Shown one piece after another: positions 1 to 64,000 of a stretch of DNA of 64,000 nt. Below the pieces are notes generated by a model that saw only the letters and a program-made list of their open reading frames with translations, was not told where the DNA came from and ran no database searches. Both the position numbers and the translations under genes were made by a program. This DNA is from Isoetes taiwanensis (lineage: Eukaryota; Streptophyta; Lycopodiopsida; Isoetales; Isoetaceae): assembly GCA_021234155.1 (NCBI GenBank), contig JAJEKV010000035.1:6571891-6635890 (forward strand), given 5' to 3'. The stretch's first letter is position 1. Each line of letters opens with the position of its first letter.

Positions 1-165
1 AGATTGCACTTTATTATCTTCCACAAGCACAAACTTGAAGAGAGACAATGCTGAACAAAGTAATAGTTGTAAAAGACTGAAAAGTAAGTTATTCTTGTGA
101 AGTATAACTACTTTGGATTTCTCTTCTATAAGTACTTATTTAGTTTGATAATTTGAATGATGTAG

Positions 166-1168
166 GCTCAAGTTTGGATATTTCAAACTCTATAGTTGAC
201 ATTTCTAACAGAATTGAAGACAATGTTGTGCAAGTAATAGATGAAGAATGTGAAGTAGTGTTGAAGAATATAGATGGTTACGTTTCCAATTTGGACAAAC
301 GTGCTGATATTGTGGAGAAGACAATCACAGAGGAAGAAACTGATTTGGCATCAGTTGGAGAATCTCCTTCTAAGAATAATTCCAAGCAGGTTTCTTCCAG
401 CAAACGAGCTCCATCCAAATCAATAACTAAGAAACTAAGGTGATTCTAGTGTGTTTCTTTACTCACTTTGTTAATCTTGATATAATTTCTCTAATAGTTG
501 TCATTGCACAGTGCTAGTGTTGTTGGCAAGAAGCTTTTGGTTATTGAGCCAGAAGATTTCCTGTACAAGGTTTTCAAAAAGGCTGAAGCAGTACCTGATG
601 TGGTGGAAGGTGTCCAACTTTATCCATCAAGAGAAGAGGTTCTTGCTGTCAGGCCAGGGGTAGTGCAGTTCATGCAATTCGTCACCGAACATTTTGCTGT
701 TGGTATATGGTCTTCCAATCACTCAGTGATTAGCTGCCTGAGGTCTTTCATGCCTCAGTCCTTAGTGGATAAGTTTCTTTTAGCCATCAAAAGAGTCTGC
801 ACTTGCTGAACTTTCAAATGATGGTGCAACCTTTGAAAATGAAAGGAGGAACTTCTTGCTACATCAAAAAACTCACAAAAGTTTATGAGAAATGTCCAGA
901 ATTTAGCATGAGGACAACTTTGCTGATTGATCCTTACAGGTACGTGAATTTTATGAATAATGCAGATTCCTGCATCACACCAAGGTCCTTCATGCATGAC
1001 ATAAATGACGGTGATTACCTGTTGAAGACTATGGTACCTTACTTGGAGAAGCTAATAACAGAAGTGAACGTAATTGCTTATGTACAGAGGTCTGTGCATT
1101 TTCGAAATCAGTATGACGAGAAAAGCACAAAAGTGTTGGAGGTACTAAAGACCATGGACTTGTCCTAA
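166..1168 (+). pseudogene. FCP1/NIF-type HAD-domain gene of transposon copy A (3' part)
   Basis: The gene is partial because the window starts inside it. A low-complexity linker (to 439) is joined by a clean phase-matched intron (440-511, GT...CAG) to an FCP1-homology domain. Visible blocks are a first-motif region K-L-L-V-I-E-P-E-D-F-L (about 528-560), the V-G-I-W-S-S signature (about 697-715), and a third-motif region T-L-L-I-D-P-Y-R-Y (about 914-945). These align with KKLVILDLNGVLV, VAIWSSM and LVLVDDSLYK in the copy at 60-63 kb. FCP1/SCP phosphatases use DxDG(T/V) for catalysis. Here the first aspartate position is Glu and the third motif has D-P instead of D-D, so phosphatase activity is unlikely. 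The frame changes near 795-815, either by an indel or an unrecognised intron. It is convergent with the transposase at 3,832-6,607, the arrangement seen in copies B and C, which argues that it belongs to the same element. The upstream start is off-window; 166 is a guess at an acceptor. Confidence 0.7.
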
Positions 1169-1979
1169 ACTGTTGTATGCTTTTTAATATTAGATCCCTT
1201 TTTTATTGTAATTTGGTGTTTATGAACACCACAAACGTTTAAAGAACTTTATAATTCTCTGGTAAGCAATTCCCATTATAGTGGGCTCAAATGGATAGTC
1301 AGCACTGTTCAAATGGATATGATTATATTACTGTAGCATTCACATTCATATCCTTTATGATTTGCCCTGTCTCCACACCATGGCAACACCTTCAATCTTA
1401 TCTCTGTTATATAATGATCAGGCGGTGTACCCAGCTCGGCACGGCGGTATTCTTGGTCTTGCTATTTTCTCTTTTCTGCCCAACAAAATATCTCACAGGC
1501 GTTCTCACGTTTTCGAGGTCAACAGGGTTTTTGCATATCAATATCCCACATGCATTTGAATCATTCTATGCCCTCGAACCATTGAACCATTGAAACAAAT
1601 ATAGCTTAATAATTAACTCACCTCATGCGTAATCTTTGGACTTAATGCAAACTCTATTCTTCATTCTTTAACTGTGTTACTCATGAAGATCAAACTGCCA
1701 TTCTGCTTGTCCCTCAACCTGAATACATGATAACCCTTAGGTATGAGCAAAGTGCTATCAACTTCCCTTAAGGAATAATCATATAACATGATAATCCCAA
1801 CAATGGCTCTCTGGCTTGTAATCTTCAGTTACAGGCCAGAGTGTCATGACCTTTCTAGATGTAATCCTTTTATATGGCCCTTTTTTTTAGTAATGGCCTC
1901 AAATATCCCACATGCATTAAATGTTGCACATGTTACCAAATCAACAATTGCCAAATCAACAAATGCCAAATGAATCAAC

Positions 1980-2560
1980 AGGTGTGAATCACCCTATTCT
2001 ATGCATTATGTTAAGGCATAAATTGTTAAGGCAAATGTTTGACTTTTATTGACCATGGTAAAGCGTAAGTCAACAATTTTCAAGTCAACAAGTATGAATC
2101 ACCCCTAAGCTAAAGTTTTACTTTCATTGACCAACATGTTTCGTAAAGCGCTATCAACAATTTTCAAGTCAACAAGTGTGAATAACCTCCAAGCATTTGG
2201 TAAATCATGAGTCAACAATTTTGACCTATGCTATTCTATGCATTATGTTAAGGCATAAATTGGTTAAGTCAACAATTTCCATGTGAATCAACCCCAAGCA
2301 TTTGGTAAATCATGAGTCAACAATTTTGACCTATGCTATTCTATGCATTATGTTAAGGCATAAATTGGTTAAGTCAACAATTTCCATGTGAATCAACCCC
2401 AAGCATTTGGTAAAGCGTAAGTCAACAATTTTGACCTATGCTATTCTATGCATTATGTTAAGGCATTGTTGTGTAAGACTTTCATTGACCAACATGTTTG
2501 GTGAAGCGTAAGTCAACAATTTTGAAGTCAACAATCAATTTACACTAGCTAATTATAACT
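1980..2560. repeat. 105-bp tandem repeat, about 3 copies plus decayed flanks
   Basis: A unit containing CTATTCTATGCATTATGTTA and AAGTCAACAATTTTGA recurs with a 105-bp period (anchors at 2225, 2330 and 2435). Degenerate versions of the AAGTCAACAATTTT core extend to both sides. It lies between the two convergent genes of copy A. The stretch 1,170-1,980 shows no gene. Confidence 0.8.
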
Positions 2561-2791
2561 AGAATTACTAAACAAGTGCCAAGCCAACATAATATGATTG
2601 GTGTCCAAAAAAGAATGGCCATTTCAGGATAGATATATATATTTTTTTTTTATGTTTTTTAGAAAATAAAATAATGGTCATTTCGAGGTAATTATTCGTA
2701 TCCTACTAAATCATTACGATTAAGATACTAATGGTACGAAATCCTAAAATCGTAGCCTACAAAATTAATTTCACGCCAGCCTTTATAGGCT

Positions 2792-3423
2792 ATGGTCGTG
2801 AAGGAGAAGCATCGTCCAATTCCTTCCAACAGAATGTCGAAGCGCTGCCGCTCTCCCTCCAGCTCTGCCTCTCCCTCTCGCTCTGCCTTCCCTAAGCGCC
2901 GGAAACTGCTTTCAATTCCTTTGGCACATGTCCTTGCCAATTATGGCATAGGATCTTGGCCAAATTACCATTTGCTGGAGCCCAAGCCTGAGAGCCCTGA
3001 GCCTGAGAGCTCTGAGTCTGATTCCACCTCTTCTGAAAGCTCAGAAGATCTTTCGGAGCTTTCAGAAGAGGTGGAATCCTCCTCTAATTTCGATTCCTCT
3101 GATGAAGCTTCTTCTGATGATCAAATTGATTCCCAAGATTCTGATAACGAATGGAGCGAACACCAGACCGAAGAAGAAGAACATGAATGTTTTTTGGAAC
3201 TCCAAAATTTTCTGCAGAGTAAGTAGCATGCATGCATTCAATTTTTGCTTTCTTTTATTACATTCTAAACTAATTTTCTTCACTTTTTCTTACAGATGAA
3301 GCTTGTTCATTTGATTTCACCCCCCTTGTTGATCTCACTCCCTTGTTGATCTCACCCCCTTGTGAAACAGGCCTTAGAGCCTTTGAAATATATGATGGCC
3401 TTGTGCCTTTTTGTAATATATGA
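2792..3423 (+). CDS. Two-exon acidic serine/glutamate-rich protein of transposon copy A
   Basis: Exon 1 (2792-3218) begins with ATG and encodes a basic, Ser/Arg-rich N-terminus (about residues 14-40) followed by a long acidic Ser/Glu/Asp tract (about residues 65-140). The intron 3219-3295 has a strong donor (A|GTAAGT) and acceptor (TTCTTACAG). Splicing keeps the frame into exon 2 (3296-3423), giving about 184 residues that end at TGA. A second ATG at 2834 is an alternative start. The family is not recognised. A gene with the same layout (short basic start, an Asp/Glu tract, an intron placed just before or within the acidic part) sits in copy B at 38,564-39,070, which ties it to this transposon type. 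The composition suggests a nuclear acidic low-complexity protein such as a histone- or DNA-mimic, but that is inference only. Confidence 0.6.
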
Positions 3424-3600
3424 TGGCCTTAGTGCCTTTTTGAATATATGATGGCCTTGTGCCTTTTTGAATCTGGTATTTTCTGTTTTTGAAGTATTCT
3501 GGTATTTTCTGTTTTAAATTGTAATCCGGGCCTTGTGCCTTTTGTTTAATCCAGGCCTCAGTGCCTTTAATTGTAATGGCTTTGTGTCTTGTGTAAATTT
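3366..3600. repeat. Short repeats based on GCCTT(G/A)TGCCTTTTTG after the acidic gene
   Basis: The phrase ATGATGGCCTTGTGCCTTTT recurs at 3,392, 3,420 and 3,450, and shorter GCCTTGTGCC or GCCTCAGTGCC variants continue to about 3,605. It overlaps the end of exon 2 and the presumed 3' untranslated region of the acidic gene. It resembles the CACCCC-rich repeat behind the acidic gene of copy B in position only. Confidence 0.6.
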
Positions 3601-3831
3601 GTGCCTTGTGTAAATTTCTAATTCTGTTTTAACTTGGAATTCATTCAACATTCGAGTACAAATTTCTGTAACTGAAGCATAAAAAATGAGAATGCAAAAC
3701 AGAAACTTCTTTATATTGATAAAAGTACCTATACAGTACCCTTTACACAATTGCTCTTTCCACTATTCCAACAACTTGGGAAGCCTCTCTAGAATATCTT
3801 CTTCTTCTTTGGCACTTAGAGTGTAAACCAC

Positions 3832-6607
3832 TCACCGCTTAACAACGTGCTTTGCTTGAACCAACCTGACTTTGTTCTTTGCAACTTGAGTGGCATAAAC
3901 AATTGCTTTATTTCCTCTACAAAACTTGTAGCTGGATTTACAATTCACCAACTTCTCATAGTATGTCCCTTCTATGACCTCATCCCCTTTCACAAACTTC
4001 TGCCCTTGCATATCTACAAAGTCTTCTAACACCAAGTACTTAGCTTTGGTACATAGGATAAGGTAGAATTTCACATTCTCGTGATTGTTATTTGGAGCCA
4101 CCACTGCAAAGACATCACCTATAGATACTTGCATGCTACATAAGTCATTATTTGCCAATATATGCTTCTTCTCTCCTTCATCATGTACTTCTTCTTCAAC
4201 AATAGCTTTGATGGGCTGTACCACAACTAGTTCAAACTTCTTAGTATATGATACATTGGGGCAAGATTCCCAATTCAAATCTAAACAATATGTGCAAAAG
4301 CAAGAGAGGTTTTTGACCTGTAAATGTGTCATGTGATTTGAACACCCATGGAAACAATGAAGGTTTCTAGATCCTTCAATAGAACATGCTTCCGATTTTT
4401 TTACGTCCACTTGTCCTATTTCAACCTCCCAAAAAGTTCTACTTACAGTTTGAATCTTTTTTTTTATATGTTGTGGGTCTTTGCTTTGTCGACATGTCTT
4501 GCTTTAGCCATTCCACCACCTCGTGTGCATTGGTCATCTTCTTTGCCCTTCAACCTGTCTTTGCTCTCAAAGCCCTCTTTATTACTTGCTCCTGCACCAT
4601 CATGTTCTCCCTTCCCATGGCCAGAGCACCAAAAGTTCCACATCGTGTCTAAACCTGTTAAAGATTTGAATCTAGCATCAAAGTAAAATGATTTTTTACC
4701 TTTGAATTGTGAGGATGCACCATCTGAGAAGACATAATGCTTCTTCAAAGTGATTTCCTTCTCTTGCATCCAATGATTGTGTAAGAGAAAGCAATGCTGC
4801 ACAAACAAAGAATCATGTTTTCTGTCATCAGATATATAAAAATGTTCTTCCTTGATCATTTCTTGTGTCTCAGGATCCCTTCTATATGTGAGGTGCACAA
4901 GAATAGTGATCTGCTCATTATGCCAATGCTTGGACTGGACTTCATTCTGCTCCTTGAAAGAGTAATTCTCTGCAAAGTCAACCACTGATACAATAGCATC
5001 ATCAGCAAACCTGTTCAGTAGTTGTCTAAACATATCCACACCACATTTGCTGCAGGTTCCTGACAAGCATGCTTCATTGTGCCACTCCTCACCTTCAGGC
5101 TTTGGGCAAACCATGCTTCTCCACATGTCACTGTAAACATGTCTTACTGCATTGCACCCTACTTGGCTTGCCATGTGGTCACATATCTTGCAATCACAGG
5201 TGCAATCTGCACCGTGCACCATGGACTTTTTTCCTCATGTTCTTCACCCCTTCCCTCAGCATTGACATACTCTCATGATAGACGCAACAACAGGTATTGA
5301 ATTCAGATAGCTTTACAACAAAGTAAGGCTTTAATTTCTCAAAGGCTCTCTGCTTAATTTGAACATCTGGATTGTCGTGCTTGAAACTAGTGAAGAATTC
5401 TGTCTGCAGAATAAGAATAGAAAACTACTTAGTAAATGCGAATACTAATACCACTAGATAAAGCAACTGCTAATGAATAGCAACTTAGAACTAATTACTG
5501 ATTCCATTAGCATTATAACATAACCCTTAGCAAACCAAACCACTAACCAGTGCTAGGACATTGAGATGAAAGCATTGCTAATCTGTAGTGGTAGGTAGTG
5601 CTTCACTAACTAAAGATTAAGTTTAGTGCTAACATTGACAAAATTACTAATAGTGGAACAACATTAACGAAAATAGTAATATTAACACTGTCATTTACAA
5701 AATCACTAACAGTGGCACTAACATCAACACAATTACTAAACGTGGCACCAACATTATAAAGGTGAGAAACCTTAGCACTATATCAAGAAATGATCCATTA
5801 TCAACCATCAATAGCACTAAGACTTGCTACCACGAGAAGAACGTGCAGATTAATTCCATTAGCAGATCATATTAGAATCAATAAAAAATATTAGTATTAG
5901 TAAACGTGAAAAAAGACTTAGTAAAAAACTGATCTACAGATAGTATACCTGGCTCACATCAAGGTAATGTGTTGGATGCTTAGGATGTTTTCCTCTACCA
6001 GATCTAACGTCCTTGAAATTAGGCGAAACTCTAGGTAGTTTGTCCAATAATCCACAACTTTTTCAATCACTTCTTGGTTCAGGGAATCCTTTCTCTTCTT
6101 CCTTCCCCCAAGAGCCCACAATGCATTTTTATTACTAATTGCAACATGGTGCTTCTTAGCTCTGGAACAATTCCTTGGATGAATTCCTAAAGCCTTGGCA
6201 GCTAATCTTTTGCTTCCATGCCTGACCTTCCCAAGTGCCATGACTAATGCTGCTCTTTTTGCTGCTAATTTGTCATTGGACTCCACTCCTTTCACGTGCT
6301 GTATGGTTTCTTGGATGCTACCAACAATTTCACTGTGAACAAGCTTTTCCTTATCAGACACTGCAACCTGCATAACTTTGCTGTTCTCCACTAGATGCCA
6401 TACTTCTTTCTTCTGGTCTGTAGACATCGAACCTGTCAAATCCAAAAACGTTTTCGTAATTATGGAGGCTGCATGTTGCAATTGCTTTTTTGAGTGCTCA
6501 ATACTCCAATCTAAATTTTCATTTGACAATTGTTGCCTCATCTTGCTTGCTCTTTGCCGTTGCTTCTGCAAATGCCATTTCTGCCTCCTGTCTTCGTCAT
6601 TAGTCAT
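3832..6607 (-). CDS. Putative DDE/D transposase of copy A (Sola-like?), nearly complete
   Basis: This is the best-preserved of three copies. Exon 1 (6607 to 5949) encodes a basic coiled N-terminus and a helix-turn-helix-like stretch (K-R-L-A-A-K-A-L-G-I, around residue 135). Its donor is CAG|GTATAC. The acceptor at 5404 opens exon 2 (5403 to about 4464). Exon 2 has Cys-rich zinc-binding clusters (C-C-C-x-Y-H, C-x-C-x-C-x-x-C, C-x-x-C-G) and then the presumed catalytic motifs V-D-F-A-E-N-Y-S-F (about 4,985), F-S-D-G-A-S-S-Q (about 4,730) and G-H-G-K-G-E-H-D-G-A-G-A (about 4,620-4,588). The last exon (about 4,440-3,832) has further C/H pairs and a C-terminal BAH-like domain (G-D-V-F-A-V to G-D-E-V-I-E-G). 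One-base shifts near 6,030 and after GAGA (about 4,588) break the frame, so it is probably a recently dead copy. The three aspartates and their spacing suggest an RNase H-fold transposase. The Sola assignment rests on the 4-bp duplications seen around copies B and C. Confidence 0.65.
5404..5948 (-). other. Large intron of the copy A transposase
   Basis: The stretch is bounded by GTATAC at the donor and TATTCTGCAG at the acceptor on the minus strand. It is AT-rich with degenerate repeats of ACTAACA/TAGTGGCAC type and has no coding potential. The matching junction in copy C (donor after the codons for E-I-S-Q, acceptor TTTGCAG) falls at the homologous protein position, which supports the call. 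Confidence 0.65.
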
Positions 6608-6744
6608 TGGATCACAAGAAGCCCGAACAAAAAATGGATGGAAAGAAAGAAACGAGATCTCTCTCCCTCGAGAAAGGGGGAATCAACCACCCCCCAATAT
6701 TCTCGTTAATTTTGAATTTCCTTCTTCCCATACTACTAAAAAAT

Positions 6745-6788
6745 AGTGCTAATTTGGGTGGACAAAAGGACACTAATTATGAGACACC
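6745..6788. repeat. Probable terminal inverted repeat, right end of copy A
   Basis: Read inward on the minus strand it begins GGTGTCTCATAATTAG and continues into GTGTCCTTTTGTCC. This resembles the outer ends of copy B (GGGTGTAAAATCGC) and copy C (GGGTCTAAGTTAG) in starting G-G(-G)-T-G-T and having a short AT-rich step before a GT(G)CC/GGGGTAC block. The opposite end would be off-window, so neither the inverted repeat nor the target duplication can be confirmed. Confidence 0.35.
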
Positions 6789-6799
6789 GTAACGTGCGA

Positions 6800-7183
6800 G
6801 GACCCACATGTTATATTATTAGAGACCCTGCCGGAAGAATTCCAAGTGACCTATTGAACAAGGATGATCTTACCTTGGATCGTGTCCAAGTGTCTTTGAA
6901 GGATGAAGCCAGCGAATTTCAAAAATATGCTAAAGATCAAGAAGAAAAAGCTCTTGTCATCTTCAATATAAAGCAGCATTCTGATGATCATGGTCGTGGT
7001 CGTGGTCATGTCGATGATCATGATAAGCGATTTGGTGGTGGTCGTGGTAGTTCTTCCCGATTTTTAACTATCTGTGAGTATTGCAAAAAGTCTGGTCATG
7101 ATGAAAATGGCTGTTTTTACTGGAAATTTGTCAATGACCATAAATTTCTGTTGGGAATAAGTCATGATGAACTTTCTAAGTGA
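6800..7183 (+). pseudogene. Ty1/copia-type Gag fragment with CCHC zinc knuckle
   Basis: The reading frame contains a segment typical of the copia Gag C-terminus: L-L-N-K-D-D-L-T-L-D-R-V, then S-L-K-D-E-A-S-E-F, then E-E-K-A-L. A Gly/Arg/His-rich linker follows, then one zinc knuckle with the exact spacing C-x2-C-x4-H-x4-C (CEYCKKSGHDENGC, about 7,072-7,113). It ends at a stop at 7,183 with no protease, integrase or reverse transcriptase downstream. It is therefore a solitary fragment next to the right end of copy A. No LTR was recognised beside it. Confidence 0.7.
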
Positions 7184-7287
7184 TATCATATCCTAGCTTA
7201 TGTTTTGTTATTTTACTGATTTACTAGAAATTGGCTAGTGTTATGAAAAACTCATTGGAGATGTGTATTGCCAATTTACAAATATGT

Positions 7288-8680
7288 TTGACCTACAATG
7301 CAATTTAGATTTGAAACATCTAACACAGGTGTGTGAGACCAAGTAATAACAAAGAAAATATAGATCAGATTTTAGCTAAACATAAATCAGGGTCTAACTA
7401 TAGACATGACTATTGTGGATTGCCAACATGGCAGACACATGCGCAGATTTTAAAGCATGCCTAAATAACAAGGATAATCCTTTTATTAAAAACTTATAGC
7501 ATTTCCATTACTGCACATAGAGTAGAGAAATATCGTCTTATGAGGAATTGAACCCCAATGATTTTTTTAAGATTCAAGTAAAAGAAAATTCTCATCTCAA
7601 CATAACCTTCCTTTGAACATAAGGCTTGGTACGCATCATCCCTCACAAACCCGCACAACATATTTTTAACTTTGATGACCAACACACCTAGTGATAACCA
7701 ACACACCAAAAGGGCGGATCCTTCAAGGAAATCGTTATCCAATGGGCCCCAACCTTTCCAGGCTTTATCCCATACCCCATAAACCATATCAAGCTAAATG
7801 CATTAAAAAAAAATCATTAAGAAAGATTAACTCTACTATCTGTTCAGTTTCAACAAAATTTGTAGAAAAACCACTTAATCTGCTCCTTTGCCACATTCGT
7901 GTTCCTGGCATGCTACATGAGGGAACAGTAAGCATATTTAGGGCTATTGAATAATACTTAGTTCTTCTAGTACTAAACGAGCTTGATCTTGCACGCTCCA
8001 GAATAGTATGGTCACTAGTTATATAACATGCTGCCATGCTAGCTGCAATGTACATAACAAAAACCTAAGAAATTATTGGTTGCGGCACAAAAAAAAAAAT
8101 ACAAAAACAAAGAACAATGTATTTGAGGAGGGCTTTACCAGAACAAATAATGAAAGCTTGTGTTGTATAATTATGATTGCAACGAACCCAAGCGCGCTTT
8201 TGGCCAGCGAGCAATTGACCACAAACAACATAGCAAAATTTGTCAAGTAGAATATATAGCTCCAATTTAACCAGCGAGCTAAAGATAACAGATAAGTTTT
8301 GTTCTTCTAAATGGACATTAGCACACATTACTTGTAAAAGATGAAACAAGCACATATTACTTGTAAAAGGTGAAACAAGCATACCATTGTAACAGCAGGG
8401 ACATGCCCCTATTATTGCCATAGACTTAAGTCCTGCCATGAAACCCTTTGCATAGCCAAAAGGGAATGCAGAATATGTGTACGACATGTGTGATGGCTAT
8501 TTTAAGGTGAGGAAAAAAAGAAAATGTGGATTTGATTTCAGATCAATGTTGCTAACCTTGAGCACAATCTCGAGCACGTTGCATACTTTGCTCATCGTGA
8601 AGGAAGAAGGCATTGCGCTTCCAGATGCCCATATTGGGCATTTCAGCATTGCATTTCCATATACACATTTTGATCAAAAA
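7288..8680. repeat. Inverted duplication, arm 1
   Basis: This segment matches the reverse complement of 46,030-48,182 over essentially its whole length. Paired landmarks are GACCTACAATG (7,288 vs 48,180), the TGGATTGCCAACATGGCAGA region (7,416 vs 48,010), AATTTGTCAAGTAGAATATA (8,236 vs 47,280) and GCCCATATTGGGCATTT (8,627 vs 46,050). Open frames occur on both strands in both copies and no protein family is recognised, so it may be a duplicated non-coding or decayed gene segment. Arm 1 lacks the insertion present in arm 2. A 28-bp local duplication (ATTACTTGTAAAAG(A/G)TGAAACAAGCA) lies at 8,328-8,383. Confidence 0.8.
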
Positions 8681-9184
8681 CTTCCAATAGGTAGTTGGCT
8701 TTAGCATTAAGTGTGGCATACATTTAGTGCATGCAACTTTGTCATAGTCCAAATGCACTTGGATTCATGTCCAAATGGTCAATATGATTAACTATACACT
8801 TCCTACTTTCGAACGGGCATTTCATTCAGAAGCTTACATACTCTATAGCATGGACCCGTTAGACTAGCATCCTCAGAGCTCTATGGCCTAGATTATCACT
8901 TACTGCGCCTGCTCATGCACTATCAAAGGCTTCCAACACGTCAACATAATCAAGTCTAAATCAACTTTCACTTGCACTTCAACACGTCAACATAATCAAC
9001 TTACACTTGCATGCAATTTACTGCACAAAATTTACTAAACATGTAATCGATCTTGCTTCTTCAAATGGGAGGACCCATTATTTTCCCTCCATATGTTACT
9101 TGTCAAAATCCTTTTGGGACAGGTTCCAAGTTCATGGTTGGGCTTAGCAACTATTAGTGCAATGTAGGTCACTAACTTACTAAT

Positions 9185-9770
9185 CTAATGTAAAGTTAGA
9201 CCCTTGTCAAAAACAAGGGCGAGCAAAAGCAATAGAACCTGGCAGACTGGCCTATACAGACTGTCAATGGTAGGACTCAGCCAGAATAACCTAGCATACA
9301 CCATGTCTAATGTCTGCTCCACCTGCTTTTTCAATGTGTAAAAATTCAGCATGGATCTCAAAATACAAATTCTCTTACTATTAGGGCCATGTAGCTCTGT
9401 ACTCACAATTTTATATAGTACCAAATTCATGTCAAGATCAAGGAGAAAAACGTGGGAACTTGGCGGCCTAGTCTGTGCAGACAGCTCCTGCCAGTCTATG
9501 CTTATCAGGGCCCAAAACACCTGCTAATTAATTAATTCCTTAGAAAGTGACAATCTGCCACTACTAAACCTAAAGCATGACCACATGAGGGGACATGTTA
9601 TAAATAGTGATGTTGCTTATACCTGCATTCGGAACTTTGGAATATATAACCTCTGGCTTCCATGTCTTACTATTTAGCAATTGCACTTGTGATCCAAACA
9701 TGACAATTGATGCATCCAAATTTTCTTGAACTGGAACATCCTCAGCCACACCCTTCAGCCAGCTTTGCAA
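9185..9770 (-). other. Two adjacent minus-strand reading frames, unrecognised
   Basis: Open frames at 9,570-9,770 (66 residues, starting M-Q-S-W-L-K-G-V-A-E-D) and 9,185-9,520 (111 residues) lie head to tail on the minus strand with ordinary amino-acid composition. They could be two exons of a decayed gene. No motif was recognised, and chance open frames of this length are common here. Confidence 0.25.
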
Positions 9771-9799
9771 TCTCTACCATACGTTCATTGGTGCATTGG

Positions 9800-10730
9800 T
9801 AATGCTATTGTGAAAGAGACCCCGATGAACCACTGTAGGATTTCAAGGAAATGTGAATTCATTCGTCTTTTAGAACATGTAGGTATTAGGACAGATCTTC
9901 TGAGGATATAGAAATGGTGAATGGTTAAAGTACAATGTCAAGAATTTGTTATTCCTTTGGTCAGGCTTTTTAGGCCGCTCTTTAATAATTCTGATGAAAA
10001 TCGGCATCCACTTGACACTGCATTGGTCCGTGATTCGTGATAGCTTGGCCAGTTAGTGTATTTTGCTTGAGCTACCTCATTGCAGACTTTGCAGTGTGGC
10101 TTGAGCTAGTTTCATAACTAGTTTAGTAACTGGAGTTGGTAAGAACCTTGTGGCACTAGGAATGCAGTCATCCTTGGTGCTGGTTTGTGACTCCTGTTAG
10201 CACAGTCCTGTTAGCACAATGAGTATACGTTGCTGATTATTCTTCAATTGAGCTGAAGATTTGAAAAAATCATCAGTTTGACAGTCTGTTCTATGATTCA
10301 TGTTAGCATGATGAGTATACTTGAATACACTTAGCTTGACCTGCAGATCTCATGCGTGTATATACTGCCTTCAGCTGGTGTCATCCTTGTGTATTCTATA
10401 GTATATTCTATATATAGGTCCTTGTGTATTCTATATTTATTCTATAGTGGAGTTTGGGATAGTAATTTATATATGGTTTGAGATTCTAGAGGTAAATCAT
10501 ATAACAATTAGCTTCAACAGATATAATTACAAGAAAGCTTATTTCGTATAAGATGACGAAATCAATTCCATTTAGACCGTAAAGGGTTGCAAGGCATTCA
10601 TGAAAATTTGGAACTGAAAGCGTAAATTTGTTACCTGCATTACTTAAATTATTTGCATGGAATCGAAAGCATGGAATTTACCTCTTATTTGCGAAGCTCC
10701 AGTTGTTCCCTTAAAGAATAGAATAGAATA
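9800..10730. other. No gene seen
   Basis: AT-rich spacer with short local repeats, such as GTATTCTATA units near 10,390-10,440 and AGAATAGAATAGAAT near 10,720. No coding or RNA gene signal was recognised. Confidence 0.5.
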
Positions 10731-10732
10731 GA

Positions 10733-10850
10733 ATATGTAGCATTATAACAGGGGGTTAACTTTTGATATTTTATACGCTTTTCTATATGGTTTTTCTATG
10801 ATTTTGTTGCTGTATTCGGGTGTGCATACTAAATAGTATTTCTAGAGTGC
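10733..10850 (+). repeat. Recurrent terminal-like block (TGTAGCATTATAACAGGGGG ... TCTAGAGTGCA)
   Basis: A block of about 115 bp starts ATGTAGCATTATAACAGGGG and ends TATTTCTAGAGTGCA. Relatives occur at 13,523-13,640, 13,998-14,116, 15,637-15,750 and, inverted, at 51,745-51,853. A partial copy starts at 14,834. Conserved sub-blocks are the start, a TATACGCTTTT step, TTTCTATGATTT and TACTAAATAGTATTTCTAGA. Several copies continue into a ...GTTGATTT segment. It behaves like the end of an element family. The class was not determined. Confidence 0.6.
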
Positions 10851-11019
10851 ATCAATTTTTAACCGTTGATTTGCGAGGCTGTGGTTTCTCTTTTGATTTC
10901 CACCCTTAAAAAAATCTAAAGCTACACAAACTTTAGGGTTTGTTTAGGGCGTGCTCTTGAGTGATAGGAAGGATGATAAAAGTTGAGGATTTTATGGGGG
11001 ACTTGGATCAAGCTGTAGC

Positions 11020-12240
11020 TTGGATTATAGGCCGCAGGAAAAGTTTTGCAACATGGCATTCGAGACGCGTGAAGAGCTTGTGGAACACAAAGCTAAGTGT
11101 CCCTTCGGGCTTGAGGATTTTATGCCGGATCCGGGAGCTCTTTGGAGCTCAAGGATGGGATGGCCTGCTTTGGTCAAGTATCTGGCGCCGCAAAGACATC
11201 AAACCGGACCAATCTGCGACCTACAAATTCTCTAGTCGGGAGACGAGGCAAGATGATTTCGTCAAGGCTGTGCACATCACTGAGAAGTAAAACGATGTGG
11301 CCTATTTTGTTACCAAGTTCAAGCTCATGCTAGCACTCGATTATGATGTAAAATCTTCCTTGTGGATTATCCGCAGAGAAACTCATCTCGACTACCTAAG
11401 ATGCATGTCCGAATTTGCCATGGATAATCTCAAGGGCGGTATGGGAATAATCTGAAAAGTCTAATGTTCGTTGATGTGTGTGCGGCCCCGCAAGGGATTA
11501 AAAGGCTAAGCAATGAATGAAACCCCTGCCGAAATGGTTGGAATGGTCCATGGCAAAACCGCAGCCGACATTGGCTCAAACCCACATGCTGCAAGATAGT
11601 TCTTGAACCGAAGCCGCTTCTATGTATTGCCGGGGAAGATTGCATGAAGTTCCTTTAAAATATGGTGATAAGTTTATGGTTGTGGATATAGGCGGAGGCA
11701 CCATTGACCTAGTTACGCGCGAATCAAGAAATCCTAAGCTTTGCCAAGTTCGTGAAGTGGCGATTAGCCTTGGAGCAATGGGCGGTGGCACTTTTGTGGG
11801 CCTAACTTTGTCCAAGATGCTTGGAAAATCATCCGGTGGGTTGAAGCGTAAGAAAATGAGAGCCTTGTGTTGATATTGTGGCCATGAACGAGACCCGTAA
11901 TTTAGCTCTTTGTATGCTTCTCCATGGCCGATCCACCGTCCGGTCTCAACCTGAAGAGGTATGTTTTATATTGTTAGGATTCTTGTTTCTAGAAGGGCAA
12001 GTGGAAAGTATTCTATTGTTTTGATTTGCGTGAAAGCGTGCCAGCTTTTTTTTCATAGGAATATCGGCTCTATCATCCCTAGTGAATGAATGCCCTATGG
12101 CCAATCATGACCGGGTTTATAATAATGCAAAAGGCTACTCGTGAAAGCATTGTTGAAAAGTTGCTTCATTTGGTTATCGGCAGAGAATCATCCTTGGTGG
12201 GATGAGATTCCACATGGAAAGAAGGCAAGGATTGCATAAT
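11020..12240 (+). pseudogene. Decayed HSPA12-like Hsp70-family gene
   Basis: Translated pieces in several frames match the actin-like ATPase of HSPA12-type Hsp70 proteins. In order they are a C-x2-FxxxEELVEH-like N-terminal piece (about 11,040-11,100), a helix with Y-L-R-C-M-S-E-F-A-M-D-N-L (about 11,390-11,430), a broken E-P-E-A-A-S-M-Y-C-R segment (about 11,605-11,632), and the phosphate-2 motif F-M-V-V-D-I-G-G-G-T-I-D-L (about 11,670-11,712). G-G-G-T-F-V-G follows near 11,782. One-base losses (for example in the codon run for E-P-E-A) and stops break the frame. Known family members bind and hydrolyse ATP through these loops. The downstream part to about 12,240 is only weakly recognisable, so the 3' limit is approximate. 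Confidence 0.6.
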
Positions 12241-12509
12241 CCAGGAAATGAACAATTTGATACTTGATGGTCATTTATCTCGTCAATTAACATAGAAAAA
12301 TTGAAAAACGGTGAATCACGAGCTTATGATGTTCAAAGCTAGCCATGCAATTGCTATCTTTACAAATCTTCTTTGGCGCCATCTTGCCATTGCAGTTCTT
12401 TGAAATCTATGGTTAATGCCTTACTTCTTTTGTTATTGCCTCGGTTTACAATTTGTTATACAAGACAAGGTCCGCAAGGTAAACTTTATCCGATTTCCCC
12501 TTTCTAGTT

Positions 12510-12655
12510 GGAAAAGGCATTTACCTAAGATATCGCGGTGTCGTGGTCGCGGTCGTGACAATGAAATGGTTATGGGGAAAAGGCATTTACCTAAGATATG
12601 CTGTGTGTCAGTGCAGGTCGTGACAATGAAATGGTTATGGGCAAGGATGAGGAAT
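12510..12655 (+). repeat. Imperfect tandem duplication of about 72 bp
   Basis: AAAAGGCATTTACCTAAGAT followed by a GTCGTGACAATGAAATGGTT segment occurs twice in a row, at about 12,512-12,580 and 12,577-12,650. The first copy has an additional run of GGTCGCGGTCG. It lies 3' of the Hsp70 remnant and gives rise to overlapping short open frames, none recognised. Confidence 0.7.
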
Positions 12656-13104
12656 TGAGCAGTGTTTATCTGCCACAGGAGTTCCAGAAATTATTGACAT
12701 TGCTACTTTCAGACGTATCTTCACCAGAGGACAAACGCTTCCTGGCTATGGTTAGGATTAGCTTGTGCCTGGCCTATGCTTGTATTATGCATAGATCATA
12801 CTCCGACTCGTGAAAAATCCATAAATGCCAATATAGGATAGGAAATCATTTGTGATATTGCAACAGTGTCTCTCGTCAGGGGTTCCTTAAGCGGCTAGGA
12901 AATTCTTAAGCGGCTTATTGACTGTTTTGAGGAAAATGGGTAATACTTGAATGCCATGTATATAAGAATGCATACATGCAATCATCAATTGAATCCATTT
13001 GCCATGGAAATAATTTGTTTGTCTTCGTGTTATTGTGCTTTTTATTTACCTATGTTTGTTTTAGTTAGGGCCCGAAGGGCTCAAAATTTTTTTAATATAA
13101 CAAT

Positions 13105-13527
13105 CATACCATTAACATTATTAACATAAACCATTGCATTTAACATATCTAGATTAAAATCCCCCTTAAACCCCCTTTGGTTTGGGTGCATATTCACACG
13201 GGGGGTTACGTAGGGCAGCGAGAGCCCCAAAAAAATTATAATACATGTACAAAATTAACACCATTAAGTACATTCTCTCAAACCTTATAGTATTTTGTAA
13301 ACCTTAATATACAGTATGCAAAAATTTGTACATGTATACCCCACAAACGAGGATCGTTATGTACGGTCCAGATCTTGGAATAAAGGGCAAATATGCCCAT
13401 CCGACAGCTCTCGTTGCCCGGAGTAACCCCCCGTGTGAATATGCACCCAAACCAAAGGGGGTTTAAGGGGGATTTTAATCTAGATATGTTAAATGCAATG
13501 GTTTATGTTAATAATGTTAATGGTATG
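13105..13527. mobile_element. Foldback element with 120-bp inverted arms
   Basis: The left arm (13,105-13,224) and right arm (13,408-13,527) are near-perfect reverse complements. Landmarks are CATACCATTAACATTATTAA vs its complement, TTAAACCCCCTTTGGTTTGG vs CCAAACCAAAGGGGGTTTAA, and CACACGGGGGGTTACG vs GGAGTAACCCCCCGTGTG. The central spacer of about 183 bp contains CCCCACAAACGAGGATCGTT. There is no coding capacity. It is consistent with a foldback or MITE-like non-autonomous element, and the right arm runs into the recurrent TGTAGCATTATAACAG block. Confidence 0.75.
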
Positions 13528-13789
13528 TAGCATTATAACAGGGGGTTTCTTTTGTATTTTTGTACGTTTTTTCCTAAGGTTTTTATATGATTTCATGGAT
13601 GTATTTGACGAGGTATACTAATTAGTATATCTAGAGTGCGCATACGCTTAAACTAATTTTGATGCCTAATTCCAATGGTTTAGACCCATATGTCATATAT
13701 TTATTTGTGAGGCTATGATACATCATTAGAGTATTCCATCATTAAAATATTAGGTAATGTCTATATCTACACCCTTACACCATCCTTAA

Positions 13790-13990
13790 GGCCCCGAAGG
13801 GGCAAAAAAAATTTTTAGTTAACACAAACCATTAGTATACAACTAACATTACTAAGACAAACCATTGCTTTTAACATATCTAAATTAAAATCCCCCTTAA
13901 ACCCCCTTTGGTTTGGGTGCATATTCACACGGGGGGTTACGTAGGGCAGCGAGAGCCCTTAAAATATATTCACAATACATGTACAAAATT
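13790..13990. repeat. Half copy of the foldback arm
   Basis: GGCCCCGAAGGGGCAAAAAA followed by CAAACCATTAGTATACAACT and the CCCCCTTAAACCCCCTTTGG to GGCAGCGAGAGCCC run is one arm of the larger foldback at 15,815-16,503 without its partner. The whole block 13,408-13,960 is repeated in direct orientation at 15,518-16,070 with few differences. Confidence 0.75.
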
Positions 13991-14169
13991 AACACCAATA
14001 TGTAGCATAATAACAGGGGGTTACTTTTAGATTTTTATACGCTTTTTCACATGGTTTTTCTATGATTTCGTTGTTGTATTCGTTGAGGTGTACTAAATAG
14101 TATTTCTAGAGTGCACCTTTTATGGGCCGTTGATTTTCGTTGGTTGGAACAATCCGAGGGTTGTTGTCT

Positions 14170-14312
14170 TTCTCTGCATGTGTTTGTGCATGAACACTAC
14201 GCATGTGTATGCATGTGCATGTGCACATGCATGTGCATGTGTATTGTGCATGTGCAAGTGCAAGTGCATGTGCATGTGTGCATGTGTGTGCATGTGTGCA
14301 TATGCATGTGTA
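14170..14312. repeat. GCATGT/GTGCAT microsatellite
   Basis: Imperfect repeats of GCATGTGT and GCATGTGCAT run for about 130 bp. The sequence is almost purely alternating purine-pyrimidine. Open frames across it on both strands (Cys/Met/Val- or His/Thr-rich) are compositional artefacts. Confidence 0.85.
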
Positions 14313-15059
14313 CTTGCCCTCTTGGATTCTTATTGCCGGAGTGGATTTTACTACCACGAGATGGATTTTTTGCTCACACTTACAAAGGTATTTATTTTTT
14401 AATGTTTCTTCAGTTAGCATAATGTTTTTTTTTACGAGATATTGGTTTCCTGATTCTACAATGTAGTGCTGCAAAACCCCCTTTTGTTTCCTTCCTAAGA
14501 TTTGCTGCAGATTCAAGTTTAGGCCCCTGTTTTGCTTCCAACTCTTGGATATTTCGGCTGCCAGATTGTTCATAGCAGCCGACCTTTAGCTTCAATCAAC
14601 AAACGGATTCTTATGCACACAACAGGTGGATTATTCCACGCCCTTTTCCATGTCACGCAGATCAGTCAAATAGTGGCCACAAGAATGCATTTACATTGTA
14701 GGTTTGGAACTTTAATCGAACCATAAGGTGAATCATGCATTACCTTTAAGCTAGAGATGGAGCATTCAAAATCATATGGATTGATAAACAATGGTGTCAT
14801 TGTGAAAGAGAAATAGTTGTAGCGGAAGTAACAATATGTAGTATAATAACAGGGGTTTTTTTTGTGTTGCAAATTTTATGACTTTCAGAATAATGGGATC
14901 AATCTGCTCTATCTTTATGGTAACTTTTACTTATGTTTTATTTGTTTTATTGTCATCAAATTCAAAAGCTACAGGTGATGAAAGCCTCAAATGAATTCTA
15001 GTTTTTTTCTGGTTTGAATTCTAAAATTTTTGTCACACCTGAGGGGGGGAAAGGGGGCT

Positions 15060-15330
15060 AAGGCCCCGAAGGGGCAAAATTTTTTTTTTTGCAACACAAA
15101 CCATTAACATCCAACATGTAAAAATTAAATCCCCCAACACATAACAACCAACACATAACAACTATTGACATTAACAACCAACACATAACTACCATTGACA
15201 TTAATTAACACAACCATTGGGTCCAACACATTTAAATTAAAATCCCCCTTAAACCCCCTTTGGTTTGGGTGCATATTCACACGGGGGGTGACGTAGGGCA
15301 GCGAGAGCTGTTGGATAGGCATATTCACCC
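15060..15330. repeat. Foldback-arm variant with ACACATAACAACC repeats
   Basis: GGCCCCGAAGGGGCAAAATT, then CAACACATAACAACCAACAC repeats, then the CCCCCTTAAACCCCCTTTGG to GGCAGCGAGAG run. A close copy of this variant lies at 51,033-51,247, truncated just after CGGGGGGTGAC. Together with 15,380-15,640 it forms another, less symmetrical foldback. Confidence 0.7.
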
Positions 15331-15814
15331 CTTATTCCTTAATCTATACCGTACGTAAAGTTCCTCGTTTGTGGGGTAAGTATATTCTCTCAAACCTTAT
15401 AGTATTTTACAAACCTTAATATACACTATACAAAAACTTGTACATGCATACCCCACAAACGAGGATCGCTATGTACGGTCCAGATCTTGGAATAAAGGGC
15501 GAATATACCCATCCGACAGCTCTCGTTGCCCGGAGTAACCCCCCGTGTGAATATGCACCCAAACCAAAGGGGGTTTAAGGGGGATTTTAATCTAGATATG
15601 TTAAATGCAATGGTTTATGTTAATAATGTTAATGGTATGTAGCATTATAACAGGGGGTTTCTTTTGTATTTTTGTACGTTTTTTCCTAAGGTTTTTATAT
15701 GATTTCATGGATGTATTTGACGAGGTATACTAATTAGTATATCTAGAGTGCGCATACGCTTAAACTAATTTTGATGCCTAATTCCAATGGTTTAGACCCA
15801 TATGTCATATATTT

Positions 15815-16503
15815 ATTTGTGAGGCTATGATACATCATTAGAGTATTCCATCATTAAAATATTAGGTAATGTCTATATCTACACCCTTACACCATCCTTA
15901 AGGCCCCGAAGGGGCAAAAAAAATTTTTAGTTAACACAAACCATTAGTATACAACTAACATTACTAAGACAAACCATTGCTTTTGACACATTTAAATTAA
16001 AATCCCCCTTAAACCCCCTTTGGTTTGGGTGCATATTCACACGGGGGGTTACGTAGGGCAGCGAGAGCCCCAAAAAAATTATAATACATGTACAAAATTA
16101 ACACCATTAAGTACATTCTCTCAAACCTTATAGTATTTTGTAAACCTTAATATACAGTATGCAAAAATTTGTACATGTATACCCCACAAACGAGGATCGT
16201 TATGTACGGTCCAGATCTTGGAATAAAGGGCAAATATGCCCATCCGACAGCTCTCGTTGCCCGGAGTAACCCCCCGTGTGAATATGCACCCAAACCAAAG
16301 GGGGTTTAAGGGGGATTTTAATTTAAATGTGTCAAAAGCAATGGTTTGTCTTAATAATGTTAGTTGTATACTAATGGTTTGTGTTAACTAAAAAAATTTT
16401 TTGCCCCTTCGGGGCCTTAAGGATGGTGTAAGGGTGTAGATATAGACATTACCTAATATTTTAATGATGGAATACTCTAATGATGTATCATAGCCTCACA
16501 AAT
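15815..16503. mobile_element. Large foldback element with about 253-bp inverted arms
   Basis: The left arm (15,815-16,067) begins ATTTGTGAGGCTATGATACA and the right arm (16,251-16,503) ends with its reverse complement, TGTATCATAGCCTCACAAAT. Both contain GGCCCCGAAGGGGC (a palindrome near 15,902 and 16,405) and the CCCCCTTAAACC to CGGGGGGTTACG run. The spacer 16,068-16,250 is nearly the same as the spacer of the 13,105-13,527 element. A transcript across it would form a hairpin of roughly 250 bp. No protein is encoded. Confidence 0.8.
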
Positions 16504-16879
16504 CTAACAAAGTAGAGGTGCTCAAATTATGGAAACGGAAACGGAAACATTGCATAGAATTAGACATATAATATTATAAATAGAATTTATTAATAATGAA
16601 CAAACAGTTAAATCCTCGTTGTTTTTTCTCTAAGTTGCATACATCCATACATGCATATAGCTTTGGGTTAGGCAACCATTTATAATGGTAGAAAAGGCAC
16701 AAGCTATCCACGGAGACCAATTGGCCTATGGGACCCAAACAAGAGGTGCAGCAAGTGTATGTCCGAGTTGAAACCCCCACCCCCTCCCCCCTCCCCTCGG
16801 TCCCCGAAGGGTTGTTTGGGGGAAAAGTCGTGACAGGAATAGGTTTGCTGTTAAACTGTACAAATGCAAATACAAATAT

Positions 16880-17935
16880 ATATCATGGGGGAAAGAAATA
16901 TGTACAAGTAGGTAAGTGTCTAAGGACCGAGCTGATCTCAGCGACCATGATCTCTTGAAGGTATGATCCCAACCTCCGTACCGAGCCCGTGCTCAGCATC
17001 TCATGCAAGGGCTGGCCAGGACGGATCAGTTCAGCATAGCATATCCGAATGTCATTATAGGCCGGACAATTCTGAAGGGGCATTCGTCTTCCACAGCTCC
17101 AACCTCTGACCACCTTCTGGAAGTAGACGATGTGTCTGTCAAGGGCCCACCTTTGGAGAGGCAAGAAACCTGTTTCCTGCAATAATATCTGGTATGGACT
17201 GTGGACTTCACCCCTGGGGCCCGTGCCAAGAAAGCTTTCTGCACCTGCTTCAAGTCATTCCAAATGGCGAGGGAAATCACTGGGCCCCAGACCTCGACCC
17301 CATACAAAAGCACAAGTTCTACTAGCACCTTGAATAGGTGCAATTGGTGGGCCCAATCATACAGCTCTGCCTCGTGGCTATTGTTTTGCATTGCATAGAA
17401 TGCCTTCCAACTTGTTGGGCGCTCGCAACCGGATGGAATTGTCCCAGTTCATGGCCGACAGGAACTCCACCCCCAAATATTTGTACGCGAACACCACTTC
17501 AACATTTTGACCACGATTAGTGAGGGTTGGGGCCCTTGGCTGGCATGTGGACGATACGAAAACTACCTTGGTCTTGGCTAGTGCATGTCAGTCACCTGGC
17601 AAAATCTGTCCAGGGCATCGTGATGGTGTTGCATGTCTGCTTGAGTGTGTGCTAGGAGGTCCTCATCATCAGCATAGATCAGTATGGTGGTCTGGTGTTG
17701 TAGTTGAGTCCCCGTGTCTCCATTATCAGTGAGCCATCTCTCCAGCTGATCAATGTACAGGACAGATAGTGTGGGAGAGAGAGGGCATCCCTGGCGGACC
17801 CTAATACTGCTCTCGAATGGTTGGCCCGCCGGTTGCAGCCGGCCTGTGCATGTCTCATATAACCTATACACCGTGTCTGCAGTTCGGCAGGGTCGTCTAG
17901 CTGCTGCAATCTTGTCCACACACACTGACCCCGAT
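16880..17935 (-). pseudogene. LINE (non-LTR retrotransposon) reverse-transcriptase fragment 1
   Basis: The minus strand encodes R-L-Y-E-T-C-T-G, then R-Q-G-C-P-L-S-P-T-L-S-V-L-Y-I-D-Q-L, then the catalytic I-L-I-Y-A-D-D-E-D motif (about 17,685-17,663), and after one or more frameshifts a thumb-region K-Y-L-G-V-E-F. A C-terminal part ending in T-Y-F-F-P-P near 16,883 has C-x-A-Y-N-D-I-R-like Cys residues. The 5' part upstream of the R-L-Y-E block is absent; homology stops near 17,935. Related pieces lie at 34,570-35,010 and 42,957-43,780. Confidence 0.8.
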
Positions 17936-17946
17936 TTTTGGTCCAC

Positions 17947-18712
17947 AGTTGTTTTTTACTTGTACGGAAGTGTTGTTTTATGCCAAAAACAACACCAAAA
18001 TGGCCTCAAAAGTCCACGTGGCCCGTTTATCCGGATTTGCACAAAGAGACAGTGGTTTTTTGGCAAAAACATCCCACTGTGGTTTTTTTGGCACCTTTTT
18101 GTTTTTTTGTCAACGTGTCCTTTTTTTCACTATTGTTTTTTGCGAACTTTTGTCAACGTGTAGTTTTTTCTTGACTGTTGTTTTTCAAAGGATCTACGCG
18201 TTGTTTGTCTTCCAAAAAACGTACGTAGGTTTGAATATTAGTACATGAAAAACTGAAAAAAAATATAGTTTTTTTTTTCCTTTTCAATATGTGTTGTTTT
18301 GTTTTCTCCACTTGTAGTTTTTTAAGTTAACATTGTTTTCATAAAAAAAAACACGTAATATCCAAGAAATCCACATGTATTGTTTTAGAATAATTGTTGT
18401 TTTCAAATGTTGTTTTACTACGACAATATGTACTTATTAGATATATCTTTTTTTTCTATATGTGATGTGTTTTTTCTTTACATGTTGGTTTTAAAAGTTA
18501 TCATTGTTTTCTTAAAAAATAATACGTAGTTTTAAAGAAATCCACATATAGGGTTAAAAATAATTGTTATTTTTAAGCGTTGTTTTTCTTGATTTGATAT
18601 GTAGCTATTAAGAATATTAAAAAGTAGACACGCTGTTTCTTCAGTATTGTTTCTGCAAAAAAAATGAAATAAAATATATGTGGCCTTTATTTAAATTTAG
18701 AGAAACAACTCG
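17947..18712. mobile_element. T-rich non-autonomous element with 10-bp flanking repeat
   Basis: The direct repeat TTTGGTCCAC flanks the segment (17,937-17,946 and 18,713-18,722). The inside ends are inverted: AGTTGTTTTTTACTTG at the left and AGAAACAACT at the right. The interior is full of TTGTTTT and AAAACAAC. The 9-10-bp duplication would suit a Mutator-like non-autonomous element. The inverted repeat is short and the exact junction is off by 1-3 bp, so the class is uncertain. Confidence 0.45.
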
Positions 18713-18722
18713 TTTGGTCCAC

Positions 18723-19419
18723 TATGGAACATCTGTCTAACCAATCAAATATTGACACATGGCACTCAATCTTTAAAAAAAACAACGCCCAAACATTTAT
18801 TTTTTGGCTATTGATAATTTTAATCTAAAGGAAAAAGGCATCATGGAGCAAGCATCATTTGAATGCAAATAAAATGAATACATCATTGTAAATTTCCAAT
18901 GAACTCAAGTTTGCCTTGAAATTTTGATCTTAATTGATTCCATATTTACAATCAAGCTTGCCTTGAAACACAGATTACATTTTCACAAATTTATATATTG
19001 TATAAACTCAATTTTGCTTTATTCAGATTCTTGCCAAGGAACTGGTTTGATACATAGTAAATGATATGCATATTCTTCTTTTCATGGCAATGCCACCTTG
19101 CAAACCTGTCTATTTCCTTTCATTGTGCCAAAATATTCTGAAGAAAGGAAGGTCTCTTTAACAACCTTTAAAAGTTCGCATGTTTCTTAAATGCAATTTT
19201 ACAAATGGAGAGCTGCCAAATGTTAGATCCAGGTACCTACCCCCTCCTGTGACAAGAGCTGCCAAGCCTTGTTAGATCTTCATTCCAGTCTACTCTGTTC
19301 AAGATTCAGTTGGTGCAGGCGGGCCAAGAAGTTGGATTAAGGCATCTTTAAGGATCTGCAACGGAACCTCCAGACGGGCGGACTAGGTCATCTCTGATTG
19401 AAAGAACAGATTAGATAGT
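18723..19419. other. No gene seen
   Basis: AT-rich spacer 3' of the F-box fragment. No reading frame or repeat of note was recognised. Confidence 0.4.
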
Positions 19420-19803
19420 TTACAAGATCAAGAGAGCAGACTGAAAAAATAGATTGAACCTGCTGATGCCGTTGCTACCTACTGATACCTGTTGATGCAG
19501 TGACAGAGCATCTACGTCGTGAAGGAGCTTTGCCATCGCCAAGCAAAGGAGCTCTGCCGGATTCGCGATCGCCAAGGGGCGCCATAGCCTACTAATATGT
19601 TCAAACCTACCAAAAATCTTCAGTAAATGAGGACCCAGATATGCATAAGCGTTAAGTGACAATATTTTACGACTTTGTGCTTCTAATCTGAACCATCTTT
19701 TACAAACCAAGGAGCATGTGAATCGACAGACATGATCAAGCCTACTAAAGATCAAAGCCAAGCACTCATCCGGGATATAGAAACTCAAATCCTCACCTTC
19801 TTA
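19420..19803 (-). pseudogene. F-box protein fragment
   Basis: The minus-strand frame begins just inside an in-frame stop (near 19,803) with D-L-S-F-Y-I-P-D-E-C-L-A-L-I-F-S-R-L, followed by C-S-L-V-C-K-R-W-F-R-L-E and R-K-I-L-S-L-N. This is the classic F-box core (about residues 4-45), as in plant F-box/LRR proteins that recruit substrates to SCF ubiquitin ligases. After about residue 65 the family similarity is lost and the frame ends at 19,420. No leucine-rich repeats follow. The missing start and truncated repeat region indicate a gene fragment. The segment upstream (CTCTCTAAG) could be an exon acceptor, but no first exon was found. Confidence 0.65.
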
Positions 19804-20480
19804 GAGAGCTTGATTGTCCCATTTTTTTCCTGCTCGACTTCAAGAATGGGAAAGCATCACGTACTTATGAATTGATATAGCTGCGAAGTCATGCCTTTTT
19901 TGCAAAAAAAAAGATGTCTTATTCCAGCGGATTAGGGTCAAATGTGAGCATGGCGCAATGGCGCACTACCGGAGTAGGCTATGGCGGAATAAGATCACTA
20001 CCAGAGTAGGCTATGGCGAAATAAGCTTTGCACAGGACGTGCACAGGGAGGGAAGCACAGGGCGGAGGGAAACACATGGCCGCTAACCTCGGGACTTGCT
20101 ACAGCCAATCACATTAAAAGACTTGGATCAACATCTTAGCCGTCCATTTTGCTGTCAATCTCGACCGTCAATTTCGAGGGCCAATAACATAATAGAACGG
20201 GGATCAAGATCTCAACCGTTCATCTTGATGGTTTAATAAAATACTAGTTGCATGCATGTTTTCTAAATATATATAATAGATTTTATTTTTATCTTTAGCA
20301 GGGTTGCCTAACCCCCCCTGCATGATTTCCTGCATTCCTAGCTATGCCACGTGTCGTGCCACATAAGCCAAAATAACTGCATGCCGTCAGATTTCATATT
20401 TTCCAATCAAACGGCCATGAATATTCTAAAAATCCAGGTAATTCCTTCATCGGCCATGGCCTTCTACACCCGGCTTCCAT
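19804..20480. other. No gene seen; short direct repeats
   Basis: ACTACC(G/A)GAGTAGGCTATGGCG occurs twice (about 19,967 and 20,000). Otherwise it is spacer without a recognised gene. Confidence 0.4.
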
Positions 20481-20939
20481 TCAATCCGGCATGCGGCTAA
20501 GCTGTGCTTCGTTACCTGCCTCCAACAGCATCCTTCTCATCCTTCATACTTTATTCATCCTTCTCATGTTTATTTTTCAACAGCTTCCAGGTAACCTTAC
20601 GGGATTGGGATGGCGGGTTCAAGACTTCCGTTGTCTTCCTTGGACTGCTCTCAATTATTACCTTACCAATGATTTGCAAGTAGCTTCTTCACCATTGTAG
20701 TCTCTGAACCATAGCTACCCTTCCTTCTCTAACAATGCCTTTTTGTGGAATTATGTCCCATGCTGTATATCTCGGAGGAGCACACAAGATGCCTTATTTA
20801 ATTCTTGCTCTAGAAACTACCAGGTTAGAATTTCATGACCTATGAATCTTTGCTTATACAGTACGTGGAGATCAGGAACTTGCCAAAGAGGAAATGAGTA
20901 CATGTCCAGACCATCCACAATGGCATGGATCAAGAAACT

Positions 20940-21218
20940 TTCTTGTGAGCTCTGGCAGATGTAGCAGAGGTGTGTCAAAAAGATGCATTGGCGTAATCCT
21001 TATACCTGGAATATCATGTTGTCTGTTTATGCTCAAGTTGGAAGCCAAGAAGGTGCAAACAAGCTGCTTGATGGAGTGCCAGAGAAAAGTGCAGTTACTT
21101 TTGTGCAATGATTTGTATATATCCCTGACAAAGAAGCTTTGTATCTATTTAAGCAAATGTAGTTACAAGGTTTAGTTCCCAACAAGGTCACTTTCCACAT
21201 CCACAACGTCTGGAGGAT
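20940..21218 (+). pseudogene. PPR (pentatricopeptide repeat) gene remnant
   Basis: One frame gives M-H-W-R-N-P-Y-T-W-N-I-M-L-S-V-Y-A-Q-V-G-S, then A-N-K-L-L-D-G-V-P-E-K, then two in-frame stops around K-E-A-L-Y-L-F-K-Q-M and L-V-P-N-K-V-T-F. These are successive plant PLS-type PPR motifs (W-N-x-x-L-x-x-Y-A, A-x-x-L-F-x-x-M-P, M-x-x-x-G-x-x-P-N-x-x-T-F). PPR proteins bind organellar RNA one base per repeat. Upstream, A-D-V-A-E-V-C-Q-K in a neighbouring frame completes the preceding repeat, showing a frameshift near 20,978. It ends shortly before the LTR element at 21,305. Confidence 0.75.
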
Positions 21219-21761
21219 AGGTAATAAATTTCATACTGGTTCTCTGTTTTTATTGTACATGCATCCTATGGAATTTATCGTTCTGACTTCTTGCTTTCTT
21301 AACTTTGTCATAGTCTAGCGTTGCACCATAGGTTCTTGTGTCTTTGAGTCGTTTATGTTTGTTATTCAAGACTTTCAAGATGTTTTATGCATGCAGAGGC
21401 AGCCAGGGATCCCCACTTAGTCACGAGGACTAACCCCAGTGAGTGCATGTGCAGTGAAAGAGCAAGGCGATGGCACCAGCGCTGTTGTGGCTCATGGATG
21501 GGCGAGAAGCTTCTAGGATTGAGTTGCTAACATGGATGCTGTAACCATTGAGAATATGGATTCTTTAGATGTTAATGTTATCTGATTATATTGAGATATC
21601 GAGTATTTGCTCATTGAGTTTTGAGTGTGCAATTTAGCTGTGCAAGAGGAAGATTCAATTCTTCACCATATTCAATTGTTTGTCATACCAACCTAGAATT
21701 AGCGTAGTATTGACAAGATCCCGAGTTGCCTAGAGGGTCAACTCGGCAGGCTCGTCACAGT

Positions 21762-21773
21762 TGGTATCAGAGC
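21762..21773 (+). promoter_or_regulatory. Retrotransposon primer-binding site (initiator tRNA-Met type)
   Basis: TGGTATCAGAGC is the standard plant primer-binding site complementary to the 3' end of initiator tRNA-Met. It starts 2 bp after the LTR end (...TCACA). Confidence 0.9.
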
Positions 21774-22137
21774 AATGTTGGATCTTTGGGAGTTGGCTTG
21801 TTTGGTTGTGGCATTGTGATGCTAATGATCTTTCTTTCAGAGACATCAAGAGATGGTATCCTCAGAGGGATAAGCAATATCTAGAGGTGGTTAGCATGAA
21901 GATGCCAAGGCAAGCAAATTTTGACGATGTTGAAGGTAAGGTCTTTCTTGTGGCATGTTCAGTAAGGTGATAGCAATTGTAAGATGGTGCTGGTAAGATT
22001 GGAATATGATCGTGGTAGAGTAAGTTGCTACACGAGCTGAAGTTTTGAGTTGAGTTGAGCTATGCTTGATCTGAGATTTGAATCAAGAAAAGCTTCAGTA
22101 AATCTATCACGACCCATGAGGACATGGGTTAATTTTT

Positions 22138-22149
22138 AGAAGGGGAGAT
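22138..22149 (+). promoter_or_regulatory. Polypurine tract
   Basis: AGAAGGGGAGAT lies directly before TGTAATGG, as expected for plus-strand priming at the 3' LTR boundary. Confidence 0.7.
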
Positions 22150-24512
22150 TGTAATGGTCCTCGCCACCTAATGGGTCAATATACCTATTTATGTATGTAT
22201 ATACATATTCATGGCATATATGCAGCATGAGATTAGGGTTTTGTCTGGATTGTTGCAGAGCATGAAGGTAGGGAGCAATTCTGGGCAGTTTTGGAGCCCG
22301 AAATTTGAAGCATCATATCTCGGTGACCCGAGATCCTTTTCAGGTGATTGTTCTTTTGTTGGAAAGGTATTTAAGTAAGCTTTCCCGAATGGGTCTGATC
22401 AAGCCGAAACTCATCCGTATGCAAAAGTTATGACAGAAATAGTGATGCTGAGTCAGAATTGACTGCACTATGCCTATTCTTCTGCAGTTTGCTTCTTGGA
22501 GCTAGAAGACGATCTTTGGAGGCGCAATCAATTACAAGGGGTCCAGAGGTCTATGTGAAAAGAAATTATCAGGTGGGGTTTTGCTTTTGATCAATTGAGG
22601 TGTGCTATGAGCTGCCATGATTAGTCTGTACATGATTTTTGCATGCAAATATGATAGATTGTGAATTTGTTGGAGACTCATAAGGCTAGAGAAGAAAATC
22701 AATGATTGGAAACATCCCTGTAAGGCTGATTTTAAGTCAATAATGGCTGAATATTACATGAAGAGCACCGATTCAGCATGGAAACTTTAAAAAAAGGCAG
22801 AATTAGATTGGATCTGGTCGGCACCGAGCTCTCCAACGCCATTTTGTGTTCATGTTATGTTTCTGTCATTTTGGTTTTGTGCTTTATTTTGTTGGTCTTG
22901 TATTTGCTGCCTTTCTCAATTTATTTGCATGTCCTAGTATGAAGCTAAGTCCTCATAGATGGAATTGGGTTGCATTTGAGCTTAGCAGCAGAGGAGATCG
23001 AAGCATGAAGAGCTGAGCAGAATAATCATAATAGTAAGAATATGCATTGTTTGATAATTGTCTAACTATGGTAAAATTCTAAGGTTTGGGATAAAGTATC
23101 TTTCTTAGCTCATGGAGATGGGGCTAATGCTGAGAAGTAGCCTAGCACAGATGTAGAGCGTTGACCCCTCGGCATCAAGGATTTCAGCATCAAGTTTGCA
23201 TGTGGATCTTGAAATAGGAATAAGCGGTCATCTGACATCAAGGATTATTGAGATTGAGACGGGTCCACATTGGTACAAGGAGAGCCATGTGAAGCTTGGG
23301 GGTCTCTGAATATGACTATAGCATGAAGTACAGCTAGTCTGAGAGCGTAACTGTAAGTTTTCAAGTTGTTGCATTGTATTTTTATCAAGAGCATCATAAC
23401 TAATGGATTCAAAGTATAAACGTTATGGAACGTTGTATTCCTCATGGGAAGATGGTTTCGAGGTAAGTTTTGCATTATAGAAGATGTTAGTATCTTTCCT
23501 TGATCAGTAACGTATATAGGTATTGAAGCTACATCGATGATAGTCAGGCTCGTAACTTCCTCCGCAACCTCGACAAGGGCTAAGAGTATGATCTGGGCAC
23601 ATGTTTAATAAATATTGTAATGAACTTCACATGTCATGGTCTTTGCATTGCTCTACTGTTGTCTTGGTATTTGATTATGTCTATTGGAACCTTCGGGGTC
23701 AGACTTCTAGGTTCGGTGGCCTAGGTTGCTATGGCATGCTCATGTTCATCTGTGATTCTCTATGGTTCTTGTGCTCTGTGACACCGGGCGTAGTTTCCCT
23801 GATCAGGAGGCTACGTCAACTCTTGTGACTCCATGGTAAGAGGTCCTCCAAAGGGGACGTTTTGAGAGGGTATCGCGATATCGAGGTTCACCCCACCACC
23901 GCTCTGAGGGGCTTGGAATGTAAGCTGGCTGGGCAACATGCTGCTAACAGGGCCTGTATGTAGGCTGGCTAAGCTACCCATTGTCCCGGAGTTTGTTTAT
24001 GATGGTTTGGTACTCTGGTTATGTTCTTTGCTCTTGATGTTCATGATGTTTTCTTTATTGTCATAGTCTAGCGTTGCACCATAGGTTCTTGTGTCTTTGA
24101 GTCGTTTATGTTTGTTATTCAAGACTTTCAAGATGTTTTATGCATGCAGAGGCAGCCAGGGATCCCCACTTAGTCACGAGGACTAACCCCAGTGAGTGCA
24201 TGTGCAGTGAAAGAGCAAGGCGATGGCACCAGCGCTATTGTGGCTCATGGATGGGCGAGAAGCTTCTAGGATTGAGTTGCTAACATGGATGCTGTAACCA
24301 TTGAGAATATGGATTCTTTAGATGTTAATGTTATCTGATTATATTGAGATATCGAGTATTTGCTCATTGAGTTTTGAGTGTGCAATTTAGCTGTGCAAGA
24401 GGAAGATTCAATTCTTCACCATATTCAATTGTTTGTCATACCAACCTAGAATTAGCGTAGTATTGACAAGATCCCAAGTTGCCTAGAGGGTCAACTCGGC
24501 AGGCTCGTCACA

Positions 24513-27500
24513 CTAGGTGGCATGTTAGAGCCACGGTGGCATGTTGGAGCCTAGGTGGCATGTTTGAGCCAACTTGGCATATTTAAGCCTAGGTGGCATG
24601 TTGTGAGCCACCTTGGCATGTTGGAGCCTAGGTGGCATGGTGGAGCCCACGTGGCATGTTTGAGCCACCTTGGCATGTTGGAGCCTAGGTGGCATGTTGG
24701 AGCCTAGGTGGCATGTTTGAGCCCACCTTGGCATGTTTGAGCCACCTTGGCACGTTTGAGCCTAGGTGGCATGTTGGAGCCACCTTGGCATGTTGGAGCC
24801 TAAGTGAGCCTGCATGGCATGTTTGAGCCACCTAGGAATGTTAGAGCCTAGGTGGCATGTTGGAGCCCACGTGGCATATTTGAGCCACCTTGGCAAGTTA
24901 GAGCATAGGTGGCATGTTGGAGCCTGCGTGGCATGTTTGAGCACATTGGAGCCTAGGTGGCATGTTTGAGCCATTTTGCATGTTGGAGCCTAAGTGGCAT
25001 GTTTGAGCCACCTTGGCATGTTGGAGCCTAGGTGGCATGTTGGAGCCCACATGCCATGTTTGAGCCACCTTGGCATATTTGAGCCTAGGTGGCATGTTAG
25101 AGCCACGGTGGCATGTTGGAGCCTAGGTGGCATGTTTGAGCCAACTTGGCATATTTAAGCCTAGGTGGCATGTTGTGTGCCACCTTGGCATGTTGGAGCC
25201 TAGGTGGCATGGTGGAGCCCACGTGGCATGTTTGAGACACCTTGGCATGTTGGAGCCTAGGTGGCATGTTGGAGCCCACCTTGGCATGTTTGAGCCACCT
25301 TGGCATGTTCGAGCCACCTTGGCATGTTCGAGCCTAGGTGGCATGTTGGAGCCACCTTGGCATGTTGGAGCCTAAGTGAGCCTGCATGGCATGTTTGAGC
25401 CTATGTGGCATGTTTGAGCCACCTAGGAATGTTGGAGCCTAGGTGGCATGTTGGAGCCCACGTGGCATATTTGAGCCACCTTGGCAAGTTGGAGCATAGG
25501 TGGCATGTTGGAGCCTGCGTGGCATGTTTGAGTACGTTGGAGCCTAGGTGGCATGGTTGAGCCATTTTGTCATGTTGGAGCCTAGGTGGTATGTTGGAGC
25601 CACCTTGGCATGTTTGAGCCTAGGTGGCATGTTAGAGCCACCTTGGCATGTTGGAGCCCACGTGGCATGTTTGAGCCACCTTGGCATGTTGGAGCCTAGG
25701 TGGCATGTTTGAGCCAACTTGGCATATTTAAGCCTAGGTGGCATGTTGTGAGCCACCTTGGCATGTTGGAGCCTAGGTGGCATGGTGGAGCCCACGTGGC
25801 ATGTTTGAGCCACCTTGGCATGTTGGAGCCTAGGTGGCATGTTTGACCCACCTTGGCATGTTTGTGCCACCTGGCATGTTTGAACCTAGGTGGCATGTGG
25901 AGCCTAGGTGGCATGTTTAGCCACCTTGGCACGTTTTAGCCTAGGTGGCATGTTGGAGCCACCTTGGCATGTTGGAGCCTAACAGAGCCTGCATGGCATG
26001 TTTGAGCCTATGTGGCATGTTTGAGCCACCTAGGAATGTTGGAGCCTAGGTGGCATGTTGGAGCCCATGTGGCATATTTGAGCCACCTTGGCAAGTTGGA
26101 GCATAGGTGGCATGTTGGAGCCTGCGTGGCATGTTTGACACGTTGGAGCCTAGGTGGCATGTTTGAGCCGTTTTGCATGTTTAGCCTAAGTGGCATGTTG
26201 GAGCCACCTTGGCATGTTTGAGCCTAGGTGGCATGTTTGAGCCACCTTGGCATGTTGGAGCCTAGGTGGCATGTTGGAGCCCACGTGGCATGTTTGAGCC
26301 ACCTTGGCATGTTTGAGCCTAGGTGGCATGTTAGAGCCACGGTGGCATGTTGGAGCCTAGGTGGCATGTTTGAGCCAACTTGGCATATTTAAGCCTAGGT
26401 GGCATGTTGTGTGCCACCTTGGCATGTTGGAGCTTAGGTGGCATGGTGGAGCCCACGTGGCATGTTTGAGACACCTTGGCATGTTGGAGCCTAGGTGGCA
26501 TGTTGGAGCCCACCTTGGCATGTTTGAGACACCTTGGCATGTTCGAGCCTAGGTGGCATATTGGAGCCACCTTGGCATGTTGGAGCCTAAGTGAGCCTGC
26601 ATGGCATTTTGAGTCTATGTGGCATGTTTGAGCCACCTAGGAATGTTGGAGCCTAGGTGGCATGTTGGAGCCCACGTGGCATATTTGAGCCACCTTGGCA
26701 AGTTGGAGCATAGGTGGCATGTTTGAGCACTGCGTGGCATGTTTGAGCACGTTGGAGCCTAGGTGGCATGTTTGAGCCATTTTGTCATGTTAGAGCCTAG
26801 GTGGCATGTTGGAGCCACCTTGGCATGTTTGAGCCTAGGTGGCATGTTAGAGCCACCTTGGCATGTTGGAGCCCATGTGGCATGTTGGAGCCCCGTGGCA
26901 TGTTTGAGCCACCTTGGCATGTTGGAGCCTAGGTGGCATGTTGTAGCCCATGTGGCATGTTTGAGCCACCTTGTCATGTTGGAGCCTAGGTGGCATGTTT
27001 GAGCCACCTTGGCATGTTGGAGCCTAGGTGGCATGTTGGAGCCCACGTGGCATGTTTGAGCCTAGGTGGCATGTTAGAGCCACGGTGGCATGTTGGAGCC
27101 TAGGTGGCATGTTTGAGCCAACTTGGCATATTTAAGCCTAGGTGGCATGTTGTGAGCCACCTTGGCATGTTGGAGCCTAGGTGGCATGGTGGAGCCCACG
27201 TGGCATGTTTGAGCCACCTTGGCATGTTGGAGCCTAGGTGGCATGTTGGAGCCTAGGTGGCATGTTGGAGCCCACCTTGGCATGTTTGAGCCACCTGGCA
27301 TGTTTGAGCCTAGGTGGCATGTTGGAGCCCACGTGGCATATCTGAGCCACCTTGGCAAGTTGGAGCCCACGTGGCATGTTTGAGCCACCTTGGCATGTTG
27401 GAGCCTAGGTGGCATGTTGAAGCCCATGTGGCATGTTTGAGCCACCTTGTCATGTTGGAGCCTAGGTGGCATGTTTGAGCCACATTGGCATGTTGGAGCC

Positions 27501-28622
27501 CACGTGGCATGTTTGAGCCTAGGTGGCATGTTAGAGCCACGGTGGCATGTTGGAGCCTAGGTGGCATGTTTGAGCCAACCTGGCATATTTAAGCCTAGGT
27601 GGCATGTTGTGATCCACCTTGGCATGTTGGAGCCTAGGTGGCGTGGTGGAGACCACGTGGCATGTTTGAGCCACCTTGGCATGTTGGAGCCTAGGTGGCA
27701 TGTTGGAGCCTAGGTGGCATGTTTGAGCCCACCTTGGCATGTTTGAGCCACCTGGCATGTTTGAGCCTAGGTGGCATGTTGGAGCCTAGGTGGCATGCTA
27801 AGCCACCTTGGCATAGGTGGGATGTTGGAGCCACCTTGGTATGTTGGAGCCTAAGTGAGCCTGCATGGCATGTTTGAGCCTATGTGGCATGTTTGAGCCA
27901 CCTAGGAATGTTGGAGCCTAGGTGGCATGTTGGAGCCCACGTGGCATATTTGAGCCACCTTGGCAAGTTGGAGCATAGGTGGCATGTTGGAGCCTGCGTG
28001 GCATGTTTGAGCACGTTGGAGCCTAGGTGGCATGTTTGAGCCATTTTGCATGTTGGAGCCTAAGTGGCATGTTGGAGCCACCTTGGCATGTTTGAGCCTA
28101 GGTGGCATGTTAGAGCCATCTTGGCATGTTGGAGCCCACGCAGCATGTTGGAGCCCACGTGGCATGTTTGAGCCACCTTGGCATGTTGGAGCCTAGGTGA
28201 CATGTTGAAGCCCATGTGGCATGTTTGAGCCACCTTGTCATGTTGGAGCCTACGTGGCATGTTTGAGCCACCTTGGCATGTTGGAGCCTAGGTGGCATGT
28301 TGGAGCCCACGTGGCATGTTTGAGCCACTTTGGCATGTTTGAGCCTAGGTGGCATGTTAGAGCTCTGGGTGGCATCTTTGGAGCCTAGGTGGCATGTTTG
28401 AGCCAACTTGGCATATTTAAGCCTAGGTGACATGTTGTGAGCCTAGGTGGCATGGTGGAGCCCACGTGGCATGTTTGCGCCACGTTGGCATATTGGAGCC
28501 TCCATGGCATGTTAGAGCCCGCGTGGCATGTTGGAGCCACCTTTGTGGCATGTTTGAGCCACCTTGTGTATGTTTGAGCCACCTTGGCGGCATGTTTGAG
28601 CCACCTTGGCATGTTTGAGCTG
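24513..28622. repeat. 19-bp satellite array (GCCTAGGTGGCATGTTGGA family), about 4.1 kb
   Basis: Roughly 200 tandem 19-bp monomers of the form GCC-N5-GGCATGTT(T/G)GA. Main variants are GCCTAGGTGGCATGTTGGA, GCCACCTTGGCATGTTTGA and GCCCACGTGGCATGTTTGA, with occasional 18-, 20- and 21-bp units. A higher-order block (GTTAGAGCCACGGTGGCATG ... CAACTTGGCATATTTAAGCC) recurs near 24,525, 25,095, 26,325, 27,070 and 27,530. Because three monomers equal 57 bp, frames stay open and encode 19-residue repeats on both strands (for example PPRLQHAKVAQTCHLGSN). These are not genes. Confidence 0.92.
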
Positions 28623-28679
28623 ATTGGGACCTGAGATCATGTGCATATGCTCAAAAAATGGATTTGAGGCATAAAAAAG

Positions 28680-28878
<199 letters not shown>

Positions 28879-28939
28879 TCCCACATGATTGAGTTTTTTG
28901 CATGAGAGACGATGAGAGGTGATGAGAGATGTGAGAGGG

Positions 28940-28970
28940 AGGTGAGAGTGGGGAAAACCCACTCTCACCT
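28940..28970. repeat. Subterminal hairpin, left end of Harbinger element
   Basis: GGTGAGAGTGGG and CCCACTCTCACC pair perfectly around a 5-base loop (GAAAA). Confidence 0.8.
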
Positions 28971-29191
28971 TTTATGCCCCGAGAGTCATTTTTTTGCTTA
29001 ACTGGCGGACGGGGCGTTTCCCATCGGTTTCTGCCCGTTAAGCTTAACCCCTGCCGGAATGTTTTTCGCTTGCTAAAATGGCATTTCTCTATTCCCGCGA
29101 ATCTCCCATGTTCCAGCGGTGACAGATCTTTGTTCCCCTGTTCTCTGAGCTTCTTGGCGCAGATCCGACCGGAGCAAGGTCGATTGTCGTC

Positions 29192-29315
29192 GAGGTATGC
29201 ATTACTACCTAAGAATTTAAGATTCTCGCATTCCATTTCAGCATAATTCGATTTCCCTTTTGTAATGAAGATTGGATGCCAAAAACAATAAAACTGTTTA
29301 TCTTCATTGCTTGCA
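29192..29315 (+). other. Probable 5'-UTR intron of the Myb-like gene
   Basis: A donor (GAG|GTATGC, about 29,192) and an acceptor (TTGCTTGCAG, ending about 29,315) precede the start codon at 29,343. Neither contains coding sequence. Confidence 0.5.
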
Positions 29316-29342
29316 GATTTCTAAGATCCTGTACTTGTAAGC

Positions 29343-30548
29343 ATGCCAAGAGGTTCAGATCATTCAAAGGCCTTCGTTCCTCCAAGGCGTGAAAAGGAAT
29401 TTCAGCCAAGAAAGGCAAAGAAAATGACCGGATCAGTGTCTGCCCCTGTAATTCATGGACTTCCTGCTCCAAAAGAATCAAAGAGGAGTAGAAGCAGGTC
29501 GGATTCCCCGGTTGTTTGTGCTAGAAGGACAAACTTTGAGGCAACGCAAGTAAGTCAAGACTCTGTTTCTTCTGGAAAGTCCCAAGCATTAGTAGTTGTA
29601 GATCCAAATTCCGATACAATGGTCCCGAAAGCAAAGCGTAAATCACCATTGGATTGGTCTGATGAAGCCATCTGTGCATTGTTGAACCATCTAATGGAAT
29701 TCAAGGCACATAACAATGGTAGCATCAATCTTTCCAATTCCCAATGGAAAGAAATTCTGGAAAGACTCATGCCCATAGTACCAGGTTTAGTTGAATTGAG
29801 GCAGCTGAAGAATAAATGGGACAAGTTACAATCTAAATTCAAGGACGAGAAATATGCCGAAGACAGAACAGGGGCCGAGCCCTCTTCTTGGCAGTGGTAT
29901 GAGAAGATGGAAGAATTGAGAACAGGTTGCACTAATCACACAGATCTCCCTGGTGCAGGAGATGACGGTGCATTTGGGGAAGAAGCATTCCATGCTGCTG
30001 AGATGCATTCATCATACCAGGAAAATTATATGCCAGAATCATTCTATGAAACCTTTGGAACCAATTCAGCATTCCAGGAAGAGCAATTTGAGGTTCCAAA
30101 CACGGACCCTCCATGTAATAACACAGAACCCCTTGAAACACCTTCGAGCCCGAACACAAATGGTGGAAATTCAAACAGTACTCCTAATTCTGCTGATAGA
30201 GAAGGCCTGCATGAGATAAGTCCAAGATCAGCAGCTTGTATGCAGCCTGGAGTTGCAGGTAAACTAGTCTCAAGGAAGAGATCCAGATTGGCTATTGATG
30301 AGGACATAGCTTCTGGAATCAGTGAAATGGCAACTCGGTTTGGGGCAGCAAAAGACAAGAAATTGGAGTTCATGAAAGATGATTCCATGCGAAAAATTGA
30401 ATTGGTAAAAGAGCTGGAAGAAATGAGATCTGCTCATAGCCTGAAAATTGCAGAATCCATGGCTATCATGACTCAAAGCATTTGCCAAATGACCAAGGAG
30501 ACTTTGCTCGAAATTGCAAAACTCTCGGCATCAAAACAGGGAAATTGA
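29343..30548 (+). CDS. Myb/SANT-like DNA-binding protein of PIF/Harbinger element
   Basis: Uninterrupted 401-codon frame from ATG (29,343) to TGA. Residues about 97-190 form a Myb/SANT-like (trihelix-type) domain: D-W-S-D-E-A-I-C-A-L-L-N-H-L-M-E-F, then W-K-E-I-L-E-R-L, then Q-L-K-N-K-W-D-K-L-Q-S-K-F-K, and S-S-W-Q-W-Y-E-K-M-E-E-L. Basic nuclear-localisation-like stretches occur near residues 15-45 and 310. The C-terminus (about 330-400) is a charged amphipathic helix. In PIF/Harbinger elements the Myb-like partner binds the element ends and helps the transposase enter the nucleus. It is convergent with the transposase gene. The absence of stops contrasts with the broken transposase, so the ORF has decayed less or has been retained. 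A likely 5'-UTR intron precedes it. Confidence 0.85.
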   Translation: MPRGSDHSKAFVPPRREKEFQPRKAKKMTGSVSAPVIHGLPAPKESKRSRSRSDSPVVCARRTNFEATQVSQDSVSSGKSQALVVVDPNSDTMVPKAKRKSPLDWSDEAICALLNHLMEFKAHNNGSINLSNSQWKEILERLMPIVPGLVELRQLKNKWDKLQSKFKDEKYAEDRTGAEPSSWQWYEKMEELRTGCTNHTDLPGAGDDGAFGEEAFHAAEMHSSYQENYMPESFYETFGTNSAFQEEQFEVPNTDPPCNNTEPLETPSSPNTNGGNSNSTPNSADREGLHEISPRSAACMQPGVAGKLVSRKRSRLAIDEDIASGISEMATRFGAAKDKKLEFMKDDSMRKIELVKELEEMRSAHSLKIAESMAIMTQSICQMTKETLLEIAKLSASKQGN

Positions 30549-30918
30549 AGGTACTTTAAGTATTTTTAGTTTGCAATGGCTTTGTATTTGTGTTCTTTAT
30601 TGTTAGATGTTGTATTGTCTTTTTCCTGCAAATCCCATTGGAATTGCAACATTCTATTCTATTACAGTTGATGGCAGGAAATTGTAGTCTGACATAGAAA
30701 GTTGCCAGCAAGTTGTCGACCAGTCATAGTGCAGAATTGGGCATACAAACCATTACATTTCAGGACCATTAGATTTCATGACAGTTGCCTTTTTCCTTAG
30801 ATGTCATTCGAGCCATAATGTCGTGTACCATATTACCATTAGATAGCAGGCTCCCATAAATTATGTCCTCGACTTGTGTGCCAACATTTTATTTTCCTAT
30901 TCTACGTTTCCTGAGAAG

Positions 30919-31281
30919 ATGGCCCGACCGAAGGCAGTAGTTCATAAGCGCTTCAGATTCCGGCACCATCCTCCTCCATCGCCATCCTCCTCCTCCTCAG
31001 ACTCAGACAATATGTCTTAGGGCAGTGTAAATTCCTCATGCACTGTCGAGGAGAATGAGCTTTCTGTGCTGAATCACAGAAAGACTCATAACTCCATAAC
31101 TGCACAAGCTTTGGTGCAGTATTTGGACATGGGCATTCGAGTGGAGCCCGATTTATTCGAGTGGGCTATGAACGCTCCAGTTCGGCAGAAGGTCCATGTC
31201 GAGTTTACCTTTGTGAAGATTTCTGGTCTTTGGGTTATGATGGAGATCAAAATACCCGAGACAAGTTGTGTTGCATGTTGA
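30919..31281 (+). pseudogene. Third reading frame of the Harbinger element, unrecognised, one in-frame stop
   Basis: ATG at 30,919 opens a short basic and Pro/Ser-rich start (M-A-R-P-K-A-V-V-H-K-R-F-R-F-R, then P-P-P-S-P-S-S-S-S-S-D-S-D) ending in TAG at 31,018-31,020. The same frame continues without break to TGA at 31,281 (containing A-L-V-Q-Y-L-D-M-G-I-R-V-E-P-D-L-F-E-W). Read through the TAG it would be about 120 residues. No family was recognised. The basic start followed by a Ser/acidic run loosely recalls the acidic genes of transposon copies A and B, but that may be coincidence. Confidence 0.4.
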
Positions 31282-31968
31282 AGCCGGCCTCTTTTTTTGT
31301 TTTGTTCTTCCTTTTCTTCAGCTTTACAGGTTTCTTTAGCTTTACAGGTTTCCTTTTGTGGTAGATGAATCCCCTGGAACACCCCTTTTTTTTGTAAAAA
31401 ATACAAACAAATGTTCTTTGTTGTACATGTTTTTGAGTAATATAAAGGACAAAGCGGTTTTCTCAGAACTTCATTTTGTAGTATCTTCATTTATTTTTTT
31501 CACTAATGATTTTTTTTGGCGATGGGGACAAGTGAGTTTGGATCCAGAGCGAGGGGACAAAAGAGCTTGAATCAAGCTTTGAAGTGGGGTTCTTGATATC
31601 CTTTTTTTTTTTCTTAAGTACATGCAGTGTAGTTAGAACTCGAGACTTACTTTTCATTGTTCAAGATTGTTCATTCATTAGCACTACATTTGAGTGCATG
31701 CATACATTTGTGAACCCGATTCAATGAATACAATTGAGTTTTTTCATTTCACTGAAATGTGATGTGTTTGAGTACTCTACTTTATGTTAAGTTTCTGCAA
31801 AGCAAATAATGTCATGCAAAGAGAATTTTCGCCACAAACAATGCAAGTAAAAGTTCTATAAAACAAGCAATGCAAATAAAGTTGTCGATACAAAATCAGA
31901 ATGAACTTTCATTCCATTTATCATTCAAAACACATCAAGTTCTCACAACATCATGTCCAAATGCTCAT

Positions 31969-33230
31969 TTACTTTTCCAGATTTTGGAGTAGGATGTGCC
32001 TGATCTGATCTCCCTCCTTTTTCAGCTTCCTGTTCATGTCTTGAGTCTCATAGTACTCGACATGAGGGCATTCTGGAGTTAATGGCAGCAAATCCAATCC
32101 CTTTCTCTCAAAAATACAGAAGTTCCATAGAACAGCACAAGCATGCACGATTTTGCTAGCTTGTGATGCTTGAACAGTGAGACTCTTTAAGATTCTCCAT
32201 TTCTCCTTGACAATACCAAATCCATTCTCAATTACAACTCTGCCTCTACAGGATTCTCTTGTTGAATCGATTCTTTTTGTTATCAGGGTCCGGAAAAACC
32301 TTTAGCGTAAATGGCACGCTAGGATATCTGAGAATCTCCAAGCAATTGAGGAGGTATGTTTACAACTACATCTTCCTCAGTAGGCATTCCTTTCTTGATC
32401 TTCTTCCCTTTTAATCTAACAATAGGTTTCTGCAATATGGATTTGGAGGCCAACCTGTTATAAATGGTGCTTCTCCTGAAATGTCCAGAATCATGTACAG
32501 ATCCTACTCTAATACAACAGACATTCACAAACAATTTACTATGAGTAACACAACCTTGGAACAAAATAGAATGTCTTTTATTCTTCTTTGTAGTAGTCAT
32601 TTGCATGATCTTTTTCTTGGGTTTTTCAGTACAAGTATATGTGGCTTCCATCAACACAGACAAACACGTTTTATGCACCGGTGGCCTCCTTAAATTCTGC
32701 TATAATATCAAGTAACCTCTGCCCTTACGATGGAATAGCTACAAATCTCCTATACAGCATGTTCTTGGAAGCCAAAGCTAGTGTGATCTTCCTCACATAT
32801 TTGCATCTTGATCCCGACAAAGATAGAATCTCCTTCCAACATGCAGAGGAGATTCTCCATGAGCAAGGAAGTAAACTACCATAGCTACAGCCCTTCTCGG
32901 ATCTATGGGAGGCCTTACTTTCCTTCCAGGCTTTACAAAATATGGGGCCAGAAGACCTACCAGCTTATCGAATGATGCTCTTGACATCCTGTAACATTGC
33001 CTCCACATATCATCCTCATAAGAGGGCAAGCAATTCCAGGCATGGTTGTCAATGCTATCCCACTGTGTAGTCTGTCTCGGTGCAACCCAAAATCTTCTTG
33101 AAGGCCTCTTTAATCTGGCTGTCCCCAACAGAATCAAGGTAAATTGACAACAAGTCATGAGTCGGCTGCATTCTATGGTTTCAGTCTCCATAGCTAAGTC
33201 TAAGAGCTCGGAATCGTGATATGAATCCAT
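31969..33230 (-). pseudogene. PIF/Harbinger transposase (DDE), frameshifted
   Basis: Recognisable end to end with several frame changes. The N-terminal part (33,230 to about 32,800) has W-R-Q-C-Y-R-M-S-R-A-S-F-D-K-L-V and D-P-R-R-A-V-A-M-V-V-Y-F-L-A-H-G, the helix-turn-helix region of HARBI1-like proteins. After a shift, Y-V-R-K-I-T-L-A-L leads to the first catalytic block C-V-D-G-S-H-I (near 32,650). Then K-K-N-K-R-H-S-I-L-F-Q-G and G-S-V-H-D-S-G-H-F-R-R-S (second Asp, near 32,500) follow. The last block is V-V-I-E-N-G-F-G-I-V-K-E-K-W-R-I-L (catalytic Glu, near 32,225), with an intact tail to a stop at 31,969. All three DDE residues are present but at least three frameshifts or stops separate them, so this copy cannot make transposase. 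Confidence 0.85.
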
Positions 33231-33552
33231 CGAGGTTTAGGCAAAACCGCCGCAATGCAATGCCGAAAGCATAATACCAGCATAAAACCATTGCAATCAT
33301 CCCCAAAATCGAGGATCCATATCAAAATATTGTTATCTTGGGACCATAACGGGCGATTTGGGAAGCAAATGGAGGAAAATAAAACCCACCGAGGTCGGGA
33401 CCAGAAAGAGCTTTGGGGGAAATGAAAGAAAGAAGGCCATTTCATGATTCCAAGATTGGTTCGCGCCAACAAATTGAATTCCGGCAGGCGGTGGAATTTG
33501 GCCTTCGATTTCCAGAACTCAGGGAAACGGCCATGTTAATTAAGGCAGAGAA

Positions 33553-33620
33553 GAGCTCCTCTCGAGCTCGAGAGGAGCTATACGTACAAATTTTATCTCT
33601 CGCCGTATATGGCGAGAGAT
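33553..33620. repeat. Two palindromes near right end of Harbinger element
   Basis: A perfect 26-bp palindrome centred on CTCGAGCTCGAG (33,553-33,578) is followed by ATCTCTCGCC / GGCGAGAGAT arms around a 6-base loop (33,594-33,619). Confidence 0.85.
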
Positions 33621-33646
33621 ACAAAATTCGCGATCATGTGGGAAAC

Positions 33647-33757
<111 letters not shown>

Positions 33758-34019
33758 CTGATAGACTTGTTGGTTCCCATGGATGTTAAAGTTAAATTCA
33801 GTTCAATTCAATTTTGGGATCTTCATAATGACTTTGCATTCTAGTTTTCTATAAGCATGAGGGGTAAAGGGACAATAGATGAGATATTGCATTTTTGTAA
33901 AGCGGGTCCCACCCCTCTAGGAATACAAATCAAATTCTTGATGGTTTTGTTATGCAAAAATAGGTGTTAAGTAATTGAAGTAGTTGAAGTAACTTGTCTT
34001 ACATGGAATACTAGTGTAA

Positions 34020-34540
34020 GGACATGTGATCGTGCACGTGCATCACATGTAGCAAATCAAGTACTCTGTCCTACCACTATAAAGACCCGTGATATGGAAG
34101 GATAGGACATGTAGAGAATCAAGTATTCTTTCCTACTTCTATAAAGACATGTGACAATATAAGTATTACACATGTCGTAATTCATGTATTCTTTCCTACA
34201 ATGCCTTAGTAAATAAAGTACTCTGTCCTACTACTATAAAGACATGTGACATGGAAGCATAGGACATGTAGAGAATCAAGTATTCTTTCCTACTTCTATA
34301 AAGACATGTGACAATAGAAGTATTACACATGTCGTAATTCATGTATTCTTTCCTACAATGCCTTACAAATAAAGTACTCTGTCCTACTACTATAAACCAT
34401 GTGAATGGAAGTATAGAACATGTAGAGAATCAAATATTCTTTCCTACATCTATAAAGACATGTGACAAAAGAATTATTAGACATGTAGAAATTCAAGTAT
34501 TCTTTCCTACAGTGGATTGTATTATAAAATGACATGTCAC
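34020..34540 (+). repeat. 156-bp tandem repeat, about 3.3 copies
   Basis: GTACTCTGTCCTAC anchors at 34,061, 34,218 and 34,374 (156-157 bp apart). Each unit also has two CTATAAAGACATGTGACA-type sub-blocks and GTATTCTTTCCTAC repeated within it, so the unit itself is an old dimer. Confidence 0.85.
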
Positions 34541-34569
34541 AATAAAAGAAACTACAAAACAACAGTGGA

Positions 34570-35010
34570 TGTTTTAGTCCACTGAAAAAAGAACACCATT
34601 ATCGAACAAAACCATACCTCCACAAATCCACATGTAGGATTCTTTGAAAACAGGACATGTAGACCTACCAAAACTGATGTTTTCAACAGTGGACCGGGGT
34701 GAGTGTGACAGCTTTTCCTGAGGCACAATGTCAAAAGCCTTAGCGAAGTCTACAAAGCAGCAATACAGATCTTGCCGACGGTTCCTGCTGTTCTCAACTA
34801 GAGTCCGCAGCGTGAAGAGATAATCTATGGTTGGGTGTCTCGGCCTGAATCCTGCCTGCGTGAGTGCCCGCACTTCTGCTGCCTCTGCCATTCTGTCAAC
34901 TGCCGCTCGAGGATTTCGGCGAGGAGCTTTGCAAACACTGAGCTGATCATGATGGTTTGGTAATTGGCCGGGCAGTGCGGGTCTCCTGCCTTGTAGATTG
35001 GGATAGAGAG
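34570..35010 (-). pseudogene. LINE reverse-transcriptase fragment 2 (left flank of copy B)
   Basis: From 35,010 downward the minus strand encodes I-P-I-Y-K-A-G-D-P-H-C-P-A-N-Y, then F-A-K-L-L-A-E-I-L-E-R-Q-L, then A-L-T-Q-A-G-F-R-P-R-H and D-L-Y-C-C-F-V-D-F-A-K-A-F-D (RT palm, motif A region), with one frame change near 34,880. It is the upstream half of the same LINE type as at 16.9 and 43 kb, and it stops near 34,690 before the YADD block. Confidence 0.75.
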
Positions 35011-35014
35011 GGCA
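35011..35014. other. Target-site duplication GGCA (left) of copy B
   Basis: GGCA directly precedes GGGTGCAAAATCGG at the left end. The identical GGCA follows ...TTTTACACCC at 42,953-42,956. Confidence 0.7.
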
Positions 35015-35436
35015 GGGTGCAAAATCGGTACTGGGTAGCAGAAATCACCGTCCGGACGCCGCTTACAAGTGCTTAAAATCGGTGTGTTTTAAACACGACG
35101 TGCGTGATTGAAGTATTGACATGTAGGGTGCGCGCCCGTCAAATGACAGGCTGAGAGAATCATGAACATGTTTGGTGCCGGAAACATGAATGCCTGTAGC
35201 CCGCCATATTCCTGGATGGCGGGCTAACCCATCTTGAATTCAAGCAAAATGGAGGGACTAATTGTTTCCAAGAATTGCCTGAACCGAAATTCAACAATTT
35301 GCCCTCAACAATTCAAAGAATACACGTAAATCCGGGATAGATGAAACCCAATTCCTCTCCCCGTTCAATTTCTGAGAGCCATTGATGCAGCAAGGAAGAG
35401 AGATCGAGGCGTAGATTATATGCAAAGAAGGTAGCA

Positions 35437-37930
35437 ATGAAGAAGAATTCCCCTTCTAAAGATTCGCCTTCAAAGGCGAATAAGAAATTGAGACCGAAAG
35501 TGACCCATGAGAATAAGAGAAATTTCGGGGAGAAATTTATGAAGTATTCAACCAAATCAAGTACAAATGTTGATGACAATGACAAAGGCCGCATCCTTGA
35601 CAGGTCTTCTTTGGAGGGCAAAGGGATTTACCAATTGCTTCTATAAAGAAATCTAAGCGAGGTTACTATGGCCGAGCAAATGGTGAAGAATTTGAAGGAA
35701 ACAATGCAAGAACATAAGTTTGAGAGGAATTATGACATGCTTCGTGCAAGGAAGTCCACCCGATAATGGCAGCAAAGCGGTACAAATGGTGTCAAGCCAT
35801 TGAATCAAGCGAAGTGGCTGATTGCTCAAAGATCCCGGAAAAACAATTTCAAATGCTTTTCAAAGAAGGGTGCAAGCTAACAAAGGGGAAGGACCTTGGT
35901 CAATGTTCAGGAGGAGGAAGCGGATGGATAGCATGTTAGATCACAATAGAGAAGCTGTTATCAAGTTCTGGACAGAAAATACAAGAGTTTCTCCATACAA
36001 GAAAGACGTGAGGAAGTATGTATCGAGAGCGGGGAATAAAGATGGAACATCCAATTCACCTTCTTGAAGTCAGCCAAGTAAGTATTCATCCTATATTGTA
36101 GTGTTCATTATATGTAGCATTTATTTGGCATTCACACGATTTCCCTGCAGTTGCAATTCTACCTCAGGTTTAGAGATGAGAATCCTCATATCAAAATTGC
36201 ATTGCAGACTTTTGAGAGGTTGAAACCTAGTTTTGTAAGGAGGATGCGTGAGAGGCATACATCTTTGTTGCATTTACCACTTGAAATTTGAATACATCAT
36301 GCAAGGATTGAGCAGCCGAGAAAATCGGGTGGAGTTCATGACAATTGCAAACCGCCATTGTGAGATTTGTGGCCCCGCCCGTAATGTGCAGCCAAGGAGC
36401 ATACAATCAAGTGTACCGGTGATTTATGGAGACAAGTGAAGTGCGGCAAAGGTGATGATGAGGAGTGGTTTGATCATAACTGCTTGATGTTGGCGTGTAA
36501 AAAATGTGGGTTGGATAGAATTAGAAAATGTCCACAGGAAATGGATGGCACGGGTTCAGTACTAGTTAATTGGAAGACATTTGAAAAGCAACACGTGGAC
36601 CGGGAAGAGAATTGAGGGGATCCAAGAAAGGCTTTGAGGTACAAACTGTCTTGAGATTAGTACGAAGGACGAAGTCCCAAAGAATTTCAAGAGGAAGTGA
36701 AGAAGGTAATATCAGATTTTGTTCCACACAATTACATAGCACATTGGCAAGGGCCAATCGGTTTAACAAGTGTGTGTCATCATTTCGGAAGATACAATTG
36801 TATATACATTATTGACTTTGCGTAAAAATTGACATCAAGATCGAATGAGCCCCGATCAATGCACCGGCATACGAGACCAAGTTTCTATACTTGTTCACAT
36901 AACATATAGGCATGACAAAAGTGCTGATATTCTGTTCTGTCGCGCACGTAAGAAGACCATCCAAAGAAAGAAAAAAAAACGAAGGTTGGAGCGATCGGGA
37001 ATAGACTCAACAACGGTAGGAAGATCATAAAAGAGACTCACTTTTACATTTCGATGATAAAGTGCATGACTCATTATTTGTGGAACAACGCCTCTGAAGC
37101 ATGTTGCATGGCTTAAGGAACAGGGAAATAGAGTATGAGAAGCATTGGTTTTGGAGTGATGGCTGCTCATCACAATTCAAGTCGGGGAAAACCTTTTTTT
37201 TTTCTTAGGGGTACTTCACAATCAATGACAAGGAAATAGTGTGGAACTACTTTGCCACTGCTCATGGTAAAGGTGAACATGATGGTGCAGGTGCTGTTAT
37301 CAAAAGGCTGCTAAGTAAGGAACAACTCAAACCCAATGGTGTGCAACTGAGGCATGCTAAAGATATTGTAAAATTTCTGTGTACATATTTCAGTAGTCTA
37401 CCAGTCGATGAAACAGATGAGATCAAAAGATATTTTTGGGAAATTGAACCTGTTGTTGTGGCAAACATGGAAGAATATGAAATTGAAACACTCAAAGGCA
37501 CAAAGAAGATTCATCAGATCGGACACATCGCCAACAGGACTAGACCAAACAGGCTTGCTCATAGATGCCACATCATGTTTTCGCTTTCGTTTTGCATGGA
37601 TCATAATTGGGACTCTGCATCAATACAGTAGATTTGGAAAGTGGGAGGTAGCCCGACTTAAAACCGGGAGTTGAGAAGAAAAAGGAGACTCTTGAACAAG
37701 CCAATGAATGGATCAGTAATTTGGTAGAGGTAGGTGACAATTTTGCGATGAATCTTTGAGGTAGACAATTGAGGAGGGTGTGGACTTCTACATCCTCAAG
37801 TGCCTGTAACCCAAATGCACACTTGAAGATTCATACAAAGATGGATGGGGCAAAAATTTGGAGTGCATGAGGTTATCTTAAGTGGATTGTATTATCAATT
37901 CATGGGTAATTTCAAGTATATGTTGCTCAC
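35437..37930 (+). pseudogene. Decayed DDE/D transposase of copy B
   Basis: Pieces in different frames match the transposases of copies A and C. They are a basic N-terminus (35,437-35,643), G-P-W-S-M-F-R-R-R-K-R and F-W-T-E-N-T-R-V-S-P-Y-K-K-D-V-R-K (about 35,890-36,015), and an exon starting at a CTGCAG acceptor (36,148) with L-Q-F-Y-L-R-F-R and L-K-P-S-F-V-R-R. Then V-S-I-L-V-H-I-T-Y-R-H (about 36,880) and W-N-Y-F-A-T-A-H-G-K-G-E-H-D-G-A-G-A (37,240-37,295) follow, with R-Y-F-W-E-I-E-P (about 37,430). A final weak piece of the C-terminal domain lies at 37,725-37,930. The first catalytic block (D-F-A-E-N-Y) is missing or unrecognisable and many stops intervene. Confidence 0.7.
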
Positions 37931-38563
37931 TAAACAACCCAAGAAGCCTCCGGTAATGACCATGTGGTAAGATATCCTAAAATTGATATGGAAAAAATAG
38001 AAGGCATGAGATATGTACAATTTCACAGAGACCCATGAAAAAATTATGGCAGTCTCCCAATAACAATGTAATTCTTTGACACTTAACCAAATTGATGGCA
38101 TTCTTTTCAAGTGATTTGTTGTTCCGGCACCTAAGCACGTAAGCACACATTTGTATATATATTAATAATAGTGAGGATGCACAAGGGTGGTGTGCATGGA
38201 CACGTACTTTGAAATGAAGATTGAATTGTTGTTTAAGAATGTACATTTGTGACATTGGAATAACATTCAATTATTTATTTTGATACCATCACTATCCCAA
38301 CATTCTTGGCAAAATTATATTGTAAAGGCATTTCCTCGATGTGACATGTGTCAATTCCAATGGTCGCATGCAATTATTTAAGCACGGTTACTGAATTAAT
38401 TGTTACGGGCGTGTGAGGTTTTTCGTTATCTTGACGGCGCCTAAGCATAGGATTTAAGCACTAGGCCCCTAATCATAGGATTTCAGCTCTTCTTACGCCC
38501 TCACGCTACCGCCTTTAAGCCGTGAGAATCCGTTTCCAGCCTTTCCACGCTCGCTTATTTGCA

Positions 38564-39070
38564 ATGGCCTCGCGATGCAAATGGGAAACCAAGTACAGAG
38601 TATGTGCTTAAACAAGTGCGGAAGATGCGGATGTCGCTCCGCAATACAAGGGGGCCTACTTCTTCGAGCCGGTTCAGCCAGATTCAAGAACAGACACCGA
38701 AGATCGAGAGGAAGAAGAAGGTATTATCTTGTTTTGCATTTTTTTTTGTTTTGTTTTTCTCTTTCTAATATTCTTGTTTACAGAAGTGGAGCAGGAAGTG
38801 GGGCAGGAAGTGGAAGAAGAAGAAGAAGAGGAAGTGGAAGAAGAAGAGGAATCTGAAGAAGAAGAAGAAGACAATTCTGAGGAGGACAATTCTGAGGAAG
38901 ACAATTCTGAGGAGGAAGAGGAAGATGGAGAGGAAGAGGAAGAGGCGGATGAAGAAGAAGAAAAATACCGCCGAGTCATTATGAAGAGCGCCCCACTAAG
39001 AGGCAGAGGAGGCAGGAATTGGAGGACAATGTGTGGAGTGAGCCAGAAAGCCCTTGAAGATACCCCCTGA
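38564..39070 (+). pseudogene. Acidic two-exon gene of copy B, one in-frame stop
   Basis: ATG at 38,564 starts M-A-S-R-C-K-W-E-T-K-Y-R-V-C-A, then a TAA (about 38,609), then the same frame continues to D-T-E-D-R-E-E-E-E. A GT donor at 38,721 and CAG acceptor ending 38,783 join it in phase to exon 2 (38,784-39,070), which is almost pure Glu with Asp, Ser and Asn and ends R-R-V-I-M-K-S-A-P-L-R-G-R-G-G-R and a TGA. The exon layout and composition match the acidic gene of copy A. The stop means the full-length protein is not made unless a downstream start is used. Function unknown. Confidence 0.5.
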
Positions 39071-39190
39071 AGACACCCCCTTGAAGACACCCCCTGTTCA
39101 AAGACACCCCCTGTTCAAATACACCCCCGTTCAAATACACCCCTCAAGACCACCCCGATCAAAGACACCCCCGAGGCGAAGACACAGGCC
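39060..39190 (+). repeat. AAGACACCCCC short tandem repeats
   Basis: Units of (A)AGACACCCCC(T)GTTC/TTG repeat about nine times directly after the acidic gene of copy B. Confidence 0.8.
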
Positions 39191-39199
39191 TGAAGGCCT

Positions 39200-40140
39200 T
39201 TTTTTGTAGAAAAATTTTGTTAATATACAAAAATTTTTGTCTCTCACAACTTTCTCTATATCTTGTCTCATCTACTTCTTTTCAAAGATCACATTTTGTT
39301 TTTTCTATTGAGTAAAGAATGAATTCATTTGATGTTCTTACTTCTATTATCCATGCATGTGGCAAAACATTGAATTCTTTATACAGTCCATATTCTCGCT
39401 TGAATGTAATAAAGGTTCGCTCAAACACGAAGCACTTTAATTAGTTTCAGAAGTGCTTGTGAGTAAGCTTTGGAATGCAAGAGCACACATGCAATAAACA
39501 AATTATCAGAACGGTTATATAGCATAACAAAGAAGTTAATCGCAAACAATGTACAGAACATATATGTTTTCATCTATGAAATGTTATTTTTGTCTATCTA
39601 TCAAATTTATGAAGTTCGAATTCCTGTGCAGTCCATTCAGATTCTGCTTGAGTGTAACAGTGCTCTAGCTCTTTCATTAGTTTCAAACACTAAGCACTTT
39701 AATCACTTTCAGCAGTGCCAGTGAGTAAGCACTGGAACACACGAGCACTTATGCAATAAATGACTACCTTTAAACAGGTTATATGGTTTAGCAATAAGCC
39801 ACCGTGACCTTACACCGCATGACAAGTAAGCACATGATGACATTAAGCAACTACATAAAAGTATCCACACTTTGCAAGACAATAAGCAGTATCTGCCATT
39901 AAGACTCAAACCATAGCACTTGCAGGCAATTTTTTTTTAAGCACTTGATAAGTTTTAAGCATCCCTTTCAGTCAGCATTGAAGTATATAGAAACAATATA
40001 GCAAAAACTTATAGACAAGTCTGCATTGAACTACATAAACAATATAGCAATAACATTCTTAAATTAAGATAAAGATGGTACATGAAAAGTGTAGGATTCC
40101 TTGGCCTAAATAAATGACAAAAGCGGACCAATAATCATGG
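39200..40140. other. Spacer inside copy B, no gene seen
   Basis: AT-rich sequence with a local duplication (segments with AGTTTCA...AAGCACTTTAAT...GTGAGTAAGC at about 39,430-39,480 and 39,680-39,730). It separates the convergent gene ends of copy B. Confidence 0.5.
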
Positions 40141-40143
40141 AGA

Positions 40144-42897
40144 ATGACAAGCGTCATCACCATAAACCTTCTCCAATTCCTTCTTCACAAACCCGCAGAA
40201 TCGCAATCGTTTTTCCGAGAAAGTCTTTCCAAGCATAGCTTCATAATCTTTCTATCCGTCTTAGGCCAAGGCTTGTATCTATGTGTATTCTTCACCGGTG
40301 ACTTCATTTCTTCCTCGTCTTGGCTGGCAAAGTATTTCTTCTATCTTTGGGGTGAGTCTTTGGAAGCACTTCATCATGGACATCCATCTTGAATGCAAAC
40401 CCCGCAGAAATTTCGAGGGACTGCTAAGGTAAGACTTGTACAATGAATCATCAAGAAGCAAAGTCTTACCGGTGAATCTTGGGTATGACTCATATATTTT
40501 CCCAAGTGGCTTCATCATGACCGACAGCCGGGTTTGTTAGGGTGGTAAAAACTGGTCCGCACACATTTTTTCTGCCCCCATACAAATTCAAATCATCCCT
40601 CAAACGGACATAGTACTTGCAAAACACATCTTCCACATTGGAGAGTTGCATTGATGACCATATACCAACACGACATACAGAACAAAGTCTTCAAGAAGAA
40701 CACTTTTCTGCCGGTCCGAATATCACTTTCTTTTACGCTAGTGTATGTCATTGTCAATCCCGCCTTCCAAGCGTATGTGTTCATTTGCACCAAATGTTTT
40801 TACCAACACACCATTTAAATCCAAGACAATGAGTTTATCTTTGGCTGGCAAATCAATATTTAATGCGTTGGAACATCCCGAATACCTACACAACAGGAAT
40901 TACTACATGAATAAATAGATGAAGATGAAAATGAAAAATGGGTTGAATGTGGAAACCTTTTACGTATCAACAAAGCCAGGATTCTCTCGACCTAACGTAA
41001 TGAACCGTAATCCTACGAATGAATGCAACAAAAGAAAATCAATAATATTCAATGTTTTAATCAACATTAAGTTGTGGACTTGCCCAACAATGCCCATACC
41101 CCCTTTCCAGGGTTATTAATGGCAGAAATCACTTGTTGAAGATCAGGCTCACCTGAACCTTGAGGGCCCTGATTCTGCATTTTCTTGAGAACACACCGAT
41201 ATTTGTGGTGTCATGATTGAGACCTTTTCTGCATCTTTTGCATAGCTACTTCTTGTTCTCTTTCTTGTAGCCTGAACAACTACTTTGCTATCCTCCGGCT
41301 TACCCCTCTTTGTTCTTACGCCCTTTCCTTTCTGCAAATATTCAGCCAAGTTGCCCTCATCCGATGGAATTACTCCCTCAACTTCCTTAGGTGCTTTAGT
41401 GTGTACAATCGGGTCTGTTGTTCTTTCCACAACTGGTGTTGTGTTTACAGCTTCTTCTATAGCTTCTTGGATGCTTCTTGGGTGGTGGTGGTGGTTCTGT
41501 TGTTGCAATCAAATCGATCACAATTGATTTGTACTCCTATAGGACTTTGCGGGTGTTGTGCATCTTCAAATGGCACCATTGTCCTTCTTTGAACCCTCAG
41601 CGGTGAGACCTCAATTGCGGGGCCGGATTAACACATCCTTTTTTGGTGTACTATTTGAAGCACCCGCAACATGGCCAAAACCTAGCTCGTCAAATACACC
41701 CTCGGCACCTTTCGGGCAACCATGAATACATTGTCCTCCTCTCAACAATGAACAACAAGCTATATGATACTCATGTTGGCAATTCGATTGCTAAACTTAA
41801 CTGTAAGCTTTTAGTGAATTCCGGACCACATCTTAGAACATGTATAAAATGAATCTTCCACTAGCAACTTATCTCGTATAATAGTAGAGATGCTAAATGT
41901 TGCGTGAGTATCCATTTTCAGCTTCCACAAATTGTTTATGTAGAAATGCACGGAGTCTCTGTTCTTCTTCGAGAACTTTTAACTCCTCCTCAAGTTTGAG
42001 TTTACGTTTGACCCGCTCATTAACGGATGTAGGGTTCATTGCTTTTTGTACCTTGTTCTGTGCCAAGTTTCCATCCGGACGGTCTGCTCCAAATCTTTAA
42101 TTTACGCCTCCAACTCACATGTTGGATTAAGCTTGAACTCCTCCCTGTTTTGTAGCCAAATCATTTGTGGCTCTGTCTTAAACTGTTTTTCAGCCTCTTC
42201 CAACATCATTTTTTCGTAATTCGAGAGGCCTTCTCATTGCCTTTCAGCTCACTTCCCTCGCTTCCAGATTCTTTGTGATAAGTAAAACCGATTTTCCAAT
42301 CTCCTGATCTTTGCATTCTCTAAGGTTTTATGTTTTCATCACATGCACCGACCTCATTTGATCCATTTTGCCACCTTTGGCTTTGCCTTCATTTTGATTT
42401 TCCTAACATGTGCTACAACATCACGCCTCTGTTTTTACTTGTCTATTGTTGTGGTATCTTTGACATTGCACAACAAATGCAGCCCGATTTACTTTGTGTT
42501 CCTCGGGTGCAAGTATTGATCTAGTGCAATTTTCAAGCGCAAAAGCAAGGGGCGATTGCTTTCTTACTTCTTTGTTGTGACAATTCTTGTAGATTTTTCG
42601 GCAGAGTGTTTCCAACTTCTCTTGAAGATGCTCCTTTGCACAGTGCCATTTTATCTTTCCCTTGTTCAACTTCTTTGTCCAAACAGAATCCCAATCTCGA
42701 TCCGTGACATTATTTTCCAACCAAGCTTCTTCCTCGTGGGGCTTCACCCCCGAATTGCACAGACCTCTGATGGTGTGAAAATCATCCACGCTCCATGCCT
42801 CCATCGTCAACAGTGAAACACTGATCTGAGTTTTCGCGCCCAGGGGAAAAGGAGGGAGAAGGGCGTGACGGGCTTCGACGTCCGCGAGTTTCAGCAC
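40144..42897 (-). pseudogene. FCP1/NIF-type HAD-domain gene of copy B, decayed
   Basis: Reading leftward from 42,897: an N-terminal frame (from M-E-A-W-S-V-D-D-F at about 42,800) with W-L-E-N-N-V-T-D-R-D-W; a coiled-coil stretch E-E-E-L-K-V-L-E-E-E-Q-R-L-R (about 41,960); and a basic linker with Q-K-G-K-G-V-R-T-K-R-G-K (about 41,320). The HAD domain follows, with K-L-I-V-L-D-L-N-G-V-L-V (about 40,835-40,800), V-G-I-W-S-S-M (about 40,655) and T-L-L-L-D-D-S-L-Y-K-S-Y-L-S-S (about 40,470-40,430). FCP1/SCP enzymes use D-x-D-G. The second Asp, normally the general acid/base, is Asn here, as also in copy C. Several frame changes and stops separate the blocks. It is convergent with the transposase of the same element. 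Confidence 0.7.
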
Positions 42898-42952
42898 TTA
42901 AAGTGCTTAAACGCTTCGCCAAAAGTTGTACCCCACTAGCGATTTTACACCC

Positions 42953-42956
42953 GGCA
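42953..42956. other. Target-site duplication GGCA (right) of copy B
   Basis: Identical to the four bases before the left end. GGCATCCCTGG continues as ordinary LINE sequence. Confidence 0.7.
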
Positions 42957-43780
42957 TCCCTGGTGGACCCCCATACTGCTCTCGAATGGTTGGCCCGTCG
43001 GTTGCAGCGGGCCTGTGCATGCCTCATATAACCTGTATATCGCGTTCTGCAGTTCAGCAGGGAAGTCTAGCTGCTGCAATCTTGTCTATAGCGTTTCCCG
43101 AGGCACAGTGCCAAAAGCCTTGGCGAAGTCTATGAAGCAGCAATACAAATCTTGCCGACGGTTCCTGCTATTCTCAACCAGAGTCCGCAGCGTAAAGATA
43201 TAATCTATGGTTGAGTATCTCGGCCTGAATCCTGCCTGCGTGAGTGCCCACACTTCTGCTACCTCTACCCATCCTTTCAACTGTCGCTCGAGGATCCCAG
43301 CGAGGAGCTTTGCAAACACTGAACTGATCATGATGTTCCGGTAATTGGTCGGGCAATGTGGGTCTCATGCCTTGTAGACTGGGACAACCCTGCCAGTGGT
43401 CCATTGGAGGGAACCAATGCCTTGTTGAACATGTCGGTGAGTACCGGTGCCATGGATGGTCCTGCCCACTTGAGTAACTCTGCCTGCATGCCGTCAAGAT
43501 CTGGTAGTATTTTGCCCTAGATATCCAAACGGAAGTAGTTTTGAGGAAACTATGCTTAGGATAAAAAGGAAAAGATCAAAGCTCATCCCCTGCCTTTCCA
43601 TTGGCTAGACGTTGCAGCCCCTGCGCTACTTCCGCCTCCGTGATTTCCAGCACTGGGCCCTACTTGGGGGAGGGGGTAATTCCGCCCGTGCACCCTCAGG
43701 GTTGTAGAGCTGCTGTAGGTAATGGCCCCACGAGTAAGGGGCAATCCAAAAAATCAAGAGGACAGAGTTTATGGTGGGAA
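42957..43780 (-). pseudogene. LINE reverse-transcriptase fragment 3 (right flank of copy B)
   Basis: From 43,680 downward the minus strand reads I-T-E-A-E-V-A-Q-G-L-Q-R-L-A-N-G-K-A-G-D-E-L, Q-A-E-L-L-K-W-A-G-P, F-A-K-L-L-A-G-I-L-E-R-Q-L, Q-A-G-F-R-P-R-Y, C-C-F-I-D-F-A-K-A-F-G-T-V, and finally the segment before Q-G-C-P where copy B begins. Frame changes occur near 43,520, 43,380 and 43,080. The YADD part that should follow is not on the far side of copy B; an upstream LINE piece is found there instead. Confidence 0.75.
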
Positions 43781-43789
43781 ATAGGTTTC

Positions 43790-44428
43790 TTGTATGAGGA
43801 CTAAAAAATTGGATGCAATTATCAAATGGAATTATATATGTCATTGCCAACTATGCAAATGGAACTTATAAATGTATAAAATAGAATATTACACATATCT
43901 TTGACATGCTTATAACCTCAGGGTTGAAGGTCATATCGTTAATGTATTTAAGACTACCCTTCCAAAACAAACCACCCATATTTTCAACGGATACTAGTTA
44001 ACACTAAAATGCTTTTACATACAGTCATAATCAAGATCATATACCTTCTCTATTTTATAAAATTATGCAACAAATATTAGAAACAAGATGCAAAGCACTA
44101 CAAATTATCGCCAATAACAATTGCTATAACTAATGTAACTATCACCAACAACAATTGTCATAGGATGTAAAAAAACATTAATAGAAGTTGTACAACCACC
44201 AAAGGTGACAAACTGTCAACCTCATTCTTATATAGTAGTGAGTAATATAACTAACAAATTGTCAACCTCGTTCTTATATAGTAGTGAGTAATAGAAAAAG
44301 ATGTACATAAGATAATATCGGTACAAAACAGCTTGGATCAAGCACTTACTCAAGCAATTACTTTTGCCAAAAAGTGCAGATATCCATTCTATACTATATC
44401 TCCTCTTTGCATTAGTTTAAAACAAACT
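43790..44428. other. No gene seen
   Basis: AT-rich spacer at the 3' side of the B3 gene. A short duplicated phrase (CAACCTC(A/G)TTCTTATATAGTAGTGAGTAA) occurs at about 44,217 and 44,263. The B3 transcript's 3' untranslated region presumably lies in the last few hundred bases. Confidence 0.4.
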
Positions 44429-45460
44429 TCAAACATTCCGATCTTTAGATATTTCCATTCTCCAAATGCACTTTCCTAGAACTTCAAAACTGAGAAGGTC
44501 CATTAATTCTATGCCATAATGACGCTTAACATCGTCCCATCCATTGAATAGGTAAGGCGTAACTCCGGTACGCCAAATTGGCATTTGAATGCCATCAGGA
44601 CCTATAATCTGTACCTCCATTCCTTTGGGTGGCGCATGCTCTCTAAACTCAATAGGTATTCTCTGCCATTAAATCAGGCAAAAGCTTAACAGTTAAAAGA
44701 TTAAAAAAAAGGATACAGTGAATGTTACAAAACTTGAAAGCATGAAAAGAGCTACGATGAATGTTATAGAGCTTAAAAGCATGAAAAAAAAAGGGTTTCA
44801 AAAAAGAAAAAAACACAAATCCAACAGAACTTACTATGCCTCTCTTGAGCCAGCTTTTGTACATCTTTATTTCGAATTTCGGATTTGCAACGATCTGATG
44901 GTCTCTTTCTTCAGCAATATTCTGGGTCTGTTCCTTTTCTTGGATCTGACTGTCATTCTTAAATTCTGAATCATTTTTCTCACGTCGTTCTTCTTCTGCT
45001 GATTCAACCACATGGGGTTTTTTCCTTTTATGTTTAGATTTCTTTCCATCCGCTGTGAAGCTTGCAGCAACCCTGGTGGCATACATTTGGGTTTGGACTC
45101 CTTTGTTGCATATTCGAACTCTCATTTTGCAATTTTTATTCAGTTGACAAAACAGGATGTCCGTTCTGCGAATTTGATTCTCAGCCAAAAATTCTGGCCA
45201 CCCTGCTGCTAAATACACTTTGTCTGCCATAGTCTTTAACTGAACAACAATTTTGTGGCCGCTTGGGCCCTCCACAAGCAGAGGCCCATCAGCCACAGCA
45301 TTCTGAAATCCCCTGTCAATTTCCTGCATTAAAATAAACTTAAAACTTCCTTCCAGACAGAAGGAATTATTTATTCAATGAATGGTATACCTACCACAAA
45401 CGGAGTGTCTGGGACAGTTATGAAAAAATTGGCAATGCTTCCGCTTCCGCTTCCGTTCAT
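44429..45460 (-). CDS. B3-domain transcription factor with two B3 domains, three exons
   Basis: Exon 1 45,460-45,395 (starts ATG, encodes M-N-G-S-G-S-G-S-I-A-N-F-F), exon 2 45,323-44,835, exon 3 44,662-44,429 (TAA-type stop at 44,429). Donors are GTG|GTAGGT and ATA|GTAAGT; acceptors are AATGCAG and ATGGCAG. All junctions are phase 0, giving 262 residues. The first B3 domain (about 8-100) has F-F-I-T-V-P, G-P-L-L-V-E-G-P-S-G, Y-L-A-A-G-W-P-E-F and R-V-R-I-C-N. A basic, Lys-rich linker follows (about 110-180). The second B3 domain (about 186-262) has R-I-P-I-E-F, G-M-E-V-Q-I-I-G-P-D-G and L-F-N-G-W-D-D-V. B3 domains bind DNA as a seven-stranded barrel. The REM-like double-domain arrangement suits a plant nuclear regulator with unknown targets. 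It is the only intact host-type gene in the window. Confidence 0.8.
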
Positions 45461-46029
45461 CTTCTGCACAAAAACAAAGAGCCGGTGGTCACTAAACCAA
45501 ATTTGATTTCGGAATTAGTTCCGGCGGAGCCTTGATTGACACGATTTCTGAAATGCCATAATTTTATTGGTCATGATTACCTTAGACTTTAAAAAGAAGA
45601 ATCTGCAGTGGTCCATTATTACCTCAGACCTTTCAGCTTTTTTTTTGGCGCCCTCTTTTTTTTCTAGCCAATAGTTTTGACTATCCCGACAAAATCCCAG
45701 CCATAGCTAATCAGAAAGTTAGTGAGACTTTACCACAGGATTAGGCATATGTATAATATAAATGTATAATAAGTTATCCATTGAAATAACCCATCAGCTT
45801 GGCAATGAGAACAAGTGTTTCATTCATAGATGGCAGTGCGAATTGCACACTCACAACAACAAATAACAATTTCCTCCTCTTACTGTAGTCCATTAAGTCA
45901 GAAAGGCAAAAGATCGCTTCAGATGCAATCAAGCCTATATCGCTTGTATGGTTTAGATAGTGTTTTGATGTAGCATTCTTCATATCGTTTGCATAGATCA
46001 CCTTGGGCACACATATACGGCATCACTTA
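45461..46029. other. Upstream region of the B3 gene, no further gene seen
   Basis: The stretch should contain the B3 promoter and 5' leader. I see no clear TATA box at a convincing distance and no other gene. Confidence 0.35.
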
Positions 46030-48182
46030 GAGCAATGCTCAAATGCCCAATATGGGCATCTGGAAGCACAATGCCTTCTTCCTTCATGATGAGCAAAGTA
46101 TGCAACGTGCTCGAGATTGTGCTCAAGGTTAGCAACATTGATCTGAAATCAAATCCACATTTTCTATTTTTCCCATAGTTGGCATAGAACGGCGTTCTAT
46201 GCCATTAGAACGGCAGAACGTCGTGTTGAGACAGCATCTGTGCTACCGTGCCGTGTACAGGATAGAAAGTTTGGATCTTTTGTTGTTGGCAAGAATGCCG
46301 TGCGGAACGGCCGTTCTGCGCCAAAATCTACCGTTTTCAGGGCAAAGAATGCCAAATTAACACTTGCTGCCAAAATTGAATACAGGTCGACCGTTTGCTC
46401 CTGATTCTTTGGGAAGTATTTGCTCCCGCCCTCTATAATTGGACCTGCAATAGCATTTGCTGACATCAAGACTTCCGCATCTGCATCTACTGCTCGAGTT
46501 TCAGTGCCTGAGTATTATTTGCAAAATTTTATTAACAACAAAGCAAACCGAGCAATCTGACAAAATTCTATCAGAGAGCAAGGCAAACCGGGCCATTCTT
46601 GCTATGAGCAAGCTTGTTTTGGTAAGCTGGACCAAACCAAATCGTTTTCTCAGATCTGTATATATTAAGGTTCTATATATTGGGATTAGGCCCAGGGATT
46701 TCGATATTGAGCACATTTTATATGTTTAGGCTTATTGCATAGCAAAATCTCTTTTTATTGTACATCTATTTATTTATGGTGAAAGATATGCATTGTTTAA
46801 CTGTATTCAAGCTTTTTCTGTAGTTTGAGAGTTTGTTGTTACAAATTAACATATTTGGATGTTATATTCTGAAAGATTTCAATGTTTCTGATCATTTTAA
46901 CTAGTTTTTTAAACAATGTCATTCCGTTCCGTTCTGTGCAAATGAGCTAGCTGTACCCGTTCCTTGAGGCTTGCCATTCTTACAACTATTCCGTTCAATG
47001 CCAAGTATGGTTTTTCCTCACCTTAAAATAGCCATCACACATGCCGTACACATACTTATTCTTCATTCCCTTTTGGTTATGCAGAGGGTTTCATGGCAGC
47101 ACTTAAGTCTGTGGCAATAATAAGGGCATGTCATTGCTGTGATAGTGGTATGCTTGTTTCATCTTTTACAAGTAATGTGTGCTAATGTCCTTTTAGAAGA
47201 ACAAAAAACAAGTGATATGTGCTTATCTGTTATCTTTAGCTCGCTGGTCAAATTGGAACTATATATTCTACTTGACAAATTTTGCTATGTTGTTTGTGGT
47301 CAGTTGCTCGCTGGCCAAAAGCGCACTTGGGTTCGGTGCAATCTTAATTATACAGCACAAGCTTTCATTATTTGTTCTGGTAAAGCCCTCCTCAAATACA
47401 TTGTTCTTTGTTTTTTTTTTTTTTGCCGCAACTAGTAATTTCTGAGGTTTTTGTTGTTGTAGCTAGCATGGCAGCATGTTATATAGCTAGGGACCATACT
47501 ATTCTGAAGCGTGCAAGATCAAGCTCGTTTAGTGCTAGAAGAACTAAGTATTATTCAATAGCCCTAAATATGCTTGTTGTTCCCTCATGTGGCATGCCAG
47601 GGACACGAATGTCGCAAAGAGGAGCAGATCAAGTGGTTTTTTTACAAATTTTGTTGAAACTGAACAGATAGTAGAGTTAATTCTTGATGATTTATTTATT
47701 TTTTGCTTTTATGCATTTTAGCATAGGTCTTCATCAAAGTTAAAAATATGTTGTGCGGGTCTGCGAGGGATGATGCGTACCAAGCCTTATGTTCAAAGGT
47801 CATGTTGAGATGAGAAATTTTTCTTTACTTGAATCTTAAAAAATCATTGGGGTTCAATTCCTCATAAGACGATATTTCTCTACTCTATGCAAGTGGAAAT
47901 ATTTATGCAGTAATGGAAATGCTATAAGTTTCTAATGAAAGGATTATGCTTGTTATATTTATTTAAGCATGCTTTAAAATTGGGAGGCTCATCTGCGCAT
48001 GTGTCTGCCATGTTGGCAATCCACAATAGTCATGTCTATAGTTAGACCCTGATTTATGTTTAGCTAAAATTTGATCTATATTTTCTATTTTATTTTTTCT
48101 CAGTTGTATTACTTGGTCTCACACACTTGTGTTAGATATTTCAAATGGAAATAGACTCCTACTAAATTACATTGTAGGTCAA
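46030..48182. repeat. Inverted duplication, arm 2 (interrupted by an insertion)
   Basis: Reverse complement of 7,288-8,680. Colinear homology is broken only by 46,174-47,009, absent from arm 1. Frames with the same translation in both copies (for example K-L-E-L-Y-I-L-L-D-K-F-C-Y-V-V-C-G-Q-L-L) simply reflect the nucleotide similarity; stops differ between copies. Confidence 0.8.
46174..47009. mobile_element. 836-bp hAT-like non-autonomous element
   Basis: The ends are inverted: CATAGTTGGCATAGAACGGC at the left and CATACTTGGCATTGAACGGA read inward from the right (17 of 20). It is flanked by ATTTTTCC (46,166-46,173) and GTTTTTCC (47,010-47,017), an 8-bp target duplication with one mismatch. 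The empty site is visible in the other arm (about 8,510). An 8-bp duplication and CA...TG ends fit the hAT superfamily. Subterminal repeats of GAACGG/CCGTTC are numerous. No transposase is encoded. Confidence 0.75.
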
Positions 48183-48300
48183 TGTAAGAAAGGCAAGCCT
48201 CTTGTGCTTAGCTCTAAAATCATGGCCAAGACCCATAATCTAGAAGTTGCATTGTAGGTCAATGTGAGAAAGGCAAGCCTCTTGTGCTTAGCTCTAAATA
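48160..48300. repeat. Local duplication at edge of arm 2
   Basis: ACATTGTAGGTCAATGTAAG followed by AAAGGCAAGCCTCTTGTGCT occurs at 48,171 and again at 48,250 with one or two changes. Confidence 0.8.
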
Positions 48301-49570
48301 TACTTCCTTCCTTGGTCTCCGTGGACGATAAAATCATATTCTATTCTATTCTATTCTAAAATCATGGCCAAGACCCACAATCACTAGAAGTGCTGTGAAG
48401 TACGTAAAACTTAAAACTCCATAAATAACATGAAAGTTGATCTCCAAGTATAGTAGTAGTAATAGTTGGAGAAATAAGACGAAGCACGAATCTCCTATCA
48501 AACTCTAGATTCAAAAAGCAATTACATTAAGTTGAAACTACAATGTCCTTATTGAATTGATAATCGTGTCTTGTAATAAAGACCATGAGGTCCAACAACA
48601 TTGACAAAGTACAAATTTGAAATGAATTGAAATGGCATAGCATGCTTGCGTTGCATAGTTCATATAGTTGCTTTATCGCGTCATAGTGCACAACATATTT
48701 TCCAAAGGCTAGTTGAAAGCATCCTCTATATTTATCTACTCCAATATACAAAATGGAAGTTGTGTCACCATTTTTCGTTGAAGTCAACGTCAACATTCTG
48801 GCAACAACAAATTTTACAAGTTTACGAGGTCATTCCTCTATTCTACGTGTTTCTTCCCTTGTTCATCCATGTCATCTTTCGTATTGGGAGCTCCAATCAA
48901 TCCCTCGGGACATAATGACATTCCCTTAAGACATAGCCGGAGCTCCCTTAGGACATAGCCAAAGCTTCTGTAATTGAATCTTGGCGACAATGGAAGCTAA
49001 TATATCCAAAATGATGCTTGAAATCACTGCCCTGTTTTTCTTTGTTATTCCCCGCAGACATCGAAGATGAAGCTCGCTCCACCAACAAGGGTTTTCAAGG
49101 CCGCCAACCCTGTTAAACTACGTTCAAAAAGAAGACCGTTTTCTATTTTGGATGTAGACCCTACCCGAGATTAAAAAAAAAAAAGGGGATAAAAAAATCA
49201 GAGCAAAAGAGAAAGCAAAAAGACTTGTTTGTTATGGCGATGCAGTTGGGGCATGTCCAGCTCGATTTTGTCGTCTCCTATTTTTCCTAAGGCTGTCGTT
49301 CGCATAGCCGAGCTCCACTAAAATGGTTCCAATCTTTTTTGTGCCAATCAGCCAAAAGTTTCACCCAAGCATCATATTGGTTCCACTAGTAACTAGTACT
49401 CCAGCACTGATCAACGGTTGCACTGGAATATGGATTTTGCCAGTGACATAATTAAAATGCTTATCGCTTTCTAATACTAAGTCCATCTTGAGCTTCCATA
49501 CAGGAAAGCCAGACCTAGAGAAAACATAAAGTGTTTTCGTTCCAGTGAGCCTAGAAAAGTAACAGTGGAA
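48301..49570. other. No gene seen
   Basis: AT-rich spacer. Reading frames on both strands are short and unrecognised. The last 300 bp could be the internal side of the copia element whose primer-binding site follows. Confidence 0.4.
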
Positions 49571-49577
49571 GAACTTG

Positions 49578-49589
49578 GCTCTAATACCA
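49578..49589 (-). promoter_or_regulatory. Copia-type primer-binding site, minus strand
   Basis: The minus strand reads TGGTATTAGAGC, a common Ty1/copia variant of the initiator tRNA-Met primer-binding site, preceded by ...CATATTTCTAATA as an LTR end. The LTR would extend to higher coordinates; a TATAAATA on the minus strand near 49,665 could be its promoter. The far LTR end was not located and no internal genes remain. Confidence 0.6.
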
Positions 49590-49944
49590 TATTAGAAATA
49601 TGAAGAATACAACAAAAAGGAGCTTATAGAATGCAACACTTTGCCCACAAATTGAGATCAATATTTATACATGAGTGTGTGCCTTATTAGGCAAGAGTGC
49701 CATGTTAGACAAAGGGGAAAAAGGTGCACCACGTCTCCATATAAGGAGGAGATTCCAAACATTGTGCCCAGGCTAGCACGTAGCCTTCAGACTTCACTGG
49801 TTGGGAATCATGAGCCCAACCCAGGCTAGCACATAATTCCCAATGGAATCATGGCACCGCTCAGGTTGCTCCTCCTTAGGAGCTTTCTTTTCAAGGAACT
49901 GCAGCGTGGGGGAAAAATGCGTTCCCTGTACAGTGATCACAGAG

Positions 49945-50512
49945 CAGTGCTGCCGATTTAGCAGCTAGAAATCGTCCAGTTCCAGCTGATGAGGCCATGT
50001 TTGAAAGCTCAAAAGCTATTTGTGATGGTTTGGTTAAGGAAAATACATCCGAGACAATTGCAGTTGTGGGACAGAAGCTGCGCATTGGTTCCAAGCAATC
50101 TCCTTTGAGGTGCGTGGGCCAACATCCATTGGAAAGAACTCTTAACACTTCACCCTTAATTCCTGTTAAGAGCAAAAAGACTGAAGATACCCCACTTCCG
50201 CGTTCCGGAAGTGATGTACCAAGGACATGAAATAATGCATGGAGAATTAATAATGCATGGAGAATCAATGACTCAGTACAATACGTGACACGTTCCTGTT
50301 TTAGTGAGGACTTGCCCTCCCATAACAATGATAAAGTCATTGAAGCCATCTCTTTTGTTCGCAGTGGCAACAAGCAGGACATAATGCAGGGTGATGCTCA
50401 AAGCACGGCCTCACCCATTATCGGGGACATTGAGCAGGTCCTATCAGGGGGGATGCTATGGGGATGCAATGGTTGCAAAAAATGTCCAGGACGAGCATCC
50501 AACACCTATTAA
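49945..50512 (+). other. Unrecognised reading frames, possible gene fragment
   Basis: After an acceptor-like TGATCACAG (about 49,944) a frame runs through P-V-P-A-D-E-A-M-F-E-S-S-K to a TGA at 50,230, and another from 50,285 to 50,512 contains C-N-G-C-K-K-C-P. The opposite strand is also open for 163 codons (50,382-49,891), so coding status is doubtful. No family was recognised. It may be internal sequence of a retroelement. Confidence 0.25.
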
Positions 50513-51032
50513 ACTTATTGACAACAGAAATAAAATGGCATGACAACAATATCAATTACCTGATTGCCATGGTATGCTCAATCACATCTAATGATATGGC
50601 ATTTGCCCCCACTTCATAATTATAGGACCTGACCTATATTCTTCCTCACGCACTTCCTCAAAATTGGCATCCATATCCCCAGGATACAAATATCATCCCA
50701 ATACCAGATGCTATCTTTCCAAGCAGGGATTCCATAGAGCACACACCAGACGTCACTAGTAGTGCAACCCAGGGGTTCACTATCAAATGCCAAGCAGCCT
50801 TGACCCTAGGCTCCGAAATGAATGTCGTGTTCATTGACAAGATCTAAGTACTAGACAAGATAAACTTGTCACAGTGTGCACTAGGCTCGCATTTAGTTGC
50901 TTACGCCCTTGATACCTCGCAAAATGTAGAATCCTTCCATAGCAAGTGTCGATTGTCCAATGCCACTACATTTTTCGTCCCCTACCCAAAAAGGAGGTAG
51001 GATCATTCCCCATCTCAATTTGCCTATCGGAA
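50513..51032. other. No gene seen
   Basis: Spacer between unrecognised frames and a foldback-arm copy. Confidence 0.35.
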
Positions 51033-51247
51033 ATTTTTTTTGCAACACAAACCATTAACATCCAACATACAAAAATTAAATCCCCCAACACATAACAACC
51101 AACACATAACAACTATTGACATTAACAACCAACACATAACTACCATTGACATTAATTAACACAACCATTGGGTCCAACACATTTAAATTAAAATCCCCCT
51201 TAAACCCCATTTGGTTTGGGTGCATATTCATACGGGGGGTGACTCCG
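51033..51247. repeat. Foldback-arm variant, copy of 15,087-15,293
   Basis: TTTGCAACACAAACCATTAA through the CCCCTTAAACCCC run to CGGGGGGTGAC matches the 15-kb variant almost base for base, then similarity ends abruptly at 51,242. Confidence 0.85.
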
Positions 51248-51524
51248 GGTAATTTTTTGCAAGCTTCATTCGGAATGAGCCATAAAACAATATCCAATAG
51301 CGCAATCCTATATTAATCAGCTGGTAGGATGTGAAAGCCTACCAAACCCGGCCGAAAAATTGATGTTTTAGCATATACAACTTAACCGAACATATCCATA
51401 TCATAACTATCAACAAGATCTCGGAGAGAGCTTTCCAATGCAATAAAAATCATCTCAAACAGAGCTCTGGATCAAAAGTTATGATAAGAAATGTGTTGCC
51501 GACGGTGAAATTGCACTACATGCG

Positions 51525-51720
51525 CCCTTCAAGCCCTTCATGTGCCCATTATGAACCACACACACAAAAGGGGCTTTTGTTGTGAGCCATTGGTTGTTGA
51601 CCATTGAAAAAAGGCTAAAATCAATGGCCCTTCAAGTGCCCATTATGCACCACACGCACAAAAAAAGGGCTTTTGTTGTGAGCCATTGGTTGTTGACCAT
51701 TGAAAAAAAAAAGGCTAAAA
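51525..51720. repeat. Tandem duplication of about 90 bp
   Basis: GTGCCCATTATG(A/C)ACCACAC followed by GGGCTTTTGTTGTGAGCCAT and TGGTTGTTGACCATTGAAAA occurs twice in a row. It lies just inside the inverted terminal-like block at 51,745-51,853. Confidence 0.85.
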
Positions 51721-51744
51721 TCAATGGCTCAGAAATGGTGCACT

Positions 51745-51853
51745 CTAGATGTACGCATTAGTACATCCATTTGAATACATCACGAAATCATAGGAAAACC
51801 TTAGTGAAAAGCGTACAAAAACACAAAGAAAACCTCCTGTTATTATGCTACAT
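51745..51853 (-). repeat. Recurrent terminal-like block, inverted copy
   Basis: Reverse complement of the block at 10,733-10,850, from TGTAGCATAATAACAGGAGG to TCTAGAGTGCACC. Confidence 0.7.
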
Positions 51854-52530
51854 ATGCACACGAAAGTGAAGTTTGTCTCAAGGTCTTTCACAAGAGCCCA
51901 TCCTTGTCTTTTTCAAGGCATTGCACATAAGGATTATACCAATAAGTTTCTGTGCCCCTCAAGAGAAGCATCTCTTGATGCTAGCATTCACAACAACAGG
52001 GGTTTTCTGATTAAGCCTAAATATAACTTGATCCAAATGGTCAAGCTCACTCCCTCTTTCCAAGGCCAGAATACCAGCAACAACGTGGATCACAAAACCT
52101 CATCAGATTACTAAATTACAACTCTGGAGCATCTGCTTCAGACTAGGCCAGAGTCACACTCACGTCAATCAAGTTGCCTTCATTATTATCAACAAGCCGC
52201 TTAGTAGAGAAACGGACCTTCGCAGCATTTCTGGCTTCCTTCCTCATGGACAACTAACTAAAACATGAAAAAAAAAACAATAGAATGAAGGCTACGAAAA
52301 CACAAGGCTTACCTAAAAACTGAAAGTAGAGGATGGTTGGACTCACAAACACATCATGTAACGCATTTCTCCTAAGGCACGTTTCCAAGGTGGTTTTTCG
52401 ACGGAAATGTTTAGGTTGACTTGGATTGGGGACAATGATCGGAGACATCGATGGTTAGAAAGGAGAAAGAACTGACAAATAAATAACAGCTCGGCAAGAT
52501 TTTGGATGTCGCAAAAAGCCTACAAGGGCA
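51854..52530. other. No gene recognised
   Basis: Short plus-strand frames exist (for example 51,845-52,114) but carry no known motif. It may include the 5' end of the LINE that follows. Confidence 0.35.
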
Positions 52531-52539
52531 ACTTGCCAG

Positions 52540-55500
52540 CCCATTAATAGAAAATTAAGTCCTCAAAATAGAACTGCAACCCATCAAAAAACAATATGAA
52601 GAAGATCTATTATCAATGTAAAAACATAATTCTGACATCAAAGAGAACACTTGGGCATCCCAACACGAAATTAAAGATTGGAGAGCAAAAGAAGCGTTAG
52701 CAACAGATTGACAGGCATGCACTAGTAGTTGTAATAAAAAGACTGAAAGAATCGGGAAAAAGAGCATACATTCATGAAGGGAAGATCGTTGTCAAGGAAA
52801 AACCTGGTAGGAATCACGACCCTCATAATTGGTATCTAGAATGTCCACGGTTTAACAAATTGAAAAAAGGTGGGTATCCAAAAGTTGCATTAATTAGATG
52901 TCATTGTATTCTTGGAAACATGGGAGTATGTGACACATAGACTAGTAGAGATAGAAGGCTTCACTGGAATGAGAAAAAGGCTAGGCCTAGGTGGCTATGT
53001 TACAATCCAGCATATCAATAAAGTAAAGGTAGTCAAATCCAGCATGTGGCTCGAAATCAAAAGTAGAAATCATACCATTTATATGGCTACAATTTATTTC
53101 CTCCCATTGCAGGAGGAATCTATGATCAAAAGGAACTTGATTCGTATTTACATCTTGCAAAGGATGTGACAGACATGCATAGCAAAGGACATGTGTTCCT
53201 TGTTGGGGATTTCAACGCAAGAGTAGGGGAGTGGCCGACAAGCCAAATTGGAGAAATAGATAACATTTGGCTACTTGAGGCTACATCACATGAAATTGGA
53301 TGGGAGGGAAAACTTTGGATGCTGAACGAAACGAAATGGGTGAGTTTCTTAAGCAATTATGTGCGACATTCAATCTATTTCTATACAATGGCACAAAACA
53401 TTTTCTAAATACATTTGGATTTACATATAAGCACATATGTGGTATGAGCATTGTTGATTGGATAATAGGGACATTAGAAGAAGCAAAGATTGTACAGAAA
53501 TTTGAAATGGAAGAGAATTTAGAATTAGATCATATGCTCGTGAGACTGGAACTAAATACGATGGATGCTCAGAAGCTGAGGCAACCATCAAATGAAAACA
53601 GGATCCAGATTAATTCAAAGAAGGCAAACTTATATTCAATGGAAGTAGAGTCTCATATCAATGATATTTGGCTAGTTTCAATGACGAAAAAAAAGGGATA
53701 AATTGGTGCAAATTATAATGAATTGCATGGAACAAGTTTTTGGCAAAAGATATGCATATAAAACAAGTCGCTCAAATAAAAGATGGTGGGATTCAGAATG
53801 TAAAAAATATCAGGAGTTCTGTTATCAAAATTATACCCAGTGAAAGGCTAGAAAAGTGTTCAGCAAGTTTGTCCGAAAGAAGTAAAAATTGTGGGAGTTG
53901 AACAAGCAACAACAGATGGTACATGAGTGTCACCATAACTCAAAAATGTTTTGGAAGCGATTCCAAACACAGGGAACATTAATGTAATTTCAGTAGGAAA
54001 GATTTGCTCCAATATGCACAAGAGCTATATCAGATACTATACCATATGACACTCATTGCAGAAGCGTAGAATATCTTCTCAACCAAATTTGTAAAGTTAA
54101 GCCTTTGGCAAATCGCAAATGGAAAGGCCACAGGTTCTAATGGTCTCGCAGTTGAACTTTTAAAGTGGGGAATAGAGCGCATGCATGAAAGAATAGCGGG
54201 CATTTTTAATCAAGCAACGTGGGATGGTTTTCCTAACCAATGGTGTGTAAATCGCATTGTAAAGGCAAGTGATAGAGATAAGGTAAAAAACTATCGCACC
54301 ATTATGATAAACAACATAGTGTCAAAACTTTAATGCTTGAAAAGAAAATCATTTTTTGGGCAGGTAATATGCTATATGGCTGCTTTGTTGATTTTGCCAA
54401 AGCCTTTGAGAAGATGCCGCACAAGCGTTTGAGCTATCGATTAGAAGATCTGCGTGTTTCGCTAGCACTTAGGAAAGGAGTAACTCGATTGTATGAAAAG
54501 TTTTGGTTTAATTATCTTTTGACCAGAGAATGTGGAATGCAATGCAGGGGTGAAGTAGGGTGTCTATTGTCCCCAACTATCTTCGGCTTCTTCATTAACG
54601 AACTAGAATCATGACTAAGACAGGAGGGAGGTGCTGGAGTCAAAATTGCTGGATATGTGATACAATTCCTATTATATGCAGATGATGTTCTTTCTCTAAG
54701 ATATCATTAGGCCTGTAGCAGCAATTGAATGCCCTTGAATATTTTTGTGAATCCACTGGCATGAAGGAGAGTAGAGGGAAAACCAAGGTGATGGTCATTG
54801 GAAAACGAGAAGATGTATACTTGATTTACAAAGGGGAGGCACTAGAACAAACACATGTATAAATATTTAGGAATTGAGGTGTCAGATGGATAGGGATGGA
54901 TACAAATGGAATATTAGAGTGAAACAAAGGTCTATGGGCCTTATATAGTACTATGAGTTTGTGGAAGAACAACCATGTGAATAAGTGGAGTTTGAAGAAA
55001 CTCATGTACAAGTCATAATCCAACTTGTTTTACTATATGGATGTCAAGCATGGGAACCAGCCTTGTCAAAGAAAATGTGGGCAGAAGTTGAAAATGTCTA
55101 GAAGCCCTTTCTTTTAATTTAACTGGGGTTCAAAGCCCAAACACCATACGCTTTCTTCCACTTGAAGTGGAATCGCTCTATCAAACACTTGCCTACTTAG
55201 CCCGGGTTAGAAAGATCAATGAAAGCAGAATACCAGCATAGGTTTTGATAGAATCCATGCATCAAGAGCGTCCAGGTTGGTACACACAATTATATGGGTG
55301 GGTAGCAAACTGGGGGATTGATTTGCACGATTTGCCAGAAGATGTTGGAATTAGATGTCGCATACAAAACAAGGTTCTTATAACATTGTGGAGGCACCAG
55401 GAGCGAAGCTAGATTTCTATAGACGTGAGATCAACCTAATGCTGATTTATGTGGAACATGACTAGTTGGATGCAAATCTTGGTGTCAAAAAAGGGAATGT

Positions 55501-55900
55501 AATCTCTAAGGTAAAGAACAAGTAGTCACGAATTGGAAATTGAAGTTGGCCGATATTGTGATATTCCTAGGGAACTTCGTTTTTGCTTCTGCTGCAGAAG
55601 AGCCATGGTAGAGGATGAATAACATGCTTTCCTGGAGTGCGCGATGTTCTCTGCCTTGCGCAAGCAATATGACATCATGGTTCTCAGCTTACATGATCTC
55701 CTGACAATGGAGGCTACAGTCCTTGGGAACTATTTGTATGACTGGTGGAATCTTCATAAGGAATTATTGGAACTAAATGAGTTAGCTGAAAATCTTGAGG
55801 CCAACGGCTTCGTGTGATGTGAATACATACTTTGTTGTAAAAATAGCCGCCTATGGATCTGAGGGTCTTAACGGTAAGAGAAATGCATTATATTATTATA
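52540..55900 (+). pseudogene. Second LINE type: endonuclease plus reverse transcriptase, decayed
   Basis: A full-length but broken non-LTR element. After a coiled-coil-like start (52,555-52,700), an APE-type endonuclease is spread over three frames: W-x-V-H-G-L near 52,840, F-L-E-T-W-E near 52,920, G-H-V-F-L-V-G-D-F-N-A-R-V-G (53,188-53,229), S-I-V-D-W-I-I-G (about 53,450) and D-H-M-L-V-R-L (about 53,528). The RT follows: A-N-G-K-A-T-G-S-N-G-L-A-V-E-L-L-K-W-G (54,115-54,172), C-F-V-D-F-A-K-A-F (about 54,385), C-L-L-S-P-T-I-F-G-F-F-I-N-E and L-L-Y-A-D-D-V-L (about 54,668). The C-terminus has a C-x2-C...H-A-F-L-E-C knuckle (about 55,577-55,645). A TATTATTATATATTAAAG tail ends it near 55,908. 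Confidence 0.8.
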
Positions 55901-55909
55901 TATTAAAGA

Positions 55910-56167
55910 AACCCTTAACGTCCCCTCTCGAAGCTATGGATAAAGCATATCAAAGGATATGACGAATGCCACCAAATACATTATGGTTTACTCGCAAGGT
56001 GCACAATGCTGCATACATTTCTTCCAAATCCAGTCATACTTGCCCGCATTATCCAAACTACAACAAAAAAAAAGTAGACCCCTAAACCCCAACAAACGAG
56101 GGTTAAACTCCACATATTTGGTAACTCTTTGTTGTTCACCCCTTGTTGTTTTTTTCGATTCATTGGT
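55910..56167. other. No gene seen
   Basis: Short spacer between the LINE tail and transposon copy C. Confidence 0.4.
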
Positions 56168-56171
56168 TTGG
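56168..56171. other. Target-site duplication TTGG (left) of copy C
   Basis: TTGG precedes the left end and is repeated directly after the right end at 63,684-63,687. Confidence 0.7.
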
Positions 56172-56494
56172 GGGTCTAAGTTAGATATTGGGGTACAAAA
56201 GCACCCGTCCGGACGCTCTGCTTTTCGTGCTTGATCTGCTGTGCTTGGGGGTGCTTGGAGAGCGGGAACACGATGATCCGTTTTTAGCAAATTGCTTCCG
56301 GATCAATGACATGGCTGCTCCGAAAATCAAATTCGGTTCCGAAATGATCTGGGTTGATGCTTTTTGAGATGGCGGGTCTGTTTCTTGAATTCTTTTGTGG
56401 CGGGAATGATCATTCAAAGCTTGTACCTCAAACGAATCGTTCTTTGTAGATCACGGTTTCTCTCCGCAAAATTTCTCGTACATCGGGATCCTCA

Positions 56495-59400
56495 ATGGAT
56501 CAATCGGGTTTTGATTTGGATGAGGAAAAAGAGACTCAAAGTTTTCCGGGAAATTCAAGCCGAGAGAAGAAGGCAATCAAGGCAAATAAAAAGAGAAAGG
56601 GAGAGAGAGAAAGAAAACTTGCACCCGAAATTGAACGAGGCTCGAAGTGCGAGAAGGCTTCAAGAATTGTCCAAAAAATGGACGATTATTTCAACGAAAT
56701 CACAAAGCCTTTGAAAGAAGGGGATAAAGCAATGGTGGTGCAATGATTTGTGAAGAGAGTGAAGGCTTAAATTGCCAATGGAAGGATTTTGTTGATCATG
56801 AACAAAGCAAGATCATGAAGAATGTGATTAAAAATGTTCAGGAGACATTCAATGAACAAAAGAAATTAAGGAAGACAGATGTATTGCAAGCAAGAAAGTC
56901 TACTTTGCAAATGGTATCTTCATCAGCAAAATCCATCAACCAATCTGCTGTCGCACGTCTCCTTCATATATCTAGAAAATCTGTTGTTGCTGCAACCAGA
57001 AGAAGAATAATGGCAGACCAAGAATGTGGTCCGTGGTCAATGTTTTCAAGGAAAAAGAGGTGTGATGCATTGAGTGACGAGGTTAGGAATTGTGTTTACA
57101 AGTTCTGGACAGTTAACACACGAGTTTCACCATACAAGAAGCATGTGAGAAAGTTTGTTACAGCAGATGGCGATAAAATTGATCATCCAATACAACTGTT
57201 TGAAATATCTCAGGTGATTTCCCTGCTTAGTATGTTTCTTCTGTTGCATATATTTGTTTCTATATAGATCTTCTTTGTTTGCAGTTGCAATTTTACATGA
57301 ACTTCAAGAAGGAATTCAATAACATTAAGATTACCCAGCGCACATTTGAATTGTTGAAGCCATCATTTGTGAGGTGCTTAAATGAAAGAGAAACTTGCTG
57401 CTGCCAATATCACATGCACTTTGAATATGTGATGCAAGCACTCAACAAAATCAGAACAGATCCAAATGGCGTGCATAAAGATTGCAACCTGCACTTTTGT
57501 GTCGTTTGTGGTGATGGTAACTTTTGTGCAAAGAAAGAACCATGTTTATAAATCCACTAGTGATTTTTGGAGGCAAATGATCCGCCCCTAAGGATGAAGA
57601 TGAAGAGTGGCACAAACATAATTGTGTGCAGTGGCATGCAAGGATTGTGGATTGAAAAGGTACTCTTTTTTTAATGTTAAGATGTTTGAACATTCTATTT
57701 TGAGTTGTTAAGATGATTGATGCAACATCTTACAAACAAATTTCGCGGTGGTCTTACAAACAAGGTTGCCAATATGTCCAAAGGAGAAGGAGGAGTCCGA
57801 TTACAAAGTGGAGTGGAAACAGTTTGAAAAGGTAGTGTATTTGGCATTTGTGCTTAAATGATTTTTGTGCTTGTGATTGTTGTGCTTGTGTTTGCAAACT
57901 TACGGTGATCTTTCTTTGTTTTCAAAAACAAAGAAGAGGTTGGTTACATGAAGGAGACCACCAAGAAAAAATGGCGGAAAGAAACCAGCAAAGGTAACTA
58001 GACTTGCATACAAGAAAGAGAGCCTGGTCCAATTCCAGCAAAGATGCTTCAAGACACCGGTACAATTCATCCCACACAATTATGTTGCACACCTCGGCAG
58101 CAAAGCAATTCGGGGAAGTGCTTGGATACTTTTTCCTGAAGGTGCGCTTGTCTCGGTTATTGATTTTTGCTGAAAATTACAGTTTTAAAATTCGGAAAGA
58201 GGCACAATCTTGCCACCGGCACCACGATCAGACATCAATATTGGTTCATATCACATATAGACATGCAACCCGGGATGAGATAGAAGATATGGAAGCTAAG
58301 GAAGCAAGAGAGAAGGGAACTAGAGAAGGAAAAGCAAAGAAAGAAAGAGGAAGACAACTCAGCAGATCATCGCCAGTGAGGGAGAATCATAAAGGAAGTA
58401 CATTTTATATTTCGGATGATAGAGATCATAGCGGTGAGTTTGTACAACATTGCTTGAAAGTTCATGCAGATCGTTTCGTGAGTACAAAATATTTTGTACA
58501 ACAAACATATTTTTGGAGTGATGGTTGCACAAAGACGGTTCAAAGGAGCAAGACCTTTTTGGTATTTAGGAAGGAACTATGTCAATAGTGAAGGAATTGA
58601 GTATGAATGGAATTTTTTGCCAGCTCTCATGGGAAAGGAGAACATGATGGACAAGGTGCAATCCTAAAAAGGATTTTGGCAAGAGAACAATTGAAGTATG
58701 ATTCCCGGAAATTGAGCGTGCCAAAGACGCTGTGGATTTCATGAATTGGTATATGATGAACAACCCACCGGACCCAAATATAAGAAGGTAAATTCAATCA
58801 AGTACCATTGCATTCTTCTTCATTTGAGGTGACATTTTTACATTCTATATTGCAGGTTTTTGGCATATTGAACCCAAAATGTAGACAAATCTGAAAAGAG
58901 GGAATGGAGATCACTTTGTGGGAGCTCTAAACTTCATTCCATCAGACCATGTGACAAAACAAATCCTGCAAAAGTTGCCCACAGGTGTCTCTCTTGTTTC
59001 TGTTTCTTTTGCTTTCATGGAAAATGGGATGATTGCATGAACAAAGCTCGATTGGGAGCTCAGAAAACAATCAGCCAACAAAAGCAGTTCAAGATGAAGA
59101 TGAGGATGAGGATGAAGAAGAGGATGATGATGAGGCTAATGAATACCTCAGTTCTGTTCTAGAAGTTGGAGATAACTTTGCTGTAAATGCAGATCCAGAG
59201 GATGCTGAAGGAGTTGACTTTTATGTTCTTAGGTGTACAGAGACTAAACAGACATTGTTAGATGCATATGAAGACTCATGGGGTTTTGCATTTGGTGTGG
59301 GAGAAGTCATAGTTTCTGGCCACTACTACAATGCATTGATGCACTCCACTTTGAGTTATTAGTGGACAAGCCAGTTGCTAGTGTGTACAGTCACCTTATT

Positions 59401-59502
59401 AGACAAGTGAAATTTGATATGGAGAGTCTTGGCAACAACAAGTTCAAGATGAGTGAAGAGACATGCCAAAAAGTGATGGCATCCCTTCCTGTAGAGTGCT
59501 AA
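56495..59502 (+). pseudogene. DDE/D-type transposase of copy C, frameshifted
   Basis: The first frame (56,495-56,743) is basic and coiled-coil-like. After a one-base shift a second frame contains an HTH-like S-A-V-A-R-L-L-H-I-S-R-K-S-V-V, then G-P-W-S-M-F-S-R-K-K-R and F-W-T-V-N-T-R-V-S-P-Y-K-K-H-V-R-K to a CAG|GTGATT donor (57,214). The next exon (57,286, after TTTGCAG) has L-K-P-S-F-V-R-C-L and C-C-C-Q-Y-H-M-H-F-E-Y. Then come E-E-W-H-K-H-N-C (57,605), F-A-E-N-Y-S-F (58,170; the preceding Asp is lost), a Lys/Glu insert of about 45 residues, S-T-F-Y-I-S-D-D-R-D-H, W-S-D-G (58,517) and H-G-K-G-E-H-D-G-Q-G-A (58,628). The C-terminal BAH-like domain (59,150-59,400) has V-G-D-N-F-A-V-N-A-D-P and V-G-E-V-I-V-S-G-H-Y-Y. 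Stops and shifts make it non-functional as it stands. Confidence 0.75.
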
Positions 59503-59509
59503 CACCGCC

Positions 59510-60149
59510 GATCGTTTTTTTCATACGCCGCTCGGCGCAGAAGCACATCATTCACATGTAAAGTGGCTCATTGTCGCTACATTGTTTCTAACAAACCTAT
59601 TGTTTCTAACAAACCTATCAATGGAAGCTAACAAATTCTTTGTTGCACAGAAATTTGTAGTCTTGACTGACTTGATCAATGTACTGCTGCTGGTGCTTTG
59701 TCTGTTTCTGCTTTGTCTGCTGACGTGCTAATTGTTTTTGAGTTTATGCTTAACCGTCTGCGTCCCTTCAGTTTGGTCCTTGGAAACAAATGGTGGAAAC
59801 TTTTACGCAAGTGTTCAATTGGGGATTTGCTCAAGACAATGCACAAAGTAAATACTCTTAAACCTTTTACATGCATATGTTCAAAGATTGGCTTCATATA
59901 CAGGTTTGTTTGTTTAACCAATTAGGATTTGGACTTCATGATGGATACAGAGACAAGCATAGGAGAAACCATTACATTCAAATATAAACTGGGACAACAA
60001 TTTTGCAAGTAGAAACTCGCAAGTCTTGGGTAAATATTATATTCATTAGATACAAAATTGTTACAATATATGTACAAATACAACTAACTCACTTTGTCTT
60101 TATCACAGGTTACATACAAGGGCTAAGTTACATAAATATTGAAAAGAGT
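59510..60149. other. Spacer between convergent genes of copy C
   Basis: A non-coding stretch. No acidic gene like those of copies A and B was found here. Confidence 0.5.
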
Positions 60150-63100
60150 CTATAGACTCTTATTCTCCTTCTGTGAGAATTTCATTCTTTGCATCACTTG
60201 AAGTGCGGTGTCGACAATAAGAGTAGTATCTTGTGTTTTATCTTCTCTTGCAGGCTCTTCATCCTGTTCATTGACAAAATCAGTATTATTACCTGCAGGA
60301 TTGTTATTATTATCTTCATGTACTTTATCTCCCGCCTGCATCAGTATGTTTATACTTATATCATCTATCAAGCCTTGTAGCTTAGACATCTCCTGGCTAC
60401 CAACTTGTACTTCTGTTTCTATTTTCTCCAAAACATGCTCCTTGTCAACCTGTTGCTTATCTGTTTCTATGTTGCTATCATTTTTATTATGAGCTGATGC
60501 AGCAGTAGTTACCTCAATTGCTTCCTCAGGCCAAGCAACTTCTAGGTTCTGTCAAACCAAGTAATTCAAATCAAACAACATACAAAAAATGCAACTAAAT
60601 GAATTGAAAGCAATGACATTACTACAATCACTTCAATAGCATAACAACACAACTAAATGAAATTAAACAACATACCTTAACAATTTCCTTCATTAACTGA
60701 ATGCTTTTGAGAATAGCCACTTTCCACCTCGCTAGTTCACTTAGATGGTCAGCCAGAAGCCTAAGTATGTCGATGTCCTCTTCTTGAACTTTATCTTCAA
60801 CATACTGCTCGTGCAACCACTTTTGAGGATTCTTGGCATTGAGCCAAGTTTGCAGAAAATGCAAACTAAGAAATTGAAACCTTTGTCATTGATGTCATTA
60901 TCAAATTTTTCAATTATGAAGCAAGTGTCTTGTGGGGACAAGAAAGTCTTGTACAATGAGTCATCAACTAGCACTAACTCCCCTACATCCTCAAAAGCCT
61001 CATACACTTTTACAATTGGCTTCATAAGCACCGGCTTGTTGGATTCCTCGAAAAACCGAAAAGGCATCACCTCGCAGACTCTTTTCGACCCCAAATGAAC
61101 TTGAACCTTCCTATAAAGGAAGGTGGCACTATAACATTTAGGATTTCTATGATGTTGTGCTTCATCATAGAAGACCATATGGCTACCTCAAATCTGGCAA
61201 AGCACCCTTCTAAAAACTTTATCGATACGGTGCGCACAACACCACTTTCCCCCCTGCATAATGCTTCTTCAGCTCTGTTTGAATTTTAATTCTGGTTCTT
61301 TTTTGGAATGTGCTCACCAGAACTCCATTTAAGTCTAGGATGACAAGTTTTTTCTTTTCTAAGGGGTCTGCAACATTCATAAAACAAAAAACTCAAACAT
61401 CAACAATTCTGACATCAATTTAACAGTCTTAACAAAACAAATTAGTTCACAACTTCAAATTGCTGTCTTTCAACAAATTAACACAAGTGTCATTTCAAAG
61501 TTTTCAAAGTTTTCAAAGTTTTCAAAGAACTTTCAAGTGTTATTTCAAAGTTTTGGGAACTCGCATTAATGAACACGGACACTAACCAGTTAACATTTTG
61601 TAAATAACATTCTGAGGATCACCTTTTAGAGGTTGTGTTGGCATCTTCTTAGGGGGCCTACCCTTCTTCTTCTTCTCCACTGCAGGTGCTTGTACTTGTT
61701 CTTCTTCTTCTTCTACATTCTTCCCTTTATCAGCAGCCTTTGTTGCAATGTGATCAAGACCACCCCCGGCTTCTTTGTCCGGATCTACAACTTCATCAAC
61801 CACGGAGCTTTCTCCTGCAGGTTCTACTCCTCAACCTCGACTTTATGGTGCTCACTGGCTGCGGGGCGATGTTTAGGAGCTCTTCTTCTTCATCGGTCTT
61901 TGTCAACCACTAGTGCACGTGTTACTCTCTTTTTGGGCTTTTCCTTACCAATCTGAATCAGTAAAGAAAACTAGTTAGAATAGACATGAAATAAAGTTTA
62001 CAAAACAAACACATAAAAACACCAAATGGTTACCTTTTTTAATGCTTCAACTGCTGTTGTAACAGGACTTGGTGATGCCACGCCTTTTGTAAATGAGGTT
62101 TTGGTGATGCCACAGCTGCTAGAGTATAATCAGGAACTAATGGAGACTCAGCAACAAATATTGGTGAAGAAGTTGACTGTTTGTAGGGTGAAGCAAAAGC
62201 ACTACTAGTGCCTGCTCCAAACCCACTGCTGATGGCTACCTCAGCTCCATCTTCAGCTCCAACTTCTAAACCAAGTTCCACAAACAAATCCCTGGGAACT
62301 TCCTTTAAGCACCTGAAGCATGCCTTCTTTTCATACAAAAGCATGCAACATGCCAAGTGATAGGCATGTTCAGATGGCAACTTCATACTCAAAGTATATT
62401 GTGGATTGAATACCAATCCACATGCAAAGACATGAGTTCTCCATAAAACCGGCAACCGCTCTTCATAGTCATGATAGAGATTCTGAAGTGTCTGGTGCAT
62501 CAAGCGCCTAGCAGACTTCTAAAGAGACCCCCTTTCTTGAAGTCCGAATTCTAAAGAGGCTTTTTAGCCTTTGCTTCTTCTCCCTTTCGTAATCTTTGCT
62601 TCAACACTTACCTTTGGAAGGCAAGCTTCCGGTTTGGAGCAAGTAAAAAGCTCTCCACTTATTTTATGCTTCAAATCGCAACTGGGTCAAATCTTCATCT
62701 GTTTTATCCGCTTTGTCATTCAAAGCGGATAACTCATTCAGAAGTCTACTCACCTCCTTCTTTGCTATATCAATCATTACTTGCTCCCGTGCTAGGGAGT
62801 TGTTGTCAACCTCAATCTTACTAATAATCTTAGCCAAATCGTTTTGACAGTTATCTAACTCTGTTTCCAACTTCTTTACTTCCTCATCAATCAAAGAAAT
62901 ATTGAAACTACAATTGCAAGCGAAGAAAATTCATTTGGCTGACCACGATTTCGCTTTTAATTCCATCGAGGTGTTCTTACGCCGCCTCGGCTAACGAGGT
63001 GTGCTTTGGCCCTTTGAAGGATGTGCGGTTTTCATTTTTTAACATCTTCTTTCTTTACATCCATATCATCCCTTGGTTTTTTCTCGACCAAACGGTAAAC

Positions 63101-63438
63101 TCGCGGACTTGTATGCATCCCAATTTATCTTATGACCCTCATGATCTTGCTCTCACGACGACCACAATGCTCCCAAGCAAATGCCAAAGCAACGAAGTTT
63201 CCTCAATTCGTTGTTTGGTAATCCCGCCAGGATACGTGAACTCGACCAAGTCCTCCAATTGTTGCTTAGGATGAGTGCGGACAAAATAAATTTTTATTTT
63301 GCCTTTTTCTTTAAAGGATTGAATGGTTACGTCCATACACCGTTCCAATCTTCTTCGGGCCATAGTATCCTGCGCCAGCCGGTTTCTGGCGAGGAATAAT
63401 CCCTTCTCCGCCATCGCAAAAAGCGTTGAATTAATCAA
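60150..63438 (-). pseudogene. FCP1/NIF-type HAD-domain gene of copy C
   Basis: From 63,438 (an ATG giving M-A-E-K-G-L is slightly inside): an N-terminal frame to about 63,139; a coiled coil K-K-L-E-T-E-L-D-N-C (62,894-62,664); a frame with H-A-Y-H-L-A-C-C-M-L-L and C-F-R-C-L (62,503-62,039); and a Glu/Lys linker with AT-hook-like K-K-G-R-P-P-K-K (about 61,660). The HAD domain follows: K-L-V-I-L-D-L-N-G-V-L-V (about 61,350-61,315), F-E-V-A-I-W-S-S-M (about 61,195-61,170), E-L-V-L-V-D-D-S-L-Y-K-T-F-L-S (about 60,990-60,950). After a shift at 60,870 the C-terminus L-H-F-L-Q-T-W-L-N-A-K runs to a donor at 60,675 and, past the intron, N-L-E-V-A-W-P-E-E-A to a stop at 60,150. D-L-N-G lacks the general acid/base Asp of FCP1/SCP phosphatases. 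A few frameshifts are present. Role in the element unknown. Confidence 0.7.
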
Positions 63439-63683
63439 AGAGCAAGGTATGAAGCAAGCGGCCAGGAAGGAAAAAAATCTCGGAAGCGCGAGGGTACAAT
63501 TCGAATCGTAAAATAGGGTATCGGATCAATTATCGATTTTAGCGAATGATTATGGGTTCGACGGCCGGATCATTGTTTGCAAAAGGCGGGAAGGAAACGA
63601 AGGTGCGAAGAATAGTCGCCCGGCGTGCTTAATCTGCTTCCGCTTGTCGCGCTTTTTTGTACCCCAATATCTAACTTAGACCC

Positions 63684-64000
63684 TTGGGCATATTTTTAGA
63701 AATATGCCAGATCTAGGATCCACAAATATACACCTCACACCCTCGTATACTTGGATGCTCCCCTATGTATGTGTATACGTATGAAAATACGTAAAGCAAT
63801 GGTAAATACAGGGGCACAAACCATTGCAAGGGAGAAAAAATATTTGGCAATCAGAGACGTTCATTAGCTTCTGAACCTCTCCGGACCCTCTTCTGCTTTG
63901 AACCTCTCCGGCACCTTTGCAGTACCTCTCTGAAACCTCCCAACCAAGCAAATCGGCTCAACATGTACTTGAATTCAGGCGGGATAGATGCTTGGATGCT
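63684..64000. other. TTGG duplication and right flank of copy C, no gene seen
   Basis: TTGG (63,684-63,687) is the right target duplication. GCATATTTTTAGAAATATGC right after it is a small palindrome. A GAACCTCTCCGG phrase repeats at 63,875 and 63,900. Nothing else was recognised. Confidence 0.5.

Follow-up and report, generated by a model that had tools for sequence, protein, structure and literature searches.

The closest described counterparts of the locus studied here belong to the Sola superfamily of DNA transposons, whose terminal inverted repeats (TIRs) measure 11-1124 bp and whose elements are mostly 2-9 kb long, according to the available portion of one account (PMC10741241). As far as the accessible text of the Sola accounts goes (PMC10741241, PMC9033089), these transposons, among them Sola1 of Physcomitrella, share with our element a DDD-type transposase (putative in ours), a 4-bp target-site duplication (TSD), the size and TIR ranges and an occurrence in non-flowering plants, but no FCP1-like or RING-like second gene is mentioned. 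A Sola transposase accompanied by a second gene, again with a 4-bp TSD, is described in the accessible part of a report on Sola2; there, however, the second gene is Fanzor1, the hosts are amoebozoans and the TSDs are AT-rich, whereas the Isoetes second gene is FCP1-like and the TSDs are mixed (PMC3627910). Similarly, lineages within the DDD/E superfamily Kolobok are distinguished from one another by their second proteins, which in the excerpted account are nucleases, a helicase or KolX, with no mention of a HAD/FCP1 protein (PMC9587614). Searching the literature, in the portions of text that were available, we found no published description of a transposase paired with a RING-like/FCP1-like gene.

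We analyzed a 64,000-nucleotide stretch of the Isoetes taiwanensis genome (hereafter, the window), in which a first-pass annotation had proposed a complete two-gene transposon, element C, at positions 56172-63683 (plus strand, 7512 bp). Its 29-bp TIRs (left, 56172-56200, plus strand; right, 63655-63683, minus strand) match each other perfectly and are flanked by TTGG at 56168-56171 and 63684-63687, and two empty sites (L037 and L038) each hold one TTGG. The proposed ends and duplication are borne out, and both convergent genes are present. The word “complete” holds for ends, TSD and layout, but not for the genes, parts of which match solely in shifted frames or with stops; element C is a decayed, structurally complete copy.

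The same structure was seen in 20 further family C copies fetched from the genome. Both ends lay at most 9 kb apart in 17 of these and did not in the other three. TSDs and empty sites, which the annotation had proposed to confirm elsewhere, exist: 16 of the 17 two-ended copies had an exact 4-bp TSD, and these 16 TSDs comprised 14 distinct sequences. Since ends and TSDs recur in other copies, a chance origin of the ends of element C is excluded. Polishing error is not favored as the source of the perfect ends, since divergence amounts to 8% at a distance of 30-100 bp from the right end. Thirteen other copies aligned with element C, judged by indels and open frames, showed many indels relative to the majority, and their longest open frame was at most 357 residues.

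Gene 1 lies on the plus strand and comprises an N-terminal exon (56785-57213), a Cys/His-rich exon (57285-57548), a catalytic core region (57976-58788, containing FAENY, ISDD, SDG and HGKGEHDG; frame broken in element C) and a C-terminal exon (59057-59499). In L034, the counterpart of the N-terminal exon weakly matched the helix-turn-helix model HTH_23 (E 0.0017, under its cut-off). Three Asp residues, located in DFAENY, SDG and HGKGEHDG, are invariant in seven sequences and are candidate catalytic residues; we take these motifs to resemble those of Sola. Scanning the transposase against Pfam and NCBIfam yielded no match, and a PDB sequence search returned nothing meaningful.

Elements of family C and F51, with TIRs of 29-30 bp and sizes of 7.4-7.6 kb, fall within the Sola ranges, and L034 has exact ends of 13 bp. 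A 4-bp TSD, as expected for Sola, flanks the two-ended copies counted above, the window copy, F51 (CAAA), L034 (TCTT) and element B (GGCA). Sola3 targets TTAA. The target preference of Sola2 is given as AWWT-like in the available part of its description (PMC3627910). The TSDs of family C (TTGG, AAGG, AACG, AACC and others; 71% A+T over 17) are mixed and follow neither preference. The annotation had called the transposase DDE/D-type and Sola-like, and the Asp residues, HGKGEHDG, the ends and the 4-bp TSD fit this label; membership in Sola, assigned by such features, is likely rather than certain. The element would represent a Sola-like lineage that carries a new accessory gene.

Two further copies in the window, A and B, had been claimed to carry the same convergent gene pair, and protein matches confirm this. 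Element B (35015-42952, plus strand, 7938 bp) is complete, with imperfect ends GGGTG(C/T)AAAATCG and the GGCA duplication at 35011-35014 and 42953-42956. Its transposase gene (35395-37940, plus strand) is decayed, and its gene 2, on the minus strand, is represented by a decayed FCP1-like domain (40417-40842, protein match), part of the RING-like site (41680-41781) and the N-terminal domain (42433-42759). Element A extends beyond the window at the end that holds gene 2, and a search for the opposite end did not locate it; its gene 1 occupies 3952-6598 (minus strand), and the FCP1-like domain of its gene 2, in which motif I is lost (EPED), lies at 528-1093 (plus strand), the remainder of the gene preceding the window. 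Overall, the gene pair was seen in seven diverged families, including A and B.

The pairing could in principle have arisen locally by chance or through misassembly, given that the copies carry many indels and that the assembly is described, in the available portion of its report, as partly Nanopore-based (PMC8566536). This explanation is refuted. Among the matches listed (150 × 150, query element included), 63 convergent transposase-FCP1 pairs lay within 15 kb, against about 0.4 expected, and there was no pair in any other arrangement; empty sites exist as well. A partner among the matches listed was missing for 89 of the 150 transposase matches and 88 of the 150 FCP1-domain matches, whose partners may lie outside these lists. 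Comparing 92 further FCP1 matches with the listed transposase matches gave 16 pairs, none of them new, and a transposase predicted beside an FCP1-only match was found there (1/1). With two exceptions, the N-terminal domain sat upstream of the FCP1 domain on the same strand (76 matches of each). The annotation had stated that the pairing would be accidental if the ends did not flank both genes elsewhere, or if other transposase copies lacked the HAD gene. The ends do flank both genes elsewhere; the pairing holds genome-wide, with core transposase and FCP1 segments both present in 16 of 21 family C copies, but two copies retain the transposase without the FCP1 part, namely L021 of family C, which keeps the core, and the B-like L032, which also keeps the RING part.

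Gene 2 of element C lies on the minus strand and contains part of a conserved N-terminal domain (63142-63354), a coiled-coil-like stretch identified by eye (62679-62927), a RING-like site (62267-62455), an FCP1/NIF-like HAD domain with DLNGVL and VDDS motifs (60744-61392) and C-terminal tail pieces (60153-60885). “FCP1-type HAD protein”, as the product had been described, is correct for the FCP1-like domain but incomplete, as the RING-like site and N-terminal domain are also present and the usual second Asp is missing. Basic as well as coiled-coil-like segments were seen by eye. A HORMA-type identity, considered at first for the N-terminal exon, was rejected because this exon had no match in Pfam. 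RING fingers have eight Cys/His ligands; about seven were counted by eye in the RING-like site, and zf-RING_2 scored 18.1 and 21.2 bits on such sites, below the curated cut-off of 27.3. The FCP1 exon of the window matched PF03031 weakly on its own (E 0.042, 14 bits), and the same exon in the sister copy L024 did so at E 2.9e-15. Five gene 2 proteins gave E values from 1.3e-4 to 2.4e-21, all above the cut-off of 21.8 bits (44.7 to 76.5 bits in four, 22.1 in a family A relative).

By sequence, gene 2 shares the PF03031 domain and the motif order with the CTD phosphatases FCP1, SCP and UBLCP1, and the nearest solved relative of its FCP1 part is the phosphatase UBLCP1 (structure 3shq, E 4e-4). The first Asp, IWSS, a Lys preceding Pro and the D-D/E motif are largely conserved (IWSS in 23 of 23 gene 2 sequences), as they would be in an active CTD-type phosphatase that controls transcription or transposition by dephosphorylating RNA polymerase II or the transposase. 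We consider such an enzyme improbable. Unlike those phosphatases, gene 2 is transposon-encoded, joins RING-like and N-terminal domains to the HAD domain and carries another residue in place of the second Asp in motif I. Active CTD phosphatases have D-x-D-x-T/V at motif I, a pattern found in none of the 23 gene 2 sequences examined: the second Asp is Asn in 22 (D-x-N-G) and Lys in one (D-L-K-G). In contrast, the four host-type genes in which the motif was read retain D-x-D-x-T (DLDHT or DMDET). Because of this difference, a phosphoprotein binder or weak phosphatase is more likely, and because D-x-N-G keeps the first Asp without the second, binding or very slow turnover would be likelier than ordinary phosphatase action. 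The family A domain, with EPED, would hardly have an enzyme role.

Gene 2 is under purifying selection between families, with a dN/dS of about 0.2 shown for the FCP1 part. In a set of 20 gene pairs that we picked by hand out of 39 long ones, with a low number of stops as one criterion, the median was 0.20 at dS 0.6-1.0 (n=55) and 0.17 at dS 1.0-1.6 (n=19) for the FCP1 part, and 0.20 at dS 0.3-0.6 (n=39) and 0.12 at dS 1.0-1.6 (n=54) for the transposase. Transposons do capture host genes, and the absence of the FCP1 part from two copies would suit a captured, functionless passenger. This selection, together with a layout and orientation conserved over diverged families, makes a passenger very improbable; Pack-type passengers are sporadic and free of selection, and gene 2 is neither. 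Moreover, five host-type sequences group in one clade (support 0.999) and 11 transposon or transposon-like sequences lie outside it, a split that speaks against recent, repeated capture from those host genes. Pattern searches for relatives in prokaryote and viral collections matched 102 and 54 stretches, respectively, none confirmed as a relative. As its FCP1 part was kept by selection during family divergence, gene 2 therefore probably serves the element.

We favor, with a probability of roughly 0.7, the reading that element C is a decayed copy of a two-gene, Sola-like cut-and-paste lineage that expanded in Isoetes taiwanensis, and that gene 2 is a selected accessory adaptor. The probable DDD-type transposase of gene 1 would recognize the GGGT(C/G)TAA... 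ends; insertion with a 4-bp TSD is observed, and gene 1 is the presumed agent, inserting with a 4-bp stagger. The convergent gene 2, joining its N-terminal domain, coiled-coil-like stretch, RING-like site and FCP1-like HAD domain, would encode a nuclear adaptor whose RING-like and FCP1-like parts may bind a host partner marked by ubiquitin or phosphate. Candidate partners are the Pol II tail, the proteasome or a chromatin factor, and the adaptor may aid expression or transposition in trans. A narrower version, which we regard as a long shot, is a phosphate trap derived from the CTD-phosphatase fold through loss of the second motif-I Asp and fusion to a RING-like site. Such a trap would capture phosphorylated Pol II or proteasome/chromatin factors, counter silencing or recruit transcription to the element, and serve broken copies in trans; acting for many such copies, it would account for bodies that have diverged between perfect ends.

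Alternatively, the gene 2 product may play a structural part within the transposition complex, contributing DNA binding, nuclear import or transposase stability with the HAD domain as a scaffold, a role paralleled by the Myb-like protein of Harbinger and TnpA of En/Spm. The fixed pairing in the families seen, the basic and coiled-coil-like segments and the fact that family A has lost motif I are consistent with this role, but no DNA-binding family matched the scanned gene 2 pieces. We hold it to be possible though rather unlikely, and nothing in the data separates it from the adaptor reading.

The element bears on genome annotation as well. Unscored, first-look searches returned 5,308 candidates for the element's FCP1 domain and 3,261 for the Pfam family, host genes included. 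Some of the element's FCP1 candidates have long open frames and may be mistaken for host phosphatases by annotators; the published repeat library of Isoetes taiwanensis omitted repeats similar to plant proteins, according to the available part of its description (PMC8566536). A HAD protein that combines RING-like and FCP1-like parts and is under selection, here in a lycophyte, would constitute a new accessory-gene class for eukaryotic DNA transposons, and the element offers a testable case of a transposon that may act on phosphate or ubiquitin signaling.

We confirmed both the 29-bp perfect inverted repeats and the flanking TTGG pair that the first-pass annotation had claimed for element C (window 56172-63683), which carries a transposase gene (gene 1) and a convergent second gene (gene 2). 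Searching the genome with the left 229 bp of this element yielded 307 first-look candidates; the 40 that were scored matched at 93-100% identity, and 20 further C copies were taken in rank order of this match. Both ends lay within 9 kb of each other in 17 of the 20 but not in the remaining three, and an exact 4-bp duplication flanked all two-ended copies except L027 (16/17). Twelve of the 17 measured 7.4-7.6 kb, and five were shorter. Empty sites were also recovered: the sequence made by joining the two flanks of the window copy has two matches at 94-95% identity, each with a single TTGG.

The 14 C copies that we aligned, including that of the window, are 92-96% identical, and each differs from the majority by ~200-390 substitutions and many small indels, some of which may be errors because the assembly is partly Nanopore-based, according to the available text of PMC8566536. 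Scanning 21 C copies with protein pieces detected the core transposase and FCP1 segments together in 16; one or both are missing in L017, L018, L021, L025 and L027. Over 12 copies, the 29-bp ends differ per site by 0 (left) and 0.6% (right), and interiors more than 100 bp from an end by ~3-12%; the copy ranking favours identity at the left end, while the right end is free of that bias, beyond the need for it to be recognised. Most simply, broken copies would have been carried in trans by a small number of working ones, the near-invariant ends marking young insertions of old bodies. Uneven assembly error may also yield near-identical ends beside diverged interiors. The copies L011-L028 and window 56172-63683, with near-constant ends and interiors several percent apart, point in this way to decayed copies having recently been mobilised in trans.

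Both genes were seen in seven families. Three are represented in the window: family C (56172-63683), family B (35015-42952, duplication GGCA) and the partial family A, grouped here with its relative F70 (L031). The others are F51 (7357 bp, 30-bp perfect ends, duplication CAAA), the element around F51, L034 (7420 bp, duplication TCTT) and the C1037 pair. The end sequence GGGT(C/G)TAA(A/G) recurs across families, one B end being GGGTGCAAA. Empty sites exist for F51 too: its joined flanks match at 97-98% in two places, each carrying CAAA once. F51 is nested within the surrounding element, so the outer one, itself equipped with a transposase and an FCP1-like gene, is the older. On the minus strand at ~420-814 of L030, the stretch holding F51, what we take to be a retrotransposon protease-like stretch reads in frame into the F51 FCP1 exon. 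Element B also lies inside a repeat (left flank 34574-35014, right flank 42957-43400), presumably one with a reverse-transcriptase-like frame; 295 bp of the left flank are found again, at 89%, in the right flank. Elsewhere in the window are an open frame of 407 residues that encodes a Myb/SANT-like domain (29325-30545; PF13837, 6e-9) and, judging from translations, a minisatellite-like array with long simple repeats (27074-28964).

The pairing of the two genes had been proposed not to be chance, and genome searches with the F51 transposase exon (13,379 first-look candidates, 150 matches listed) and FCP1 domain (5,308 candidates, 150 listed) bear this out. Among the matches listed, 63 transposase/FCP1 pairs lie within 15 kb, against ~0.4 expected; they comprise 61 transposase and 62 FCP1 matches, F51 itself included. 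All 63 are convergent with FCP1 downstream, no other arrangement occurring among the matches listed, and the gap is 1.3-1.7 kb in 45. The 89 transposase and 88 FCP1 matches without a listed partner do not imply its absence, as only the best 150 of each were compared. The N-terminal domain of gene 2 behaves similarly among the matches listed: 76 N-domain matches lie upstream of FCP1 on the same strand (two exceptions), 52 transposase matches have a convergent N-domain downstream (three exceptions), and 90 of the 150 listed N-domain matches have a partner of either kind. C1037 was picked from the genome FCP1/NIF domain list as an FCP1-like match of another group, and a decayed transposase was found beside it at the predicted convergent place (1/1), 53% identical to that of the B-like copy L032. 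Recurrent as it is genome-wide, the pairing does not hold in every copy: L032 and the C copy L021 keep the core transposase without FCP1, the latter through an internal deletion. In L032, a helicase frame, which we take to resemble Helitron/PIF1, adjoins gene 2.

We estimated dN/dS from 20 transposase/FCP1 exon pairs, hand-picked from among 39 long ones, in part because they had few stops, and from F51, L034 and C (23 sequences and 253 non-independent comparisons per gene, of which 148 for FCP1 and 95 for the transposase were saturated or undefined). The median for FCP1 was 0.20 at dS 0.6-1.0 and 0.17 at dS 1.0-1.6; for the transposase it was 0.20 at dS 0.3-0.6 and 0.12 at dS 1.0-1.6. Below dS 0.3 the medians rose to 0.31-0.63, as expected of decaying copies. 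Across 22 elements, the protein distances of gene 1 and gene 2 were correlated (Mantel r 0.90, p 0.0001). C919 (L040/L060) and C933 (L039/L059) have near-identical transposases (dS 0.04) yet diverged FCP1 parts (dS 0.68); element halves have been exchanged or gene-converted.

From its N-terminus, gene 2 encodes a conserved domain (~100 residues, no Pfam match), a coiled-coil-like stretch called by eye, a RING-like site of about seven Cys/His (RING models below cut-off), a charged linker and an FCP1/NIF-like HAD domain. PF03031 matched gene 2 of L034 (E 3.6e-14), the element around F51 (1.4e-11), F70 (1.3e-4), the C copy L024 (2.9e-15) and C1037 (2.4e-21); NCBIfam UBLCP1-like and dullard-like models matched below their cut-offs only. 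The closest solved structure by sequence is UBLCP1 (3shq, E 4e-4), and AlphaFold gave a mean pLDDT of 54, with ~65-82 across residues 141-270 (the FCP1 region). Motif I of this domain reads D-x-N-G in 22 of the 23 sequences aligned, the exception having D-L-K-G; by family, A and F70 have EPED, B has DLNG and the element around F51 has DVNR. Of the host-type genes, the four whose motif I was read carry DLDHT or DMDET; a fifth joins them in a clade (support 0.999) separate from the 11 transposon or transposon-like sequences, whose own deep nodes are weak. Twelve listed NIF-domain matches at C1018:22.9-26.9 Mb (142-172 bits, no stops) are possibly an expanded host gene family.

The elements insert with a 4-bp duplication, their two genes pair recurrently and the FCP1 part of gene 2 is under selection. 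The gene 1 product would cut and insert the element, and that of gene 2 probably serves as a trans-acting adaptor combining a phosphate-binding HAD fold with the RING-like site. Because motif I lacks its second Asp, gene 2 is less likely to encode an ordinary phosphatase, and in family A it could hardly do so.

Gene 1 had no Pfam or NCBIfam match, and its N-terminal exon matched a helix-turn-helix model below cut-off. Residues in DFAENY, HFYIS, SDG and HGKGEHDG are invariant across seven gene 1 sequences, and we take these motifs to resemble those of Sola transposases. As previously suggested, these features agree with a DDD transposase of the Sola type. The 4-bp duplication and the element sizes likewise fit those given for Sola in the available text of PMC10741241.

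Among the papers listed by the literature searches, subscription papers and Repbase lying outside them, we found no published account of an FCP1/NIF protein in a transposon and no Sola element with such a second gene. According to the text available for each source, a second gene, Fanzor1, has already been described in Sola2 (PMC3627910), and Kolobok lineages are set apart by an accessory protein (PMC9587614). With an FCP1-like second gene that is, as far as we found, undescribed, the elements reported here would, judging from sequence, represent a variant of this known two-gene theme.
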